A stretch of 64,000 nucleotides of DNA from Branchiostoma floridae (Eukaryota; Chordata; Leptocardii; Amphioxiformes; Branchiostomatidae), in assembly GCF_000003815.2 (NCBI RefSeq), contig NC_049991.1, positions 1,843,718 through 1,907,717 on the forward strand, in the 5' to 3' direction. The notes beneath the pieces were generated by a model that was given only the letters and a program-made list of their open reading frames with translations, made no database searches and was not told the origin of the DNA. The position numbers and the translations under genes were made by a program. Shown here one piece after another: positions 1-64,000 of the stretch (position 1 is its first letter; each line of letters begins with the position of its first letter).

Positions 1-20
1 TTCCACATGTGATGCAACGT

Positions 21-64
21 CCGCCATCTTGGTTGACCCCAATTTGACCTTTGGCGCATGCGTA
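21..64. promoter_or_regulatory. Probable GDE1 promoter motifs (YY1-like, NRF1-like)
   Basis: Just upstream of the GDE1 start codon lie CCGCCATCTTGG (21-32), which matches the YY1 element found near the 5' ends of many TATA-less genes, and GGCGCATGCGTA (53-64), a near match to the NRF1 palindrome. A TGACGTGA, CRE-like, follows at about 82. No TATA box is visible. The match is seen in the sequence; promoter function is inferred from position. Confidence 0.4.
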
Positions 65-111
65 CTGGTAATGTTGTGAAGGCTGACGTGACAGCCAGCT
101 GATCAAGCAAG

Positions 112-3100
112 ATGCCGGTTCGTCTTCTGGTCGTCCTTGGTCCTCAAGTCTTCGGCGTCTTTCTCATCATCTTGGCGATCACGCGCAACCTCCAGACGAC
201 TGTGCTCACGCTAGTCTTGCTCGGCGCGTGTTTGTATCATTTCCGCATCGCTCCCGTGAGTGAGAAGGCAGTGGAAGCGGTGCTAGGGCGGTCTCGAGTC
301 GTCGGGCACCGGGGCGCCAGTCGTCAGGCCCCCGAGAACACTATCGCCGCCATCCGGACGGTAAGACCCGGACAAGCCCGGTAACAAATCTGGTGTTGGA
401 TTGGGCAGGTTGTACACTATGTATGTGTACCTAAGTTTTTTTGAACAGCCCATTGTTATCTTTTATTTGGTTGGTTCAAGCAAGGCCAAGGAGGTTAAAA
501 TCGGTTCACAAGGAGGAAAAATAGATTAACATGGGTTTAAAGAAAAGGCTGGGCTGTCTACCTGGGCTGTCTACCTGGGCTGGCTATCACGTCAGGCTAC
601 TTGGACCTACGAAAGCCCATTGGGACAAAAACTGTTTTAGCAGTAGGGTTGTTTGTGCTCAATGAATACGATATGTGTGAAGGAACTGTATTTGAATGGG
701 CTGTATGTGAAGGAGCTGTGTTTGAAGGAGCGGTGTGTGAAGGGGCTTTGTGTGAAGCAATTGTGTGTGTGTTACATAACCCAGATGTTCTGGGTTCAAA
801 TCAGTTGATATGCCACCAATCTTGTGCCATTGGGAAGGGTTATTAACACGATTTATTGGGCTAATTGGATTAGTCTTAAGACTGGTGGCTAGTTTGTCAA
901 AGGCATCCAGGAGCCATTCTTTAGTGGCTGTCAGGGTCCTTCTACGCCATACATTAAGGTCGACAATTGAATCGTTGCTAAAATTGAATTCTTTTCGTTC
1001 GAATGTTCTGTCGAAATGTCGCATTGCTTACAACAATTGTTTCAGTATATTTATAATAATGAATTTTCCTAGATCTTGTAGCGCAAGTGAAATGTTTGTA
1101 TTTAACAATACGAATACGGATACCTTCGACGCCAGATGGCGCAAACAGTGCCATTCATTTGTAAGTAGGCTTTTCAATTCATCCAATACCATTGTGCAGT
1201 CTGTGCTCAGGTCCGACTCTTTTTACCACAATTCTTTCTTCCCCAATCTCTGGCGGCGCCTCTATACTTAGTCATAATATTTTCATGATGGTCTAAAATG
1301 TTGTACATATTTTATGTTTTTCATGTTTGTCCATGTGTCTTATGGGCCAGTTAGAGCCTGAAATAAAGTAAAGTAAAATGCAAGGGTCTAGAACTGCTGC
1401 GGTTAGAATTCGGTGCTAACTAATTTAGTGACCTCAATACGACAGCAATTACCCCAGGTGTAGCCATAGGACTTAAGGTTTTGAACCACTTACACTGGGA
1501 AGGAAGGACCCCTAGTCTTTTCCGTAAGTCATTTGCCCTATCTGAGGGACCCTTATAATTACCGAAGATAGGTACTCTTTTTAAGAGCCCTTCCCAAGTG
1601 TACAAAATCGGTGGCATATCAACTGATTCGAACCCAGAACCTCTGGTTATGTAACATACACAGCTCCTTCAAACACAGCTGCTTCACACACTGCCACTTC
1701 ACACAACTCATTCACATAATAACACACAGATCCTTCAGATACAGCTTCTTCGCTGAGCACAAACAACCCCTACTGCTAAAACAGCTTTTGTCCCAATGGG
1801 CTTTCGTAGGTCCTAGTAGCCTGACGTGATAGCCAGCCCAGGTAGACAGCCCAGCGCCATTGGGTTATGTTAATGAGTTAGTGACGTCACTGCCTTGACT
1901 GTCAGGGATCCAATGATCCTCTTCGCTCTCTTCTATCATGGCTGTACTTGAGTGAGCATCATGGAATAAACGCCTCTTCCAATCAAGTTGCATCGGCTCC
2001 TATGATTCACTATCGCGTCCCCTTGTCAATGTTGGCGCAGGTAGACAGCCCAGCCTTTTCCGTAAACCCGTCACCATACATGTATATGCATTTGTATGAA
2101 TGTGCTTCAATAGAAATAAGCCAGTAGTTTGTTAGTGTAGATCATAAAGTTAAAGAACTTAAAGTTAAACAGCAATTGTACTTTCAAATGCCACCTTTCT
2201 AGTTTGTATTGACTAATGCTTTGCAAATATGTTTTTGTTTATCTGAGTAAAGAAGGTTGAGAAAGAAAATCTTTTGTTTGATCTCTCCAGGCTAAGAAGA
2301 ACGGAGCTGACAGCGTTGAGTTTGACCTTGAGTACACCAAGGACGGGGTCCCAGTCCTACTGCACGATGACACGGTGGACCGTACCACTGACGGGACGGG
2401 GGACATCAAGGACCTCACCTTTGCTGAGGTTCAGCAGTTAGATGCTGCTGCTAAACACCCAGAGGCGTAAGTCAATGTTGAAGTAGTGGGTGTGGAGCCC
2501 CAGGGCTCTAGCCAGAGCCCGTTTTTCCGTCAATTGACGGAAATTTGCTGCGTGTGACGGAAAAAAATCTTTGGTGGAAGCTACAGGCGGCTTGGGGACG
2601 CCGTCCACGGCCGTAAAAGCTACACACTGTTTGTTTTGCTATTGTTATTATTGTTGACGAAGTGTTTGGCGCCCTTTCGCATACAATTATCTCATTAGAA
2701 CCGTTTTTCAAAGTCTCAGTTCAGTTTTTCTAGATCCTGGAATGGAGTTTTCGCGACAATGGGAATTGGCTGACAGAAAAAACATTTCGAGCTGGCCAGA
2801 GCCCTGGGAGGTCCAATGGTTAACATTAACATTTCTTCATCACTTGGCAGGGATTTTAAATTGAAAATCGTCAGAGTTTGTGAACATTTTGAATCATTGC
2901 ATTCCAGTTCCATTGACTACCTCCATTAGAAAAATGGAGGTATTGTTTTTGGTGATTGTCTGTCTGTCTCTGGATATTTGTGGTCAGCATAACTGTAGAA
3001 CGTCTTTATGTATTACAATAACATTTGGTATGTGGGTAGGTGTGTTGGTAAGGGCTGGGAAGACAAAGGTCAAGGTCAATTTTGGGCCTCCTGGTTTGTG

Positions 3101-5803
3101 ACCTTGGTACTGCAGCAGAACTTCATACCCATTGAAACTTGCCCACTGAAACACATAACAAACACAATATGGCATTGTCTTTGGAAAGCTTTTGTGATCC
3201 TTTGCCAATGATTAAAAAAAAGGTATCTTGGTGTTTCCATTCTATGATATTTTTGCCATGAGGTATTCAATGTACAAATACTCAGTCTTGTTAAACAATC
3301 TTACGCACCATTTTTAAGACTTTGTTCAATGTTTTTTCACCCATTCAGGTCAAAGTTCAAAGTTGAGAGGATACCCACACTGGAAGAGGCAGTAAAAGAG
3401 TCCCTGCAACTTGGCCTTGTCATGTACATAGATGTGAAGAGGCTACCGGAAAATGTGAGCTCGGTTTATAATCATTTCAAGTGTGTTCAGAGCTGTATTT
3501 TTTGTATTTGTCATATTGTTTGTTGAATGTTGAATTGCAACTGGAAAGTTCATCTGTGTGTCATTCTGTAGCCTGGTATCCAACCGTATTATAGCTCTGT
3601 CAAATTACATATTTGCGAAGAGGACAGAAGAGACTCGGGAGCTATAATACGGCTGGATACCAGGCTAGTCATTCTGAACAAAGTCAAACTGTAATTTTGA
3701 ATACAAAAAATTGTACATATCCAAAATTTCTATTGATCGATTTCAGTCTTTGTCAAAGAATCATTTCTGACTCTTGACATCTCGGTGAGCAGTGGATCAT
3801 AAGTTGCAGAAAGTCTCTGTTAAGGATGGTTGTAAAGCTTTGATTCTTCTAGCAAAAAGAAGGGAGGCATAAACTTTCTGCAACTTATGATCCACTACTC
3901 ACCAAGTCACATGTTCTATCTGCATAACGTGATGTCACAGAAGCCTTCTGACATCACCATCCTTAAACAGAGACTTTCTACAACTTATGATCAACTGCTC
4001 ACCAAGTCACATGTTCAATCTGCATAACGTGATGTCACAGAAGCCTTCTTACATCGCCATCCTTAAACAGAGACTTTCTGCAACTTATGATCCACTGTTC
4101 ACTGAGTTGTCATTTAGAGTTTTCAACTTCAAAATATATGTCTTCCATCTCTCTAGTCAGCAGAGACCCTACACACCTTGTTCCAGAAGTACCCAGACCT
4201 GTACAAGTCTGCTGCGGTGGTGTCCTTCCTACCAACTGTCATCTACAAGGTAAGTGTGTGTAGTCCGATAGTTAGCAACCCTGCCTCTGGAACAAGAGGT
4301 TGGGGGTTTGAATCCTGACCATGTCACTCCTCCATCCTCTCTCCTTTGCTTGAAAAAGTTGCAGTCTGGGACAGGATGTTGAACTGTGGTCCACTGTTGA
4401 TGTACTGGTAAAAAAATACTCTGATTTTAACTGTGAATAAGAATACTTAATATACTATTTCTTGTTTGTGCATGTTTGTACTTCAATACATCATTATTAT
4501 CATGCTAAAAACCCTAACATTGTAACAGCTTTGCCATTTTCAGAAAATTAAGGTACAATCAAACTTGTTCTAAGGACTCACAGGGTCCACAATTTTACTT
4601 AAGACTCCAGTTGGTTGCAGCAGTATTTTGTCAGTCCCAATTTTTTGCCCCATTTTAACATTTTGTTCAAGCTGATCATTTACCTTCTGTGACAATAACT
4701 GCCCCAAGTTGGGTCCATCAGTTCAGTTCAGTTCAGTTCATCCTCATGTCTAGGAGGTGCCACCAATAATGCTGTTCCAGACATCTCTATCCAGCATGCA
4801 AGCAAAATGTATTTACATCAACATGTCTTTATAATGTTTACAACATTAGATCCGATCTCAAGACCCAAACATTGTGACAGCACTGACCTGGAGACCCAGA
4901 TTCTTCAGCTACAGCAGTGTGGATGGGGAGCCCAAGTACAGCCAGACATGGAAACACTTCCTTTACAGTTTCTGGGATGTTGTGTATGAATACCTCCTGC
5001 ACTACTGGCTGTGGTACATAGAGGGCGTTTCAGCTGTCAACATGAACAACCATAGCATATCCAGGTGAGTTCCAGCTCCTTCTGGTTGAGTCCGGTGCCT
5101 GGTCTAACGAATAAAACTTTTTAACAGCTAGAAGGTCATTGAACGCCTAGCTCGCTGCAAGTGTTTCGGCTATATAACCAACATGAAATGGGGCCTTCTG
5201 ATTAGTCGACGTTGCCCGGCTATGTGATGATAATAATTTTACATACTAAATCCGATGCAAATATCTAGGTGCACCCAAAGTAAAAATAAGGTGCACCAAA
5301 CCTCAATTTTGGGTGAACAAAAGTGCACAATCAACCAAGTATTCTGAGCCCTATAATGATTTTGAATGAATTGAGTAGTTGTTTTCATACTCTGATATCA
5401 TTTTATTTACCCACACTTATGGTAGTACAATAAAAGCCATTTAACTGCACGGCCTATTTGCCAGTCAGGGCTTGAAATACCACCTGCATATGCACCTTAG
5501 TGCAGGTAAAATTGGATCTGTGCAGGTATTTCTGGTGTCTACCTGCACCTAACCTGCACTGGTCCATGTACTGGGTTTTATACATAAATGTCCTATGAAT
5601 AGTATGATGTATGATATCCCCAAAGCTGCTTTTGTCTTAACAGTTTTCTTAACAATTTCTATTTTTCCAGAGAGTATGTGAAGTTTTGGGCTGACCGAGG
5701 ATGCCCGATGCTGGTCTGGACAGTCAATGACCCTGACGAGAAGAATTACTTTTCCAACACTCTCGGTGTCATTTATATGACTGATGACCTACCTCCACAA
5801 TAG
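112..5803 (+). CDS. GDE1: GDE1-like glycerophosphodiester phosphodiesterase (6 exons)
   Basis: Coding exons are 112-360, 2291-2466, 3349-3454, 4157-4249, 4850-5064 and 5671-5803, giving 323 residues; all junctions are GT-AG and in phase. The human GDE1 protein is about 331 residues. The N-terminus has hydrophobic segments at about residues 5-24 and 28-44, then the GDPD signature: HRG at 66-68, APEN at 73-76, the metal-binding EFD at 93-95 and a catalytic HD at 108-109. The family is a TIM-barrel, metal-dependent membrane enzyme that hydrolyses glycerophosphodiesters such as glycerophosphoinositol and N-acyl-ethanolamine precursors to glycerol-3-phosphate and an alcohol. GDE1 (MIR16) also binds RGS16 in mammals. 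The start is the first in-frame ATG before the hydrophobic leader. The overall match to GDE1 is stronger than to the GDPD1/3 group, for example in the C-terminal WTVND region. Intron 1 carries a large transposon; the 3' UTR carries a poly-G MITE. Confidence 0.93.
533..2069. mobile_element. 1.5-kb DNA transposon with long terminal inverted repeats, in GDE1 intron 1
   Basis: The left end GGGTTTAAAGAAAAGGC (533) is mirrored by the right end GCCTTTTCCGTAAACCC (to 2069). The arms continue inverted for hundreds of bases: the block around 541-660 (GGCTGTCTACC, ATCACGTCAGGCTA, CCCATTGGGACAAAA) reappears reversed at 1785-1855. Inside each arm is an array of about 18-bp GTGTGAAGGAGCTG-like units (about 675-770; reversed at about 1660-1750). 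No transposase is visible, so it is non-autonomous. The terminal motif is shared with the element at 20768-25193. Confidence 0.7.
870..1378 (+). mobile_element. 5'-truncated LINE 3' end nested in the DNA transposon
   Basis: Frame 963-1271 reads like the C-terminus of a non-LTR retrotransposon ORF2: it contains CRIAYNNCF, RSCSASEMFVFNN and a final LWRRLYT followed by a stop. These match the general AYNN...CSAS.MF pattern found at the end of LINE ORF2s in invertebrate genomes. Downstream is AATAAAGTAAAGTAAA at about 1362-1377, a simple-sequence tail. It sits between the two inverted arms of the 533-2069 element, so it inserted later. The left boundary is approximate. Confidence 0.5.
2502..2814. 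mobile_element. MITE-like inverted repeat
   Basis: CCCAGGGCTCTAGCCAGAGCC near 2502 is mirrored by GAGCTGGCCAGAGCCCTGGG near 2795-2812. There is an internal palindrome CCGTCAATTGACGG at 2527. It lies in GDE1 intron 2 and has no coding capacity. The CTAGCCAG end resembles the repeats at 6893 and 12645. Confidence 0.5.
2915..3115. repeat. Fragment of the ACCTCCAT-family repeat
   Basis: The stretch starting CTACCTCCATTAGAAAAATGGAGG and running through the GACAAAGGTCAAGGTCAA region to the GCAGCAGAACTTC end is closely similar to 31110-31335, which is part of a complete larger element. This is a solo left end in GDE1 intron 2. Confidence 0.55.
3568..3667. mobile_element. Small hairpin MITE (AGCCTGGTATCCA ends)
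   Basis: TAGCCTGGTATCCAACCGTA at 3570 pairs with TACGGCTGGATACCAGGCTA at 3648. The roughly 95-bp unit folds as a nearly perfect hairpin. Related AGCCTGG-ended hairpins occur at 7555-7792 and 17930-18022, so this is a dispersed family. Confidence 0.6.
3765..4105. repeat. Inverted plus tandem repeat block in GDE1 intron 3
   Basis: CTGCAACTTATGATCCACT recurs at about 3868, 3976 and 4078, with a unit of about 110-118 bp containing ATAACGTGATGTCACAGAAG twice. An inverted copy, GTGGATCATAAGTTGCAG, is at about 3792. It is probably a MITE whose arm was duplicated in tandem. It ends about 50 bp before coding exon 4. Confidence 0.6.
4262..4405 (+). mobile_element. tRNA-derived SINE
   Basis: A B-box-like GGGGGTTTGAATCC (4304) follows an A-box-like TAGTTAGCAACC, and the tail TGTTGAACTGTGGTCCACTG matches the copy near 27940-27965. 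The layout is that of a tRNA-related SINE head and body. It is not a functional tRNA: no acceptor stem pairs around it. Confidence 0.5.
5267..5355. repeat. Partial GTGCACC-family MITE
   Basis: GTGCACC motifs and a terminal GAGCCCT resemble the right end of the elements at 25752-26241 and 29576-29941. Only one end is present here. Confidence 0.4.
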
Positions 5804-5814
5804 TGAAATACTGA

Positions 5815-5998
5815 AGGGATTTTTCTTTTTTTTTGGGGGGGGGGGGGGATGTTCTCTTATACCAGGAAAGGGAGTTTGCCGAGGAAAGGAGTTTCCACAG
5901 CAGGCTCCCTTTCCTGGCATAAGAAAACCTAGCCAACGCTAAAACTCGTGAACCACCCCCCACCCCTCTAAAATAAAACCCAGCCTTGTTCAAAGACG
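5815..5998. mobile_element. Poly-G/poly-C MITE in GDE1 3' UTR
   Basis: A T-run followed by about 13 G (5830s) is mirrored by a C-rich stretch at about 5955-5967. Between them are inverted GGGAGTTTGCCG-like and CTCCCTTTCC segments. A second copy is at 42815-42990 in the polycystin gene. The element begins about 20 bp after the GDE1 stop codon, so it would be transcribed in the 3' UTR. Confidence 0.6.
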
Positions 5999-6610
5999 GC
6001 GACAGGGGGTAGAAGGGAACATTGTTTTTAAAATGTTGTTGAATACCCACATGCTGCCACAATTCAATATCAGGGTTTTTTGTGTGCATTGTTGCAGAAA
6101 TGTACTTTAAGTTTAGAGATGCTTGTATAATGTAATAGAAATGGAGGTGCTCTTATTTTTTTGCATAGACGGTTGATACAAGTGGAACTGAAAATACACG
6201 TACCAGTTTGACACAAGTTTTTACAGTGGTGAGAGGAGCTGTTTTAGTATCTCTTTCGGAATTCTTTTTTAGCCTCAATATTGAGCCTAATTTTATTGTT
6301 CATCACAAACTTTATGGTTTTGTGAAATGCGAATAGTTTGCTTTATCTATGCATTTGCAGAGTGTGGAATTCTTTGCTATGGCCACTAAAGTTTTTGACA
6401 TTAAATTCTCAAACCTTGTAGCTAGGACACTTCATTTGACATAGTATGATAATTTATATAATGTGCTTTGTTACAGGTGCACATGAGCACAATTTTCACA
6501 ACTTCAAAGTACTGTACTTACCAAAAAAATGTGTATGTCAGGGAAGTTTTTTTTCCTCAATTCTATGCATACATGATATTTATGTTATTTTTCAACAAAG
6601 TGACACACGT

Positions 6611-6616
6611 AATAAA
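6611..6616 (+). terminator. GDE1: GDE1 poly(A) signal
   Basis: A canonical AATAAA lies about 0.8 kb after the GDE1 stop codon and before the next dispersed repeat. It is the most likely cleavage signal; usage is inferred. Confidence 0.5.
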
Positions 6617-6892
6617 GTTAACTCATGCCCTTTAACTCAAGTTGTTCCTTCAACTGTACAATGTGCATTTACTTAGTTTAGTAAAAAGCCCAATGAAAGG
6701 TGGGCAGTGGTGCCATTCACAAATTGAGGCATTATGCTAAGAAGCTAATCAAAAGCAGTAATCCTAAATTGAGCTAAAGCACCATACTTTTATCAAGTAG
6801 CTAGTGGTTTTTCAATGTGGCTTTGCTATGGTTCACCTTTTCACCTACTCTTCTCAATATGTGTGTTATGTGTGGGAGGTTGATGCCTTAGG

Positions 6893-7262
6893 CCCAGGGT
6901 TGTAGCCAGCCTGAAATCATTTTCAGTCCCCTTGATTTTGAATGGGAATCCTATCGAGCACCGAAGGCATGGCGTGACGTTGTGCATCATTTTTAGGGGG
7001 TCTGGGTCCCAGAAAAGTTTTAAATCAAGACCCTTTGAAACACTATTTCCTGTCTTTTGAGGTGCAAATTTTGCTTGTAGACTAAGATGTTCAATGGCAT
7101 CTGTTTTGGTGAAGAAGAACACATGGGTTTCAGTTTTTTTTATATCTTTACATATGAATTTTTGTCTGTCCCAGGGGACGGAAAGGGGAAACTTTTTTTC
7201 AGTCCCCAGCTGCAAAATTCCTTCAAAGGACTGAAGGACAGGTGCTGGCTTCAACCCTGCTT
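6893..7262. mobile_element. CTAGCCAGC-family repeat, copy 1
   Basis: The TAGCCAGCCTGAA end and an internal run (CCCCTTGATTTTGA, then TTTTTTTCAGTCCCCAGCTGCAAAATTCC) are shared with 12645-12957. The spacing is similar, so the two are copies of one non-autonomous element. Confidence 0.55.
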
Positions 7263-7554
7263 AGGCCTACACCGGAAGCTCCCTCATACACAGGGCCGAT
7301 GTCTTTACATCGCCATCCTAAATGACAAAATGCAATCCCTTACAACACGTCCAAGCTGTTCTGACTAAGGGTGGGTAACGGTACAGAAAATTCAGGTAGA
7401 GCTCCAGTTCAGGTCCAGAGAAGTACATGTAGATTCAGATCAGGATTATCTGTAAAAGCTTGTGAATGGATAATATTCAAAACAATGGTCCATTTTGATA
7501 CAAAGGTATCAGTTTGATGGAGTATCTGACTTCTGGCCTCTTCATATAAACAAC

Positions 7555-7793
7555 TAGCCTGGGTACCATAGGGATAGTAGAACACATTCCATAATTTGCT
7601 CATGAGTAGGGACCAATCAGCACCTGCTTCCGAAATATGGACGATTCCAGACGTTAACATGGTCCGGGTTCCCAGACGGAAACACAGAGAAGCGACTGTA
7701 TATAGTGTACAATGAATGTCAGAGCTAGAAGCGACTGTTTACTATATAATGAACGCCGGAGCGAACTGCTTTCCGGATGGTACCCAGGCTAAT
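7555..7793. mobile_element. MITE with AGCCTGGGTACC ends
   Basis: TAGCCTGGGTACCATAGGG at about 7556 pairs with GGATGGTACCCAGGCTA at about 7776. Internal GAAGCGACTGT is repeated at about 7692 and 7730. No coding potential. Confidence 0.55.
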
Positions 7794-8434
7794 AAACAAC
7801 ACTAATGCCTCTGTTAACTTAGACAAAGTTTGACTGTAGAAACATGGTAAACATGACTATCAACTCTCCACTACTTTGCTCGTTATTTTCTGTGAGCCCC
7901 AAAGCACGTGAACACCTGTCGGTATTATCTGACGCGTTCATTTTCAAATAGGTCCAACATCAGGTCTACTGAGTTTTTTTCAGGTCTGGTCTAACAAGAA
8001 AAAGCAGTTTTGGACCAGTACACCATCCAGTACCCACCCCTAGTTCTGACCCCTGAATTAAACTCAGGCCCACGGATCCATAATCCAGATGGCCTATCAG
8101 TGGGGATGCGCTACTGCTTCTGCCACAGTGACATGTCCATGCTAAGGACTTACTTTTTTCTTACCCCTGTCAAACCAACTTGTGAAATATTCAAAGCATT
8201 CAAAAATTACTAGCACAGAACTAGAATTAGTGACATTTTATTATTAAATCATGGCTCAAGAATTTCAGTATAATTACAGAGAATGTACAGCACCAATCAT
8301 ATAACACTACATATACATATAATACAAGTCTATACATTCTACATAAAGAAACATCAATATAAATATTATCAGCAGTAAGAGCCATACATAAGTGATAAAT
8401 TGTCTGCAGATACTGATCAATAAAATATAACACT

Positions 8435-8640
8435 TAGTTCACCTTTCTCCGTGGGGTAACCTATATCTGTTTCTTTAATAATTATATTTATGGATATCAA
8501 GCCTACAGAAGATTTTAACAAACTGCAATATTTTGAAAGTATTTCAATTTGAAACCGACATCTGTCGACTTGATATCCCTAAATACCTTGTTTTTGAATA
8601 CAACGTAATCTATAAAAAATTAGGTTAATAAGTGAACTAG
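8435..8640. mobile_element. Palindromic MITE, TAGTTCACC family, copy 1
   Basis: TAGTTCACCTTT on the left and AGTGAACTA on the right delimit about 205 bp with strong self-complementarity. A better preserved copy is at 15083-15290 with the same internal order (GGTAACCTATATC, CGGATATAGGT in that copy). Both are followed by CGTTAT. Confidence 0.6.
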
Positions 8641-10000
8641 CGTTATGTTACAAGCAGTACAGTGTCCTGGAAAATATCACAGTTCAGAGCCAATCTCCAT
8701 GAAAATGGGCTATTTTGTCTTGCAGATTGTATCTTTAAATTTGTGCTTTCAGAAAAAGATACATTATCATATTACAACAGGACAATATAAAAGTACAAAC
8801 ATTGATGAAGCATTGCTAGCAAGGCAATCAGCTGTAGCTCATATTACATTACTATCATACCCTCCATATTCTATATTCTTTCATATTGTTAGTCAGCTTC
8901 GCATAAAAGTTGCTGTCTTTGCGTTAGATATATTTGGTCCGACAAACGTACATGTAAACAATGTGTGCAAGGATACTTGTGTGGTACATTATAAAATGCG
9001 TTTTGGCTGACCAATAAGGCATAGGGTTATAAGATGCACCAATCAAATTGTATGTAAGGACACAGCTTTAACCTTATAAAGAAAATTTTCACTGTCAAGC
9101 ATTTGACAGAAATGTAGCAACTCTCTCATTGGTCGAAGAGATAATTGCCATGCTATGATTGGTTGAACTGCTAATAGTGATTGACACTTAGGATGGTCTA
9201 TTTTGGAACCACACAATTGAACCAGCTCTCTGTTGTTCCTATGATGAAGTATTTGTTGGTAATACAACAAGCTGTGCTACACTTTAACCCTCCCTTTCCT
9301 GCTTTACCCTATAACCAATACAAATGTGGTGCAAAAAGGCTTAACCTTAGGAGTCAGAGGGTTAACATCCTGAGACAACAGGGAAGAGCACTTGCTGTAG
9401 TGAAAAGTATCATTATGATATTAGCTGCTTTTCATTTCATTACGCTGAGCAACACCAGCAAAATGTAGCACAGTATACACAGTATACACAGTCACAGAAC
9501 TGTGATCATATCAGGGCACTGCTTATTAATATTAGCATATTCTGCTTGCCATTTCAAAAATGGTATTAGATTGAGCATATCTTCTGTCAATCAGCAGATG
9601 CAATATGATACAAGTTTATAATAACTCGGCCAGTCTATTTTTGGAAAAAACAAACATGAGTAATACATTATGTCAATCGAATTATGAATCTTATAACCAA
9701 AGACTGATAACGCTAACTGTATCTGATTATAAAGACAATATCTTCTTTATACACCACTATCTATGAATATCTACAAGACTTGACGATAAACTGCTGGAAG
9801 TATATATATATAATAGATTTTTTTCTTCACAGTAATTTTTTAACACATTTGTACACATACTTATACTTCCATCACAGTCATCACTGTACATATATAAGCT
9901 GTTGCAAATACTCTTTCCTCTCTCTGGCAAAATGTTATTCTTGCTTTTTTATTTATTACACAAACCTGCCAGAGGTACCATATCTTTGTTAACTGTTCCT

Positions 10001-10447
10001 TAGGCCACACCAATTTAATTTCTTGGTTCACGGATTTTTTCATAAAAAATATGGAGCGATAGGGCGAAAAAAAAAATAAAAATAAAAATTGTAAAATGGT
10101 TGGATTAAAGATAAGGGCTAATCCAAAACAAAAAGAATAAAAAGTTTTCAGCTTGAAAAAAGTACAAAAACAAGTACAGTAACAGCACCTGTACGTTGAA
10201 AATTACAAAAGTAGTGTCAGTTTTTATGTTTGTCCCATTTTTCATGAATAAAAAATTAAACTGCAATAATAATACCCACATTTTAAGAAGCTTACAATAT
10301 AAAGGCCACTTTGCTACACCAGAATGTTGGTGAATGGTTTCATTAATGGTGAAAATTTGCTGAGTGGTAATTTTTATTTTTATTTTTTTTCCCAAAAAAT
10401 AGGAGCGAGCGAATCCGTGAACCAAGAAATTAAATTGGTGTGGCCTA
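10001..10447. mobile_element. AGGCCACACC-family MITE, copy 1
   Basis: The ends AGGCCACACCAATTTAAT and its reverse complement bound about 445 bp. Subterminal TTCTTGGTTCACGGATT and a GGAGCGA/AAAAATAAAAATAAAAA block are also mirrored. Copies at 34084-34445 and 39589-39940 share the interior. Confidence 0.75.
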
Positions 10448-11098
10448 AGAACAAAGTTTTGACACACTTGAATCAGTGCTATCACTGTTATAGAGTGCAG
10501 AGAAGGTACTGTAAAATGATCATAACTAATTACGTTTATCGTTAACCGTCTGCATTCTTCTTAAACGAAGTCGACACTTAAAAGGAAGGCACTGCATTTG
10601 TATTGAAAATGATCTTAAGGAAGAATTCGAAGTAGGCAGCTTCAGACAAGAGAATTTTTTTAGAATATCATATATTTTTCAAAACACCTTGACCACAGTG
10701 GGAAAACTGTGAGTTCATTGTGTAATTGCACTGGCGTTATTCAAAGTTGTCATCCAAACCATAAAGGCTTTTCCAGGCTAGTTTTAACCTGAAATCTCTT
10801 GTTGAGCTGGGTATCAGGCTTAAGATCAAGATATAATTGTAGCTGCAATCTCTTTGCCATTTCACTTGCATAAACTGCCCATTCCCCAACTGCAACAATT
10901 CACAATAATTTTTCCTAGCCAGGACGGACAAGTAACTAACTCAAAATCGTTGAATACTTGTACCTTTTGCTGAGGTATACATGTATAATATTTCAAATCC
11001 AAATGCCTGCAAGTATAACTCATCAGCTGCTTCTGGCATTTTCTTTTGAAAAATATGAGATGCTACAATCATAAGAAAATCAGAATTTTGGTGACGTT

Positions 11099-11192
11099 TC
11101 ACTTCATCTGGAGGGGTTTACATTTTTAGTACTGCTCTTTCAGTTCACTTCATCTGGAGGAGTTTACATTTTTAGTACTGCTCCTTCAGCCT
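11099..11192 (-). repeat. 46-bp tandem duplication across the SPSB3-like stop codon
   Basis: CACTTCATCTGGAGGGGTTT... at about 11100-11146 repeats as CACTTCATCTGGAGGAGTTT... at 11147-11192. Each unit ends, on the minus strand, with the last codons KEQY-stop, so a second stop cassette lies just downstream of the real one. Confidence 0.7.
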
Positions 11193-14100
11193 GCTCTTGA
11201 TGACTGTTGGTAGAGGTAACTTGTCCACTGCCTGTTTTCCCTTCATGGCCTGCATGATAGTGAAACAGCACTTCTCTTGGAGAGAGTTGAATCTGCAACT
11301 TCGCATACCGAGCTCCATTTCCGTCTCCGCCGCGGTGGAACAGATGATCGGGTACAGCTCTTCCCCTCTGTTGATTGATCGGAAGGCCACGCCGAGCGAC
11401 TTCCCGTTTCTGTAGTACGTTAGAGTCCCGTTGTATAAGTTGAGGTGTACGCCGATCACGGTGGTCTGGTCGTAGAAGGGCTCCGTGTACTGCTGGTATT
11501 TGCCGTTGTGCCAGGTGGTTCCTTTGTACGACAGTCCCCAGCTTTCTTCATCGCGACCTGATTAGGGCACGGAGAACAACGTCAATAATTAATTTCATGT
11601 AGCAAACACAATTGCTTTGTATTCTGTATCTATATAGCGGGTATTAGTTGGCATAACACACCAGGCTTACAACATGCTTACATGACAAATAGTTAGGACT
11701 AATCCAAATTTTTCCATATTGAAAGGTCAGCTTTCCTGCTACATTTTGATTTTGATGGTGTAAAAAAACTTATATAGAGGATGGCTTAAAAACTGCAATT
11801 TATCTAATAAGCTACATGGTGTACTTGTTCCTGGTGGTTTTGTTTTCCCATTGACCTCTTCACTGCAAAGTCTGAAAACTACTTGCAAAATTTTTGTCCT
11901 GCCTTCTATAATTCTTGTCTAAGTGCTAAAAGTTATTACAGTATTATGATGCGTTGGATTTGGAAATAGACAGTTTCCTTGTCAGTAGCACCCTTCCCAA
12001 TAGGTGGTTTTTGGCTCAGTCTGTCCTTAAAGGCACTTAAACATGTGATTCCATTACTGTTATTAGCACTGCATGTGACTAGAGTGCTATCACGGACCCG
12101 AAACCACTTCAAACATTCCATTTTCTCCTTACCAAGGAATTACATTTTCAATATTCTATTTCTTCCCTCTTAGTGTCACTCCCACCAACGTTAAAAAATG
12201 GACGAGCCAGCAGAATTCCCCAAAGACTAGTCAATCCATTGTCAGTCCAGCCAACCATTTGCCATGCACCTGCTGCAGTAGTGATAAATGGTGCCCCTCC
12301 CCCGGCCCTGTTGGATTCTAATTGCTGAAATCTCACTACATTCCTCTGATTACTTTTTCTTGCGGCTGAATGCCTACGCCGGGAAATCTGGCCGACCGAT
12401 AATGAGAGAAACACTAGAAGACGTATTACCCCCGTCCGTCCTGAATCAATAAGAGTACGCTCTGAATAACACGTACACGCCTGGCTTTATGAAAGATTCA
12501 TGAATTGTCTCGCAGAAGAATACAAATTGCTTCTGACTATGTGTATGCCAAATAGGTTGTGCAGTACAGAGCCATTTTTACCATCTGGATAAAGAGGAAA
12601 ACTAGGGCATACGTCACAACGAGTAAAACATTTATAACTAGTGTTCTAGCCAGCCTGAATTTTTTTTCCGTCCCCTGGATTTTGAGTGGAAATACTGCCG
12701 AAGGCACTATGATCCAAAGAGATCAGGGGGCATAATGCTCCCCCAGGAAAATTTTGAAACACTGACACCCTGACTATTTCCTGCATTTTGAGGGGCAAAT
12801 TTTGCTGGAAGATAATCAGCTTGGTTCAATTAATATCTAAACATATAATAGATGCCGATTTTTGTCTGGCACAGAGGACTGAACGGGCAAAGTTTTTTTC
12901 TGTCCCCAGCTGCAAAATTCCATTAATGGACGGAAGGACGAACACTGACTAGAAACCTGCATTGTACAACTCACAAGAAAAAACAACAAATTTAATTAAT
13001 TATTCTTTTCAGGCAACAGAAACAGCCGAGGAACCACTATCAAGAGATTCTTTGCAGGCTGCAGCAACTGAAAAGGTGACCTTTGTAACGCGAGAGCACA
13101 CATAATAGCTGACTCAAACTTTGCAGCTGTCAGTCTTAACTATGTCTAATTGTTTGGACTTTGAGTTTGGCACAACATACTGGTACCATGGTTCAAGGTC
13201 AGCGGAGGGAAGGGGATGTTTGTTTCTTATCGAGCTGAATCAGCTTTCCGTGGGCGCCAAACCAGACGGAACAAATAACAAAGGTCGAGCCACTGGCAAC
13301 TTGTAAAGATGTTGCTTTCATTACATAAGACCCTTCCCAAATTAGAAACTGGTTGGATAAACACTTACAATGAATGACTTTTTGTTTTAGATTTCTGGTC
13401 CAAATTCAAAGGCAAATGTAGTGTTTGTACATGTATTTTTAAGGATTTATGCACATTCGATAAAAAATATCATGTAAAAACACAATTCAACCACCTGTTT
13501 GCAAATATTTTCTCCATGTTAAGGCAAAATTTTGGATCATGTTTTCTTCTTGATTTAAATGAAATGAAAGGCTTGATTTTGATCTATATACTTTTGTTCA
13601 TGTATGCACAATTCCTTACCATTGAAAGCTGGCCATACACAGGATTTGAAGGTACTTTGAAAATTTGTACTGTTGAAAAGAAAAACAAGACCTAATATAT
13701 ACCCACATGCCAAACTGTGATCTTTGACACAATCCATCCATAAGGCCTTCTCAAGTTCTGCTGTTCACCCACAAGCATACAAACACACATACATGTACAA
13801 ACACACATACAAACACCACCAAAAACATGACCTTCAGAAGGTAATGAACTGACCTAACAGGTTGATGTACTGATAGTTGCCCAGGTGCAGTAGAGCCTTC
13901 TTCGTCCCCACCCCCACCATCACCGACGTCCCGTGGGGGGGCTCCAAGAAGATCACCTCCCAGTAGTGTTCGCCCGTCGTAAACCCCTTGGTCCCCCGCA
14001 CGCCTGCCGTCCCGATGCTCGAATCCACCGGATCGACGTGAAAATACGCCGCTAATTGGCACGACGATAGCTGCACCTCCGGGGATTTGTTGTTGACGTC

Positions 14101-14193
14101 CCACCGCCAATTTTCGGGTTTAAAGTCCTGGTCGTCCTCGATCCAGCAAGGCATGGTCTGGGTGAGCGCTGTGGTGAGACAGAAGTGAGCCAT
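11172..14193 (-). CDS. SPSB3: SPRY domain / SOCS box protein, SPSB3-like (2 exons)
   Basis: Coding exons 14193-13854 and 11557-11172 (minus strand) join in phase at TTA-G/GT to give 241 residues. The SPRY/B30.2 core includes RGTKGFTTGEHYWEV (about residue 66), VMVGVGTKKALLH, the joint NLLG-RDEESWGLSYKG and FYRNG-like LTYYRNGKSLGVAF, then YPIICSTAAE. The C-terminus SLQEKCCFTI...LPLPTVIK fits a SOCS box (BC-box, then LPLP of the Cul-box). SPSB proteins are substrate receptors of Elongin B/C-Cullin-5 ubiquitin ligases. Vertebrate SPSB3 (about 355 residues) has a longer N-terminus, so an upstream exon could exist: the frame stays open before the ATG and a possible acceptor (CGCAG) lies 13 bases upstream of it. 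SPSB3 is the best match; another SPSB member is possible. Confidence 0.85.
12645..12957. mobile_element. CTAGCCAGC-family repeat, copy 2
   Basis: GTTCTAGCCAGCCTGAATTTTT at 12645 pairs with the inverted CACTGACTAGAAAC near 12943-12957. The interior matches 6893-7262. It lies in the single SPSB3-like intron. Confidence 0.55.
13013..13075 (+). other. Exon-like 63-bp open segment, unassigned
   Basis: A pyrimidine-rich TATTCTTTTCAG acceptor precedes 21 open codons (ATETAEEPLSRDSLQ...) ending GAAAAG/GTGACC. It is on the plus strand, antisense to the SPSB3-like intron. No partner exons or recognisable family were found, so it may be chance. Confidence 0.15.
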
Positions 14194-14229
14194 GGTCAGT
14201 CTACACCTGCGATAACCCTGGAGTGTCTA

Positions 14230-14240
14230 TATAGATCCCG
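14230..14240 (-). promoter_or_regulatory. TATA-like element upstream of SPSB3-like ATG
   Basis: The palindromic TCTATATAGA lies about 40 bp upstream of the start codon. If used as a TATA box the 5' UTR would be only about 15 nt. The alternative is that this is intronic and the ATG exon begins at the nearby CAG acceptor. Confidence 0.25.
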
Positions 14241-15082
14241 AGCCTTCCAAACAGGTTCTAGCCAGCGTTATCAAGTCTATGTCACATGCCTGCCCTCTGA
14301 ATAATGACGCTGCACGTAAGCCAGTCCAAAAAAAAGGCTATTATGCCGTAGCTTGCAAGGTCATCAGCATAGAAGGGTCGCCGTGGGAATAGTCTCTATA
14401 TCATCATGTTCCTGTAAGGCACCGCTGTGCATAATAAACCCTATAGTCCTGAATGTTTTTTTTACGAATTGATTTATGCTAATGGGGGGCGTTATATTGA
14501 AGCCGCTTTATGGCTTGCGGGCATGCTGGAACTGTTGTCATAATACGTTTCTGCTGTAAATGTCAAGATGATGAATATATAATATTCATGAAAATGATAA
14601 AAGGAAGAGCTTCACTCTATGCACAGGTGCAATGTTGAGATAAATATCATAACAAGCAGGTGTTCAAACACACAGTACATTTGCAAGGGTTTGAATACTC
14701 TCTCTCCAAAGAATTAAAGGAAAAAAACAGTGACAGCTTGCACTTGGCTCTTCTCCAATTTTTCAACAAAGACCAGACAGACAAGATAATCCCATGACTC
14801 TCATAATTAATTCACCAGTTTCTGACGTCAGTTCATTGGTCTCTGTCATAATGTGACCTTTCTGGACTGCCTTAGGGTCATAACTATAATGTCACTGTGT
14901 ATTAGATCTAAAAATGGTGACATTTTTTCAATGCTTGCTTACACGAAATCCTTGCATGGAATTCACAGGGTGAACAGCAAATATATCTTTAAGTTTGCTT
15001 TTGACTTAAAAATATGGTACAGAGTGCTACAGATGCATTGAAATGAAACACTATTGAATATGCCTTTGTGAGGGTATAATGC

Positions 15083-15290
15083 TAGTTCACCTTTATCCGT
15101 TGGGTAACCTATATCCGTTGCTTTCAAAAACAGGGTATTTGGTGATATCACGTTGACGGATGTTGGTTTAAAATTGCAATATTTTCAGTACATTGCAGTT
15201 TAAAACTACCACCCGTCGAACTGATGTGCCTAAATACACTGTTTTGCCAAACAACGGATATAGGTCACCCCGCGGATAAAGGTGAACTAG
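15083..15290. mobile_element. Palindromic MITE, TAGTTCACC family, copy 2
   Basis: TAGTTCACCTTTATCCG at the left and CGGATAAAGGTGAACTA at the right are exact inverted repeats. The inner GGTAACCTATATCCG and CGGATATAGGTCACC also pair. The 208-bp unit would fold as one hairpin. Confidence 0.75.
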
Positions 15291-15732
15291 CGTTATATTC
15301 CCATACAATGCACAGGTAGAAATCTTACCTTCTCTAAATGTAGCAGTCAGCCGGTTTGCATAAAAATTTGTATCCCATAGGATTTGTGCATTTCACAAAA
15401 GGATTACTGCAAATCCCATATGATTTTATGTTTAAATTGCATAGCGTTTCGTGCATTTTGTATAAAATTGGTTCGGATTACAAAGTTCTTGTGAATGCTT
15501 TTAAGGTATGCTTTTAAACAGGGTACAGTAATACAGTACGAAATAAAAGGCTTTCTCTCCTAGCAACAGACACACAGGTGTATTCCCATGGGCATATGAA
15601 CCAAACAGGTTGCATCCATAGAATAACAATACCTGAGGTCAACGACCTTACCACACCCTAGTTTACCTGTCCATCTGCCCTACTTATCAACTCAGCCAGA
15701 AAGATTTCATACAAATTTCTAATACCCTTTTT

Positions 15733-15795
15733 TGTCATTCTGACCAATCACAATGTGCATCTTTTGTCATTCTGACCAATCACAATGTGCATCTT
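15733..15795. repeat. Direct tandem duplication, about 33-bp unit
   Basis: TTTTGTCATTCTGACCAATC and the following ACAATGTGCATC are present twice back to back with no differences, which indicates a recent duplication. Each contains an inverted CCAAT box (ATTGG on the other strand). Confidence 0.7.
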
Positions 15796-15952
15796 AAATA
15801 ATTTGCATACATAACCTCCAAAAATGACTTCAATTCCCCTAGCCATAATGAACAAAACACTATGATTCACACTAAAGGGCACTGGAACAATGCAAAATTG
15901 GTACTGTATACTCGTAAAAATATATGGAAAAACATGTACCTACCCATTTAAC

Positions 15953-18900
15953 CTGAGGTAAATCCGAAATGATGGCACCTATTTTGGGAGCAGCACCTAG
16001 AACGGTGGCTGCCTTTGGTATGCTCACACTTCCACTCACTTTAATAGCTACACTATCCAAAACCTGAAAACAGAAAAAGGATTCTTAGAATTAATAAGAA
16101 GTATTTCATAACTAGCACAAAATACTACATGATAAAAAAATATTGGCACAGTGAAGAAAAATGATGTGCATCAAACCAAATCAAATCCATCAAAATATAT
16201 TTATGTTCAGGTTAGCCATCCATGTAAACAATATTCATTCAATATCTACGACTGGATTAAAAAACAAGTCAGAGAGTTTAACATGACTGTACTATGTCAT
16301 GTACTTCCAGGCGTTTTGAGTGACATCCATCAATCTTCCTTATCAGTAACACTTAAGACTAACAGAATAACTCAATACAAGTTACACTTAACTGGAAAAA
16401 TCGGTTGAACAGCTTTGTCTTCAAGATTATTTACGATCCATCCGAAGGACTTACAGCTGCAAACACTCAAACCCATACAAAAACTGCTGTAGGAGGTACT
16501 GTACTTTGCCAGTTCAAGGATGTCAACAATACTGTCTCCATAGTACTAGTCTGTACCAGCCATTGTATAGTTGTAGGATTCTGAACATTATAAGGACTTA
16601 CCATTAACCTCCTTGGAATCTACTCTGTTCAAACAGAATATGAAGACCATGATAACAGTGTTGGTCACAGTTAAGAGTTAATATTCACCAAAACAGCAAC
16701 CGAAGACAGCAAAGCTGTATCTTCAAAGATGACTGTGCTTCCTGGGTATTGACCTCTAACCTCCTGACGAGGCATAAATTATGATAATGATTTGTTTTGA
16801 TGATGCAATCCAAATGGTCTTGATTTGTGTCTCCTGTCTATTCGCCTGTATGCTAATATCATGCAATCAATTAGTAACTGTACAATTTTTGGCCTACTAT
16901 AGATTGGACAAAACACTAAATTGTAATGTTGTCTTTGAATATGCACCAATGACTCTATACATAAATATAGGGCACCTTGCATTGCAGGGGTAAGTCTGGG
17001 TCATATAAATATAGAGTTACCCATGACAGTAATGACATAAGGGTGCCTAAAGTGAGGGCCTGGCAACAATTAAGGAGACAACGTGACAGACGTCACAGAA
17101 AACATTTGGGCAGATACATCCGGACTCGTCTGCTATGTGGGGAACTAGATAAGGGCATTGGCCTTGAAGTGGTTGTGGCTGGTGAGACTGGTTTGGCTCT
17201 TAACAATTACCCTTGAAACTGAACCCTATATAGATTTATGGGCAGATCAGGAGTAATTAAGCACTGGACTGACTTTACATTTACATTACATGTACATCTG
17301 GAACTGTCACACACTGATACAATTGATACATCTAAATTATTATACTATTACATCATACCAAGACTTTAAGTACTGTTATTAAAATTTTACATGTACACTG
17401 GCTTCCAACAAATAACTCCAATGCACTTTGCATTCGCCTAGTTCACCGCTATCGCAAATGCGAATACAATATACAGTCCGGATTCAGACATTGGTTGGAA
17501 TTGGTCACTGCTATTAAAATTTTTTGTTTGAGGACACTAAATTTTCTCAGCTTCTAATTTAGCATTGAAACGTATACTTTCTCAGGTACGCATGACATAA
17601 ATAAAACACATTACATCCAAGCTCTTCCATGGGTGATATGTAATACACTGTGTTGTAAATTCTTTATTGTACAACATTGGTGTATTCTGTATCATCAAAT
17701 CTACCAGCCCAACCACGGGTACAGTTTAAACAAGGAGAGTTTGGTCATCTGACTCTGAATTCTTGGAAATGCGGCTTACTTACTAAAACAAGCCTGTCAG
17801 AACTACTTGGACTTTGCCAAGTCCTTGACGCAGGGAAAATTTATAGGACTTCATTTGGGGATGGCAAGTTGACAACTACTCGACATATTGGACGAGTCAA
17901 GGGGCGTTGTACAGCACACTGGGCTTAGCCTGGTTACCAGACCTCAGCCCGATCTCAAAAATATCTATCGTGTGCACAAGAGAAATTTTTGAGTTTGGGC
18001 TGGGGTCTGGTATCCAGGCTACTGTGGGCTGTGTCAAGGTTAGATAACTTACTAGTAGTATAACTTAAGATATCTACTTATCAGCCCTATTGGGCAAAAT
18101 AAAATGTAGGTTTTCCAACATCTAAGCCGAGAGTTGGTTTACATATACAACACTTATTGTAAATGAGTGTGTGATGATATTTCTTAATTTTGGTGCCATC
18201 CTATTCTAATATTAAAGTTTACATAAGTTTAAAGCTCTCTCACAAAATATTGTTGGTCAATGCTAATGATGAGTATGATAAAAAATAAAAAATTATGATG
18301 ACACCCAGGCAACATTATGACAGTCAGAGCAATGGAAATAATTTTTCTTGATGAAAAAATGTAAAAATAGTATTACAGATGGTAACGACAAATAAAAACA
18401 ACAGTAAAAACAACAACAAGGAGCATATGTTTTTGATAATCTGCCGACCAGGGATTGACACATCTGTGAAATCTGACAAATTTTGGGGGGCAATGACATT
18501 AGACTAAATCTTAGCAGGCATCAAATAAGCCAGAAAGTGGAACCCCCTTGGAAAAACCCCTCACTACCTGCCATCTTAATAGCCCCCTTAGGAATTACTT
18601 TGACAGGTGCAAAATGGACACCTCCTATAATGACTGCAACTAAAATCCTGGCGCCAAAAAAACAACAAGACACAACATGTCTTCGTGCCATACACGTCAG
18701 AAGAATCTTCCAGGTGGATGGTCATTTTTGGTGTTGACGTTCAAGCATTTAGTGTCCTTGCAAGGTGGTAACAAGATCTAGAAACTGGACAGACGGGGTC
18801 TTTAAAAACAACATGGAACCAAATTTCAAGCAAAGCTTGAGAATTCTATGGTACAAAACGTTACATGTAATCCAACTAGCGGGCTAAGCTTTCGTAGAGT

Positions 18901-19315
18901 CATCTGAAAAAGAACGAATCCGACAAGTCCAGTCGAAATGTCGTGAGCTAGTCGGCCCCTTTAGTGGCTTCAGGCAAAATCTTGATCCATGAAAGTCGTG
19001 TTGTTTTGCTCGACGAAGCGGAATGGTTTCAGCAAGGTAGTTCAGTCCAAAACAACAGAGAACACACAAAAAATGGCGCCCTTACCTGTTTCTATATCCC
19101 TCTATTTAAAAGAACCCCGCAATCTTGTGTTCTCGGTGACAGCTGTAAAGCGCAACATGTAGTTAAAGGCTCTGTCCCGAGTGGTATATCTATAATCTCT
19201 ACACACGGCAAAGGCCAACTTCTTATTTACCTTTGTTGAACAACTCAAAACCAGTTGGAACCAGTTCCGTACTGGGTATTGCTGTCACTCCCCCAGTCGT
19301 CACATTTGGAGCAGT
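15953..19315 (-). CDS. Possible unknown gene, three in-phase exons, partial
   Basis: Three minus-strand segments chain in phase with GT-AG borders: 19315-19231 (VTTGGVTAIPSTELVPTGF), 18639-18568 (VIIGGVHFAPVKVIPKGAI) and 16047-15953 (IKVSGSVSIPKAATVLGAAP). The junctions are phase 1 each time. All three are rich in Gly, Val, Pro and Ala and share a loose GGV...VP.G layout, as if derived from one repeated exon. No start codon exon or stop codon was found and I do not recognise a family. It may be a small secreted or membrane protein gene, or a coincidence of open frames. Confidence 0.3.
17930..18022. mobile_element. Hairpin MITE, AGCCTGGTTACCAGAC ends
   Basis: TAGCCTGGTTACCAGACCTCAGCCC pairs with the inverted GGGCTGGGGTCTGGTATCCAGGCTA about 90 bp away. 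The loop contains ATTTTTGAG and its mirror. It belongs to the same hairpin family as 3568-3667. Confidence 0.7.
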
Positions 19316-19879
19316 CTAAAATCGATGCTCAAGCGTCACAGTTACAATATTTGCAGCCCTAAATACCCTCCAAGGTGCTACAAATATATTGTGGCAGTGT
19401 CTAATAAGGAATTTGACGAACGATTGGAAATCTAGGAGAAAACGTAAATATAGGCATTGTTGGGAACCGGGGGCAGCAACATTACCCAGAACAGCGGATG
19501 ATTGTTTACTACACTGTGATTGGCTGATGAGGACAACGCCTACAGACCTGCCTACGCCAGAGGCGCTATGATTGGTCGTCATATGATTGGATCATACGTC
19601 AACAGGAAGGGTGTAGGATGTCTCGAAATGTGCTGATCTGGCAAAAGAAAGAACTTTGGCACGGCTTCAAAAGGTCGACAACCTGAAAAACATCATGTGA
19701 TGCCCTAGTTTTCAGATTCATGCAAAATTTCAGAATTATTTTCTCCACCAAATTCACCTGTCGGTCAAAAAAGATAATTGCATCATACAGAATCCAGTAC
19801 GAAATGATATGCAGAGGTTATGTACTGTTATGTATAGATATGTTTGTATATATATCATAAACGGTATGTTCATGTCATA

Positions 19880-20225
19880 TGTGTGATCTGTAAATGTCAA
19901 CGTCATTCCAGCTACAATGTATTTGTAATAATATCTCTAAAACTGGATGCAATTCGGAGATTCACTTCTGGCCTTTTTGACTGACATCCATCACTCTTAT
20001 CAAACGTCACTAGTAAAATGAACTGACAGAACAAATCAAGATTGAATTGATAGATAACATTGTTATTGATTTATTTGAGTCTGCCAGCTCACTCCAGTGA
20101 CGCAGAAGAAGAGTGATGGATGTCACTCAAAACGTCCTGAAGTAAATCTCAAAGTTTTTAGAGATTGGGATATTGTACAGATCGTATCAAAATTGTAGGG
20201 GTCGAAATGTCTTGAAAGAACTATT
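19880..20225. mobile_element. MITE with GACATCCATCACTCTT arms
   Basis: TGACATCCATCACTCTT at about 19981 is inverted as AAGAGTGATGGATGTCA at about 20109. Flanking TCTCTAAAA.TGG and TTTTTAGAGA segments also pair. A fragment (TGAGTGACATCCATCA) is at about 16318. Confidence 0.55.
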
Positions 20226-20318
20226 ATGAAGGTTACATAAAACGTAAATAAAGAAATTGAAATGAGAACTTGGGCTCAAGACTTGAGGAGTAGTGCCCTG
20301 GGAACGAGAGAAATTCTA

Positions 20319-20350
20319 TCACGTGACATTTTTGACGAGTTCTCGCGAGA
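20319..20350. promoter_or_regulatory. PICK1 promoter motifs: E-box TCACGTGA and TCTCGCGAGA
   Basis: TCACGTGA (20319-20326) is a palindromic E-box of the USF/MiT type. TCTCGCGAGA (20341-20350) is a perfect match to the palindromic CpG promoter element bound by BANP in mammals. They lie 190 and 166 bp upstream of the PICK1 ATG. There is no TATA box, which fits this class of housekeeping-like promoter. Confidence 0.55.
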
Positions 20351-20515
20351 TGTCGTCTACGTGGAATGAAAACGAAGCTCCGGTTACGATATTATTTTTC
20401 TCCAGTTTGGGACACAGAAATATGGCAAATTTCGCACGCTAGACAGCACTGAACTGAACATTCCAGTACAAGAACTTTTGGAGACGTCGGAATCGTGGAT
20501 TTCTTCGAAGCCAAC

Positions 20516-21076
20516 ATGATGGACTACGAGCTGGAAGAGGATAAATTGTAAGAGAATTCGGACACCTGTTATGCATTTTTATTATCCGCCCCTCCCCTTT
20601 GTTGTGATAACCTATGTGATGTTTCTTTACCTGGGATATTCCTACCGAACCAGGATGCGACCTAGGTTATAAAGTTTATTCCTAACAGGACTAGATAATG
20701 CTTCTTTGCTTGATGTGCTACAAAGCATATCAAAGAAGAAGAAAGAAGAAAGCTATTGCCTATAATTGGGTTCGCTTAAAAGGCTGGGCTGTCTACCAGG
20801 CCAGGCTACTTGGCCTGTCTACCTGGCCTGGCTATCACGTCAGGCTACTCAGATCCCCCCATTCATAGCCCCATCATATGGCACTCAGCCAAAATAGCTG
20901 ATTGACAGGCATAGTAATTGCTGATCTCCAACCCTGCTAGTGCCAGTGACCCAAGGTTGCCCTGTCCACCACTGGCTGGGCCCTTCGGGAATGTGTCTGG
21001 GAGGCCTTGCAGCATGTCAGGAACACAAGTACCAGCACTGTGTTTGTGTCTATTTGTTGGTGTGTAAATGTGTGTG

Positions 21077-21123
<47 letters not shown>

Positions 21124-24100
21124 ATGCCTCTGTGAAAATTCAAGCGTCTCAGACGGCGAAACGCCGTTTGCGACAACCGTCCAAGGCGTCTTAAATTATT
21201 GGGACGCTTTGGACGGTTACGGCGGCGGACGGCATGGGACGGGCTTTTGAACGCCCGACGAAACGTCCAAGACGGTCCGAACGGCATAACAAACGCTTGG
21301 ACGCGTCTAGATTGGCACTTTAGACGCGTCCGGTCGGACGTTCGGGACGTCCGAGACGGCGTCTGAAAGCGGGCAGCCGGACGCTCCCGCGCTCCGTCGG
21401 GCGGGCCCCCCGCTGGGAACAGACGTCTCTGCGGACGGACCAGACGCCGATTGCGACGGACGTAAATGACGTAATCCAGGCTGCTGGGACGGATCGGACG
21501 CCGGTTGCGACGGGCATAAACGGCGTAATCCAGGCCGCTGGTACGGGCGGTAGCCTCCACCACGCCTTCCCACGGGGGGTACAGATCGTAAAATTCGACA
21601 GAAAATGGAATGAAAGGCCAAGAGGCTGTCATCGCTATATTATTAAAGGTTACTCTCACCTCTCAAATAAACGTACCGGTACGTTTATTTTTTTCCGCCT
21701 CAAAATCCACCCGGTACGTCCTTATTTTAGACGGTACGTTTATTTTTTTTTTCAAATTGGGGCTTTCTTTACTAACCAGGGACCCCAAAAATATTGAAAG
21801 TTTGGTATTTTCTGCCCATATTTCCGCTGTATTTTTGCTTAATATTCACTATTTTTCGGACGAGGCATCGCGGATTTCCCTGCCGCTAGCGCTATGACCC
21901 AAACCAAGGAGGTTGAAACCTCCTTGCCCAAACATAACTAGGGATGCGTACCGGTACGCAGGACCAGTTCTGGACTTGCAAAAACGTTTTGGTTCAGGTC
22001 CAAAAATAGCGGAACACAAGTGATTCGGTACTGGACTCGTAAAAAAATATATCCTTTTCGTTTAAGACCATCTTTAACCTTCCAAAAATCTTGAAATGTT
22101 GCGCTGAACAAAGACGAAAACATCGAGGTCACATGCTACACACACAGTCGCTTACTTCCGTAAATTCTCTATCAAAACACAGAAATGAACCACCAAACAA
22201 ACAAATTAAAAAGTTACCAATACTTTTCCACTATTTTTCACCCGTAGTCAACTTGTTTTAATGTTCCAGCAACGAAAAAATCATTCCAAAACAAAGCATA
22301 GCGTTCAATCGGCTCGAAAAGATCCGCCATGTTGGATTCATCAACTCACGCCGAATCTCGCGGTAATGCGCGAGAGAATCATATATTTTCTGCAGTACCC
22401 GTATTTCTCGATAGGGGGCAGTGTCTATGACCTTGGTTTCTGCAACATTGAAAATAGCACAAGTGGTGAATAAGGTAATTTAAGTTGGAATGTTTCTTCA
22501 AAATGTTATTTTGTAACAATGATTATAAAATAAACTTCTTTTTTTATTTCTTCAATTTTTATTTTCAGTCATTTTTTTACTTTTATTTTAATCTTTGTTG
22601 ATGGTGTGACACTCAGATAAAGAAAATATGTGCAATAACATGGGAATTATTCTGTTCATTATTTATACAATTAACTGATATGGTAATAAAAGATAAAAAA
22701 TAAAAAATAACTGATATGGTACTGAGTCATAAATAAATAAAAAGAGCCTACCTGCTTATCATCTTCTCTTGGACTGAAGTAGCATGGGCACAGTTTACAT
22801 GTCAATTTGGTAATTTTCCGGGGGGTACTTTTATTCCAGGGGGTACTTTTATTAGATTTTGAAGATTTGTCCGGGGGGTACTTTTATTCCAGGGGGTACT
22901 TCTATTTGAGAGGTGAGAGTAATATCTGGGCCAAACTCCTAGCAAAATATTTTTTCTTCAAGACACAGTTTTAGTTTGTCAGGCAGTACGGTAGAAACTC
23001 ATAACGGGCCGGTGCATTTAATTTGGAACGTGCGTAGACGGCTGCCCGGACGTCGTTTCTGACGCCGTCCGGTCACGGCTATAATTTTATGGCCTGTTGG
23101 GACAAGCGTTGCCGGCCACATACCAAACAAACAAATATTCAGCCAGGCAGTGAATTGTAGAAGACCACCCACCACCGGGCCGTCAGGTTTAGCTAAAATC
23201 AAACACAACTTGAACAAATTTCTTCGTAAATTGTTTCCACGTACTCCGCGGCATTTAATCAACTTTGCTACATGTACGAAATTCAATCCGGCCTTCAATC
23301 GTGTCCGCGGCTTTTTGTGCCGCCGTGCCGACACGTTACATCAGAATGGACGAGCCCACATAACATCAAGGGTAAATACAGGACGTTTGAAATTTTCTAT
23401 CGTAAATTTTAATTGCACCAGTATTTGCTAAAGACTGGATATATAAATGTGAAATAACGTTAAATTTTCTACAAAGATCATAAGTCATTTTTTTTATTTC
23501 GAGGTAGCGAAATAAAGTCTTCCGTTTCATAAGTTCCTAACCCCAAGTAGTTGGAAGAGCCGACTAAGATTTTGATTGGCACCGGCAAAATCGGTAGGTG
23601 CTATCTCATTATCTGTTGTCTAAATCTACATTTTAACAGCATTATCATTCTTAATAGAAACCACAGATATTTTTTACAAGTATTCTACAACGTGTTCATA
23701 ATTCTTTTTATTTTGTGGCATCAAAACAAGATCCTAAATTTTATCATTTCTTCGCGTATGTGGGGAGGGCACCCGTAACAACAAGTCGTCGGTAAACTTT
23801 GCAACAGATGAATGTACAAAAAATTAGAATAAAATGCGAAGTATTCACTTACCGGCGCCTGCAAAGTATCGACAATCAGCTAACGGAAGAACCGCTGCTT
23901 CTTTTGACGTCTGTCACATCTGTGATTTCTGCTGTCCAAGGTTTGCTGCTTCGAGTAAGTAGTATAATTTTTCCCCCTTGTCGGCGCACGACAAATACTT
24001 TTGGTACATGTACATTCTTTTTAGTATAAATAACGGATACAGTCATCGCCGTAAACCCAACCTCAGCACAATGTCGTACAAACATCAGCTGCTACGTCTA

Positions 24101-27100
24101 GACGTGAAGTCCTTGGTCCAAAAGTGCGCAAAATTTAACAAACGGACATGAAATCCACAGAAATAGTCACCTTCTGAACATAAGTCCTGCAACCGCCGGA
24201 GTGTTCAACGGTCTGAAATTCGAATTCACCCGCTGTAATTGGCGCATGTGCAGAAGTTAAAACGTCATGTTTCCCGTGGGGATTATAAGAAAAGACGCAG
24301 CCGTCTGCCGGCGTCGGGTGACTAAGTATTTTATAGCCCCATCAGTGGCCGTCTCCGACGGCAATGGAAGGTCTTTCAGCCGTTCGGCCGTTCACCATAA
24401 AATCTGACAGAACGGCACGGACGCTCACGATGTGTCCGCGGCCGTTTCGGACGGCAATGAACGCGTCCAGAACGTCTGAAACGCGCTCGGACGCCATTGG
24501 ACGCTTGTAGACGCCGTCCGGGCAGTTTCGGACGCTTGAATTTTCACAGAGGTGGGCTTGCCAGCAACAGAAATTTGTTTCTTTATTGAATATCTATCTT
24601 CTAGAACAGAAACTATCTCAGCTTGTGCAACAAGAAGGGAGAGCATAAATCACTTGCTAGTATGCCATGTTGACATATACAATCTTAGTAGTCACATAGC
24701 ATTTTTGAGGCTGTGGATTGTTATTCACTGTACAATTTTTGTGTCCAGGACAGAGCCCAATCCTCTCCTTCCACTGCCAACAATCTCTCCAACCCCCTTG
24801 TACAAGTTGGAGTGGGGAAAGTACTGTTAACAGCACAGATTTCGTGACATGTCAAAGGATTTGAACCCAGGACCTCTGTTTTCTAGGTCTAACACCCTAA
24901 AGCATTTACCGAACACAGTACTGGTACAGTACTTGAATGTGTTCCTGACAGCTGCAAGGAAGGCCTCCCAGACACATTCCTGAAGGGTCCAACCAGTGGA
25001 CAGGCCAACCTCAGGGCACTGACAGGGTTGAAAATTAGCAATTACTATGCCTGTCAATCAGCTATTTTGGCTGAGTGCCACATGATGGGGCTATGAATGG
25101 GGGGATCTGAATAGCCTGACGTGATAGCCAGGCCAGGTAGACAGGCCAGGTAGCCTGGCCTGGTAGACAGCCCAGCCTTTTAAGCGAACCCCCAATAATT
25201 TGTAATCGGAATTATTTCATGGTGTGCAAAAATGATAGATTTTTATTACATTCGTTGCTGTGTCAGAATGATAGTACTTAGTGAATTGTGGAGAGCCTTT
25301 GTATTGTAGCATAACATAGCATGTTTCTGCAATACAATAGAACCTTTCAATGACGGGTAAAATCTCATTTTTTCGGTGCTTCTCGTCATTTTTGGTAACA
25401 CAGAATACTGTAAATCTTGACATATTAGTGGTTTGTATTTTCACAGTTTTCATGACACTGCAAACTTGCGTTAAATTAACAATATCACTAACTTACGAAT
25501 TGTTTCAGGCAAACTCAAAGCACTGACTGAGAAAACCTTTTTTTTCCTTTATTCCCCACAAGATGAAAGGAATATTGCAGTTACAGTCAGAAATGAGTAA
25601 AAACTGGCTCTTCGGATTTGAACCCATGCCAAACCCAGGCCACCAGATCACAAACCCAGCACGCTAAACCGCCAAAAGCTCAGAGCCCTTGGCGTGGTCA
25701 TTTTGGCGGTGCTTGAACCCCACTGACATAACACTTATTCAATTTTTATCTCAGGGCTCGAAATTCTTCCGTTTTTGAGGCTACCAACTTCAATTTGCTG
25801 AAGACTTTTGTAGCCTATATAGGAAAGTCGTGTAAAGTGCCTTTCCCAAGGGCACAAGATCGGTGACACGGCGGGGTTTGAACTCGGGACCTTCTGGACC
25901 TGAGTCAAATGTGCTGCCGATTGCGCCACGCGGTCCCACTAAATTCATTTTGGGGATTAGGTGCACCACTTAAATTTAAGCAGAATGTCAGAAAAATCTA
26001 AAAACAAAACTTAAGTTACATGCTATCAATTCTTAAACAAGTACAATGACAGACATTTTTATTATCTTTCTAACACCCAGATGTTATAATATGATGTATA
26101 CTAGTATACTTTGATATCTTTACATACAGAAAGCCAAGATAATAGTTGGGTGCACCCTGTGCACCCACAGAAAATAATTGGGTGCACAGCTCCAATTTTG
26201 GGTGCACCTGGGTGCACATGCACCCAGTATTTCGAGCCCTGTTATCTGTATATTATATTGTACAATGAAAGCTTACCGTTCACTGTTATCTTTTTCAGGG
26301 GGATGCAGGCCATCCCGGGGAGTGTAACCCTTGAAAAGGACAGCCAGAATCTTATTGGGATCAGTATAGGGGGCGGGGCTCCGCTCTGCCCCTGTCTGTA
26401 CATCGTGCAGGTGTTCGATAACACGCCCGCCGCCAAGGAAGCCACGCTGGAGTCTGGAGACGAGATCGTTGGCGTGGGCGGGAAGTCAGTCAAGGGGAAG
26501 ACAAAAGTGGAGGTGGCCAGACAGATCCAGGCTGTGAAGGTGGGTTAGAACTAAGATGGTCACATTTCTCGTAGGTCGTCTTGCAATTTTAAATGGAAAG
26601 GTTGTCCCAAGGCCGTTGGGGCAGTGGGTAATGTTATCCAAAGTGTCTAGGACATGGAATTGGAAGGCAGAGCCTATCCCTCTCCTCCCACCACCTTTAC
26701 CTCCCTAACCAAAGTAACCCCCTTTTACACCTGGGTAGAGCTTTTACACCTGAGTAGAGAAAAACAAGAAACAAGATCGGTAGCATGACAGCATTTAAAC
26801 CCTGAGGATCTCTGGCAAACACGCTGCAGTTATGCCACAAAACCCCACAGATCCATGTAGACCAGATTATGATGTTTAGCATTTTTAATAATAGGTTGGG
26901 GTATTGTGCGCGAAAAAAAATTTGCGCATATCTTTGTCAAAGCCATTTTTAATAAATGTGCTTCTGTATGGTTTGTTACAGGGTGAAGTGACAATCAACT
27001 ACAACAAACTGAAGGCAGATCCCAAACAAGGAAAGACATTGGACATAGGTAAGAGTCATTAATTCATCTCAGAAGTCTTCCTTCGTTTACATTTTTTACA

Positions 27101-30100
27101 GGGCTACAGAATCAGAAATGGATACTGTCCTATGCACAATTTGGTGCAGGAAAGGCTTTACTTTAAACTTTTATGTAAGAATGAACTGTTCAAAAATCAA
27201 AGATTGCTCCTTGCACTGTAGTAGCTTTATGATGGCAACATTGTTTTATTTTAAAAGAATGTTGTTGTTGTGATTCCCAGTGTTGAAGAAAATCAAGCAC
27301 AAGTTTGTGGAGAACATGAGTTCCAGTACCGCAGATGCCCTGGGGTTGAGCAGAGCCATCCTCTGTAATGGTAAGGAAAAAAAAAATTATAGTCAAACCT
27401 GGAAAAGTAACCACACCTGGCCACTTTTTCATTGTCCCTTAAATGATTTTTTCTGATTGACACAAGAACTAAGAATCCTGTCTACAGTGTCTGCCTGTAG
27501 GGCTGTGTACCTAGATACCTGTACCTGTATCGTACCTAAACAAACTAAATCACTATTAAACACTACTTTTTAAGACTGATGGACAAGTAAATCTGCCTGT
27601 GTATAGGTAACAAACATACTGTAACATTGTCCAGTGGTTGACGATCCAGCCTTTGGAACTAGAACCATGAGTTCAACTTTGGCTATGTCTTTCACCAAAC
27701 ATACATATGCAGAAATGTTCGCGGTGGATTAATGTTCGCGGTTTTTGCGGCGGCCGCTTCGCCGCAAATTTTAAAACCACCGCTAACATTTTTCCACAAT
27801 AGTAAGAGACTACAGTGCATGTTGCTACCGCGAAATTAAAACCACCGCGAAAAGTCCATTTTCCCGCTACCGCGAAATTAAATCCCCGCGAACTTAAATG
27901 CATTTACAGTATACACCACCACCAGAAGGTTCTTATGATGAGATGTTAAGCTGTGGTCTACTGTTCATTTAGCTTGTCAAGAAAAAGGGTAATTCCCGCC
28001 ATGCAAATTGTACAATGAACCTGTTATAGTGTATAATTATTACCTCCATGAAATGTCATGGAATGGAGGTTATATTTTCTGTTATGTGTCTCTGTCTGTG
28101 TAGATGATTACTCAAGAACGGCTGGATGGATTGGTTTCATACTTGTTGTGTTGGTGGGGTGTGATGAAAGCTCGAATCGATGAGATCTTGGGAGCCGTAT
28201 CTGTCGTTATAATCGATGTAATAATATCAGAAATCACCCCTATATTTGAGATATATTGGTACAGGCATCGTGCTGTATGTGTTTGTTAATGGGCTTAGCT
28301 GCAAGCAGATAGTGAGGTGACAGCTGTTTGGGGAGCCCCCAGTAGTTTTATTTATGTCTGCTTAGGACTGTTTGAAATATTTGTAACAGTTGGCACAGTA
28401 GTTACCTCCATGAAATGTCATGGAGGTTATATTTTCTGTTATGTGTCTCTGTCTGCGTACAAGATTACTCAAGAACGGCTGGATGGATTGGTTTCATACT
28501 TGTTGTGTTGGTGGGCTGTGATGAAAGCTCGAATCGATGTGATTTTGGGCGCCGTATCTGTCGTTATAATCGATGTAATAATATCAGAAATCCCCCCTAT
28601 ATCTGCGATATATTGGAACAGGCATCGTGCTTTAAGTGTTTGTTAATGGGCTTAGCTCCAAGCAGATAGTGAGGTGATTTGTATGACAGCTGTTTGGGGA
28701 ACCCCGAGTTTTTTGAATATGATAATTAGTTTTATTTATGTCTGCTTAGGATATCATGGAGATGTGAAGCGTAAGTATAATTGTAAGAAGTTGAGGTACA
28801 TTTAACAGTAATGCTTAACAGGTATGGATGTCTCACATACTGTACTGCTGATTTGAGTGATATGGTGATTAAAATGCCATTAGGTCCTCTCATCTTAGAT
28901 GGGTTGGGTGTCAGAAGTTTTATGGGCGATACAGATGTTCTGATTTCGTTACGATAAGGGACAGTTGTTAGTTGTCTCTTTCGTAGCCAATGGTCTTGTT
29001 TTTTAGCAGACGGGGTTGGCGCCAAGTATTCATCTTACAGTTGATGTAGGGCTATCAGAGGAAAGTGTGCATCTCATTTTTGTACCGTGTGAACAGCTGA
29101 TGTTATGACATATTGGTGGAAAATCAAATCACCATCTGACTAAAGTTGGCCACATCCCTTCTTCTTTCTGAGTTTCCCAACTTCCTCCCACCACACCGCT
29201 CTGAGGCACATAGTCGAACCTCAATAATGCTGACAACCTTAGACAGTTTAAATGCCAAACATCAAGCCAAAGGAACACCACGCTACCATATGCCGTCGAC
29301 CTCTTCAACGCACATTACACAATAAAGTGTCACATTTTAATAATTACTAATCAGATGGACATCCTCTGTGTCATTAAATAAATACACCAATACTTTCCCA
29401 TAACATTTATAACCATTACTCTCAAATACAACCGACTATAAACATACATACCGTCCACAAAAAAGCAATAAATATTTCATGGAGGTATGAGGTCCCCGAA
29501 CTCTAGTTATGCATATACTGTACATCGCATCTGTCCTCTCTGTCATGACCAATAGAAGAACAGCTCTTCAGACAGCAGGGCTCGAAATACTGGGTGCATG
29601 TCATGAGGTGCACCCAGGTGCACCCAAAATTGGAGCTGTGCACCCAATTATTTTCAGTGGGTGCACATCTGCAGGGTGCACCCAAATATTTTCTTACGTT
29701 TATGTATGTAAAGATATCAAAGTACACTAGTGTACATCATATTCTTGACATCTTGGTGTTAGAAAGATAATGAAAATGTATGTAATGGTACTTGTTTAAG
29801 AATTTGATAGTTTGTAACTAACTTTTATTATTAGGTTGTTACTTAAATTTTAGTGGTGCACCTAAAATTTTTTTGGTGCACTCAATTTTTTAAGCTGGGT
29901 GCACCAGTGCACCTAATCCCAAAAATGAATTTCGAGCCCTGTTTTCATTTAGCTTGTCAAAAAGAAATGGGTAATTCCCTCCTTGCAAATTGTACAATGA
30001 ACCTTTTAGTGTATATTATGCATGTACTGTACATCGCATCTGTCCTCTCTGTCATGACCAATGGAAGAACACCTCTTCAGACAGTGACACATAGACCAGA

Positions 30101-31150
30101 TCATAATGTAATCATTTTGGACATTTTTGACTGGACTGCTGTATCTTTGTCCTTGTTAGGACTAGTTTAAGGCTTTAGGCTGAATTGTAATTAAGTTGCT
30201 AACAATGGATATACCATTACCATGACTTGTAAATAAATGAAATGAAATGTACATGAGGCCAGCTTAAGAGAGTGATTTGGGTGAGCTAATATCAGGTGAA
30301 AATGTGTATGTGAGAGTGTTGAGAAGTTTTCGTGATGTGAAGCTTATGAGAGAATTTTTTATGATATAAAGCCCATTTCTGACTCACTTGAGATTTACAT
30401 TGATAAGTGCCCAACACAACCATACTGATCTTGGCTGATTTTGATCTTGTGTAATACTTCTTGTACTAGTAGTACATAAGTTATGCCTGGTATTTGTATA
30501 GCCATATCAAGTGTGATACAAAATGTACTATGTGATGTGTATGTAAGCACATAAGATCCGGTTCAATGGCAGGGTAGTAGGACAGAAAAACATGTACAAA
30601 ATGTACGTGATTAATGTGTCCAGAAAGTAGGTTGGGGTCAGTCAGGGGACACAGTATGCCCTGCAGTGATGTTTGGTCACTTTTCCACAGAAGATTTGTC
30701 CTTGGAACCAGGCTACCAGATTACTCCTTAGTTCTATACCCAATTTACTGTTCTCTAGACTAAGTTGATGTAACCAAAAGTCATTCTGCAAACTGAGAGA
30801 TTGTTTAAAAGTGATTTTTTTTTTTAAATACTGTAAATGCATTTAAGTTCGCAGGGATTTAATTTCGCAGTAGCAGGAAAAAGGACATTTTGCGATGGTT
30901 TTAAGCTCGTGGTAGCACCATGCACTGTAGTCTCTTACCGCCATGGAAAAATGTTCGCGGTGGTTTTAAATTTGCGGTAAGGGGCCACCGCAAAAACTGC
31001 AAACCTTAAACTTTTTTTAAACCACCGCAAAAGTTTCTGCATTTACAGTAAGCACAAATGACCTATCCTTGTTATTCTTGGGCAACGTTCTCGGCTTGGA
31101 TATAATTACCTCCATGAAAAAATGGAGGTATAGTTTTGAGTGTGTCTGTG

Positions 31151-31181
<31 letters not shown>

Positions 31182-34100
31182 CTGTGTGTCCGCATATTTG
31201 TGGTCATCATAACTTGAGAACCTCTTGATGGACTACGATGATATTTGATATGTAGGTAGGGGTTGGGAAGACGAAGGTCAAGGTCAATTTTGGGCCCCCT
31301 GGTGTGTGGCCTTGGTACTGCAGCGCAACTTCCGGTTTTGCCATCTTGGTGTTCTGAACATGCTATGGTCAAGATTTTTAAGTATTAGATAGCTCTTGTG
31401 CTCAGGAAAAAATTACGTACGTTTGGGCCCCCTAGCGTCTAGTTTGGGGATAGCAGGGGCATTTTTGTCAAAAACTTCTGACGAGGATAACTCAAGAAGG
31501 GAATAACGGATTTTCATGATTTTTGGTATGTAGGTACCTTAGACAATGTTGTACAAGATTAAATACTAATTATGCAAAATAGGTGTACATTTGCATAATT
31601 AATGAGGATATCATATCCTGGCAGTTTTTTCAATGTATCTCTTGTCCTGGATGTGATATGGTCTTGACATTTGGCTGGTAGATAGCTTGCAGTGTCATGA
31701 CAAAGTGGGGCAGGTTGCAGCCCCCTAAAATTTAATTTCGGAACTGCAGGGGCGTTTTTGTCAAGACATTTTAAAGAGGATAACTGCAGAAAGGATTGAT
31801 GGATTGGCATCATATTAGGCATGCGGGTACCTTAGGCAAAGATGTTCATAATGATATACATTTTATGCAAATGAGGACTTAATTTGCATAATTAATGAGG
31901 AAATTGTATAATTCCATTGTTTTCAATAACTGGACTTCAATAAATGTAATACATGTTAACTATGTAGGTGGAATATAAGCAGATACCAAATATGGTAATG
32001 AGGAACTTATTTGCATAATTTATGTAAAAATTGCAAAAACGCTTTATGATTAATAATGGGAATTTTATAATTGTGACATGTGTACGTTAATCAATGATGA
32101 AAAATACCATGCATAAATTATGTTAATTTGTTAGTCAATTGCATGAAATTTACGAAAGCTCTAAATTTTCATGGAGGTATGAGGTCGCCGAACTCTAGTT
32201 GTTGTTGTTTTTAAATTTAGAATGTAGTCTTGCTATTTATATAAAAAAGGCAGACTGTGTTGAATGAATATTATTTTGACTTGTATCAATTCTGACTCAT
32301 TCCACAGATGGCCTAGTAAAGAAACTGCAGGACCTGGAGAGAACAGCAGGCATGTACCATGGTCTGGCTGAGCACACCAAGAAGATGATGAGAGCCTGCT
32401 ATGAGCTGTCACAAACACATAAAGGTGGGGGTGACTGTGTTATACTTATGCATCTAGATTAACTCAAAATATGATAGGTCAAAGAATGTACAGTACATGT
32501 ATACATGTAGAATTTTGGGATAGGAATGGCTTGGGAAAGGATTCTTGTAGGCATTCTTGTAAGAATTATGGTACATAAGAATTGTCTTTTGCACAACCAG
32601 TTTTTCTCACCTGCTGATGTTTCGATGTCTGTCAGACATCTTCCTCGGAGCTTCTAACTGGAGTTCTGCTTCTCGCCGCTATATGTAGCTGGTGAGAAAA
32701 ACTGGTTGTGTAAAAGAAAATTCTTATGTCTTATGATCTACCAACCTGATGAAATTAATTTCAGAAAAACTATGGTAAATAGAAGTGAACAAAAAGTAAA
32801 CATAATACTGCACCATGTATTACTATTAGGTTGCTGCTGTAGTTCTTGATTTGTTAACGGTATACACTTGTACACATGTATATCCACATAGCAGTTGGGC
32901 ATAAGTACAAAATGTAGTGCATCACAGTACTGTACTTGCTTGTAGGGAGGGAAAATTTGAAAAATTCACCTCGTCTGTCTAAAAAAAACTGAAAAAAGAT
33001 GACTGAAACTGATGAATGTACTTGCCTAAGCTTGTAAAATATCATTTAGGTTTAACAATAAAAATCACCAAGTTGCTGACAGAGAAAAATCTAAAGTTTG
33101 AGTCAGCCCTGTAAATAGAATTTTGAATCATTGTAATCCAAGGAAATTTTTCTGAATGTGTTTTTCATATCTAATGTGTTCAAACTTTGTGTTGATTTGT
33201 ATTTGAATTTACCCCTTTGCAGCATTTGGAGATGTGTTTTCAGTGATCGGTGCCCGTGAGCCCCAAGTCGCTGCTAGCGAGGCATTCACAAAGTTTGCCG
33301 AGGCCCACAGGTAACAGTGTACTGTGTGGGGTGGGTACAGTGAGTGTACAACACACCTCACTGAACTAACCATCCTTCCTCAACTACTAACCACTGTTCT
33401 TATTTACATCAACACACCATTTACACAGCAGCAGCAGATACTGTACATGTTCCCATCCGAGGCCACAGTGATTCCATTGTATGGATGACGTCATCTGGGC
33501 TCACGAAAACCGATGCGAGTGTGCAAGAAAAAAAAGTTGGGCAAAAAAAAAGTTGCCTTCATTATGAATATGACCTAAGCTGTCTGGGAGGCTGAAAAAA
33601 ATAACTGAACACATTCAAATTTTGTACATTGTAGGAAAATAGGCAATTTATCATTAGTATCGATTTTCCTATGTTGTTTAGGCAATTTTTAGTTCGTTCA
33701 TTTGATAGCATCTTGGTATGATCTACTGTAATGGTATAGTTGCAATTTTTTTTGGGGGGACAAATGAATTGATGTGTGTGCAGATGTCATCCATGTAATC
33801 AAATCATTGTCGCCTAACTTTGGGAACACACTTACACAGTCAAGTCACTCTTTGTCTCTACTAACACCCCGCATGCTTTCCTTACCCTTTGCTGGTGTTT
33901 ATCACATATAGAGTTTGGTGATGTGTTTTGTGATGTGGGGATGCGAGAACAAGTGGCCGGTGCTAACGAGGCTTTCCTGGCCTTTGGGGAGGCCCAGAGG
34001 TACACACAACATTAACACTGCTTCATCATCTGTCACATCTACACTGTACTTAGTCTTACTGTCTCTGAACTATGCTCTTCTTAAGGCCACACCAATTTAA

Positions 34101-37100
34101 TTTCTTGGTTCACGGATTTTTTCATGAAAAATAGGGAGCGAGAGGGCGAAATAAAAATAAAGATAAAAATTGTAAAATGGTTGGGGTAAAGGTAAGGTCC
34201 AATCCAAAACATATAGGATAAAAAGTTTTCAGCTTGAAAAAGTACAAAAACACTATTACTGTACAGTAACAGCACCTGTACCCACACTTTAAGGAGCTTA
34301 TAATATAAAGGTCAATTTGCTACACCAGAAAGTTGGTGAATTGTTTCATTAATGGTGAAAATTTGCTGAGTGGTAATTTTTTTTTTTTTTTCCAAAAATT
34401 GGAGCGAGCGAATCGGTGAACCAAGAAATTAAATTGGTGTGGCCTAAAGTAGGTATTTCACTGGGTTGTGTCTGTTGGCGACAGTTTGCTAAAGACATTC
34501 ACTAACAGTTGCCAACACTTCTGCAAATGTTTTGCTATAAGGCACCAATTGGTTACATGAAATGGCAAATATTTTAAAAGTCTAAAAAAAATCACAATTT
34601 TCAAAATTTAAAAAATGGCCACGATCACTGCAAGTCTCTTTTTGATGAATCTTAACCAGTGTTTGTCGGTTTCTAATTCAGTGGCAACACTGATTTCTAT
34701 TGAAGTTATCTTGAATCTGATTTGGGGCCAAAAATGAGGAATCCGATGTGACATTCTGGTTGCAGCCATTTTTTTTGTGAAGGTCACATATTTTGCAAAC
34801 GTGTCGCATGTCAGTGTGACAACAATTGGCGAAAAATTTGCAAAGTTGCGGCAAGAGTTTGTCGCCAACAGGCGTGGCCCAGTGAGGTACTTATTAGTAT
34901 GCAGAAATAGCATTTATGTGGAACCCAGGACTTACTTACTTGACTTCATGTAGATCTTTTGTGGAGGTTTTATCCTCACAGTTTCTGCGATGACCTCTCC
35001 CCATTGCAAATTCATGACATGTTCCTAGTTTTCTACTGTACTACAGAACTGTTTAAACTGCAAACTTGAAACAATGCTAACTAGCGCTAAAACCTCATTT
35101 TTCCTCCTACTGCAAAAGTAAAAACAGAATTTGGTTGATACATTGTAGAGCTAACTCTCTCCCATAATTCTTCTTTGATTTGTCACGACTGCCCATCAAA
35201 ACTTGCTATTCCTGCGTTGGTTCATATACCCAAGAAAGTCATTGTTGCTATACATTTAGTCATGAAATTGAAGCCCTGGTGAACTTCTTCCACTAGTCTT
35301 TGACTCCCTTATCTTGGAGTGGGATGATACATGTAGATGCTACTGCTAGCATGTAAGACTTTATAGTGTAGATTAATGTATAGCTTGGTATAGCTTTGTT
35401 AACATGAACCAAAAACACTTCTGATTTACCCATAAAGCCATTTTATTGATATAGTTTTCATTATCAAGAGTGTGACTGATTGCCAATTAAAAAAATTGTT
35501 TTGAGAGCCTTTAAAATTTATGTTTTCCTGCCATGATTCCTGTCCCCTTTTTGTTGACTTAATTAAATGAATCCCTGTAGTTGTGATTCTTTGGAAGTTT
35601 TATTTCAAGTTGTCTTGTTTTCCACAGAAACATGGAGAAATATGGCATCCGATACCTGAAGACTATCAAACCAGTAAGTCATGATTGTCAACTTCCTATC
35701 TTTGTAGTTTGCTTATCATTATCATTTTGTGGTACTGAAATTCAACAATATTTGATTATTTTCACTCACTCAGGTATTCATTGTCAAAGATAGTAAAAAG
35801 TCCCATAGCCTAAGCCAAGTGGTCAATATCATAAATGATTTATTCACAGTCATATTTCCCCCCCTAACAGATGTTGAGTGACCTGAACACCTATCTTAAC
35901 AAGGTTAGTATTTACCTGAAAAATTACACATTAGAACCAAATAACAAAAACATTATGTAGCTTGCGAGGTGTCAGAACATAATGCAAATTTTGCACTTCT
36001 TATTCCAAACTCATATGTGACTTTTTATTTTGTGAAACACAGGCAGTCCCTGATACCAAGCTGACTATCAAGAAGTACCTGGATGCCAAGTTCGAGTATC
36101 TGGTGAGTGAACATAATCCCGTTATTTTTCAGTCATTTTCATTGTTAGCATTACCCCTTCCCATCAGGAGATGTATCATTGATACTGTAAATGTTGAAAG
36201 TTTTGTGGTGGTTTTATCTTCATAGTTTTGTGGTGTCCAGTCTTTACTGCAACTGTGAAACCACTGCAGAACACCCTTTTCTGCCTGCATACCCAGTTGT
36301 TTCAACTGCAAACATAATGCATTTTAATGTATCGTACATTTAAGTAATATATTTAATATTGTGTTTTTTTACAGTCCTTCTGTCTGAAAGTGAAGGAGAT
36401 GGATGATGAAGAGTACAGCTATGCTGTAAGTGCAACCTGCAGTGAAAGTTAAAGTGAAAGTGATTTCAATGTATATCAGGCGAGCGACAACAGCTGGGAT
36501 TCAAACTCATGACCCCTTGGTCCAGAAGCAGAGATCACTTATATATAACCCATGGACTACGCATGCTTTACATGCATAGAAAGAAAACAGAATTACTTGA
36601 GTTTTTCTGCAATCTGATTTATTTCTGCATTGTACTATTCACAATTCTACAAACATTCATGCCTTAGCAGCATGCTTGGTAATCTAATATGATTTTGGTG
36701 CAAGAAAGTAACCACTAGTACTACGTGTAGCACTTAAATCAATTTTCAACTGAAAACTAGGTTTGACTATAGCCATGAAGTGAAAGAGTGAACATAAAAT
36801 CCAAAAACCTTTGAGTATGATTTATTTTCTCTTAACAGGCATTACAAGAACCCCTGTACAGAGTGGAGACGGGTAACTATGAGTATAGGTAAGGTTTTAT
36901 GCCATCTGTGTTTAACATCTTCCCTGTAAAGCACTATTAGTATTACTTCTCCTTACATAAAACCCAAAGGGTAATGCTTGCAAGGAAGTGTAAGGTACAG
37001 TAGAAGCCAGTTAATTGCACATCGGATTAACGCACACTTCTGTTAACTGCACGGAATCCCCAAATCCCAAACAGGTTCAATTCAGCTAGGTAACTTCGCA

Positions 37101-38529
37101 CTATTGCACAATCCGGATAATTGCATGAAATTCACTGGCAAATAGGCCGTGCAATTAAGTGGCTTCTACTGTATTTTGTAGCTCAGATAATGGAATGCAC
37201 CTGTGCTAATGCTTGCTTAACAACATTTGACAGGTGCCAGCATTTCCAATAAACAATTTTTCATAGATACAGAATGCTTTACACTGTAAAGTTATATCAT
37301 CCTGAAACCATAATGTTGGAATGAAACCTTTTTTTGTAGGTTGGTTCTGCGATGTCGTCAGGAGGCCAGGGCCAAGTTTGCCAAGTTACGTGCTGATGTT
37401 TTGGAAAAGATCGAACTACTGGACCAGAAACATGGTGGGGTTTTGTTTCATTTCATTTTGGATCTATTTTCCAAAGGGATAGTCCTAATAGATAGCATTC
37501 GCTATGATCTTTCATCAGTGTCTGGAAATGTGTGGCTGAAAGATTTGATTTTTTATGCACGGAATTTATTCATTTAGGATAAATTCCATTTTAGACAGCA
37601 TGTAGTATCTTTCACAGTGACTTAGAATAAGTGACTGAAAGTTTTGACTCTTTACATTACCAAAAAAGTTTTTTTTCTTGTTTTTTTACCTCGTTGTAAT
37701 TTCATACATGGAAGATATTCTCAACGAACGAAAATAAAGAAGAAAGTAGAAAAAAAGAAACTGAAAGCCAATGACCGAAAGACTCTTGAGAATTTACCCA
37801 CTTCCTTAATTTGTCTCGTATTGCATACTGCTAATGTTCTACCTGAATGTCCCACACTCGTCAACATTTCTTTAACAAGATTTTGAAAATTATAACTTTG
37901 GCTGCATACAAAAGCCTTGCCAACCTGTGAATAGTTTCATCAGGTTGGTACATCACGAAATAATAAGACTCTTTTTACACAACCTTTATTCACACCAATG
38001 TTTTGGAGACCGCCTGTCACCTTCAGTGCAATTCTGACTGGTTCACATTGTACTGCAGGACAGGTGTCGCTGCTGATAGTTCAGAATCACAAAATTATTT
38101 ACAGACAGCTTTATGCAAAGAGCAGCAACACCTGTCTTGCTGTGCAATGTGAACCAGTCAGAATTGCCCTTAAGAAGGTTGGTGAGAATAAAGCAATGGT
38201 TGTGTAAAAAGAGTTTCTTTATTCAGTGACGTACCAACCTGATGAAACCATTCACGACAGTAAGTGTTGCTGCAAACAGAAGCCTTACCCAGTTTTACCC
38301 CACCTCTACAGTACAAGACATAGTGTTCCAGCTACAGCGGCTGGTGTCGGCCATGGCCAAATATCACAACGACTGTCACGCCATCATGAAGGAGACAGAC
38401 GTGTTCCCCATCGAGGTGGACCTATCACAGACCACCTTCAACTACTCCAAACGGGACGACTTCACGGACCCAGATGAAGATGAAGATGAGGGTGAAGAAG
38501 AGGATGTAGGGTCGGGTGGGGACGAATGA
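20516..38529 (+). CDS. PICK1: PICK1: PDZ + BAR domain scaffold (13 coding exons)
   Basis: Exons 20516-20547, 26299-26539, 26982-27048, 27281-27370, 32308-32424, 33223-33310, 35628-35673, 35871-35903, 36043-36102, 36375-36425, 36839-36888, 37340-37434 and 38312-38529 join in phase to 395 residues (human 415). The N-terminus MMDYELEEDKLG parallels human PICK1. The PDZ domain spans about residues 18-100, with KD at 24-25 and carboxylate loop IGISI at 30-34. The CPCLYIVQVFDNTPA segment follows. The BAR domain runs about 140-350 and the tail is acidic (DEDEDEGEEED). PICK1 is a peripheral membrane protein that binds receptor C-termini (AMPA receptors, monoamine transporters, PKC alpha) and senses or bends membranes via BAR dimers in endocytosis and vesicle biogenesis. 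Either of two start ATGs in tandem could be used. Introns total about 17 kb and hold most of the mobile DNA in the window. An alternative version of exon 6 lies at 33912. Confidence 0.96.
21066..21119. repeat. (GT)n microsatellite
   Basis: About 25 TG dinucleotide units with two interruptions. It lies at the inner edge of the outer element's left arm, directly before the second-level element. Confidence 0.9.
21127..24552. mobile_element. Second-level, CG-rich DNA transposon
   Basis: CCTCTGTGAAAATTCAAGCGTC at 21127 is the inverse of GACGCTTGAATTTTCACAGAGG ending 24552. Both ends are followed by hundreds of bases dense in GACG/GGACG/CGTCC motifs (21140-21560 and 24290-24540). The left flank includes a duplicated block, GACGTAATCCAGGCTGCTGG-like at about 21470 and 21515. 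The density of CG words creates long spurious open frames. No transposase is evident. Confidence 0.7.
21648..22925. mobile_element. Third-level DNA transposon
   Basis: GTTACTCTCACCTCTCAAATA (21649) and its inverse TATTTGAGAGGTGAGAGTAA (to about 22922) bound 1.3 kb inside the CG-rich element. Subterminal repeats differ: GGTACGTTTATTTTTT on the left and GGGGGTACTTTTATT (three copies) on the right. It is AT-rich, in contrast with its host element, and includes a short CpG-rich patch at 22320-22460. Confidence 0.65.
24740..24915 (-). mobile_element. tRNA-derived SINE, minus strand
   Basis: On the minus strand GGGTGTTAGACCTAG...AGGTCCTGGGTTCAAATCC has a B-box-like GGTTCAAATCC. The following body and CTTTCCCCACTCC tail match the other SINE copies (25775-25940, 53200-53375). 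It lies in the right arm of the outer transposon. Confidence 0.5.
25752..26241. mobile_element. GTGCACC-family MITE, copy 1 (with SINE inside)
   Basis: CAGGGCTCGAAAT at 25752 and ATTTCGAGCCCTG at 26229-26241 are terminal inverted repeats. The interior carries repeated GGGTGCACC words on both arms. A SINE (25775-25940, minus) has inserted near the left end. The right end is only about 57 bp from PICK1 exon 2. Confidence 0.7.
25775..25940 (-). mobile_element. tRNA-derived SINE with clear A and B boxes
   Basis: Read on the minus strand it begins GGGACCGCGTGGCGCAATCG (A box TGGCGCAATCG), then B box GAGTTCAAACCCC, then the conserved body TTGTGCCCTTGGGAAAGGCA typical of several animal SINEs. It is the best-preserved SINE in the window. 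Confidence 0.75.
27625..28005 (+). mobile_element. SINE split by a palindromic MITE
   Basis: The head (GTCCAGTGGTTGACGATCCAGCC...GAGTTCAA, 27629-27680) resembles the SINE at 4262. The tail (GCTGTGGTCTACTGTTCATTT and AAATTGTACAATGAACCT, to 28005) continues after an inserted hairpin at 27703-27911. The same tail also flanks the MITE ending at 29941. Confidence 0.5.
27703..27911. mobile_element. Palindromic MITE, ACTGTAAATGCA family, copy 1
   Basis: Left ATGCAGAAATGTTCGCGGTGG and right CCCGCGAACTTAAATGCATTTACAGTAT pair imperfectly. The interior is a string of GTTCGCGGTGG/CCACCGCGAA words. The element at 30829-31050 is the same family in the opposite orientation. Confidence 0.65.
28035..29510. 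mobile_element. ACCTCCATGAAA-family element with internal tandem duplication
   Basis: The left end TTACCTCCATGAAATG and right end TTTCATGGAGGTATGAGGTC...CCGAACTCTAGTT match those of 31106-32203. The left 330 bp is duplicated in tandem (28040-28320 and 28402-28690; both contain ACTCAAGAACGGCTGGATGG and CATCGTGCT). It is in PICK1 intron 4. Confidence 0.65.
29576..29941. mobile_element. GTGCACC-family MITE, copy 2
   Basis: CAGGGCTCGAAATACTGGGT at the left and AATTTCGAGCCCTG at the right delimit 366 bp with repeated GGTGCACC on both arms. The interior segment GTATGTAAAGATATCAAAGT is shared, inverted, with 25752-26241. Confidence 0.75.
30829..31050. mobile_element. Palindromic MITE, ACTGTAAATGCA family, copy 2
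   Basis: TACTGTAAATGCATTTAAGTTCG on the left and TTCTGCATTTACAGTA on the right are inverted repeats; the central TTCGCGGTGGTTTTAAA resembles the 27703 copy. Confidence 0.7.
31106..32203. mobile_element. Complete ACCTCCATGAAA-family element, 1.1 kb
   Basis: The ends TTACCTCCATGAAAAAATGGAGG and TTTCATGGAGGTATGAGGTCGCCGAACTCTAGTT bound it. It contains a (GT)n run (31138-31190), two diverged copies of a roughly 280-bp module (GAGGATAACT...GCGGGTACCTTAG...TTTGCATAATTAATGAGG at 31489-31610 and 31777-31900) and several TTTGCATAATTAATG words. It is non-coding. It ends about 100 bp before PICK1 exon 5. Confidence 0.7.
32566..32745. mobile_element. Hairpin MITE, CACAACCAGTTTTTCTCACC arms
   Basis: GCACAACCAGTTTTTCTCACC at 32593 pairs with GGTGAGAAAAACTGGTTGTG at 32691; the flanking ATAAGAATTGTCTTTTG and AAAAGAAAATTCTTATG also pair. 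Related in outline to the 42187 element. Confidence 0.65.
33223..33310 (+). CDS. PICK1: PICK1 exon 6a (BAR domain)
   Basis: This 88-bp exon encodes FGDVFSVIGAREPQVAASEA and the following FTKFAEAH, which is the version closest to vertebrate PICK1. The left border is CCCTTTGCAG, the right border AG/GTAACA. It starts in phase 1 and ends in phase 2. Confidence 0.9.
33912..33999 (+). CDS. PICK1: Candidate mutually exclusive PICK1 exon 6b
   Basis: Exactly 88 bp, bounded by CACATATAG and AG/GTACAC, in the same start and end phases as exon 6a. It encodes FGDVFCDVGMREQVAGANEA then FLAFGEAQ: 15 of 28 whole-codon residues match exon 6a, no stops. The two exons cannot both be used: joining 6a to 6b gives a TGA after two further codons, and skipping both also shifts frame to an early TGA. 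Hence each is compatible only alone. The acceptor is weaker than that of 6a. It could also be a decaying duplicate, but an intact frame, equal length and both splice sites argue against this. Confidence 0.7.
34084..34445. mobile_element. AGGCCACACC-family MITE, copy 2
   Basis: Ends as in 10001-10447, with AGGCCACACCAATTTAAT at both termini in inverse orientation. It starts 84 bp after exon 6b and lacks about 80 bp present in copy 1. Confidence 0.75.
34450..34895. mobile_element. GGCGACA-family MITE
   Basis: GTATTTCACTGGG...TGTTGGCGACAGTTTGC on the left is mirrored by GAGTTTGTCGCCAACAGGCG...CCCAGTGAGGTAC on the right. Related right ends occur at about 43610-43670 and 51535-51570. It directly abuts the preceding MITE. 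Confidence 0.6.
36996..37174. mobile_element. MITE with ACAGTAGAAGCC ends
   Basis: TACAGTAGAAGCCAGTTAATTGC and GCAATTAAGTGGCTTCTACTGTA are inverted ends about 175 bp apart in PICK1 intron 11. A fragment with AAAAGCCATTTAACTGCACGG occurs at about 5430. Confidence 0.7.
37937..38248. mobile_element. MITE with CATCAGGTTGGTAC ends, copy 1
   Basis: TTTCATCAGGTTGGTACATCAC and GTGACGTACCAACCTGATGAAA bound about 310 bp; CTCTTTTTACACAACC and its inverse lie just inside. It ends 64 bp before the last PICK1 exon. Copy 2 is at 42181-42524, with relics in the polycystin gene at 61380-61860. Confidence 0.75.
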
Positions 38530-39283
38530 CATTGTTGTTTGGTAGAAACATATGACTTGTATGAATGGCCATAGATATTACATGTTACATAATAGGGTTG
38601 TATATACCTGTACCCAGTACTGGTACACCGGTACAATACCACGAAAATCCTTTAGGGGTACATGTACAGGTCCAAAATACCAGAACATTTAAATTGATGT
38701 ACTGGTCCAGACCTGTACCTAAACCTCTGTACCAGTACCTGAAGTCTACTAAGTAGGTATACACCCATTATAGGATATACACAGATGTATCTGTTCAGTA
38801 ATATATAAAGATTTCGACCAAACTTACAAATTCCCAACTTTATGCTCACCTCACGGTCTTGGAGCTCCTGCTGTTGTTATATCCAAGATGGTTGAAAGTA
38901 GGTTTTATCTTTGTGGCAAACGTACATTGTATGCCATTTCCTGGTTTGTTAGCTATTGAGTAGTAGGCTATCATTCAGTATCATGACTATAGATTACTGC
39001 AGTCAGATTTTCCTCATGTTTACCTTTCTTTGATGTTATGTGAGATAGGACCACTTTATGTAAAATGTATGATAGATATAAGAAGGTGCTACACAATATG
39101 TTGTAGGTACAAGGCTATGTAGCTACTGTCTTTTGTAACTTATTTATGTATAAGATAATGATGTGTAGCATTGTTTTTCATGGCTGCAGGTACTTTGTAT
39201 ATTTCGTTTATTCAGCTCAGATGTGTGAAAGCCTTTGTTATACATGTTGTAATTTGGTTTTTGAATATTGTTGTACATGGAAT

Positions 39284-39289
39284 ATTAAA
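39284..39289 (+). terminator. PICK1: Candidate PICK1 poly(A) signal (ATTAAA)
   Basis: ATTAAA, the commonest variant signal, lies about 755 bp after the PICK1 stop in an AT-rich stretch followed by GT-rich sequence. No AATAAA is seen in the preceding 3' UTR. Confidence 0.4.
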
Positions 39290-39588
39290 TATTTACCTGT
39301 GTGGACCTATAATGACCTGTGCATTGTGTTAAATTCATTGAGTCCATCGAAAGCATGCAAAGGTCATTGTTCGTATTCCTAATGTCCATACTCCTACCAG
39401 CCTGCCAAAGAAATTTGGACACAGGCCAGATCAACCTTGGCATCCTGCTCAGTTACAACTCAGCCTAGGAGCAAATTTGAATCAATGCCAAGTGGAAACA
39501 AACTGGGACATACACACGAGACAAACAAATCGAGAACAATAGATAACAGTCAATCACAATAGTTTAGTTAAACATTTATCATGTGATA

Positions 39589-39940
39589 AGGCCACATCAA
39601 TTTAATTTCTTGGTTCACGGATTCGCTCCTATTTTTTGGAAAAAAAATAAAAATAAAAATTACCTCTCAGCAAATTTTCACCATTAATGAAACCATTCAC
39701 CAACTTTCTGGTGTAGCAAACATAAAAACTGACACTACTTTTGTAATTTTCAATGAACAGGTGCTGTTTCTGTACAGTAATTGTGTTTTTGTACATTTTT
39801 CAAGCTGAAAACTTTTTATTCTTTATGTTTTGGATTAGCCCTTACCTTTACCCCACCATTGTACAATTTTTATTTCGCCCTCTCGCTCCATATTTTTTAT
39901 GAAAAAATCTGTGAACCAAGAAATTAACTTGGTGTGGCCT
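39589..39940. mobile_element. AGGCCACACC-family MITE, copy 3
   Basis: Inverted relative to the other copies, with AGGCCACATCAATTTAAT at the left and TTGGTGTGGCCT at the right; the interior matches copies 1 and 2 in reverse. Confidence 0.75.
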
Positions 39941-40664
39941 AAGATTATTCTGAAGATGGGTAAAATCATCTAGTAGGTAATACAAGCACTTACTACATTG
40001 CAAGTACATGTATTTTTATAAGTTCTACACCAAGTTAATAACTCCACATTCACACGTCAAGGTCTTAGCTTGGCCCAGTATATGAGCTGTGTCAATATTA
40101 ATTAGTAAAACTGACAAACATGTGCATACCAACGTCACTTGCAGTGGACATGGTACATTTTGTATCTGCTTTCAAACACTTTGTTTGATCATTTTGCTGT
40201 TGGCTTTTTCTCATATGATATGTAAGTTTTTAACACTCGACACTTAACACTTTTTAACAATACATGTAGCATGCTCTTTTATCTAAATTAAAAGTGAGAA
40301 AAAACAAGACTTATTGACCTTTACAGAGACCTTACACCAAGAAACATTAATGGCCCACATTACTTTGTGGCTGTCAGTACAGTACATTATACATGTATCT
40401 ATACACATATTTGTAATGGTAAACTTCCACACTTTCCTTTCACTAGCAATGCTATATTACGTCCTAACACCGTTCACAAACTTCATTCAAACTCTATGGT
40501 GGCTTGCACGGCTAAAATCAAAGGGTAAAGTCATGAAGTTGGTACATATTTGATGAGATTGACAAGGACTGTACATGTGTTATATCTGTGCATCGGGACA
40601 ATTGAGGAACGAAAGACTGTTACAAGAAGCTTAAGGTTTGAATGTAGTCCAATTTAAAGACCCT

Positions 40665-43238
40665 CTATTTGTCGTCATTCTCTTCTATGTCATTCGACGC
40701 CTCTTCAGTCGGCGTAGGGTTATCATCGTTCTCTAGGTAATCCGCCTCTCCAGACGAATTTTCAGGCTTGAAATCTCTCTCCTTGTTCCGTGTTGGCGAC
40801 TCCAGATCTGGAGAGGCCGTTCTCGGTGTGAGTTCAGGGCTATGGCGCGGTGTGAACGGAGGCAGATCCAATGATCCATCGGAACTGTTGACTTCCGAAA
40901 TGCTCCCGACCATAGAGTGCCGTGACTTCAGCTTCCTAACTCTTCCACGACGCCTGTTTTTAACCAGCTCGACGGTCGTACTACCTTCGCGTGACGGGAG
41001 AAACGGTCGAGGTGGAGGAGGGTACGGTGGAGAAGGACAGTCGGTATCAACAGGACTGCTTGCCGCAGATCTGGCTCCGGCACGCTCCCATAGGGCGTCG
41101 CCAAAATCTTCGGCCTGCTTGTTCTTTCCTTGATCTCTTTTAGGAGACACTGAGCTTGTACGAGTCATTTTCTTTCGGCGATCAGAGCGAGATTTCTTCT
41201 CAGGTTGCTTTTTGTGAATGCTTGATACCCTTGGTGATATAGGAGGCTTAGAGGAAAGAGGGAGGCCTTCCGTTTCTATATCAAGCGTTTTCTTGGTCGA
41301 TCCTTTCGGCGAACGTCCCTCAAGATGGCTTCCAGCGAGTTGCGAGTCAGGGTCAACATCCGTTAAGTCGTTCACGCTAGACGATTCTTTGGAGGCAATG
41401 TGCACAATCACATCAACCGAGAGCGACGTACTGACTTTGTGATAAAACCTCTTCTCATCGCTTTTAGAAGGTTCGTTCTTAGCAGAAGAAGTTGAAAGAA
41501 GTACATTGCCAATCGTAGACGGGGTCTTCTTGTTTTCATAACTTTCGGGCGACGAAGTTGCTCTGGGCGACGCTGGACTTGTTGATGATATGCGGTCTGT
41601 TGGAGTGCTCCCTCTCGAAAGAATTTGATCTCTCGGATGTCCTAGCGGTGTCTGCCCGTGTTGCAGCTGCAATTCGAAGCTTTGGAGGCTGGCCGTGGGA
41701 CTTGTTGCATCATTGCTAAGGTATCTTAGCTCAGCATCAACATCTCCTGAATCTGACACTTCCGGCGAAGATCGCTGGGTGGCGCTCTGTGATGGTTCCA
41801 TCACGTCACCACCATACTGGTCGTACACGTAGTGTAGAAGATGTTCAACTCGACCCGGCAGGTCCGTAACGTCGTAGGTGTAGGCTGGGTTGGTAGGGTT
41901 GTCTACGAATCCCTCCATCAGGTCTGTCTCTGTGGCTAAGAATAAAGCTATGTTGGTTTATATGTAAAGCATCTTGCATTATTCAAGCTGGTTCCAGCTT
42001 ATTACAACTTATTTTCCTTCCCTGTTGGAATTTCAGATCAAGAAATAGTCGCTCTTTTTATCTTGAGATAAACTACTTTTCCATGTCATTTGATAAATTT
42101 TGGTAACCTTATTACCAGGTTCTCTCTATCCTCTAGTATTATAACGTTATATAGAAATCAACGGAAAACTTAGAGTATCTAAATAAAGAGACTCTTTTTA
42201 CACAACCAATGCTTTATTCTCACCGACGTTTCGGTGACCGTCTGTCACCTTCTTAATGTTATGGATGTATTACACTCCTTTACGTTTGGGACCGCATTGT
42301 AAATATGTGCATAAAGGTGTCTAAACATATGTACTTTTCGTTTTGTGACCGCATCTGAACTGTGAGCAGCAACACCTGTCCTGCAGTACAATGTGAACCA
42401 GTCAGAATTGCCCTGAAGAAGGTGACCGACGGTCACCGAAACGTCGGTGAGAATAAAGCATTGGTTGTGTAAAAAACAAGTCCTTTCTTTATTCGGTTAT
42501 TCAGTGACGTACCAACCTGATGAAACTGTTCAAGTATCTACTTTTCAGAACTGTATCACACTAAAGGTATTTGCACCAAATAGCTTATTACATGTGACAA
42601 CTGCAATTACCAGCATCGTACCAGGTTCTATTGTGTAAGTGGCATGTATGAGAAATACCTCCTGTTCCCATGTCTTCTGTTGTATGCTCACCGTCTGGTG
42701 CAGTCCGGGAAGGCGGCAAAGGACAGGTGACCACCTGTAAAAGGAATTTTTTGTTTATTTTATGTCATACTTGCGTACAGCATTCAAGGCTTACCTTATG
42801 AGTAACGTCTTCGGACGGGGCTGGGTTTTTTTTTTGGGGGGGGGGGGGTGTCGGGAAAGGGAGTTTGCTGTGGAAGGGAGTTTGCCGTGATAGCGAGTTT
42901 TCCCACTTTCCCGACACAAGAGACCATAGCCAACGTTGAAAATCGCGAACCAACGCCGCCCCCCCCCCCCAAAAAAAAAGCCCCGTCTGAAGACTGCAAG
43001 GGAGTCTAATATTTCTTGTGTGACGATAGCTGACATTTTCTTGTATAGACTGATACTACTGGGGTAACAAGTCTATGTGTGACGTGTCATCACGATGTAA
43101 CCTATTGCATCATCATTTTGCATTAAAAACAAAACGGTCTTTTGGGAAACAACTATCTCATCCTCTCCTCATGTTCAGCACCAAGGACAGGCATGTTCGT
43201 CTGTGTGTAGATGGTGTTTAGCAACATGAACAGGTGTT

Positions 43239-43285
<47 letters not shown>

Positions 43286-46200
43286 ATGTGTGTACACGTG
43301 TATGTGTGCGAGGGTGTGCGCGCGTGTGTATGTATGTGTCTGCGTGCACGTGTGTGCGCGTGTGTGTGTTTGTGTGTGTTATGTCGCTAATGGTCCCAAA
43401 TTAGTCGTTATAGCATCGCTGCAAATCTCATTTTGATTCTCGATCATTGTGATTATGTTTTAAATCAATATTAATACTGCGATTTCCAACAAATTCATCA
43501 CGAGCCGAACCTGATAAAGTGAAATTCCGGACGTGGTCATTTTTTTTCGTAGCGGTCACGTATTTTACCCATGCGTCGCACGTAACGCTGTGCCCGCAAG
43601 AGAAAATCGCAAAGTTGCCGCAAAAATTTGTCGCCAGCAGGCGCAGCTCAGTGAGATACCCGCTTTAGTCATTACATATTGTACGACAAATAAACGCAAG
43701 TAGTATACTAGAAAGGCAACATTTTTGAAAAAAATGCAGGATGTGGGCGAAGGGAAAAGAAAGCAAAAATCGCAGGAAAAGAAGCAACAAGAAAGGCAAC
43801 ATTTTCGCGAAAATGCAGCAAAAAGAAAAAAAAATTAAAAAACATTGTCTGTCCACGGATTCGATCCCGGAGCGTTGGCTTACCACGCGTGAATAATCCC
43901 ATTGAGCCAGTGCTACAACATGTTACGAGCGCACGTTTTAACAGGTATGGAAATGTATTGCGTTGCTTGAAAAAAACCGCGAGCTTCCGCTGGCTATTTT
44001 TCTCGCTTATAATCGAAGGTATTTCATTAAAACTTGGACAGAATACTAGAATATTTTTTGTGGGGCATTTTTATGTTGTTATTTAGCCGATTAGATGCTC
44101 TGAACTTGCTGCATTTTCAACGTTTTTGTGATACTGCGCTGCCGAGTGCCATTTTGTGACCTGTGCGTTGATAGGTTTACCCCTGACGTATCCACCAGGC
44201 AGTCAGAATGTTAGCCAATCAAAAAGCTGGAAACGTGGACTGCATGCTACAGGTTCCATTTTTTCTGAGTTTTGATTGGTCGGGTGGAATATCTGTAGAG
44301 AATACTAAATGTGTGGCTTCGCCCACATTATGAAGATCAACACATGTATAAGGATGTGGGGGAAACATGTAATGACATATACACTGTAAAGTACCTCACG
44401 AGTGTTGGGAATGGGTGGACGGTCAGGCTTCGGTTGTGAAGTTGTGATCTTGCTAGATGGAGGTGACGTCTTATCCGTCACCCTGAACATTGTCTTGAGA
44501 CGATGGATCATGAAGTCTGTCAGTTCATTCTCCTTCCTCAGCCTTCTTACATCATCCTTAAGAACAGCGAAAAAGATCTTGTCATGGCATGAAATGAAAT
44601 ATCTTTTAAATGGAATATAATGGTGACAGTGTAGGTTGTACCTTCTGTATACACGGACATGCTGATACCAAGTGATATTGTATATTGTAGGCACACATAT
44701 TGATATGGTACCTAACTATAAGGTCCAAAGCTGTGTCTCTTCTTCCCAAGCACAATAGCTTTCTATTAACAACAAATCAACACCAAGTATCAAAACCGGA
44801 ATTTCCACTGCAGTAGCCGCCAGAGGGCCAAAATCTAATATTTTTTTCTTCTTTTGTCACAGTCAACAAACTTAAAAAATTGAAACCGATAGCATCCATC
44901 CAGCCGTTCTTGTGTTATGTTGTCACACATGCGCGCACACACGCGCGCACACGGACGCACGCACACACACACACGGACGCACGCACACATATACATACAC
45001 AAATGCTATATTTCACTGACATAATAAATGTCGTACCTTGACGTGTTTGATAGAGTCCACGAGTATAGCCAGGAACATGTTGACCATAACCAGCACCAGT
45101 GTCAGGATGAAGGTCAGCAGGAACACACAGCTCAGCGGACTCGCCTTCAGCACCCAGGTCAGGTCCACGTCACCGAGGAGGATCGCAAACATCATCTCCA
45201 GACTTGCCTATATGTACGTACAAATAACGATATCGGTATAAAAATAAACGTTGCTGAGTTACTGCTTTGAAGTTCTGTAGGGCGGTGCACATTTCCGTTT
45301 CTGTATCCCTTGGGCCACACACATTTATTCAACCATTGCAGCGAGGGGGAATCCACTGGTAGTGTATGCAGTCTGTATGTCGCACCTACACTGGGTGATA
45401 AGCAGAGAAAACAGTACATACAACTTAAGAGCCTTTGGATCGGCCTCGAATCAAACTCACTTCTGGTGAACAATTAATTCATTTCTCTATTGAGCTAGTC
45501 TTTGTTGTTATAGTTCATGTTGTACTACCTAATATGCTAGTGGCACATACGTCACCAAGTCTCCTTGCTTTTGCAGGGAGAGATTGCTAGCCCTTTCCTC
45601 TTTAACGTGCTTGAGGCACCTCGAACATGGAACTCCCATTTTAGATCCCTTCAGGAATACGCTGCAGCCCCAACAGAGATGCCCTTCTCAAGAGTACAGT
45701 ATGGGTCTCCCAGTTACCAACTAATTGTAAGAAAGGAAATAGTTCTTAACGTACCTGAAAAGTCCCAAAGCCTGCAAGGACCGTCCCAAGCAGGAGGTAG
45801 GTAACCTGACAATACGCCAAGAAGATGACGAAAAACATGACGGTGAATTGGACAAGCTCATTGGTCGCCCGTCTGATGACGTAGGAGAGCATGGCCATCC
45901 GTCCGTTAAAGCGCAAGAGCGTCAGGAACTTGACTATGGAGGCGAACACCAAACAGGAAATGACGTAACTGTAGACATCGTTCCACCACGCGGCAGACTG
46001 GAAGTTGACAAAGCCCCCTCTTTCTTTTAACATGTACAAAGCGTCGTTACTGAAAGTCGTTCTTACTCCGTAAAGTACGATGGCCGATACCTCCAATGCA
46101 ATGAACGGTACCTCTACGCAGTTCCAAAAACTTCTGAAATATTCCCTTCTCTTTCGTCTAATTCTCCTTCCCTCTCGTCCAATGAAATACAGCACGAACA

Positions 46201-49200
46201 TGCAGTACAAGGCCTTGCACGTGATAACCACGGGATCAACACCATGCAGTCGGACGCTTTGGATTCTGGGATGCTTAGTGACGTCACCAACGGTTGTAAA
46301 CTCTATGACAACCGTTACCGCGATGAAGAGACTGGATGACGGACTGTAGAGTGAAAACTCGACAAACACAGCTCTTGTGTACTTGTCAAGCCAGCCAGTT
46401 TTCTTTAGACCAGAAATTTGCGTCTTGGCATTTTTGGCGTTGTTCTTTAAGATTACAGCGTATCCACCACCCCTGTAAAGATGTACATCACCATAGAATG
46501 CTGCTGAAGTCAAATCGACAGCGTCTCCATACGTCCAGGGCCTGAGGTCGCCCGCCTTTGTCGTTTTGGCTTGATTGACGTTGTTGCTATGGTTACTAAG
46601 TTTTGTTTGATGTACCCATCCTGGCGACATGGAACGCGTGTCCTCATTGGTCCAGGAGTAGTCAACGTTGCACTCCGGTACAGTTGCTCTCATCGCCACA
46701 GGTATTGTGCACTGGTCTGCGATGGAAATACAAGTATATTGTCCGTTTTAAAGCTTTCGACCATGCTTTAAATCGTGCAAAACAACTACAAAATGAGCAG
46801 ATATATGCTGTAAATTACAAAAAATATACAAGAAAACGGATACAAGTTATGCTGTAGAATTTCAGAGCCAGTCCCCAAGTCCCCAAGAAATAATGAAGAG
46901 TCTACTGTTCATGCTAGTATACCATATGTTTAGTAATTTAAATCGGTACGTAAACATATGTGTTTAGTTCAACCTTCTTGACCACTTAGCTTTAAAACCC
47001 TTTTAGCAAGCTCGCATCTAGTTTTGGGCTTCCCAAAGGATGTAATCGATCAATATAGTCGAATAGCATGACCTAATGATAATTAAAACGTGATAAGATA
47101 CCATGGTGCATATGATCAATTGTTTTGGTTAATTGTAAACACACATTGGGAAAATACAAGTAAAATGCAAAAGTAAGATGACCATACTGTCGAAATGATA
47201 AACGCAATGAAAAATATCCTCCTAAATATAAAAAAAAGTTGATCTTTTACTTGGAATCACTCTGAGCTGGCGAAGTCGAACTGTTCCCACTCGGAAAGAG
47301 GTCCCAACGAACTTCCTGTGACGTAACGGCACACTGGTATTCCTGTAGGTGACGTCAGGGTACAGGTTCGGTAGTAGTATCTCCTCCGCCCACATCCACA
47401 AGCCGTCCGCTGTGTGTATCTGTAAGACATCACCATCAAGTAAATGTTGGTGACATAATAGTAACTTTTGTGTTGCAAAATTTATCAACAATACGTGTTG
47501 GCGACACACTCAATTCGTTGATTTATTCACATGGCACCAAAACAAATAATACAAAGCAAGCAAATCAAATTATACAAATGTAATTGAGTTATAAAATGAA
47601 CAAAGGTTTCCGAGGCATTTAAAACAGATAAGGTGACACTGCAAAATAGTTGGCACGTAAGTTTGTAAAAAGTTTGAAATCTGTTAACAATGATTGGACA
47701 TTAAGTGATATTTGAGAAATTTTTTTGTCGTTTTCCTCTAAAAGCTAAATGCAATCATGTATCATCTGACAGGTTATCAATGCCTATAACAAAAACGACT
47801 TCGGAACCCCAGACGGGGGCCGATACCGACTTCTGGGCCCTATATATCTATCCATTACAATGTGTCATATTAGAACATTGATGAAAAACCTCATTGAACT
47901 GCCTGCTCTTCAGATACATGTTAGTTACAGACCGGTAGAGATAATACGCATGGTCTGCTCTGTTTAATAGAGGCTGACAATGAGACGGGGGTGGAAACCA
48001 ACTTCTGGGCCCTATATATAACCATGACTATGTCTCATATTGAAATGATGCGTAGAATACTGATAAAAAACCTCCTTGAACTGAAGGTGCTAGTTACAAA
48101 CCGGTGTAGGTAGTACACCTGACCGCCTTTGTTATACCCCCGCCACATGTAGCGGAAATCGATCGGACGACGAGTCTGTGAGCTCTAAATTACAAGGAGG
48201 CATGACCCTGACGGGAAGGGGGGAACCCTGCCATTTCTTCGTCGGCATCAGGGTCATGCCTCCTCGTAATTTAGAGTTCGCAGACTCGTGCTCCGATCGA
48301 TTTTCGCTACATGTGACGGGGGTATTATAGAGACTGGCGATGAGACGGGGGTGGATACCGACCCTACATATGCCTGTTACTCAGTCATGTATGTCTCATA
48401 CGGTAACGATAAGTAGGATACTGATGACAAACCTCTTTGAACTGCCTGTTCTCCAGGAAGGTGTTAGTTACAGACCGGTGCAGATAGTACGCATGGCTGC
48501 CCCTGTTGTATAGGCAGACGATAACGATGACAGACAGGAACGCCAGGTGAAGTGCCGTGGTCCTCAGCACGTCCTCCACCTTAAGTTCTTTTATCCTGAC
48601 CTCACGGGCTGAGCGGAGTCGGTCCTGCTTCAGGGGCTGTAGATGTGGTCCATCTGTAGGGTGAGATGAGACTGATATAAAAATGGGTTGAGTAGAACGG
48701 AAGTTTGTTGTTGCCCATTGCCATAACATATGAGTATACTTAGCATATGCGGAATGAAAGCATGGTTAGCAACGCTTGGCAAAATCTTTTTCAGAGAGAA
48801 AATAACAACACAAACTTTGGTTATGTGTGTCAGGAACTTCTGCCTCCGGTTCTTCGTCCGCACCCAGCTGGTTGTCGTTGTCCTCCTTTTCTGTTTCTTC
48901 TTCGTCTGATTTCTTTACTATGAGTGACACCAGAGCGGCCATCACTAATACCTAGAGCGGGAAGGAAAATAGACTGTAAGAGACAAAAATGACATTACAA
49001 ATGTAGTCATTTAAGATAAGTCTGAAACATCTGGAACCGGAGCCCTGTTTTTAGAAATGGAATGTGCTATCATTAAGACTGGTATAAAATGAGTTAGAAT
49101 GTTATTGTAACTTCAAGCTAGCTTGCAGTCTTGTGATTTTCAGGGACACATGAAAAAAGGCCATGTGGCCTGAATTCTACTGGTAAAAAAATATTTAAAA

Positions 49201-52200
49201 AGTAAATGTTAAAGGCGAAATCACTGCGGCAAATGTCACACTTTTTAAATATAAATATAAATAGTACATTTGCGAAAATGAAAATATTCTAAGATTAGAA
49301 ATGCAACCATTGACGCTAAAGAAGCATACATTTAAGTACTTGATTAGTTGTGAAGAGGGTGACAAAAAACAGATGTTGGGATAGCAAGAAGATACTTACT
49401 TTAACTGGTTGTACAACCAAAGCATCTTGGAAGAACGTCATCAAGAAGGTCACCAGCCACTGAGTGGACTTTTCGTACCCCCACTCTAGCGAGTAGAGTA
49501 TGGTAAAGAACCCAGACAGCATAACTCCTCCGTACACAATGACGTAGGCAACCCACAGGAACCAATGTGGAAGCAGAAACGGCTTCTTCTTTTTCTTTGT
49601 TGTTTGCTTCTTCTCTTTAGTCTGAGGTTTTGCCTTCTTCTTCTCTGATTTGTTGTTCTGTTCTTCACACCTTATGGCCTCTTCATACCGGGCTATGCTT
49701 TCCTCTAAGCGTACGTAGAGAGGTTTTAGTTCTTTGCCTTCGGCGGTGTCAAATTTGTCCAGCAACTCAGTTGATGCCGACTTGGCTTTATCCATGCTGG
49801 CTTCAGTCTTGTCATAGGGAAGGATTTGCTTTGACCTTGGTATGGATGACGTACGTTTAAGGGCTCGTCCACGCTTTCCTGTAGAAATAGGCTCAGGCTT
49901 AAGTGGGTTGTCTTGGATTCTTTGTGTGCAAGCACATTGCACGGAACGTTTCTCTTTGAAACCTCTGTGACCACCGTGCACACCTTCTGATGGTGCAGTA
50001 GAACCCATGGAAACGCAGTCTTGTCGTTCATTGGGAGTGGCAAACGTGTCTCTTGACCGTCGATTCCTGAGTGTCTTCGTTTGTCTAGCATGTAGAGTCC
50101 TTACTTGCTGTGCAACATCATTACCTGGTGTCGACGCTTCAGTTTCTGAACTTTTATCAGTCTTTTGTCCTAACGGTTCTCCATTTGTATCTACCAATGG
50201 GGCCAAAGACTGGCGACGATTTGTCTTTTGTAAGTCACTGACTTCTTTCTCTTCCCCTGTTGGTTGATGGTTAAGACACTTCCGGGAATCTTGTTCTCTT
50301 GTAGCAATGCTCATAGCTGGAGAAACTTTGTGCGGCGATCTCACATCTTTTGCAACTACCCTTTGCTTATTTTCTGTTTCATTCGAAGGCTGCTCATCGT
50401 TTTCTACCTCGTCGTAGGACGTCTTTTTGGTGCCTCCTTTCGTCAATGATGACGAGCTTGTTGCTTTGATGTTTTTGCCATAATTCCCTTTGCTTGGAGC
50501 TACCTGCTCTTTGGCTCGGAGTTTACGGAAGATGTTCACCACAAGAAGGTTGACCGGTAGTACGACGAGAGTGCTCTGTAAGACAATATTGTATTTTAGA
50601 TAGACAAGAAAAATGTGGCAAGTTAATATCTTATTCTATCAGTGGAACATAAGGACAGACGCTAATGGTAGTACTCTAACCTTTCAAGACTGTAGGGACA
50701 GTGTGCTGATGTGCAGGATGATGGGTAGGTAGAACCGTGATTATTACATGCTTATTTGTAATAATGATAGAAACAGTGCACATGATGCTGAAATGATAAA
50801 GTGGTTGAAAGAATAATGAGTGGGCCAATGCGACTATCCTGTGGTAAATCACTCTTCAAAACTATTGCCTGCATTTTTGTTTTCTTTGCCACACAGTTAC
50901 GTTTCACTCAGTAGGAAGATCCACGATCGTTACATGCTTAGTTATTATACAAACAGTGCACATGATGTTGAAGGAATAAAAAAAGATGAGTGGGCCCAGT
51001 ATACTACCCTGTGGTACACCTCCTTCAAAACTATCGTTGATGATTTTCTTTGCCACACAGTTCTTGCTTCATAAGTAAATATTAAGTAAGAGGTCATATC
51101 GAGAGTATCTTCACCTGTATACTGATGGACAGCTCTTGATAAGTAATGGAGAAAAGTCCGAGGTGTAGCCCAGGTGCGTCCGGGTCCAACGGTGCCTGGT
51201 AAAACATGCAGCTGGTGATCATACTGGTGAAGAGCAGGAGAAGGCAGCAGGACGCCCGCTGCACACGGGTGAACGTACTCCGGGTGGGGCGGGACAGAAC
51301 CTGATGGAGAAGAACATACAGGCAGATCCGTCTAGGCGCAAGGTAATCTAAAGACTTAAAGCGGATTACTAAAATTGCGGCGTCGCTGCGTTCTAGAATT
51401 AGTTTTTGTTACCATTGACTTTACAATGAGAATACCATGCAAAACGTACAAGTAAAACTAAAAAGGCAACAAAACACACAAATCGATTAAATTCATTGAG
51501 CGCTTAGTCAATTAGCTCGACCACAGCAACGCCACTAGTGTGCTGCAGCTTCAGTGAGGTACCCGCCTGACAGAAGCACGTAGCTGTCTCAGATTATATT
51601 CGTTGTGGGAACGTCATACGAACACAAACTGAAGACACTGGGATAGTCGTACGAGCGCTGTACAAAATTCATTTGTCTTGTTACGGAAAGGCTGTCTTAC
51701 ATCCTCGTCTGCGGTTAGTCATGTCATAGCAATTCTGGGATATCAAACTTCACACGACGGCCTATGACGAATGCTACTTTGCCTTAAGACAATGATGTTT
51801 AACAGCAAATAATTTTATAGTTCCGTTTTGAACAGCTTGACTGTGAAATGTAGTATCCCTCCCTGTTCTACACCGTTATCACACGTACCGACATCCACAG
51901 ATGCCCGTCGGTCATGTTCTTGCGAGAGTTGGAGACGAAGAGGTTCTGGAACTGCAGTACGTCCTCCTCTCCCGCCGCCGGTAGGAGGCGCTCCACCACT
52001 CCATCCCCCTCCTCCACAGCCAGCCACTGGCCACATAGAAAGTACGTCCTACATAAAACATACAGTTTAGAATGAGTTTGGCGTATTACATTCAATATTG
52101 TGCTTTACTCTTTAAGTTTATTACACAATGTCACTAAGCGACGTTGGATCTTTAACCACACCTAAAGCAAAAGTATTACCTTACACGCAGTAACGTTATG

Positions 52201-55200
52201 CAAGAGAAAATGAAGGAAACAACTGGCCATGGACAATTGAGCTGAGGTGTGCGGGTCAAAGTTGTTAGTCAGACACCCAAGTAGAAATACTAAGGGAATC
52301 CTCATCAAACATTTTGACAATGTCTTTTCAGATTTCATGATTTAAAGAACACGACCGACACAACTCTGATCACCGTTCATCCTGGCTTGTTCTTCTCACT
52401 ACCTACCTACTGATTTTCTAAAGGCCGTTAACTGGAAAGTAATGTGACCGCAATGATTTGAAATTTGGTCGATATTGATAAAAAGCTTCATACAATATCA
52501 TTTTTTTCTGGGTGAACGTATTGGTCACATCACCTCTAGTACGAATGGCATTTTACCCCCCCCCCTCTTTTTTCCAACTCACCGCTTCTCGGTTTGCAGA
52601 TCTGTGATGATGATCTTGTCGAGGAACCATGATGCATTGCGGCCTTTGCCAGAGTTGTCATGCCAGATGCGGAGGTACTGCAGGTTGCCTAGGCAACGAG
52701 GGACGCTCAAGAGAAAGTTGTTGACACTGCCGCGATCAAAAACCTGTAGTGAAAGTTGCAACTCCATTTGTGTCAGTAAAAGATGCTGTGGAAAATTGTC
52801 TTCATATGTAAGCACTTACCATCATCTAGGTAATCTCCAAGCAGATTCTTCGATGGCATAAGATAGTACTAAACTGGCCAAGGAGTGTAGTCCGCTAAGA
52901 GGTGTACATTTGCCCGGTAGCAAAACACACTTAGCCAGCTTCACTCCTCTACCAGCTTTTAATACTATCTTATGCTACCGTAGTATCTGCTTGGAGATTA
53001 CATCTAGGAACCCCATGCACTGGAACTACATCCTCTAGGAACCCCAAAATTGATGCAAGCGTGCAGAAAGATTGATTATGAACTGGTCACAAAGGTTTAA
53101 AAAATTACCAAACACACAGAATATGGTATACCGAACAATGGATTCGTCATTTTTGTTCTTTCACGTCCCCTTTGTGACTTAAGAATTGACTTTAGAATTG
53201 CCTATTACCTCCCCAACCGAAGTCGAGGTACCCACTATTACACCTAGGTGGTGGAGTGAGGAAAGTCGAGTTAAGTGCTTTTCCCAAGGGCACAAAGTCA
53301 GTGGCATAACAAGATGCGAACCAAGGACCTCTTGGTTATTGGCCAAACACCCTTCCGTTACACCACACAACTCCAAATCTATCCATGCCGTGGATAAGTC
53401 CATAGTTAAGATGCGTCAAAAAGCAGTTACACAAGCAACTGGATATAATTTTGGAAACGGTCAGACGTTTCAAACAACATCCGTTGTTTTTTCGTCAGTG
53501 ACACCGTATCGCAGTAATGTTAAGTACGGATATCGCAAATAAGTAACTTATACTTAGGACATATAGTTAAGCCATTTAGAAAGCCGAAAACGAAAGTTCG
53601 TTCCAGTACCTTCTTTCCCTTGTCGTCCAGTCTCCTGGTACCGGTGTCACCCTTTTCACTCGACAGGACGAATCCTATATTGGAGCGCGTCCCCGCGTCC
53701 TTGCGCATGCCCGTATAGACTGCCAGTTGGTAGTGGTACGAGTGGCGGATGTCGTTGTCGACGAGTGGCGATACTCCCCACTAGAGTTGTAGAAAAACAA
53801 TAATTTTATACACTCTCTATCGGACTTACTAAGCTGGCTATCTTCCTCCTCATCGTACATCTGGTTTACACCGGCGAGGTACAAAGTTTTCCAGTATGAT
53901 CAGTATATTCATGGCAGACACTAATAAAAGTAGTCCCTGACAGTCCAATGTCTTTTTCTATCATTGTCGTTAACGTTATGTATGGTCGACCGACTGGCTA
54001 TAGGAAGAAACAAACATACAAATCACGCTGTAAGAAGCAGCTACAATTCCCATTACTGAACTTGATCTTTGTTGGTCTTTGACACCTACCGACCCACGAA
54101 GAATATCATGAAGACCCATCCACAGCTTCTCGAGTTATGCCCACAAACGTCCACAGGCACTCCACCATAGCACATCCAAACATAAAATTCTTATCTTGGA
54201 GAAGCTAAACACTCTGCCACTGGAGTTGCCCCAAGATTTAACTAGCGACGCAATCCGGGAAATGAAAAATGATAACCTTCCCAGGGAATGACTCCTGGCC
54301 ACATATTCTTGTTTTGCCGAATATAGTTAATTCCAATTCCAATGGCTACTCTCGCGAGAACTCAGATTCTGGAACACACTTGAGCTCGCACGAAAACGAG
54401 ACTTTCGGTGGGACACGAACTCTCTTGCATACGGAAATCATGGCGTCCAATGCCCCCCCCCCCTCCATACGAACGCCTGGTGGAGGCCTCGCTGAAGCTG
54501 TCAGGGTCTTCCACCGAGGTCTTGACTTGTATACAGAGGTTTCGACTATTCCTGAGTTTTCATGGTGGAATTCCCTACAACCATAAATTTTAATTATATA
54601 TAAAGCTTTTGCTTTAAGAGTTGTACATTTACCTTTACGATGTCTTTCCGGTCGGCCCTCCTAGCAAGCCCGACGACAATGAAGTACAGTCCGATGATGG
54701 AGAGTACGGTAGAGAAGACCGGCGCGTTGTCACTCAGGGATGCGAACTTTGAGAACACCGTAGAAAAGTCGATGGTGTTCGGGGGTACGACGAAGTCACT
54801 CCCGAATGATGTCAGATGCGTGCATAGACACTTCGTTCTTCCCATCGTGGACAATGGGCTGACCTATCAGAAATGACGAAAAACTTAGGAACCGTTAACC
54901 AGAAAGCTTTGAGTCCATATAATACTTCGCTATCCTAAGCTTTTAACACACATTCCAACACAAGTGGCTGATGTTCAGATGTATTTTTTGGCGACGCCTC
55001 AGGGGCGGAGCAATCAGTACGGAATTGCGATTGAGTGGCAAAATATTCTAAAAATTGCACTCACACATTCTCTGCGAAGTTGTGTTTTGGCGACAAAGTG
55101 TGAGAATGGTATTTGTAAATAGTTGCGAAGAATTCGACTGCGTCCAAAGTCATGTGCTAGTCTTAATCAAGTCTTAACTCATATTAAGATAGAAGTCTGT

Positions 55201-58200
55201 ACGAAATCTTTATTTCTACCCGATAGCCAACATCTTACCCTGCAGCCGGTTTGCCGCCACATTTCCGTTTGAGTGTCCCAGTACCTACACCCTGACGTGA
55301 AAGTTGCCACACGGACCGTTAGGTTTGAATCTTGAGGGTCTTCTTCCGGCGGAACTGTAATATGTAACGAATACAAACAGCATGTACATATTCCTCTGTA
55401 ACTGCGCTGCGTTTCTACCAAAGACATTATTATAGATGAGAAAGTCAGCATTTGCAAGCAAACACGCAATATTTACCTTTACAAAGTCTAGCCTAACAGA
55501 CTACTGCTCTGTTCATTCTTGCTCAAACACAATCATATGTATGGTGACCAGCCCCTTCAACTCTGTCCTGCCACTTACTACATAACGTAATCGAACACCA
55601 AAAGCTGTCTGCTACACCTTCAGTTACCGTACTGACCGTCGTCTGGTCCTTGATTAACTCGAACAAGTAGGAGAAATTGAACAAAACAGTATATTTCCCA
55701 TCCGTGAAGATTAACGGGAAAATGTATGTTCGAAAGGAAGAAGATGTTGAGGAAATATTCTTACCTCTTGCTTGTAAGCCTAGGTAGTAGGTTCCCTTCT
55801 GCAGCTGTGAGGTGTCTGGGATGAACAGGGTGTGGGACAGCTCATCAGCCGCCTCGTCACCCACGCTCTGCCATGTCTGCAGCATGTCGGCTGCTGTGGT
55901 GTCGTCCACGGCCCAAACATCTAGGAAAACACATGTACAAGTTAGAGACCAGCATCGACATATTTGCAAACATGTCTCGATGGCCTTTTCTTCTTTTTTT
56001 TATAGAAAAAGCTACACCTTAAGTTTTGATGTTTTCCTCCATGTTGTAGGCTAGCAAGAATGGTACTTGTTACCAAAATTATTGCGGTTCCAGGAAGCAA
56101 AACTCAGTTGGACTTATATATGAAGGGTTGCCTTTTCATTCCATACACACTTACTTCATAATGACTTCTGGAAGAGACCGTTGCTAGACTTGAGTGTCTG
56201 CAGGCTCCAAAGTGTGAAACGCCAAATAAACTGGGGCCTGTCCCCTTAACCCTAACCATAACCTTTGCCTTTGCCTTAACCCTATCCCTGGTCTTAAGCC
56301 TAACCGTAACCGGAAGACTTAGCCCTAATCCTAAGCCTAACCAACAACCTTATCACTAACCCAAATCCTAACCCTAACGCTAACCCTAACCTTAACCCTA
56401 ACTTCACTCAAGTGCACTACCACGTAGCAAACAATGAAACAGACACAGGAAAAAATGGTTCTATACTATATTTCAGATATAATATGTCATACTCGTTTTG
56501 TTCTCGTGGGTGTCTGTCAGACGGGGTATGATCGCACGAAAGTCGAAGTCCCACGGGGTCGCCTTGCCGCCGCGCCGTAGGTACACCGCCAGCGTTACGG
56601 TGGGGTCTTCGGGATAGACGAGAACGTGCACGGAGCTGTTGTCTGTCGGTACCCGGAACGTCACGCTGAAGATCTTCAGCCATGGGAACGTCAACTCTGT
56701 GAACTGTTCAAACATTGAACTTTTATGTGCATTGCTTTGGACACATTTATGCAAATTTAGACTAAATCACTTATATCTCTCATTTTGTCCAGATTGGCAG
56801 AAAAAAGGAAAATGATCTCAATTCAGTCTTAGCTCACTGAATTATGAAGGGCTAGTCTTTCACTGGTCGTGACAGAGATAACAAACGATATGTACAACAT
56901 TTACAGGTTCATTGTACCGGTGTAACCACCTACCTCTTTTCGACAAGCACAATAAACAGTGGACAACGGCTTAACGCCCCGTCCTAAAGCCCCCTTTACA
57001 AATCAAGAATTTAGCTCGGCCGAGTGGTTGGCGAGCTCCAAATGGACTTTCTTCGGCCGGAGTATCACCGGCGTTTTGGCGATTATGCGGGCCTCGGCCG
57101 ATTATTAGCAGCTCGGCCGGCGTTTGCGGGGCACTTGCAGCTGCGCTTAATTTCAGCGAGGCCTCGGCGGCGAGTGTTGAGCTCGGAGAGCTCGTCAATG
57201 GGTTGCCTGTAGCTCGACCGGAGCTTGTCCGAGCAATGGCCAAGACTTGGCCAATACTCGGGCGGCAACCCGACGGTTTTTGACTCTCTTTTTTTCGGTC
57301 GGAGTTTGCCCGAACTCTTCGGCCTCGCGCCAGACTCGTTCAGGCTTCCTGCAATAACCGGACGATATTCCGTCGGACTTTTAACTAGTTTGGCGTGCTT
57401 TGGGCGAGCGTTGCGCTGGTGTCGGTGGGAGCTTGAGAGGGCTCCGGCAGAATTTTAACTGTCATCTAATCAATTTGACACCTGTGCTGAACACGTCCAT
57501 TTGTTTTGGGCTTTCATCTTTAGTGAACAGTTTGTTCCGAAATATAAGATAAATAAAGGCTACTTTATGAACTTTTCTAAAAAAAAGCTGCGTTACTTTT
57601 ATAATGTAAAGCAATTGGACACCAAGACAGTACTTCATATTCATTTTTTTGCTATGTACTTCCTATTTATTGTTTGCTATAGGTTTGGATGTGTGAGATC
57701 ATATATTCTTCATGTCTAAAGGCTTCCAGTCTGAAACTCGGACGACCTTTGCCGGTCTTCGCTCGAGGTTCGCACAAGGTTCGCCCGAGGTTCGCCCAAT
57801 CGCAGCCTTGTCAATTTTATTGTATTATGGTGAATAAGACCTGCCTGTTCACTTTGTGGCTCTTGTGGTAGTTTTTGGATTGGTATATCACAACATTCCT
57901 GTTGATAGTATTGTTTTCAGTGTGCCCGTCCACTCCACTCATGTCCTACACATATCCCGCGACTCAGAAATTAAATTTTACACAAATATTGGCTTTTTAC
58001 AAGGTTAGTGAGTTCCGACTTCGTCCATGTTCAAGACATAGTACAATCTCATTAACAAATTATAATCAGTTGTGTTATACGGACGTCGGACGGGCTCCGT
58101 CCATTTGTAAAGCGGGCAGATTTTCAACGAAAAATACAGCCGATACTCGGGCGATGTTGAATTTCGGCGAGCTCTGACCGATCTACAAATTCGGCCGGCG

Positions 58201-61200
58201 TCCGCATGAATTGTAAAGCCGGCTTTAGGACTGCAACCCTTTCCGGTAGCGTGCGTGTCGGGTGAGCGAAACAGCTGTAATCAAAACTCACGGCGCTTCT
58301 AGTTCCAGAGGCAGGGCCGCTAACCACTGGACTACGCACACGGTGCCACTGTCGTATTCTCCAAGCATGGGTTCGATATTGACTGTTTTTGACGTGTTTT
58401 TATGCATTTTTGTCGGTCTTTCTATTTTAAACCGCTTTTGTCATGTCCCGAAGTAAGTGCCGGCAGACGTTTGGCCAGCGGACACGAAAAAGAATTTAAA
58501 AGCCCAACAAAAACACATAACATCAGTACGTCAAAAATAGCAGGCGCCGAACCTCTGCTTGGATTTTACCACTGCCGTGCTACCTCGTACCTACCTGGGG
58601 CGTAACATCACTCGGGTTGCTCAGCTCGATCGCCACCTCGTCCCGCAGGTCTTGTATCACCAGCTCGGTGCCGTTCTGTGTGCGGAACTCCAGCGACAGG
58701 ACTGGCGACTTGACGAGCGCCGCGCTGTCCACATAACTGAACGGGTTCTTCGGCATGGCCAACACCTGTACAATGATTTGACATATCAAATTTAAAAGTG
58801 CATCGTAATTGTTATCAGTGTCACTAACGAAAGACAGTGGATGCAATCTGAAACGTCTGACCGTTAACGTTTCCAAAACCATATCCAGTTGCATGAGTAA
58901 TTTTTTTAGAAAGACATTAACATGCAAATCATCGTGCAAATGAGCAACCATAAAGAATACTTCCCCGTGAATTAGGTGCCTTTTCCATGGACTCTGTCAT
59001 TTTTTATTTATGAGTACCAACTCTGGCCTGCCACTTCCTGTATCTGAACTATTCTATCACTTTGACCCAACTTCCCGTCAGTACCGACGTGCCTAGAATT
59101 CAAAGCGGAAGCTTGGACCCACATAACCGTTACAAGTACGCAAACACCAAGTGAGTACAAAACCTACCTTTCACGGAGGTAAATACCTTGGAATCCACAA
59201 GAACGCCCGTTGTGTTCATGTCGGCGAACATGACGTCTTGCTCGGGTAGGAAGAAGTTCCCGCTGATAGTGCGCATGCTCCTGTTCGTCACGGCGTACGG
59301 CTCGTCTCGCTGCAGCTGCATTTCCAAAGTCGGGGACTTCAGCTGTACAGGGGGCGCTCCTGGCAGGACCCGCTTGAACAGAGTACTGGCAACGTTTTCT
59401 ACAGCGGCCAAGGCTTGCTGAGATACCTTTTTAGCCTGTGGGAATATATGCCAATATTTCATCCGTCATTATATATTGGTAACAATTTTTTGAAGCAATT
59501 TTCCCCCCAAATCAAATCATATCCAACATCCCACAACAAGCATAATTACTTACGCTACTTACATAACAAATTATCCCTTCTCGAGTTATTCTTTTCCAAA
59601 ATAAAGTTACTTTAAACCGGCTCATGCAGTTCTAAAAGCCTACAACAAACATCAAAACTACAAAACTTACTCTCTACCCAAGAGCATCTCACACGGAAAA
59701 AATCACGACCATGGCATGGCCGGAACTCAAGACATGAAGACCACTGCAGTATTGTAAGAAGCTATTAGGGGGCCTACATTTAACCATCTTAGGGTCTGAA
59801 CAAGACCTTCCAGCTGAGCAAATCTTAATAAAATCCTTCCAGGTCTTCTGTAGTTAGCTGTCCACCCACTAGCTTACATACATGTATACGTACACGCACA
59901 TAAAAAAGCTACCAAAAACATCACATTCTCTGTGAAGGCAATAAGATGTAGAAGTATCTTACCGTACGACGTTTCCTGATAACTTCTTCAACGTTCTCTT
60001 CCTCTAAGGCCTCTTGCTCCCCTTGTAGTTCTTCTTCACTGGTCTCTGCTTTGTCGTCTTGTGGCTTACTTTCAAGGGATGTATCCGCCTCCCCTTCCCC
60101 TGTGTCTTCGTTTACTCCAAGTTGTTGTGGTTCCAATATGATACCTTCTACTGGCAGGACGGATGCTTGTAAGACGTTGCCAAGTCCTCCTATCAAATCT
60201 ACGTGAACAGAAAAGACGTACGAAGAAAATACTTAAAAAGGTAACGTACTAATAAGAAGGCAAAGTTCTTACTACCTTTGTAAATATCAACATAATGACC
60301 ATTGTAGTCACCCTGTAAAGCTAACGTCACATTTCCGAACCGGGGACTTGCCGGGACAAATAATAGAAATGCATACGTAAAAATATACACAATTAATGCC
60401 CGCTGCTTTTCCCTTTACATGTTGTGCAGTTGGATCTCTTTTATATCATACTTTTCGTTTCCGAAAGCTGACCGGCCGGGCCCCGGTTGGAAATGTGACG
60501 TATGCTGAAGTTGCTGGGACAACGATGGTGACCTACCATTGGCTGCGTTTCTGACGTCATCTGTGTCAGTTTCGTCCTCCGTAGCAAAGTTGGACAAGGC
60601 GCTGACCATATCCGTCAAGATGTCCACTCCAGTCAGCTGAAGAAACGTGGATTCAATGCAAAGTATGTTTAACTGACATCAGAACCATCAAAGGTGACAT
60701 CAGAACCATAAACTACATATAGCTTTATCGACAAATGAAGTAGACATACAGTAACAAAGCTATATGGCTCAAAAACACCTACCCAAATATCATAGCAATC
60801 CATCCAGAGTTTCGTAAGATATTTGATCGAATAAGCGAATATTAACACACAAAAAACACCGTGCAGATCCACGACAACCAGCTAGGGGTCCCAAGTTTAC
60901 ACCACTTTAACCTCATGTCATGACATACCTACCACCTCAAAATCAACACCACAGCGTGTACGGTTCCAGCGATATTTAACAAAGTGCTACAAACGCTGCA
61001 GTACCAAGGTCAGCGAACAGGAAGCCCTAAACCATTAAAATAGACCTGAACCGTTACAATAGCCCAACCTACAACCTACCAAAAGCTGTTGCAATCCATT
61101 CGGTGGTTTTTGAGAGGTATCTTAATTTAACTGCAATATCCAGACCCAAATCAGTACCTCCCATTTCATGGAGCTAATAATGGCAGAGATTGTACCTGTG

Positions 61201-64000
61201 AGCCTTCGTTGACCTCGTCAGTCCGTTGAGTGACAGCCTTCATGGCCGTTGCGTACTGCTGCACGGCCCCGAGGTCCTGAACTCCGCCCATGCTCTTCGA
61301 GGAGTCAGACAGTTTCTGCACCAAGCTGCTTCTCATCTACAAGAAGGAGATCATGTATATTTGTAAATACTTATCGTTTGGGACCGCATCTGTAAGCAGC
61401 GACACCTATTACTACAGTACAATGTGAACAAGTCGGAATTGCTCTGATGAAGATAACAGACGGTCACGAGAAGTCAGAAAGTTTCTGCATCAAGCTGCTT
61501 CTCATCTACAGAAGGGGGATCATGAATGCAATGTTATATGAAAATAATTTACGTTTGGGACTGCATCTGCAAGCAGCGACACCTATAGCTGCAGTACAAT
61601 GTAAACCAGTCAGAATTGCCCTGAGGAAAATAACAGGTGGTCACGAGGAGTCAGACAGTTTCTGCACCAAGCTATTTCGCATCTACAAGAAGGTGATCAT
61701 GTATAACATTATATGTAAATACTTTACTTTGGGACCGCATCTGTAAGCAGCGACACCTATACTGCAGTGCAATGTGAATCAGTCAGAATTGCCCTGAGGA
61801 AGGTGACAGACGGTCATCGACACATCGGTTGAATAAAATACTTGGTTGTGTGCAAAGAATCGTGTTATTCCGGGACTTACTAACTTTATGAAAGAAGATA
61901 GAAAGAAGGTCATTTCTAACTTGACTTCTAAGATCTGACGCATACAGCAACAACAACAGAAGCAGAACAGCGACAGCAGCAGCAGCAACAGCAGCGACGT
62001 AAGATACCGTTTTTACAAAATGTAACGCCGTATAACGTCCAGTTTGACCCCCTACTCACTTCAACCCTCTTTGTTTTTAACTGGGCCTCCTCCTCTTCCT
62101 GTCGCCTCGTCTGCTCCTCTTCCAGTTCTCGTTCTCGAGCCAGTTCGTCTTCTGTCTTTTTTTCGGTGGTGACACGAACAGCTATGTGAGACCAAGAATT
62201 CGTTAGCTCATCTTGCCAAAGACCATTTCTCTAAACTTTCTCTAAATTTCTCTAAAATACCTCATGAGTCCCGATTCAAGGGTATTGTTGTGTTTGCGTG
62301 GCGAAATCATTATCTCAAGATTCACGATTGTTACGTATAGCGACGGCTTTGGAAAAACAGTTACTGTAGCAATAATATGCTTGATATACGATCCACTTCG
62401 TTACAATTTGTTCAATTTCATACTTTTCTTGCATTCCAATACATTTCGTTCCATTCCGTTTCATTTCGCACTTTCTGTGCACCGCAATTGAACTACTACT
62501 GTGCACGTCTTTTGACTTTCACATGTTCATATAGGTGGGCTGTATGACTCACTTGATGTTGTCTGTACCACTGTGGCAGTTATGGCGACACCAGTGAGTG
62601 CAGTGGGTGCCAGTGTGGTGATATCAAGGGTTGTTGCGTTTTCAGTTGTTATTAAAGTCTCCGTGGGCCCTTCTTCCTCTTCGTCCTCAATTTCCTCGTT
62701 GTCGTCTCCTGTCTCTAACTGGTCAATTTCCTTCTCCGCCTTTTCAACCTGTAAGGTACATGTATAAAAGAGATAGATAAATCTATGGTTGAATAGGCAG
62801 AAATAATGTGGTATAAGACGATAAACAGAATAACCCTGCTCGAAATAAACAAAAACACACATATAAATTCCCCTGCAGAACCGTAGGAAAGCCGCCAGGA
62901 TGCCCCTTCTCGAACATGGCATTCGTCTTACCGATACCTACCCGCCTATCAAATGCTGTTGATAATTGGATATTCTTCCACAGCGTCTCAAGTTTGCTGT
63001 ACGCATCAAACGCACATGCAACCACAGTCATTGGGAAAACCGAAAGCATCACCCCATGGCAAAACCGACAACATAACCTTCTGACAATGTTACAAGCAAT
63101 GAGAACGCCAGTTGTGTACAACTCACCACTACAGCGTCATCTCCGCCGTTGTTGAGGAGTGAGGCGACGCTGACGATGAGTTGTGTAGCGGCCTGGATGT
63201 TCCGGGACTGCAGCATGGACTCCAGCTCCGCACCGCCGACTACCTCTTGTAGGGTGGAGGTCAGGTTCGCGATGGGTTCGGGGTAAACCTGGACGCAACA
63301 AGGGGAAAACAGCAAGAATAAGACCTGCAATTACAACGATGCAGCGTTTAGTTTGATATTTTTTTGTAACTTTTCCAAATTGAATGTTCTGTTATCTGGA
63401 GAGACGTTGATTTCGTATTTGCAAAGCTTCCAGTTTTGTTTCATATGTGGATGTTTTATTTGAAATTATTTAAAACCTGTAAAATGTTTAGTGAGAATAA
63501 AAAAAGACAATGAGACATATAAGTAAGAATGAACAATATCGATCGAAATTTCAGACGAACGGAAAAGGTCAAATGTGCTCTGCACAATGTATATAAATAT
63601 GCAAACACTTTATAAGTTATTTTCCTGCAATATATTCAACATAGACAGCTTTTGATATATTGTGATTTATCAAACCTGTACCAACTCTTCAACATTGGAA
63701 CTGAGTGGGAGCAGCTAGCTCAAGACCGTGCTACATGGCGGCACAAACTCCATCAAGGTGCCAAAAAACTTGGACCACCTAGAGATGAAGGAAGCAGCTA
63801 GAAGGCATAAGAGACAAAATCCGTGTACAACAAGTGCTTTCAGATGCCCAACCTGTGGCAGACTGTGCAAATTGCAGCGGGTTTGGTTGCACATCGGCGA
63901 GTCCACCTGTCAGTGAACTGATCGTCCGTCAGGATGACAAGGACAAGAAGAAGAAGAAGACCAACTACGTACGCTGACTTACCTTTACTGGAATGATAAC
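40665..64000 (-). CDS. Polycystin-1 family receptor-channel, 3' 26 exons (N-terminus off window)
   Basis: Exons (minus): 64000-63983, 63288-63127, 62748-62553, 62181-62060, 61336-61196, 60636-60537, 60198-59963, 59435-59187, 58765-58595, 56703-56493, 55920-55765, 55354-55239, 54863-54633, 53780-53610, 52743-52583, 52048-51889, 51300-51115, 50575-49400, 48951-48816, 48653-48433, 47419-47251, 46716-45755, 45207-45037, 44577-44395, 42734-42692, 41935-40665. All phases agree; at least 2,372 residues. Domain order: GAIN region, GPS with [10 protein letters not shown] (HL/T cleavage site intact), TM1, PLAT ([20 protein letters not shown]), TM2-TM5 with a long charged loop, the TOP-containing channel module, an ILLGDVD pore segment, a coiled coil and a 423-residue Ser/Pro-rich tail. 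This is the PKD1 layout: receptors that assemble with PKD2-type channels in cilia or sensory cells. Which of PKD1, PKD1L1, L2 or L3 it corresponds to needs the missing N-terminus. Confidence 0.92.
42181..42524. mobile_element. MITE related to 37937-38248, copy 2
   Basis: AAGAGACTCTTTTTACACAACC and GGTTGTGTAAAAAACAAG are inverted; the inner arms contain ACCGACGTTTCGGTGACCG and its complement CGGTCACCGAAACGTCGG. The right end CAGTGACGTACCAACCTGATG matches copy 1. In the last-but-one polycystin intron. Confidence 0.7.
42815..42990. mobile_element. Poly-G/poly-C MITE, copy 2
   Basis: About 13 G (42836-42849) faces about 14 C (42957-42970), with inverted GGGAGTTTGCCG-like and TTTCCCGACA segments between them. 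It is the same family as 5815-5998. Confidence 0.7.
43230..43385. repeat. (GT)n/(TGTGCG)n microsatellite
   Basis: About 22 GT units followed by a mixed TGTGTGCG/TGTATG tract, 155 bp in all, in a polycystin intron. Alternating purine-pyrimidine sequence of this length may adopt Z-DNA. Confidence 0.9.
43850..43922 (-). other. tRNA-like sequence (pseudogene or SINE head)
   Basis: On the minus strand TGGCTCAATGG fits an internal A box and GGGATCGAATCC fits a B box with normal spacing, and a T-run follows. The anticodon and acceptor stems pair poorly, so a functional tRNA is unlikely. Confidence 0.35.
44925..45000. repeat. (CA)n/(CACG)n low-complexity tract
   Basis: About 70 bp of GCGCACACA/ACGGACGCACGC units, just 37 bp from the pore exon donor site on the minus strand. 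It may influence splicing, but no evidence is visible. Confidence 0.8.
45037..45207 (-). CDS. Pore-region exon of the polycystin gene
   Basis: It encodes [20 protein letters not shown] followed by a hydrophobic S6-like helix ([22 protein letters not shown]). The LGD triplet coincides with the selectivity-filter position of PKD2-type channels. The splice CAG/GCAAGT is in phase with the preceding channel exon. Confidence 0.85.
47890..48135 (-). pseudogene. Tandem copies of the NRxxHAYYL exon end (intronic)
   Basis: The authentic exon 48653-48433 ends [17 protein letters not shown] and LENRQFKE. A second copy at 47973-47890 reads [17 protein letters not shown] and LKSRQFNE, followed by GAG/GTTTTT. 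A shorter third copy at about 48130-48070 reads [12 protein letters not shown]. The 84-bp copy has an acceptor-like TCATTGTCAG and open frame in phases 0-0, so inclusion would be tolerated; more likely these are relics of unequal tandem duplication. Confidence 0.55.
48129..48336. mobile_element. Long hairpin MITE
   Basis: TATACCCCCGCCACATGTAGCG pairs with CGCTACATGTGACGGGGGTAT, and the inner AAATTACAAGGAGGCATGACCCT pairs with AGGGTCATGCCTCCTCGTAATTT. The 208-bp element lies between the exon 48653-48433 and its intronic copies. Confidence 0.8.
49400..50575 (-). CDS. Large 392-residue exon: TM3, charged cytoplasmic loop, TM4-TM5
   Basis: It starts with [20 protein letters not shown], then about 300 residues rich in Lys, Glu, Ser and Thr with a [20 protein letters not shown] cluster, then [20 protein letters not shown] and later membrane residues. 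The loop contains many possible kinase sites and no recognised fold. PKD1 also has a long loop here, but the sequence is not conserved. Confidence 0.85.
50815..51062 (-). mobile_element. Reverse-transcriptase relics in tandem
   Basis: Minus-strand [13 protein letters not shown] (about 51031-50992) is the canonical RT motif of non-LTR retrotransposons. A diverged second copy, [11 protein letters not shown], is at about 50860-50820. Both are followed upstream by CVAKK, so a roughly 170-bp RT fragment has been duplicated. It is a LINE fossil in a polycystin intron. Confidence 0.55.
51889..53780 (-). CDS. PLAT domain exons of the polycystin gene
   Basis: Exons 53780-53610, 52743-52583 and 52048-51889 encode the beta-sandwich: [20 protein letters not shown], then [43 protein letters not shown] and [13 protein letters not shown] domains in polycystins sit on the cytoplasmic face after TM1 and bind lipids and trafficking partners in PKD1. 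Confidence 0.9.
52826..53012. mobile_element. Hairpin MITE with TAATCTCCAAGCAGA arms
   Basis: CATCTAGGTAATCTCCAAGCAGA and GCATAAGATAGTA face TACTATCTTATGC and TCTGCTTGGAGATTACATCTAGG. The 185-bp unit lies just 5' (on the minus strand) of a PLAT exon. Confidence 0.75.
53200..53378 (-). mobile_element. tRNA-derived SINE, minus strand
   Basis: On the minus strand TGGTGTAACGGAAGGGTG (A-box-like), then CTTGGTTCGCATC (B-box-like), the body TTTGTGCCCTTGGGAAAAGC and a tail CTCGACTTTCCTCACTCC. The order matches the SINE at 25775-25940. Confidence 0.65.
54350..54593 (+). other. Promoter-like motif plus first-exon-like ORF, antisense in polycystin intron
   Basis: A perfect TCTCGCGAGA (54350-54359) is followed at 54440 by an ATGGCG start encoding MASNAPPP; a C-run then separates two frames. 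The frame after the run reads [25 protein letters not shown]-like protein sequence with no stop until 54593. It resembles the 5' end of a housekeeping gene, possibly a duplicated or transposon-captured fragment. The product is not recognised. Confidence 0.3.
54633..55354 (-). CDS. GPS autoproteolysis site and TM1 exons of the polycystin gene
   Basis: Exon 55354-55239 supplies [17 protein letters not shown] and exon 54863-54633 continues VSPLST...[14 protein letters not shown]. The four GPS cysteines, both tryptophans and the HLT cleavage triplet are all present, so autocatalytic cleavage is expected. The first membrane helix ([19 protein letters not shown]) follows, then [10 protein letters not shown] leads into the PLAT domain. 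Confidence 0.9.
56228..56403. repeat. Degenerate interstitial telomere-like repeat
   Basis: About 175 bp of CCTAACC/CCCTAACCCTAA variants, best preserved at 56365-56403, grading into diverged CCTAAGCC/CCTTTGCC units on the left. It lies in a polycystin intron about 90 bp from the exon ending 56493. Confidence 0.85.
56981..58231. mobile_element. 1.25-kb GC-rich inverted-repeat transposon
   Basis: GTCCTAAAGCCCCCTTTACAA at 56981 and TTGTAAAGCCGGCTTTAGGAC ending 58231 are the termini. The left 450 bp and right 150 bp are dense in TCGGCCG/GCCGAG/CTCGG words, with an AT-rich centre (57470-57700). No transposase frame. It sits in the intron between exons 58765-58595 and 56703-56493. Confidence 0.7.
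61196..61860. repeat. Three tandem copies of a unit including a polycystin exon border
   Basis: GAGGAGTCAGACAGTTTCTGCACCAAGCTGC-like sequence, part of coding exon 61336-61196, recurs at about 61468 and 61645 with its neighbouring intron (ATCATGTATA, GGGACCGCATCTGTAAGCAGCGACACC, CAGTCAGAATTGCCCTGA). The period is about 169-177 bp. The extra copies carry the acceptor-like ATCTAC border and about 36 bp of exon sequence but no exon 3' part. The intron portion derives from the 37937/42181 MITE family. Confidence 0.75.
63700..63906 (+). mobile_element. LINE ORF2 C-terminal relic with zinc-finger end
   Basis: [18 protein letters not shown] in one frame, then after a frameshift [20 protein letters not shown] and [20 protein letters not shown]. 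The W-R-H region followed by a C-x2-C...H motif is typical of the ORF2 terminus of several invertebrate non-LTR retrotransposons. The final histidine and the frame are lost. It lies in a polycystin intron. Confidence 0.5.

Follow-up and report, generated by a model that had tools for sequence, protein, structure and literature searches.

The locus described here raises the question of whether a PICK1 gene can build its BAR domain in two ways, by splicing in one or the other of two neighbouring, related exons. The window, that is, the whole stretch of DNA that was analysed, spans 64,000 nucleotides of Branchiostoma floridae, and the gene runs along its plus strand from 20519 to 38529, the stop codon occupying 38527-38529. 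According to the gene model, which consists of 12 common coding exons and two versions of exon 6 (Table 1), the predicted protein has 394 residues with either version; its N-terminus and its tail are acidic, and between them a PDZ domain is followed by an Arfaptin-type BAR domain. When a query starting after the first exon was compared with Pfam, PDZ (PF00595) scored 38.5 bits, and Arfaptin (PF06456) scored 257.4 bits with 6a and 254.0 bits with 6b. Moreover, the PICK1 PDZ chains in the PDB matched the gene product with an E-value of 1.6e-43. The succession of a PDZ domain and an Arfaptin-like BAR domain assigns the product to PICK1, and these matches, together with the exon model, support the sequence-only reading in its naming of the gene and its placement of the two exons within the BAR domain. 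The peptide of the probable first coding exon matches DLDYDIEED, the acidic Ca2+ site that PMC9201945 gives for vertebrate PICK1. Elsewhere in the window, a polycystin-like gene was observed on the minus strand at 45746-46747 (PKD_channel, 117.3 bits; Polycystin_dom, 107.5 bits), five other open frames had no Pfam match, and no Rfam family reached its gathering score.

Table 1. Positions in the window of the PICK1 exons and of the signals discussed in the text.
Feature	Positions	Strand	Remarks
Probable first coding exon	20519-20547	+	MDYELEEDK plus split L; donor gtaaga; ranked first in a mechanical scan scored ad hoc
Exon E2, PDZ domain	26299-26539	+	Pfam PDZ, 38.5 bits
Exon E3	26982-27048	+	
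Exon E4	27281-27370	+	
Exon E5, common, upstream of exon 6	32308-32424	+	Ends in phase 1
Exon 6a, canonical version	33223-33310	+	AFGDVFSVIGAREPQVAASEAFTKFAEAHR, including split codons
TACTAAC, likely branch point of 6b	33859-33865	+	Consensus match only; adenine at -48, no AG before the acceptor
Exon 6b, diverged version	33912-33999	+	EFGDVFCDVGMREQVAGANEAFLAFGEAQR, including split codons
Premature TGA when 6a and 6b are both included	33919-33921	+	In the spliced transcript
Exon E7, common, downstream of exon 6	35628-35673	+	Entered in phase 2
Premature TGA when 6a and 6b are both skipped	35657-35659	+	In the spliced transcript
Exon E8	35871-35903	+	
Exon E9	36043-36102	+	
Exon E10	36375-36425	+	Contains the MDDEE site, human 271-274 (site from the accessible part of PMC9201945)
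Exon E11	36839-36888	+	
Exon E12	37340-37434	+	
Last coding exon E13	38312-38529	+	Includes the stop codon

Exons 6a and 6b are each 88 nt long, preceded by AG and followed by GT with the splice dinucleotides intact, and both are entered in phase 1 and left in phase 2. They lie 601 nt apart and share 55 of 88 nucleotides and 15 of the 28 residues encoded by whole codons (16 of 30 when the two split codons are counted), so that the lengths, spacing, phases, borders and identity first described for the pair were all confirmed. Either exon alone joins E5 to E7 in frame. The proposal that the reading frame forces a choice between them also held, as joint inclusion and joint skipping each run into an early TGA. 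The arrangement found is hence that expected of an exclusive pair, namely adjacent homologous exons of equal phase and equal length of which both or neither would be unproductive. The resemblance stands far outside chance levels in the window: among all segments of the form AG-88 nt-GT (231 on the plus strand, 6a and 6b included, and 231 on the minus strand), 6b obtained a BLOSUM62 score of 72 when compared with 6a, and the highest score among the remaining 460 was 7. Over 127,828 ungapped placements in the window the mean score was -31 (standard deviation 10.8), with 20 as the next best after 6b.

We consider it likely that PICK1 is a single-copy gene in which 6a and 6b arose by tandem duplication and are spliced as regulated, mutually exclusive exons. 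In this model, 6a would be the ancestral, default exon and 6b a diverged copy retained by purifying selection, the latter included probably only where a splicing activator favours it, given the weakness of its splice sites. Exclusivity would be enforced on the output, since transcripts with both exons or with neither shift frame and stop early, presumably ending in nonsense-mediated decay or a truncated protein, and the choice between 6a and 6b would probably be made by trans-acting regulators. The BAR fold should be kept in either form, with the segment corresponding to human residues 186-215 swapped.

To orient the pair, human PICK1 was used as a yardstick, in a sequence whose numbering fits the residues given in two papers. 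Like vertebrate PICK1, the amphioxus gene retains the domain order, both acidic Ca2+ sites and, in 26 of 30 residues, the 6a peptide, while the 6b peptide is identical to the human sequence at 15 of 30. At the 14 positions where the two exons differ, the human residue is that of 6a in 11 cases, that of 6b in none and a third one in three, which identifies 6a as the canonical exon and 6b as the one that moved. Synonymous divergence between the exons is about 1.2 (a very rough value from a simple method and 19 sites). We read the duplication as probably of some age, though not clearly older than chordates.

Several lines of evidence from within this one genome support the view that 6b has been constrained. 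The two exons can still be aligned with each other, whereas the introns around them resemble one another no more than expected by chance. When 33 random changes were placed on 6a in a neutral simulation, 43% of the products were free of stops, and only 0.5% of these kept at least 15 of the 28 residues. In a 131-residue piece, the Arfaptin score was 148.1 with 6a and 144.5 with 6b, a cost of 3.6 bits, compared with 121.9, 117.3, 112.2 and 124.4 for four neutral controls (a cost of 24-36 bits) and 138.0, 133.2, 131.0 and 139.9 for four controls carrying random residues at the same 14 positions; four of the ten controls made of each kind were scored. As 6b exceeds both kinds of control, the positions it has kept and the replacements it has acquired both fit the domain. 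The comparison of 6a with 6b gave pN 0.30 versus pS 0.59. Less favourable to constraint, the differences fall on the three codon positions as 5/12/16, which is only a mild bias.

The main rival to a regulated exclusive exon, which we regard as unlikely, holds that 6b was once used and selected but is now dying or unused, and that only the 6a protein is made. It draws on the splice sites, which in 6b are the weakest of the gene: when scored with simple frequency matrices, its donor reached 3.2 (others 5.3-10.5) and its acceptor 0.4 (others 1.0-8.9). It also accords with the 11 of 14 differences that lie on the 6b side when the human sequence is the yardstick. Weak splice sites are, however, usual in regulated exons as well as in dying ones. 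Furthermore, the G at +5 is missing only in the donors of 6a (gtaaca) and 6b (gtacac) and is present in the 11 other donors, a pattern expected once in 78 if placed at random, though noticed after the fact; we count this shared absence as a point for regulation. Against decay, 6b keeps an open frame and its splice dinucleotides, and its protein identity and domain score are well above the neutral expectation at such divergence, so that 6b cannot have evolved neutrally over the greater part of its past.

If 6a and 6b are indeed regulated alternatives, the question follows of how exclusivity is kept. Steric hindrance is unlikely, since the intron between the exons measures 601 nt and some 550 nt separate the best branch-point match of 6b from the 6a donor, whereas a distance within about 50 nt would be needed. 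The plus strand of the window contains four TACTAAC motifs, two of them in this intron; the upstream one, at 33385-33391, lies 75 nt past the 6a donor and outside the 65-nt AG-free zone of 6b. Incompatibility of U2 and U12 splice sites finds no footing either, as by inspection neither of the donors gtaacagt and gtacacac looks like the U12 type.

Base-pairing between introns, which the sequence-only reading had put forward as something to look for, showed no excess over shuffled sequences. In each of the seven tests on 6a, 6b and their introns (four involving an exon, with 100 shuffles each, and three between introns, with 20 shuffles each), the global duplex energy was weaker than the mean obtained after shuffling. 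Three pairs from other parts of the gene served for comparison; two of them came out slightly stronger than their shuffles and the third weaker. Likewise, the best ungapped helices in 11 region pairs had P values from 0.075 to 0.98 (200 shuffles each). An 18-nt inverted match pairs 33246-33263 in 6a with 33497-33514, but carries no weight because the best helix between 6a and the intron has a P value of 0.235. Large inverted repeats at 32573-32729 and 34077-34452 were set aside as pairing elements, as they resemble the arms of mobile elements. The former, in the intron upstream of 6a, has 43-nt arms (32573-32615 and 32687-32729) that are 93% complementary and 71 nt apart, and looks like a small inverted-repeat element. 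The arms of the latter (34077-34118 and 34411-34452) are 42 nt long, 93% complementary and 292 nt apart; similar text was seen by eye near 39585-39935, downstream of PICK1, and this repeated element is probably mobile.

Candidate regulator motifs were counted across 32425-35627 and set against the expectation from their density in the window. None stood out: GCATG, which we take as the Rbfox motif, occurred 3 times (2.6 expected), GGTGG and TGGTG, presumably Esrp-like, once (2.6) and 7 times (4.0), and TGTGTG, presumably CELF-like, 3 times (4.6). With steric blocking, U12 sites and pairing unsupported, what remains is the reading frame, by which wrong combinations stop early, together with regulators.

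In the accessible part of a human atlas of such exons (PMC5740500), 377 clusters (60% of 629) contain exons not divisible by three, while the steric rule fits 9% and the U12 rule 0.79% of clusters. Joint-inclusion reads occur in only 22% of the frame-shifting clusters, a low share that its authors take to mean that other mechanisms mostly do the choosing. The amphioxus pair is like these clusters in consisting of neighbouring, similar exons of equal phase, not divisible by three and inside a folded domain, and unlike them in being known from genomic sequence alone. PICK1 was absent from the atlas's main text, and according to the same source many similar neighbouring exons are not spliced exclusively, which counts against the reading as an exclusive pair.

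Lack of a steric bar to joint splicing across the 601-nt intron, and the early stop that inclusion of 6a together with 6b produces, would also suit a poison exon: 6b spliced in beside 6a would bring in the TGA and lower the amount of PICK1, its own peptide being made rarely or never. Such an exon needs neither a frame open between E5 and E7 nor a BAR-like sequence, yet 6b keeps both, and we hold this explanation to be very improbable.

Copy number was assessed across all 431 contigs of the genome (513,431,437 bases). At E<=10, the 6b peptide had no matches there besides itself (E 1.1e-13) and 6a (E 0.049), and the 6a peptide found only itself at E<=0.001. An Arfaptin search of the genome gave eight matches in three places, PICK1, arfaptin (C7) and ICA1 (C176), with one locus found for each. 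Within the window, no convincing second copy of the other PICK1 exons was detected (12 scanned, exon 1 excluded); the seven remaining hits at E<=0.5 were short or weak, the best having an E-value of 0.095. Although amphioxus genomes are highly heterozygous and false local duplications can arise from heterozygosity, we reject the idea that 6b is an assembly or haplotype artefact or the remnant of a tandem PICK1 gene copy, since 55 of 88 nucleotides is much too diverged for an allele, the flanks of 6a and 6b do not align, no further PICK1 exon is duplicated in the window and PICK1 is a single one of the three Arfaptin loci.

For the regulated pair, then, the position of the exon bears on what a swap might do. 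Exon 6 corresponds to residues 186-215 of the human sequence and presumably covers, by homology with arfaptin-2, the end of BAR helix 1, the turn and the start of helix 2. Arfaptin-2 was the only BAR relative found among PDB chains by sequence, with 46.4 bits for 6a and 42.5 bits for 6b, so 6b fits it no better than 6a. The residues kept in 6b are F187, V190, F191, A203, A206, F207, F210 and A213, with the changes mostly between them, which suggests a kept core and a changed surface. The net charge of the segment is -1 in 6a and -4 in 6b. As 6b adds two acidic residues and drops a lysine while keeping the hydrophobic pattern and R197, the swap should tune dimer strength, the preference for PICK1 itself or ICA1 as partner, or the electrostatics at the centre of the dimer.

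R197 lies within exon 6 and is retained in both versions, and the counterpart of R185 is the last residue of E5, a lysine in amphioxus. The accessible part of PMC8884907 deals with R158Q, R185Q, R197Q and R247H, and in its AlphaFold2 model one residue, by elimination R197, is predicted to bridge the BAR monomers. R197Q was carried by one patient with diabetes and one control person; it clustered less and did not restore insulin storage, and was the closest to wild type in biophysical tests (PMC8884907). Dimerisation of PICK1 is controlled by Ca2+ via residues 4-12 and 271-274, both outside the dimer interface, according to the available text of PMC9201945. Both acidic sites are present in amphioxus PICK1, as MDYELEED in the first exon and MDDEE in E10, and retuning of the dimer centre by exon choice would add to the control by Ca2+. 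Of the possible effects of a swap, one at the dimer centre is better supported than the one on PDZ-BAR autoinhibition that the sequence-only reading suggested. A more specific proposal, to which we give little credence, is that exon choice switches the BAR partner, 6a favouring homodimers and the acidic 6b altering the affinity for self or ICA1. Were it true, one gene would set the role of PICK1 in receptor trafficking versus secretory-granule budding; no control of this sort is known for vertebrate PICK1. Should 6b be spliced in, it would offer a natural 14-residue variant of the dimer centre that should still fold, and a ready test of partner choice and curvature of BAR dimers in the region of R197.

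The 6a/6b pair is a new case of a known exon-pair phenomenon in an unexpected gene. It is like the IIIb/IIIc exons of amphioxus Fgfr, an exclusive pair in the same kind of animal, demonstrated by RT-PCR and minigenes in B. lanceolatum (available part of PMC5703972). The Fgfr pair encodes part of a receptor Ig domain, has a homologous pair in vertebrates and is Esrp-regulated (PMC5703972), whereas that of PICK1 lies in a BAR domain and has no known vertebrate pair. A second parallel is OGDH 4a/4b, likewise an exclusive pair, in which a long stretch free of AG precedes the second exon (PMC7969005, as far as its accessible text goes), comparable to the 65 nt before 6b. In contrast to OGDH, the PICK1 zone is longer before 6a itself (78 nt), and whereas OGDH exclusivity stems from branch points near the upstream donor (PMC7969005), the likely branch point here is about 550 nt away from it. 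In the literature searched (mostly open-access, without supplements), we found no second version of residues 186-215 in vertebrate PICK1 and no description of an exon pair in amphioxus PICK1. The statement that vertebrates have one version thus agrees with the literature, though such a search is not proof. A long-read study in pig lists four PICK1 isoforms in its accessible part (PMC11452158). No paper joining a BAR domain with a mutually exclusive exon was found in the literature searched. A regulated swap within the BAR core may therefore be new to the BAR field. Amphioxus may thus produce PICK1 in two forms, where descriptions of the protein usually give a single version of this region.

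The paralogues provide some context for the exon border. The equivalent exon of ICA1 ends, by inspection, at the same position and in the same phase as exon 6 (SSQQ-R), so this border probably reflects common descent; the corresponding stretch of arfaptin is interrupted at another place. No intact second exon copy was found by tblastn within 9.9 kb around ICA1 or arfaptin. One ICA1 hit (L011 3378-3343) was rejected as a second exon, as it is part of an exon-end minisatellite and has no acceptor of its own. On the minus strand of the arfaptin locus (L010 3449-4158), a 63-bp unit in which an acceptor is followed by the first part of the arfaptin exon RVEYDAYRTDLEQL is repeated in tandem about 10.7 times, with 95% similarity among copies. 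Ahead of the genuine exon, seven copies can be read through in its frame, so that splicing to an upstream acceptor could lengthen the arfaptin BAR domain by as many as seven repeats of 21 residues. At ICA1 (L011, about 3260-4000, minus strand), the intron following the equivalent of exon 6 contains several degenerate copies of the exon's end with its donor (GAGAGCTTCTCCAGYCAACAGAGGTAAG) amid CA repeats, a second exon-edge array in this gene family.
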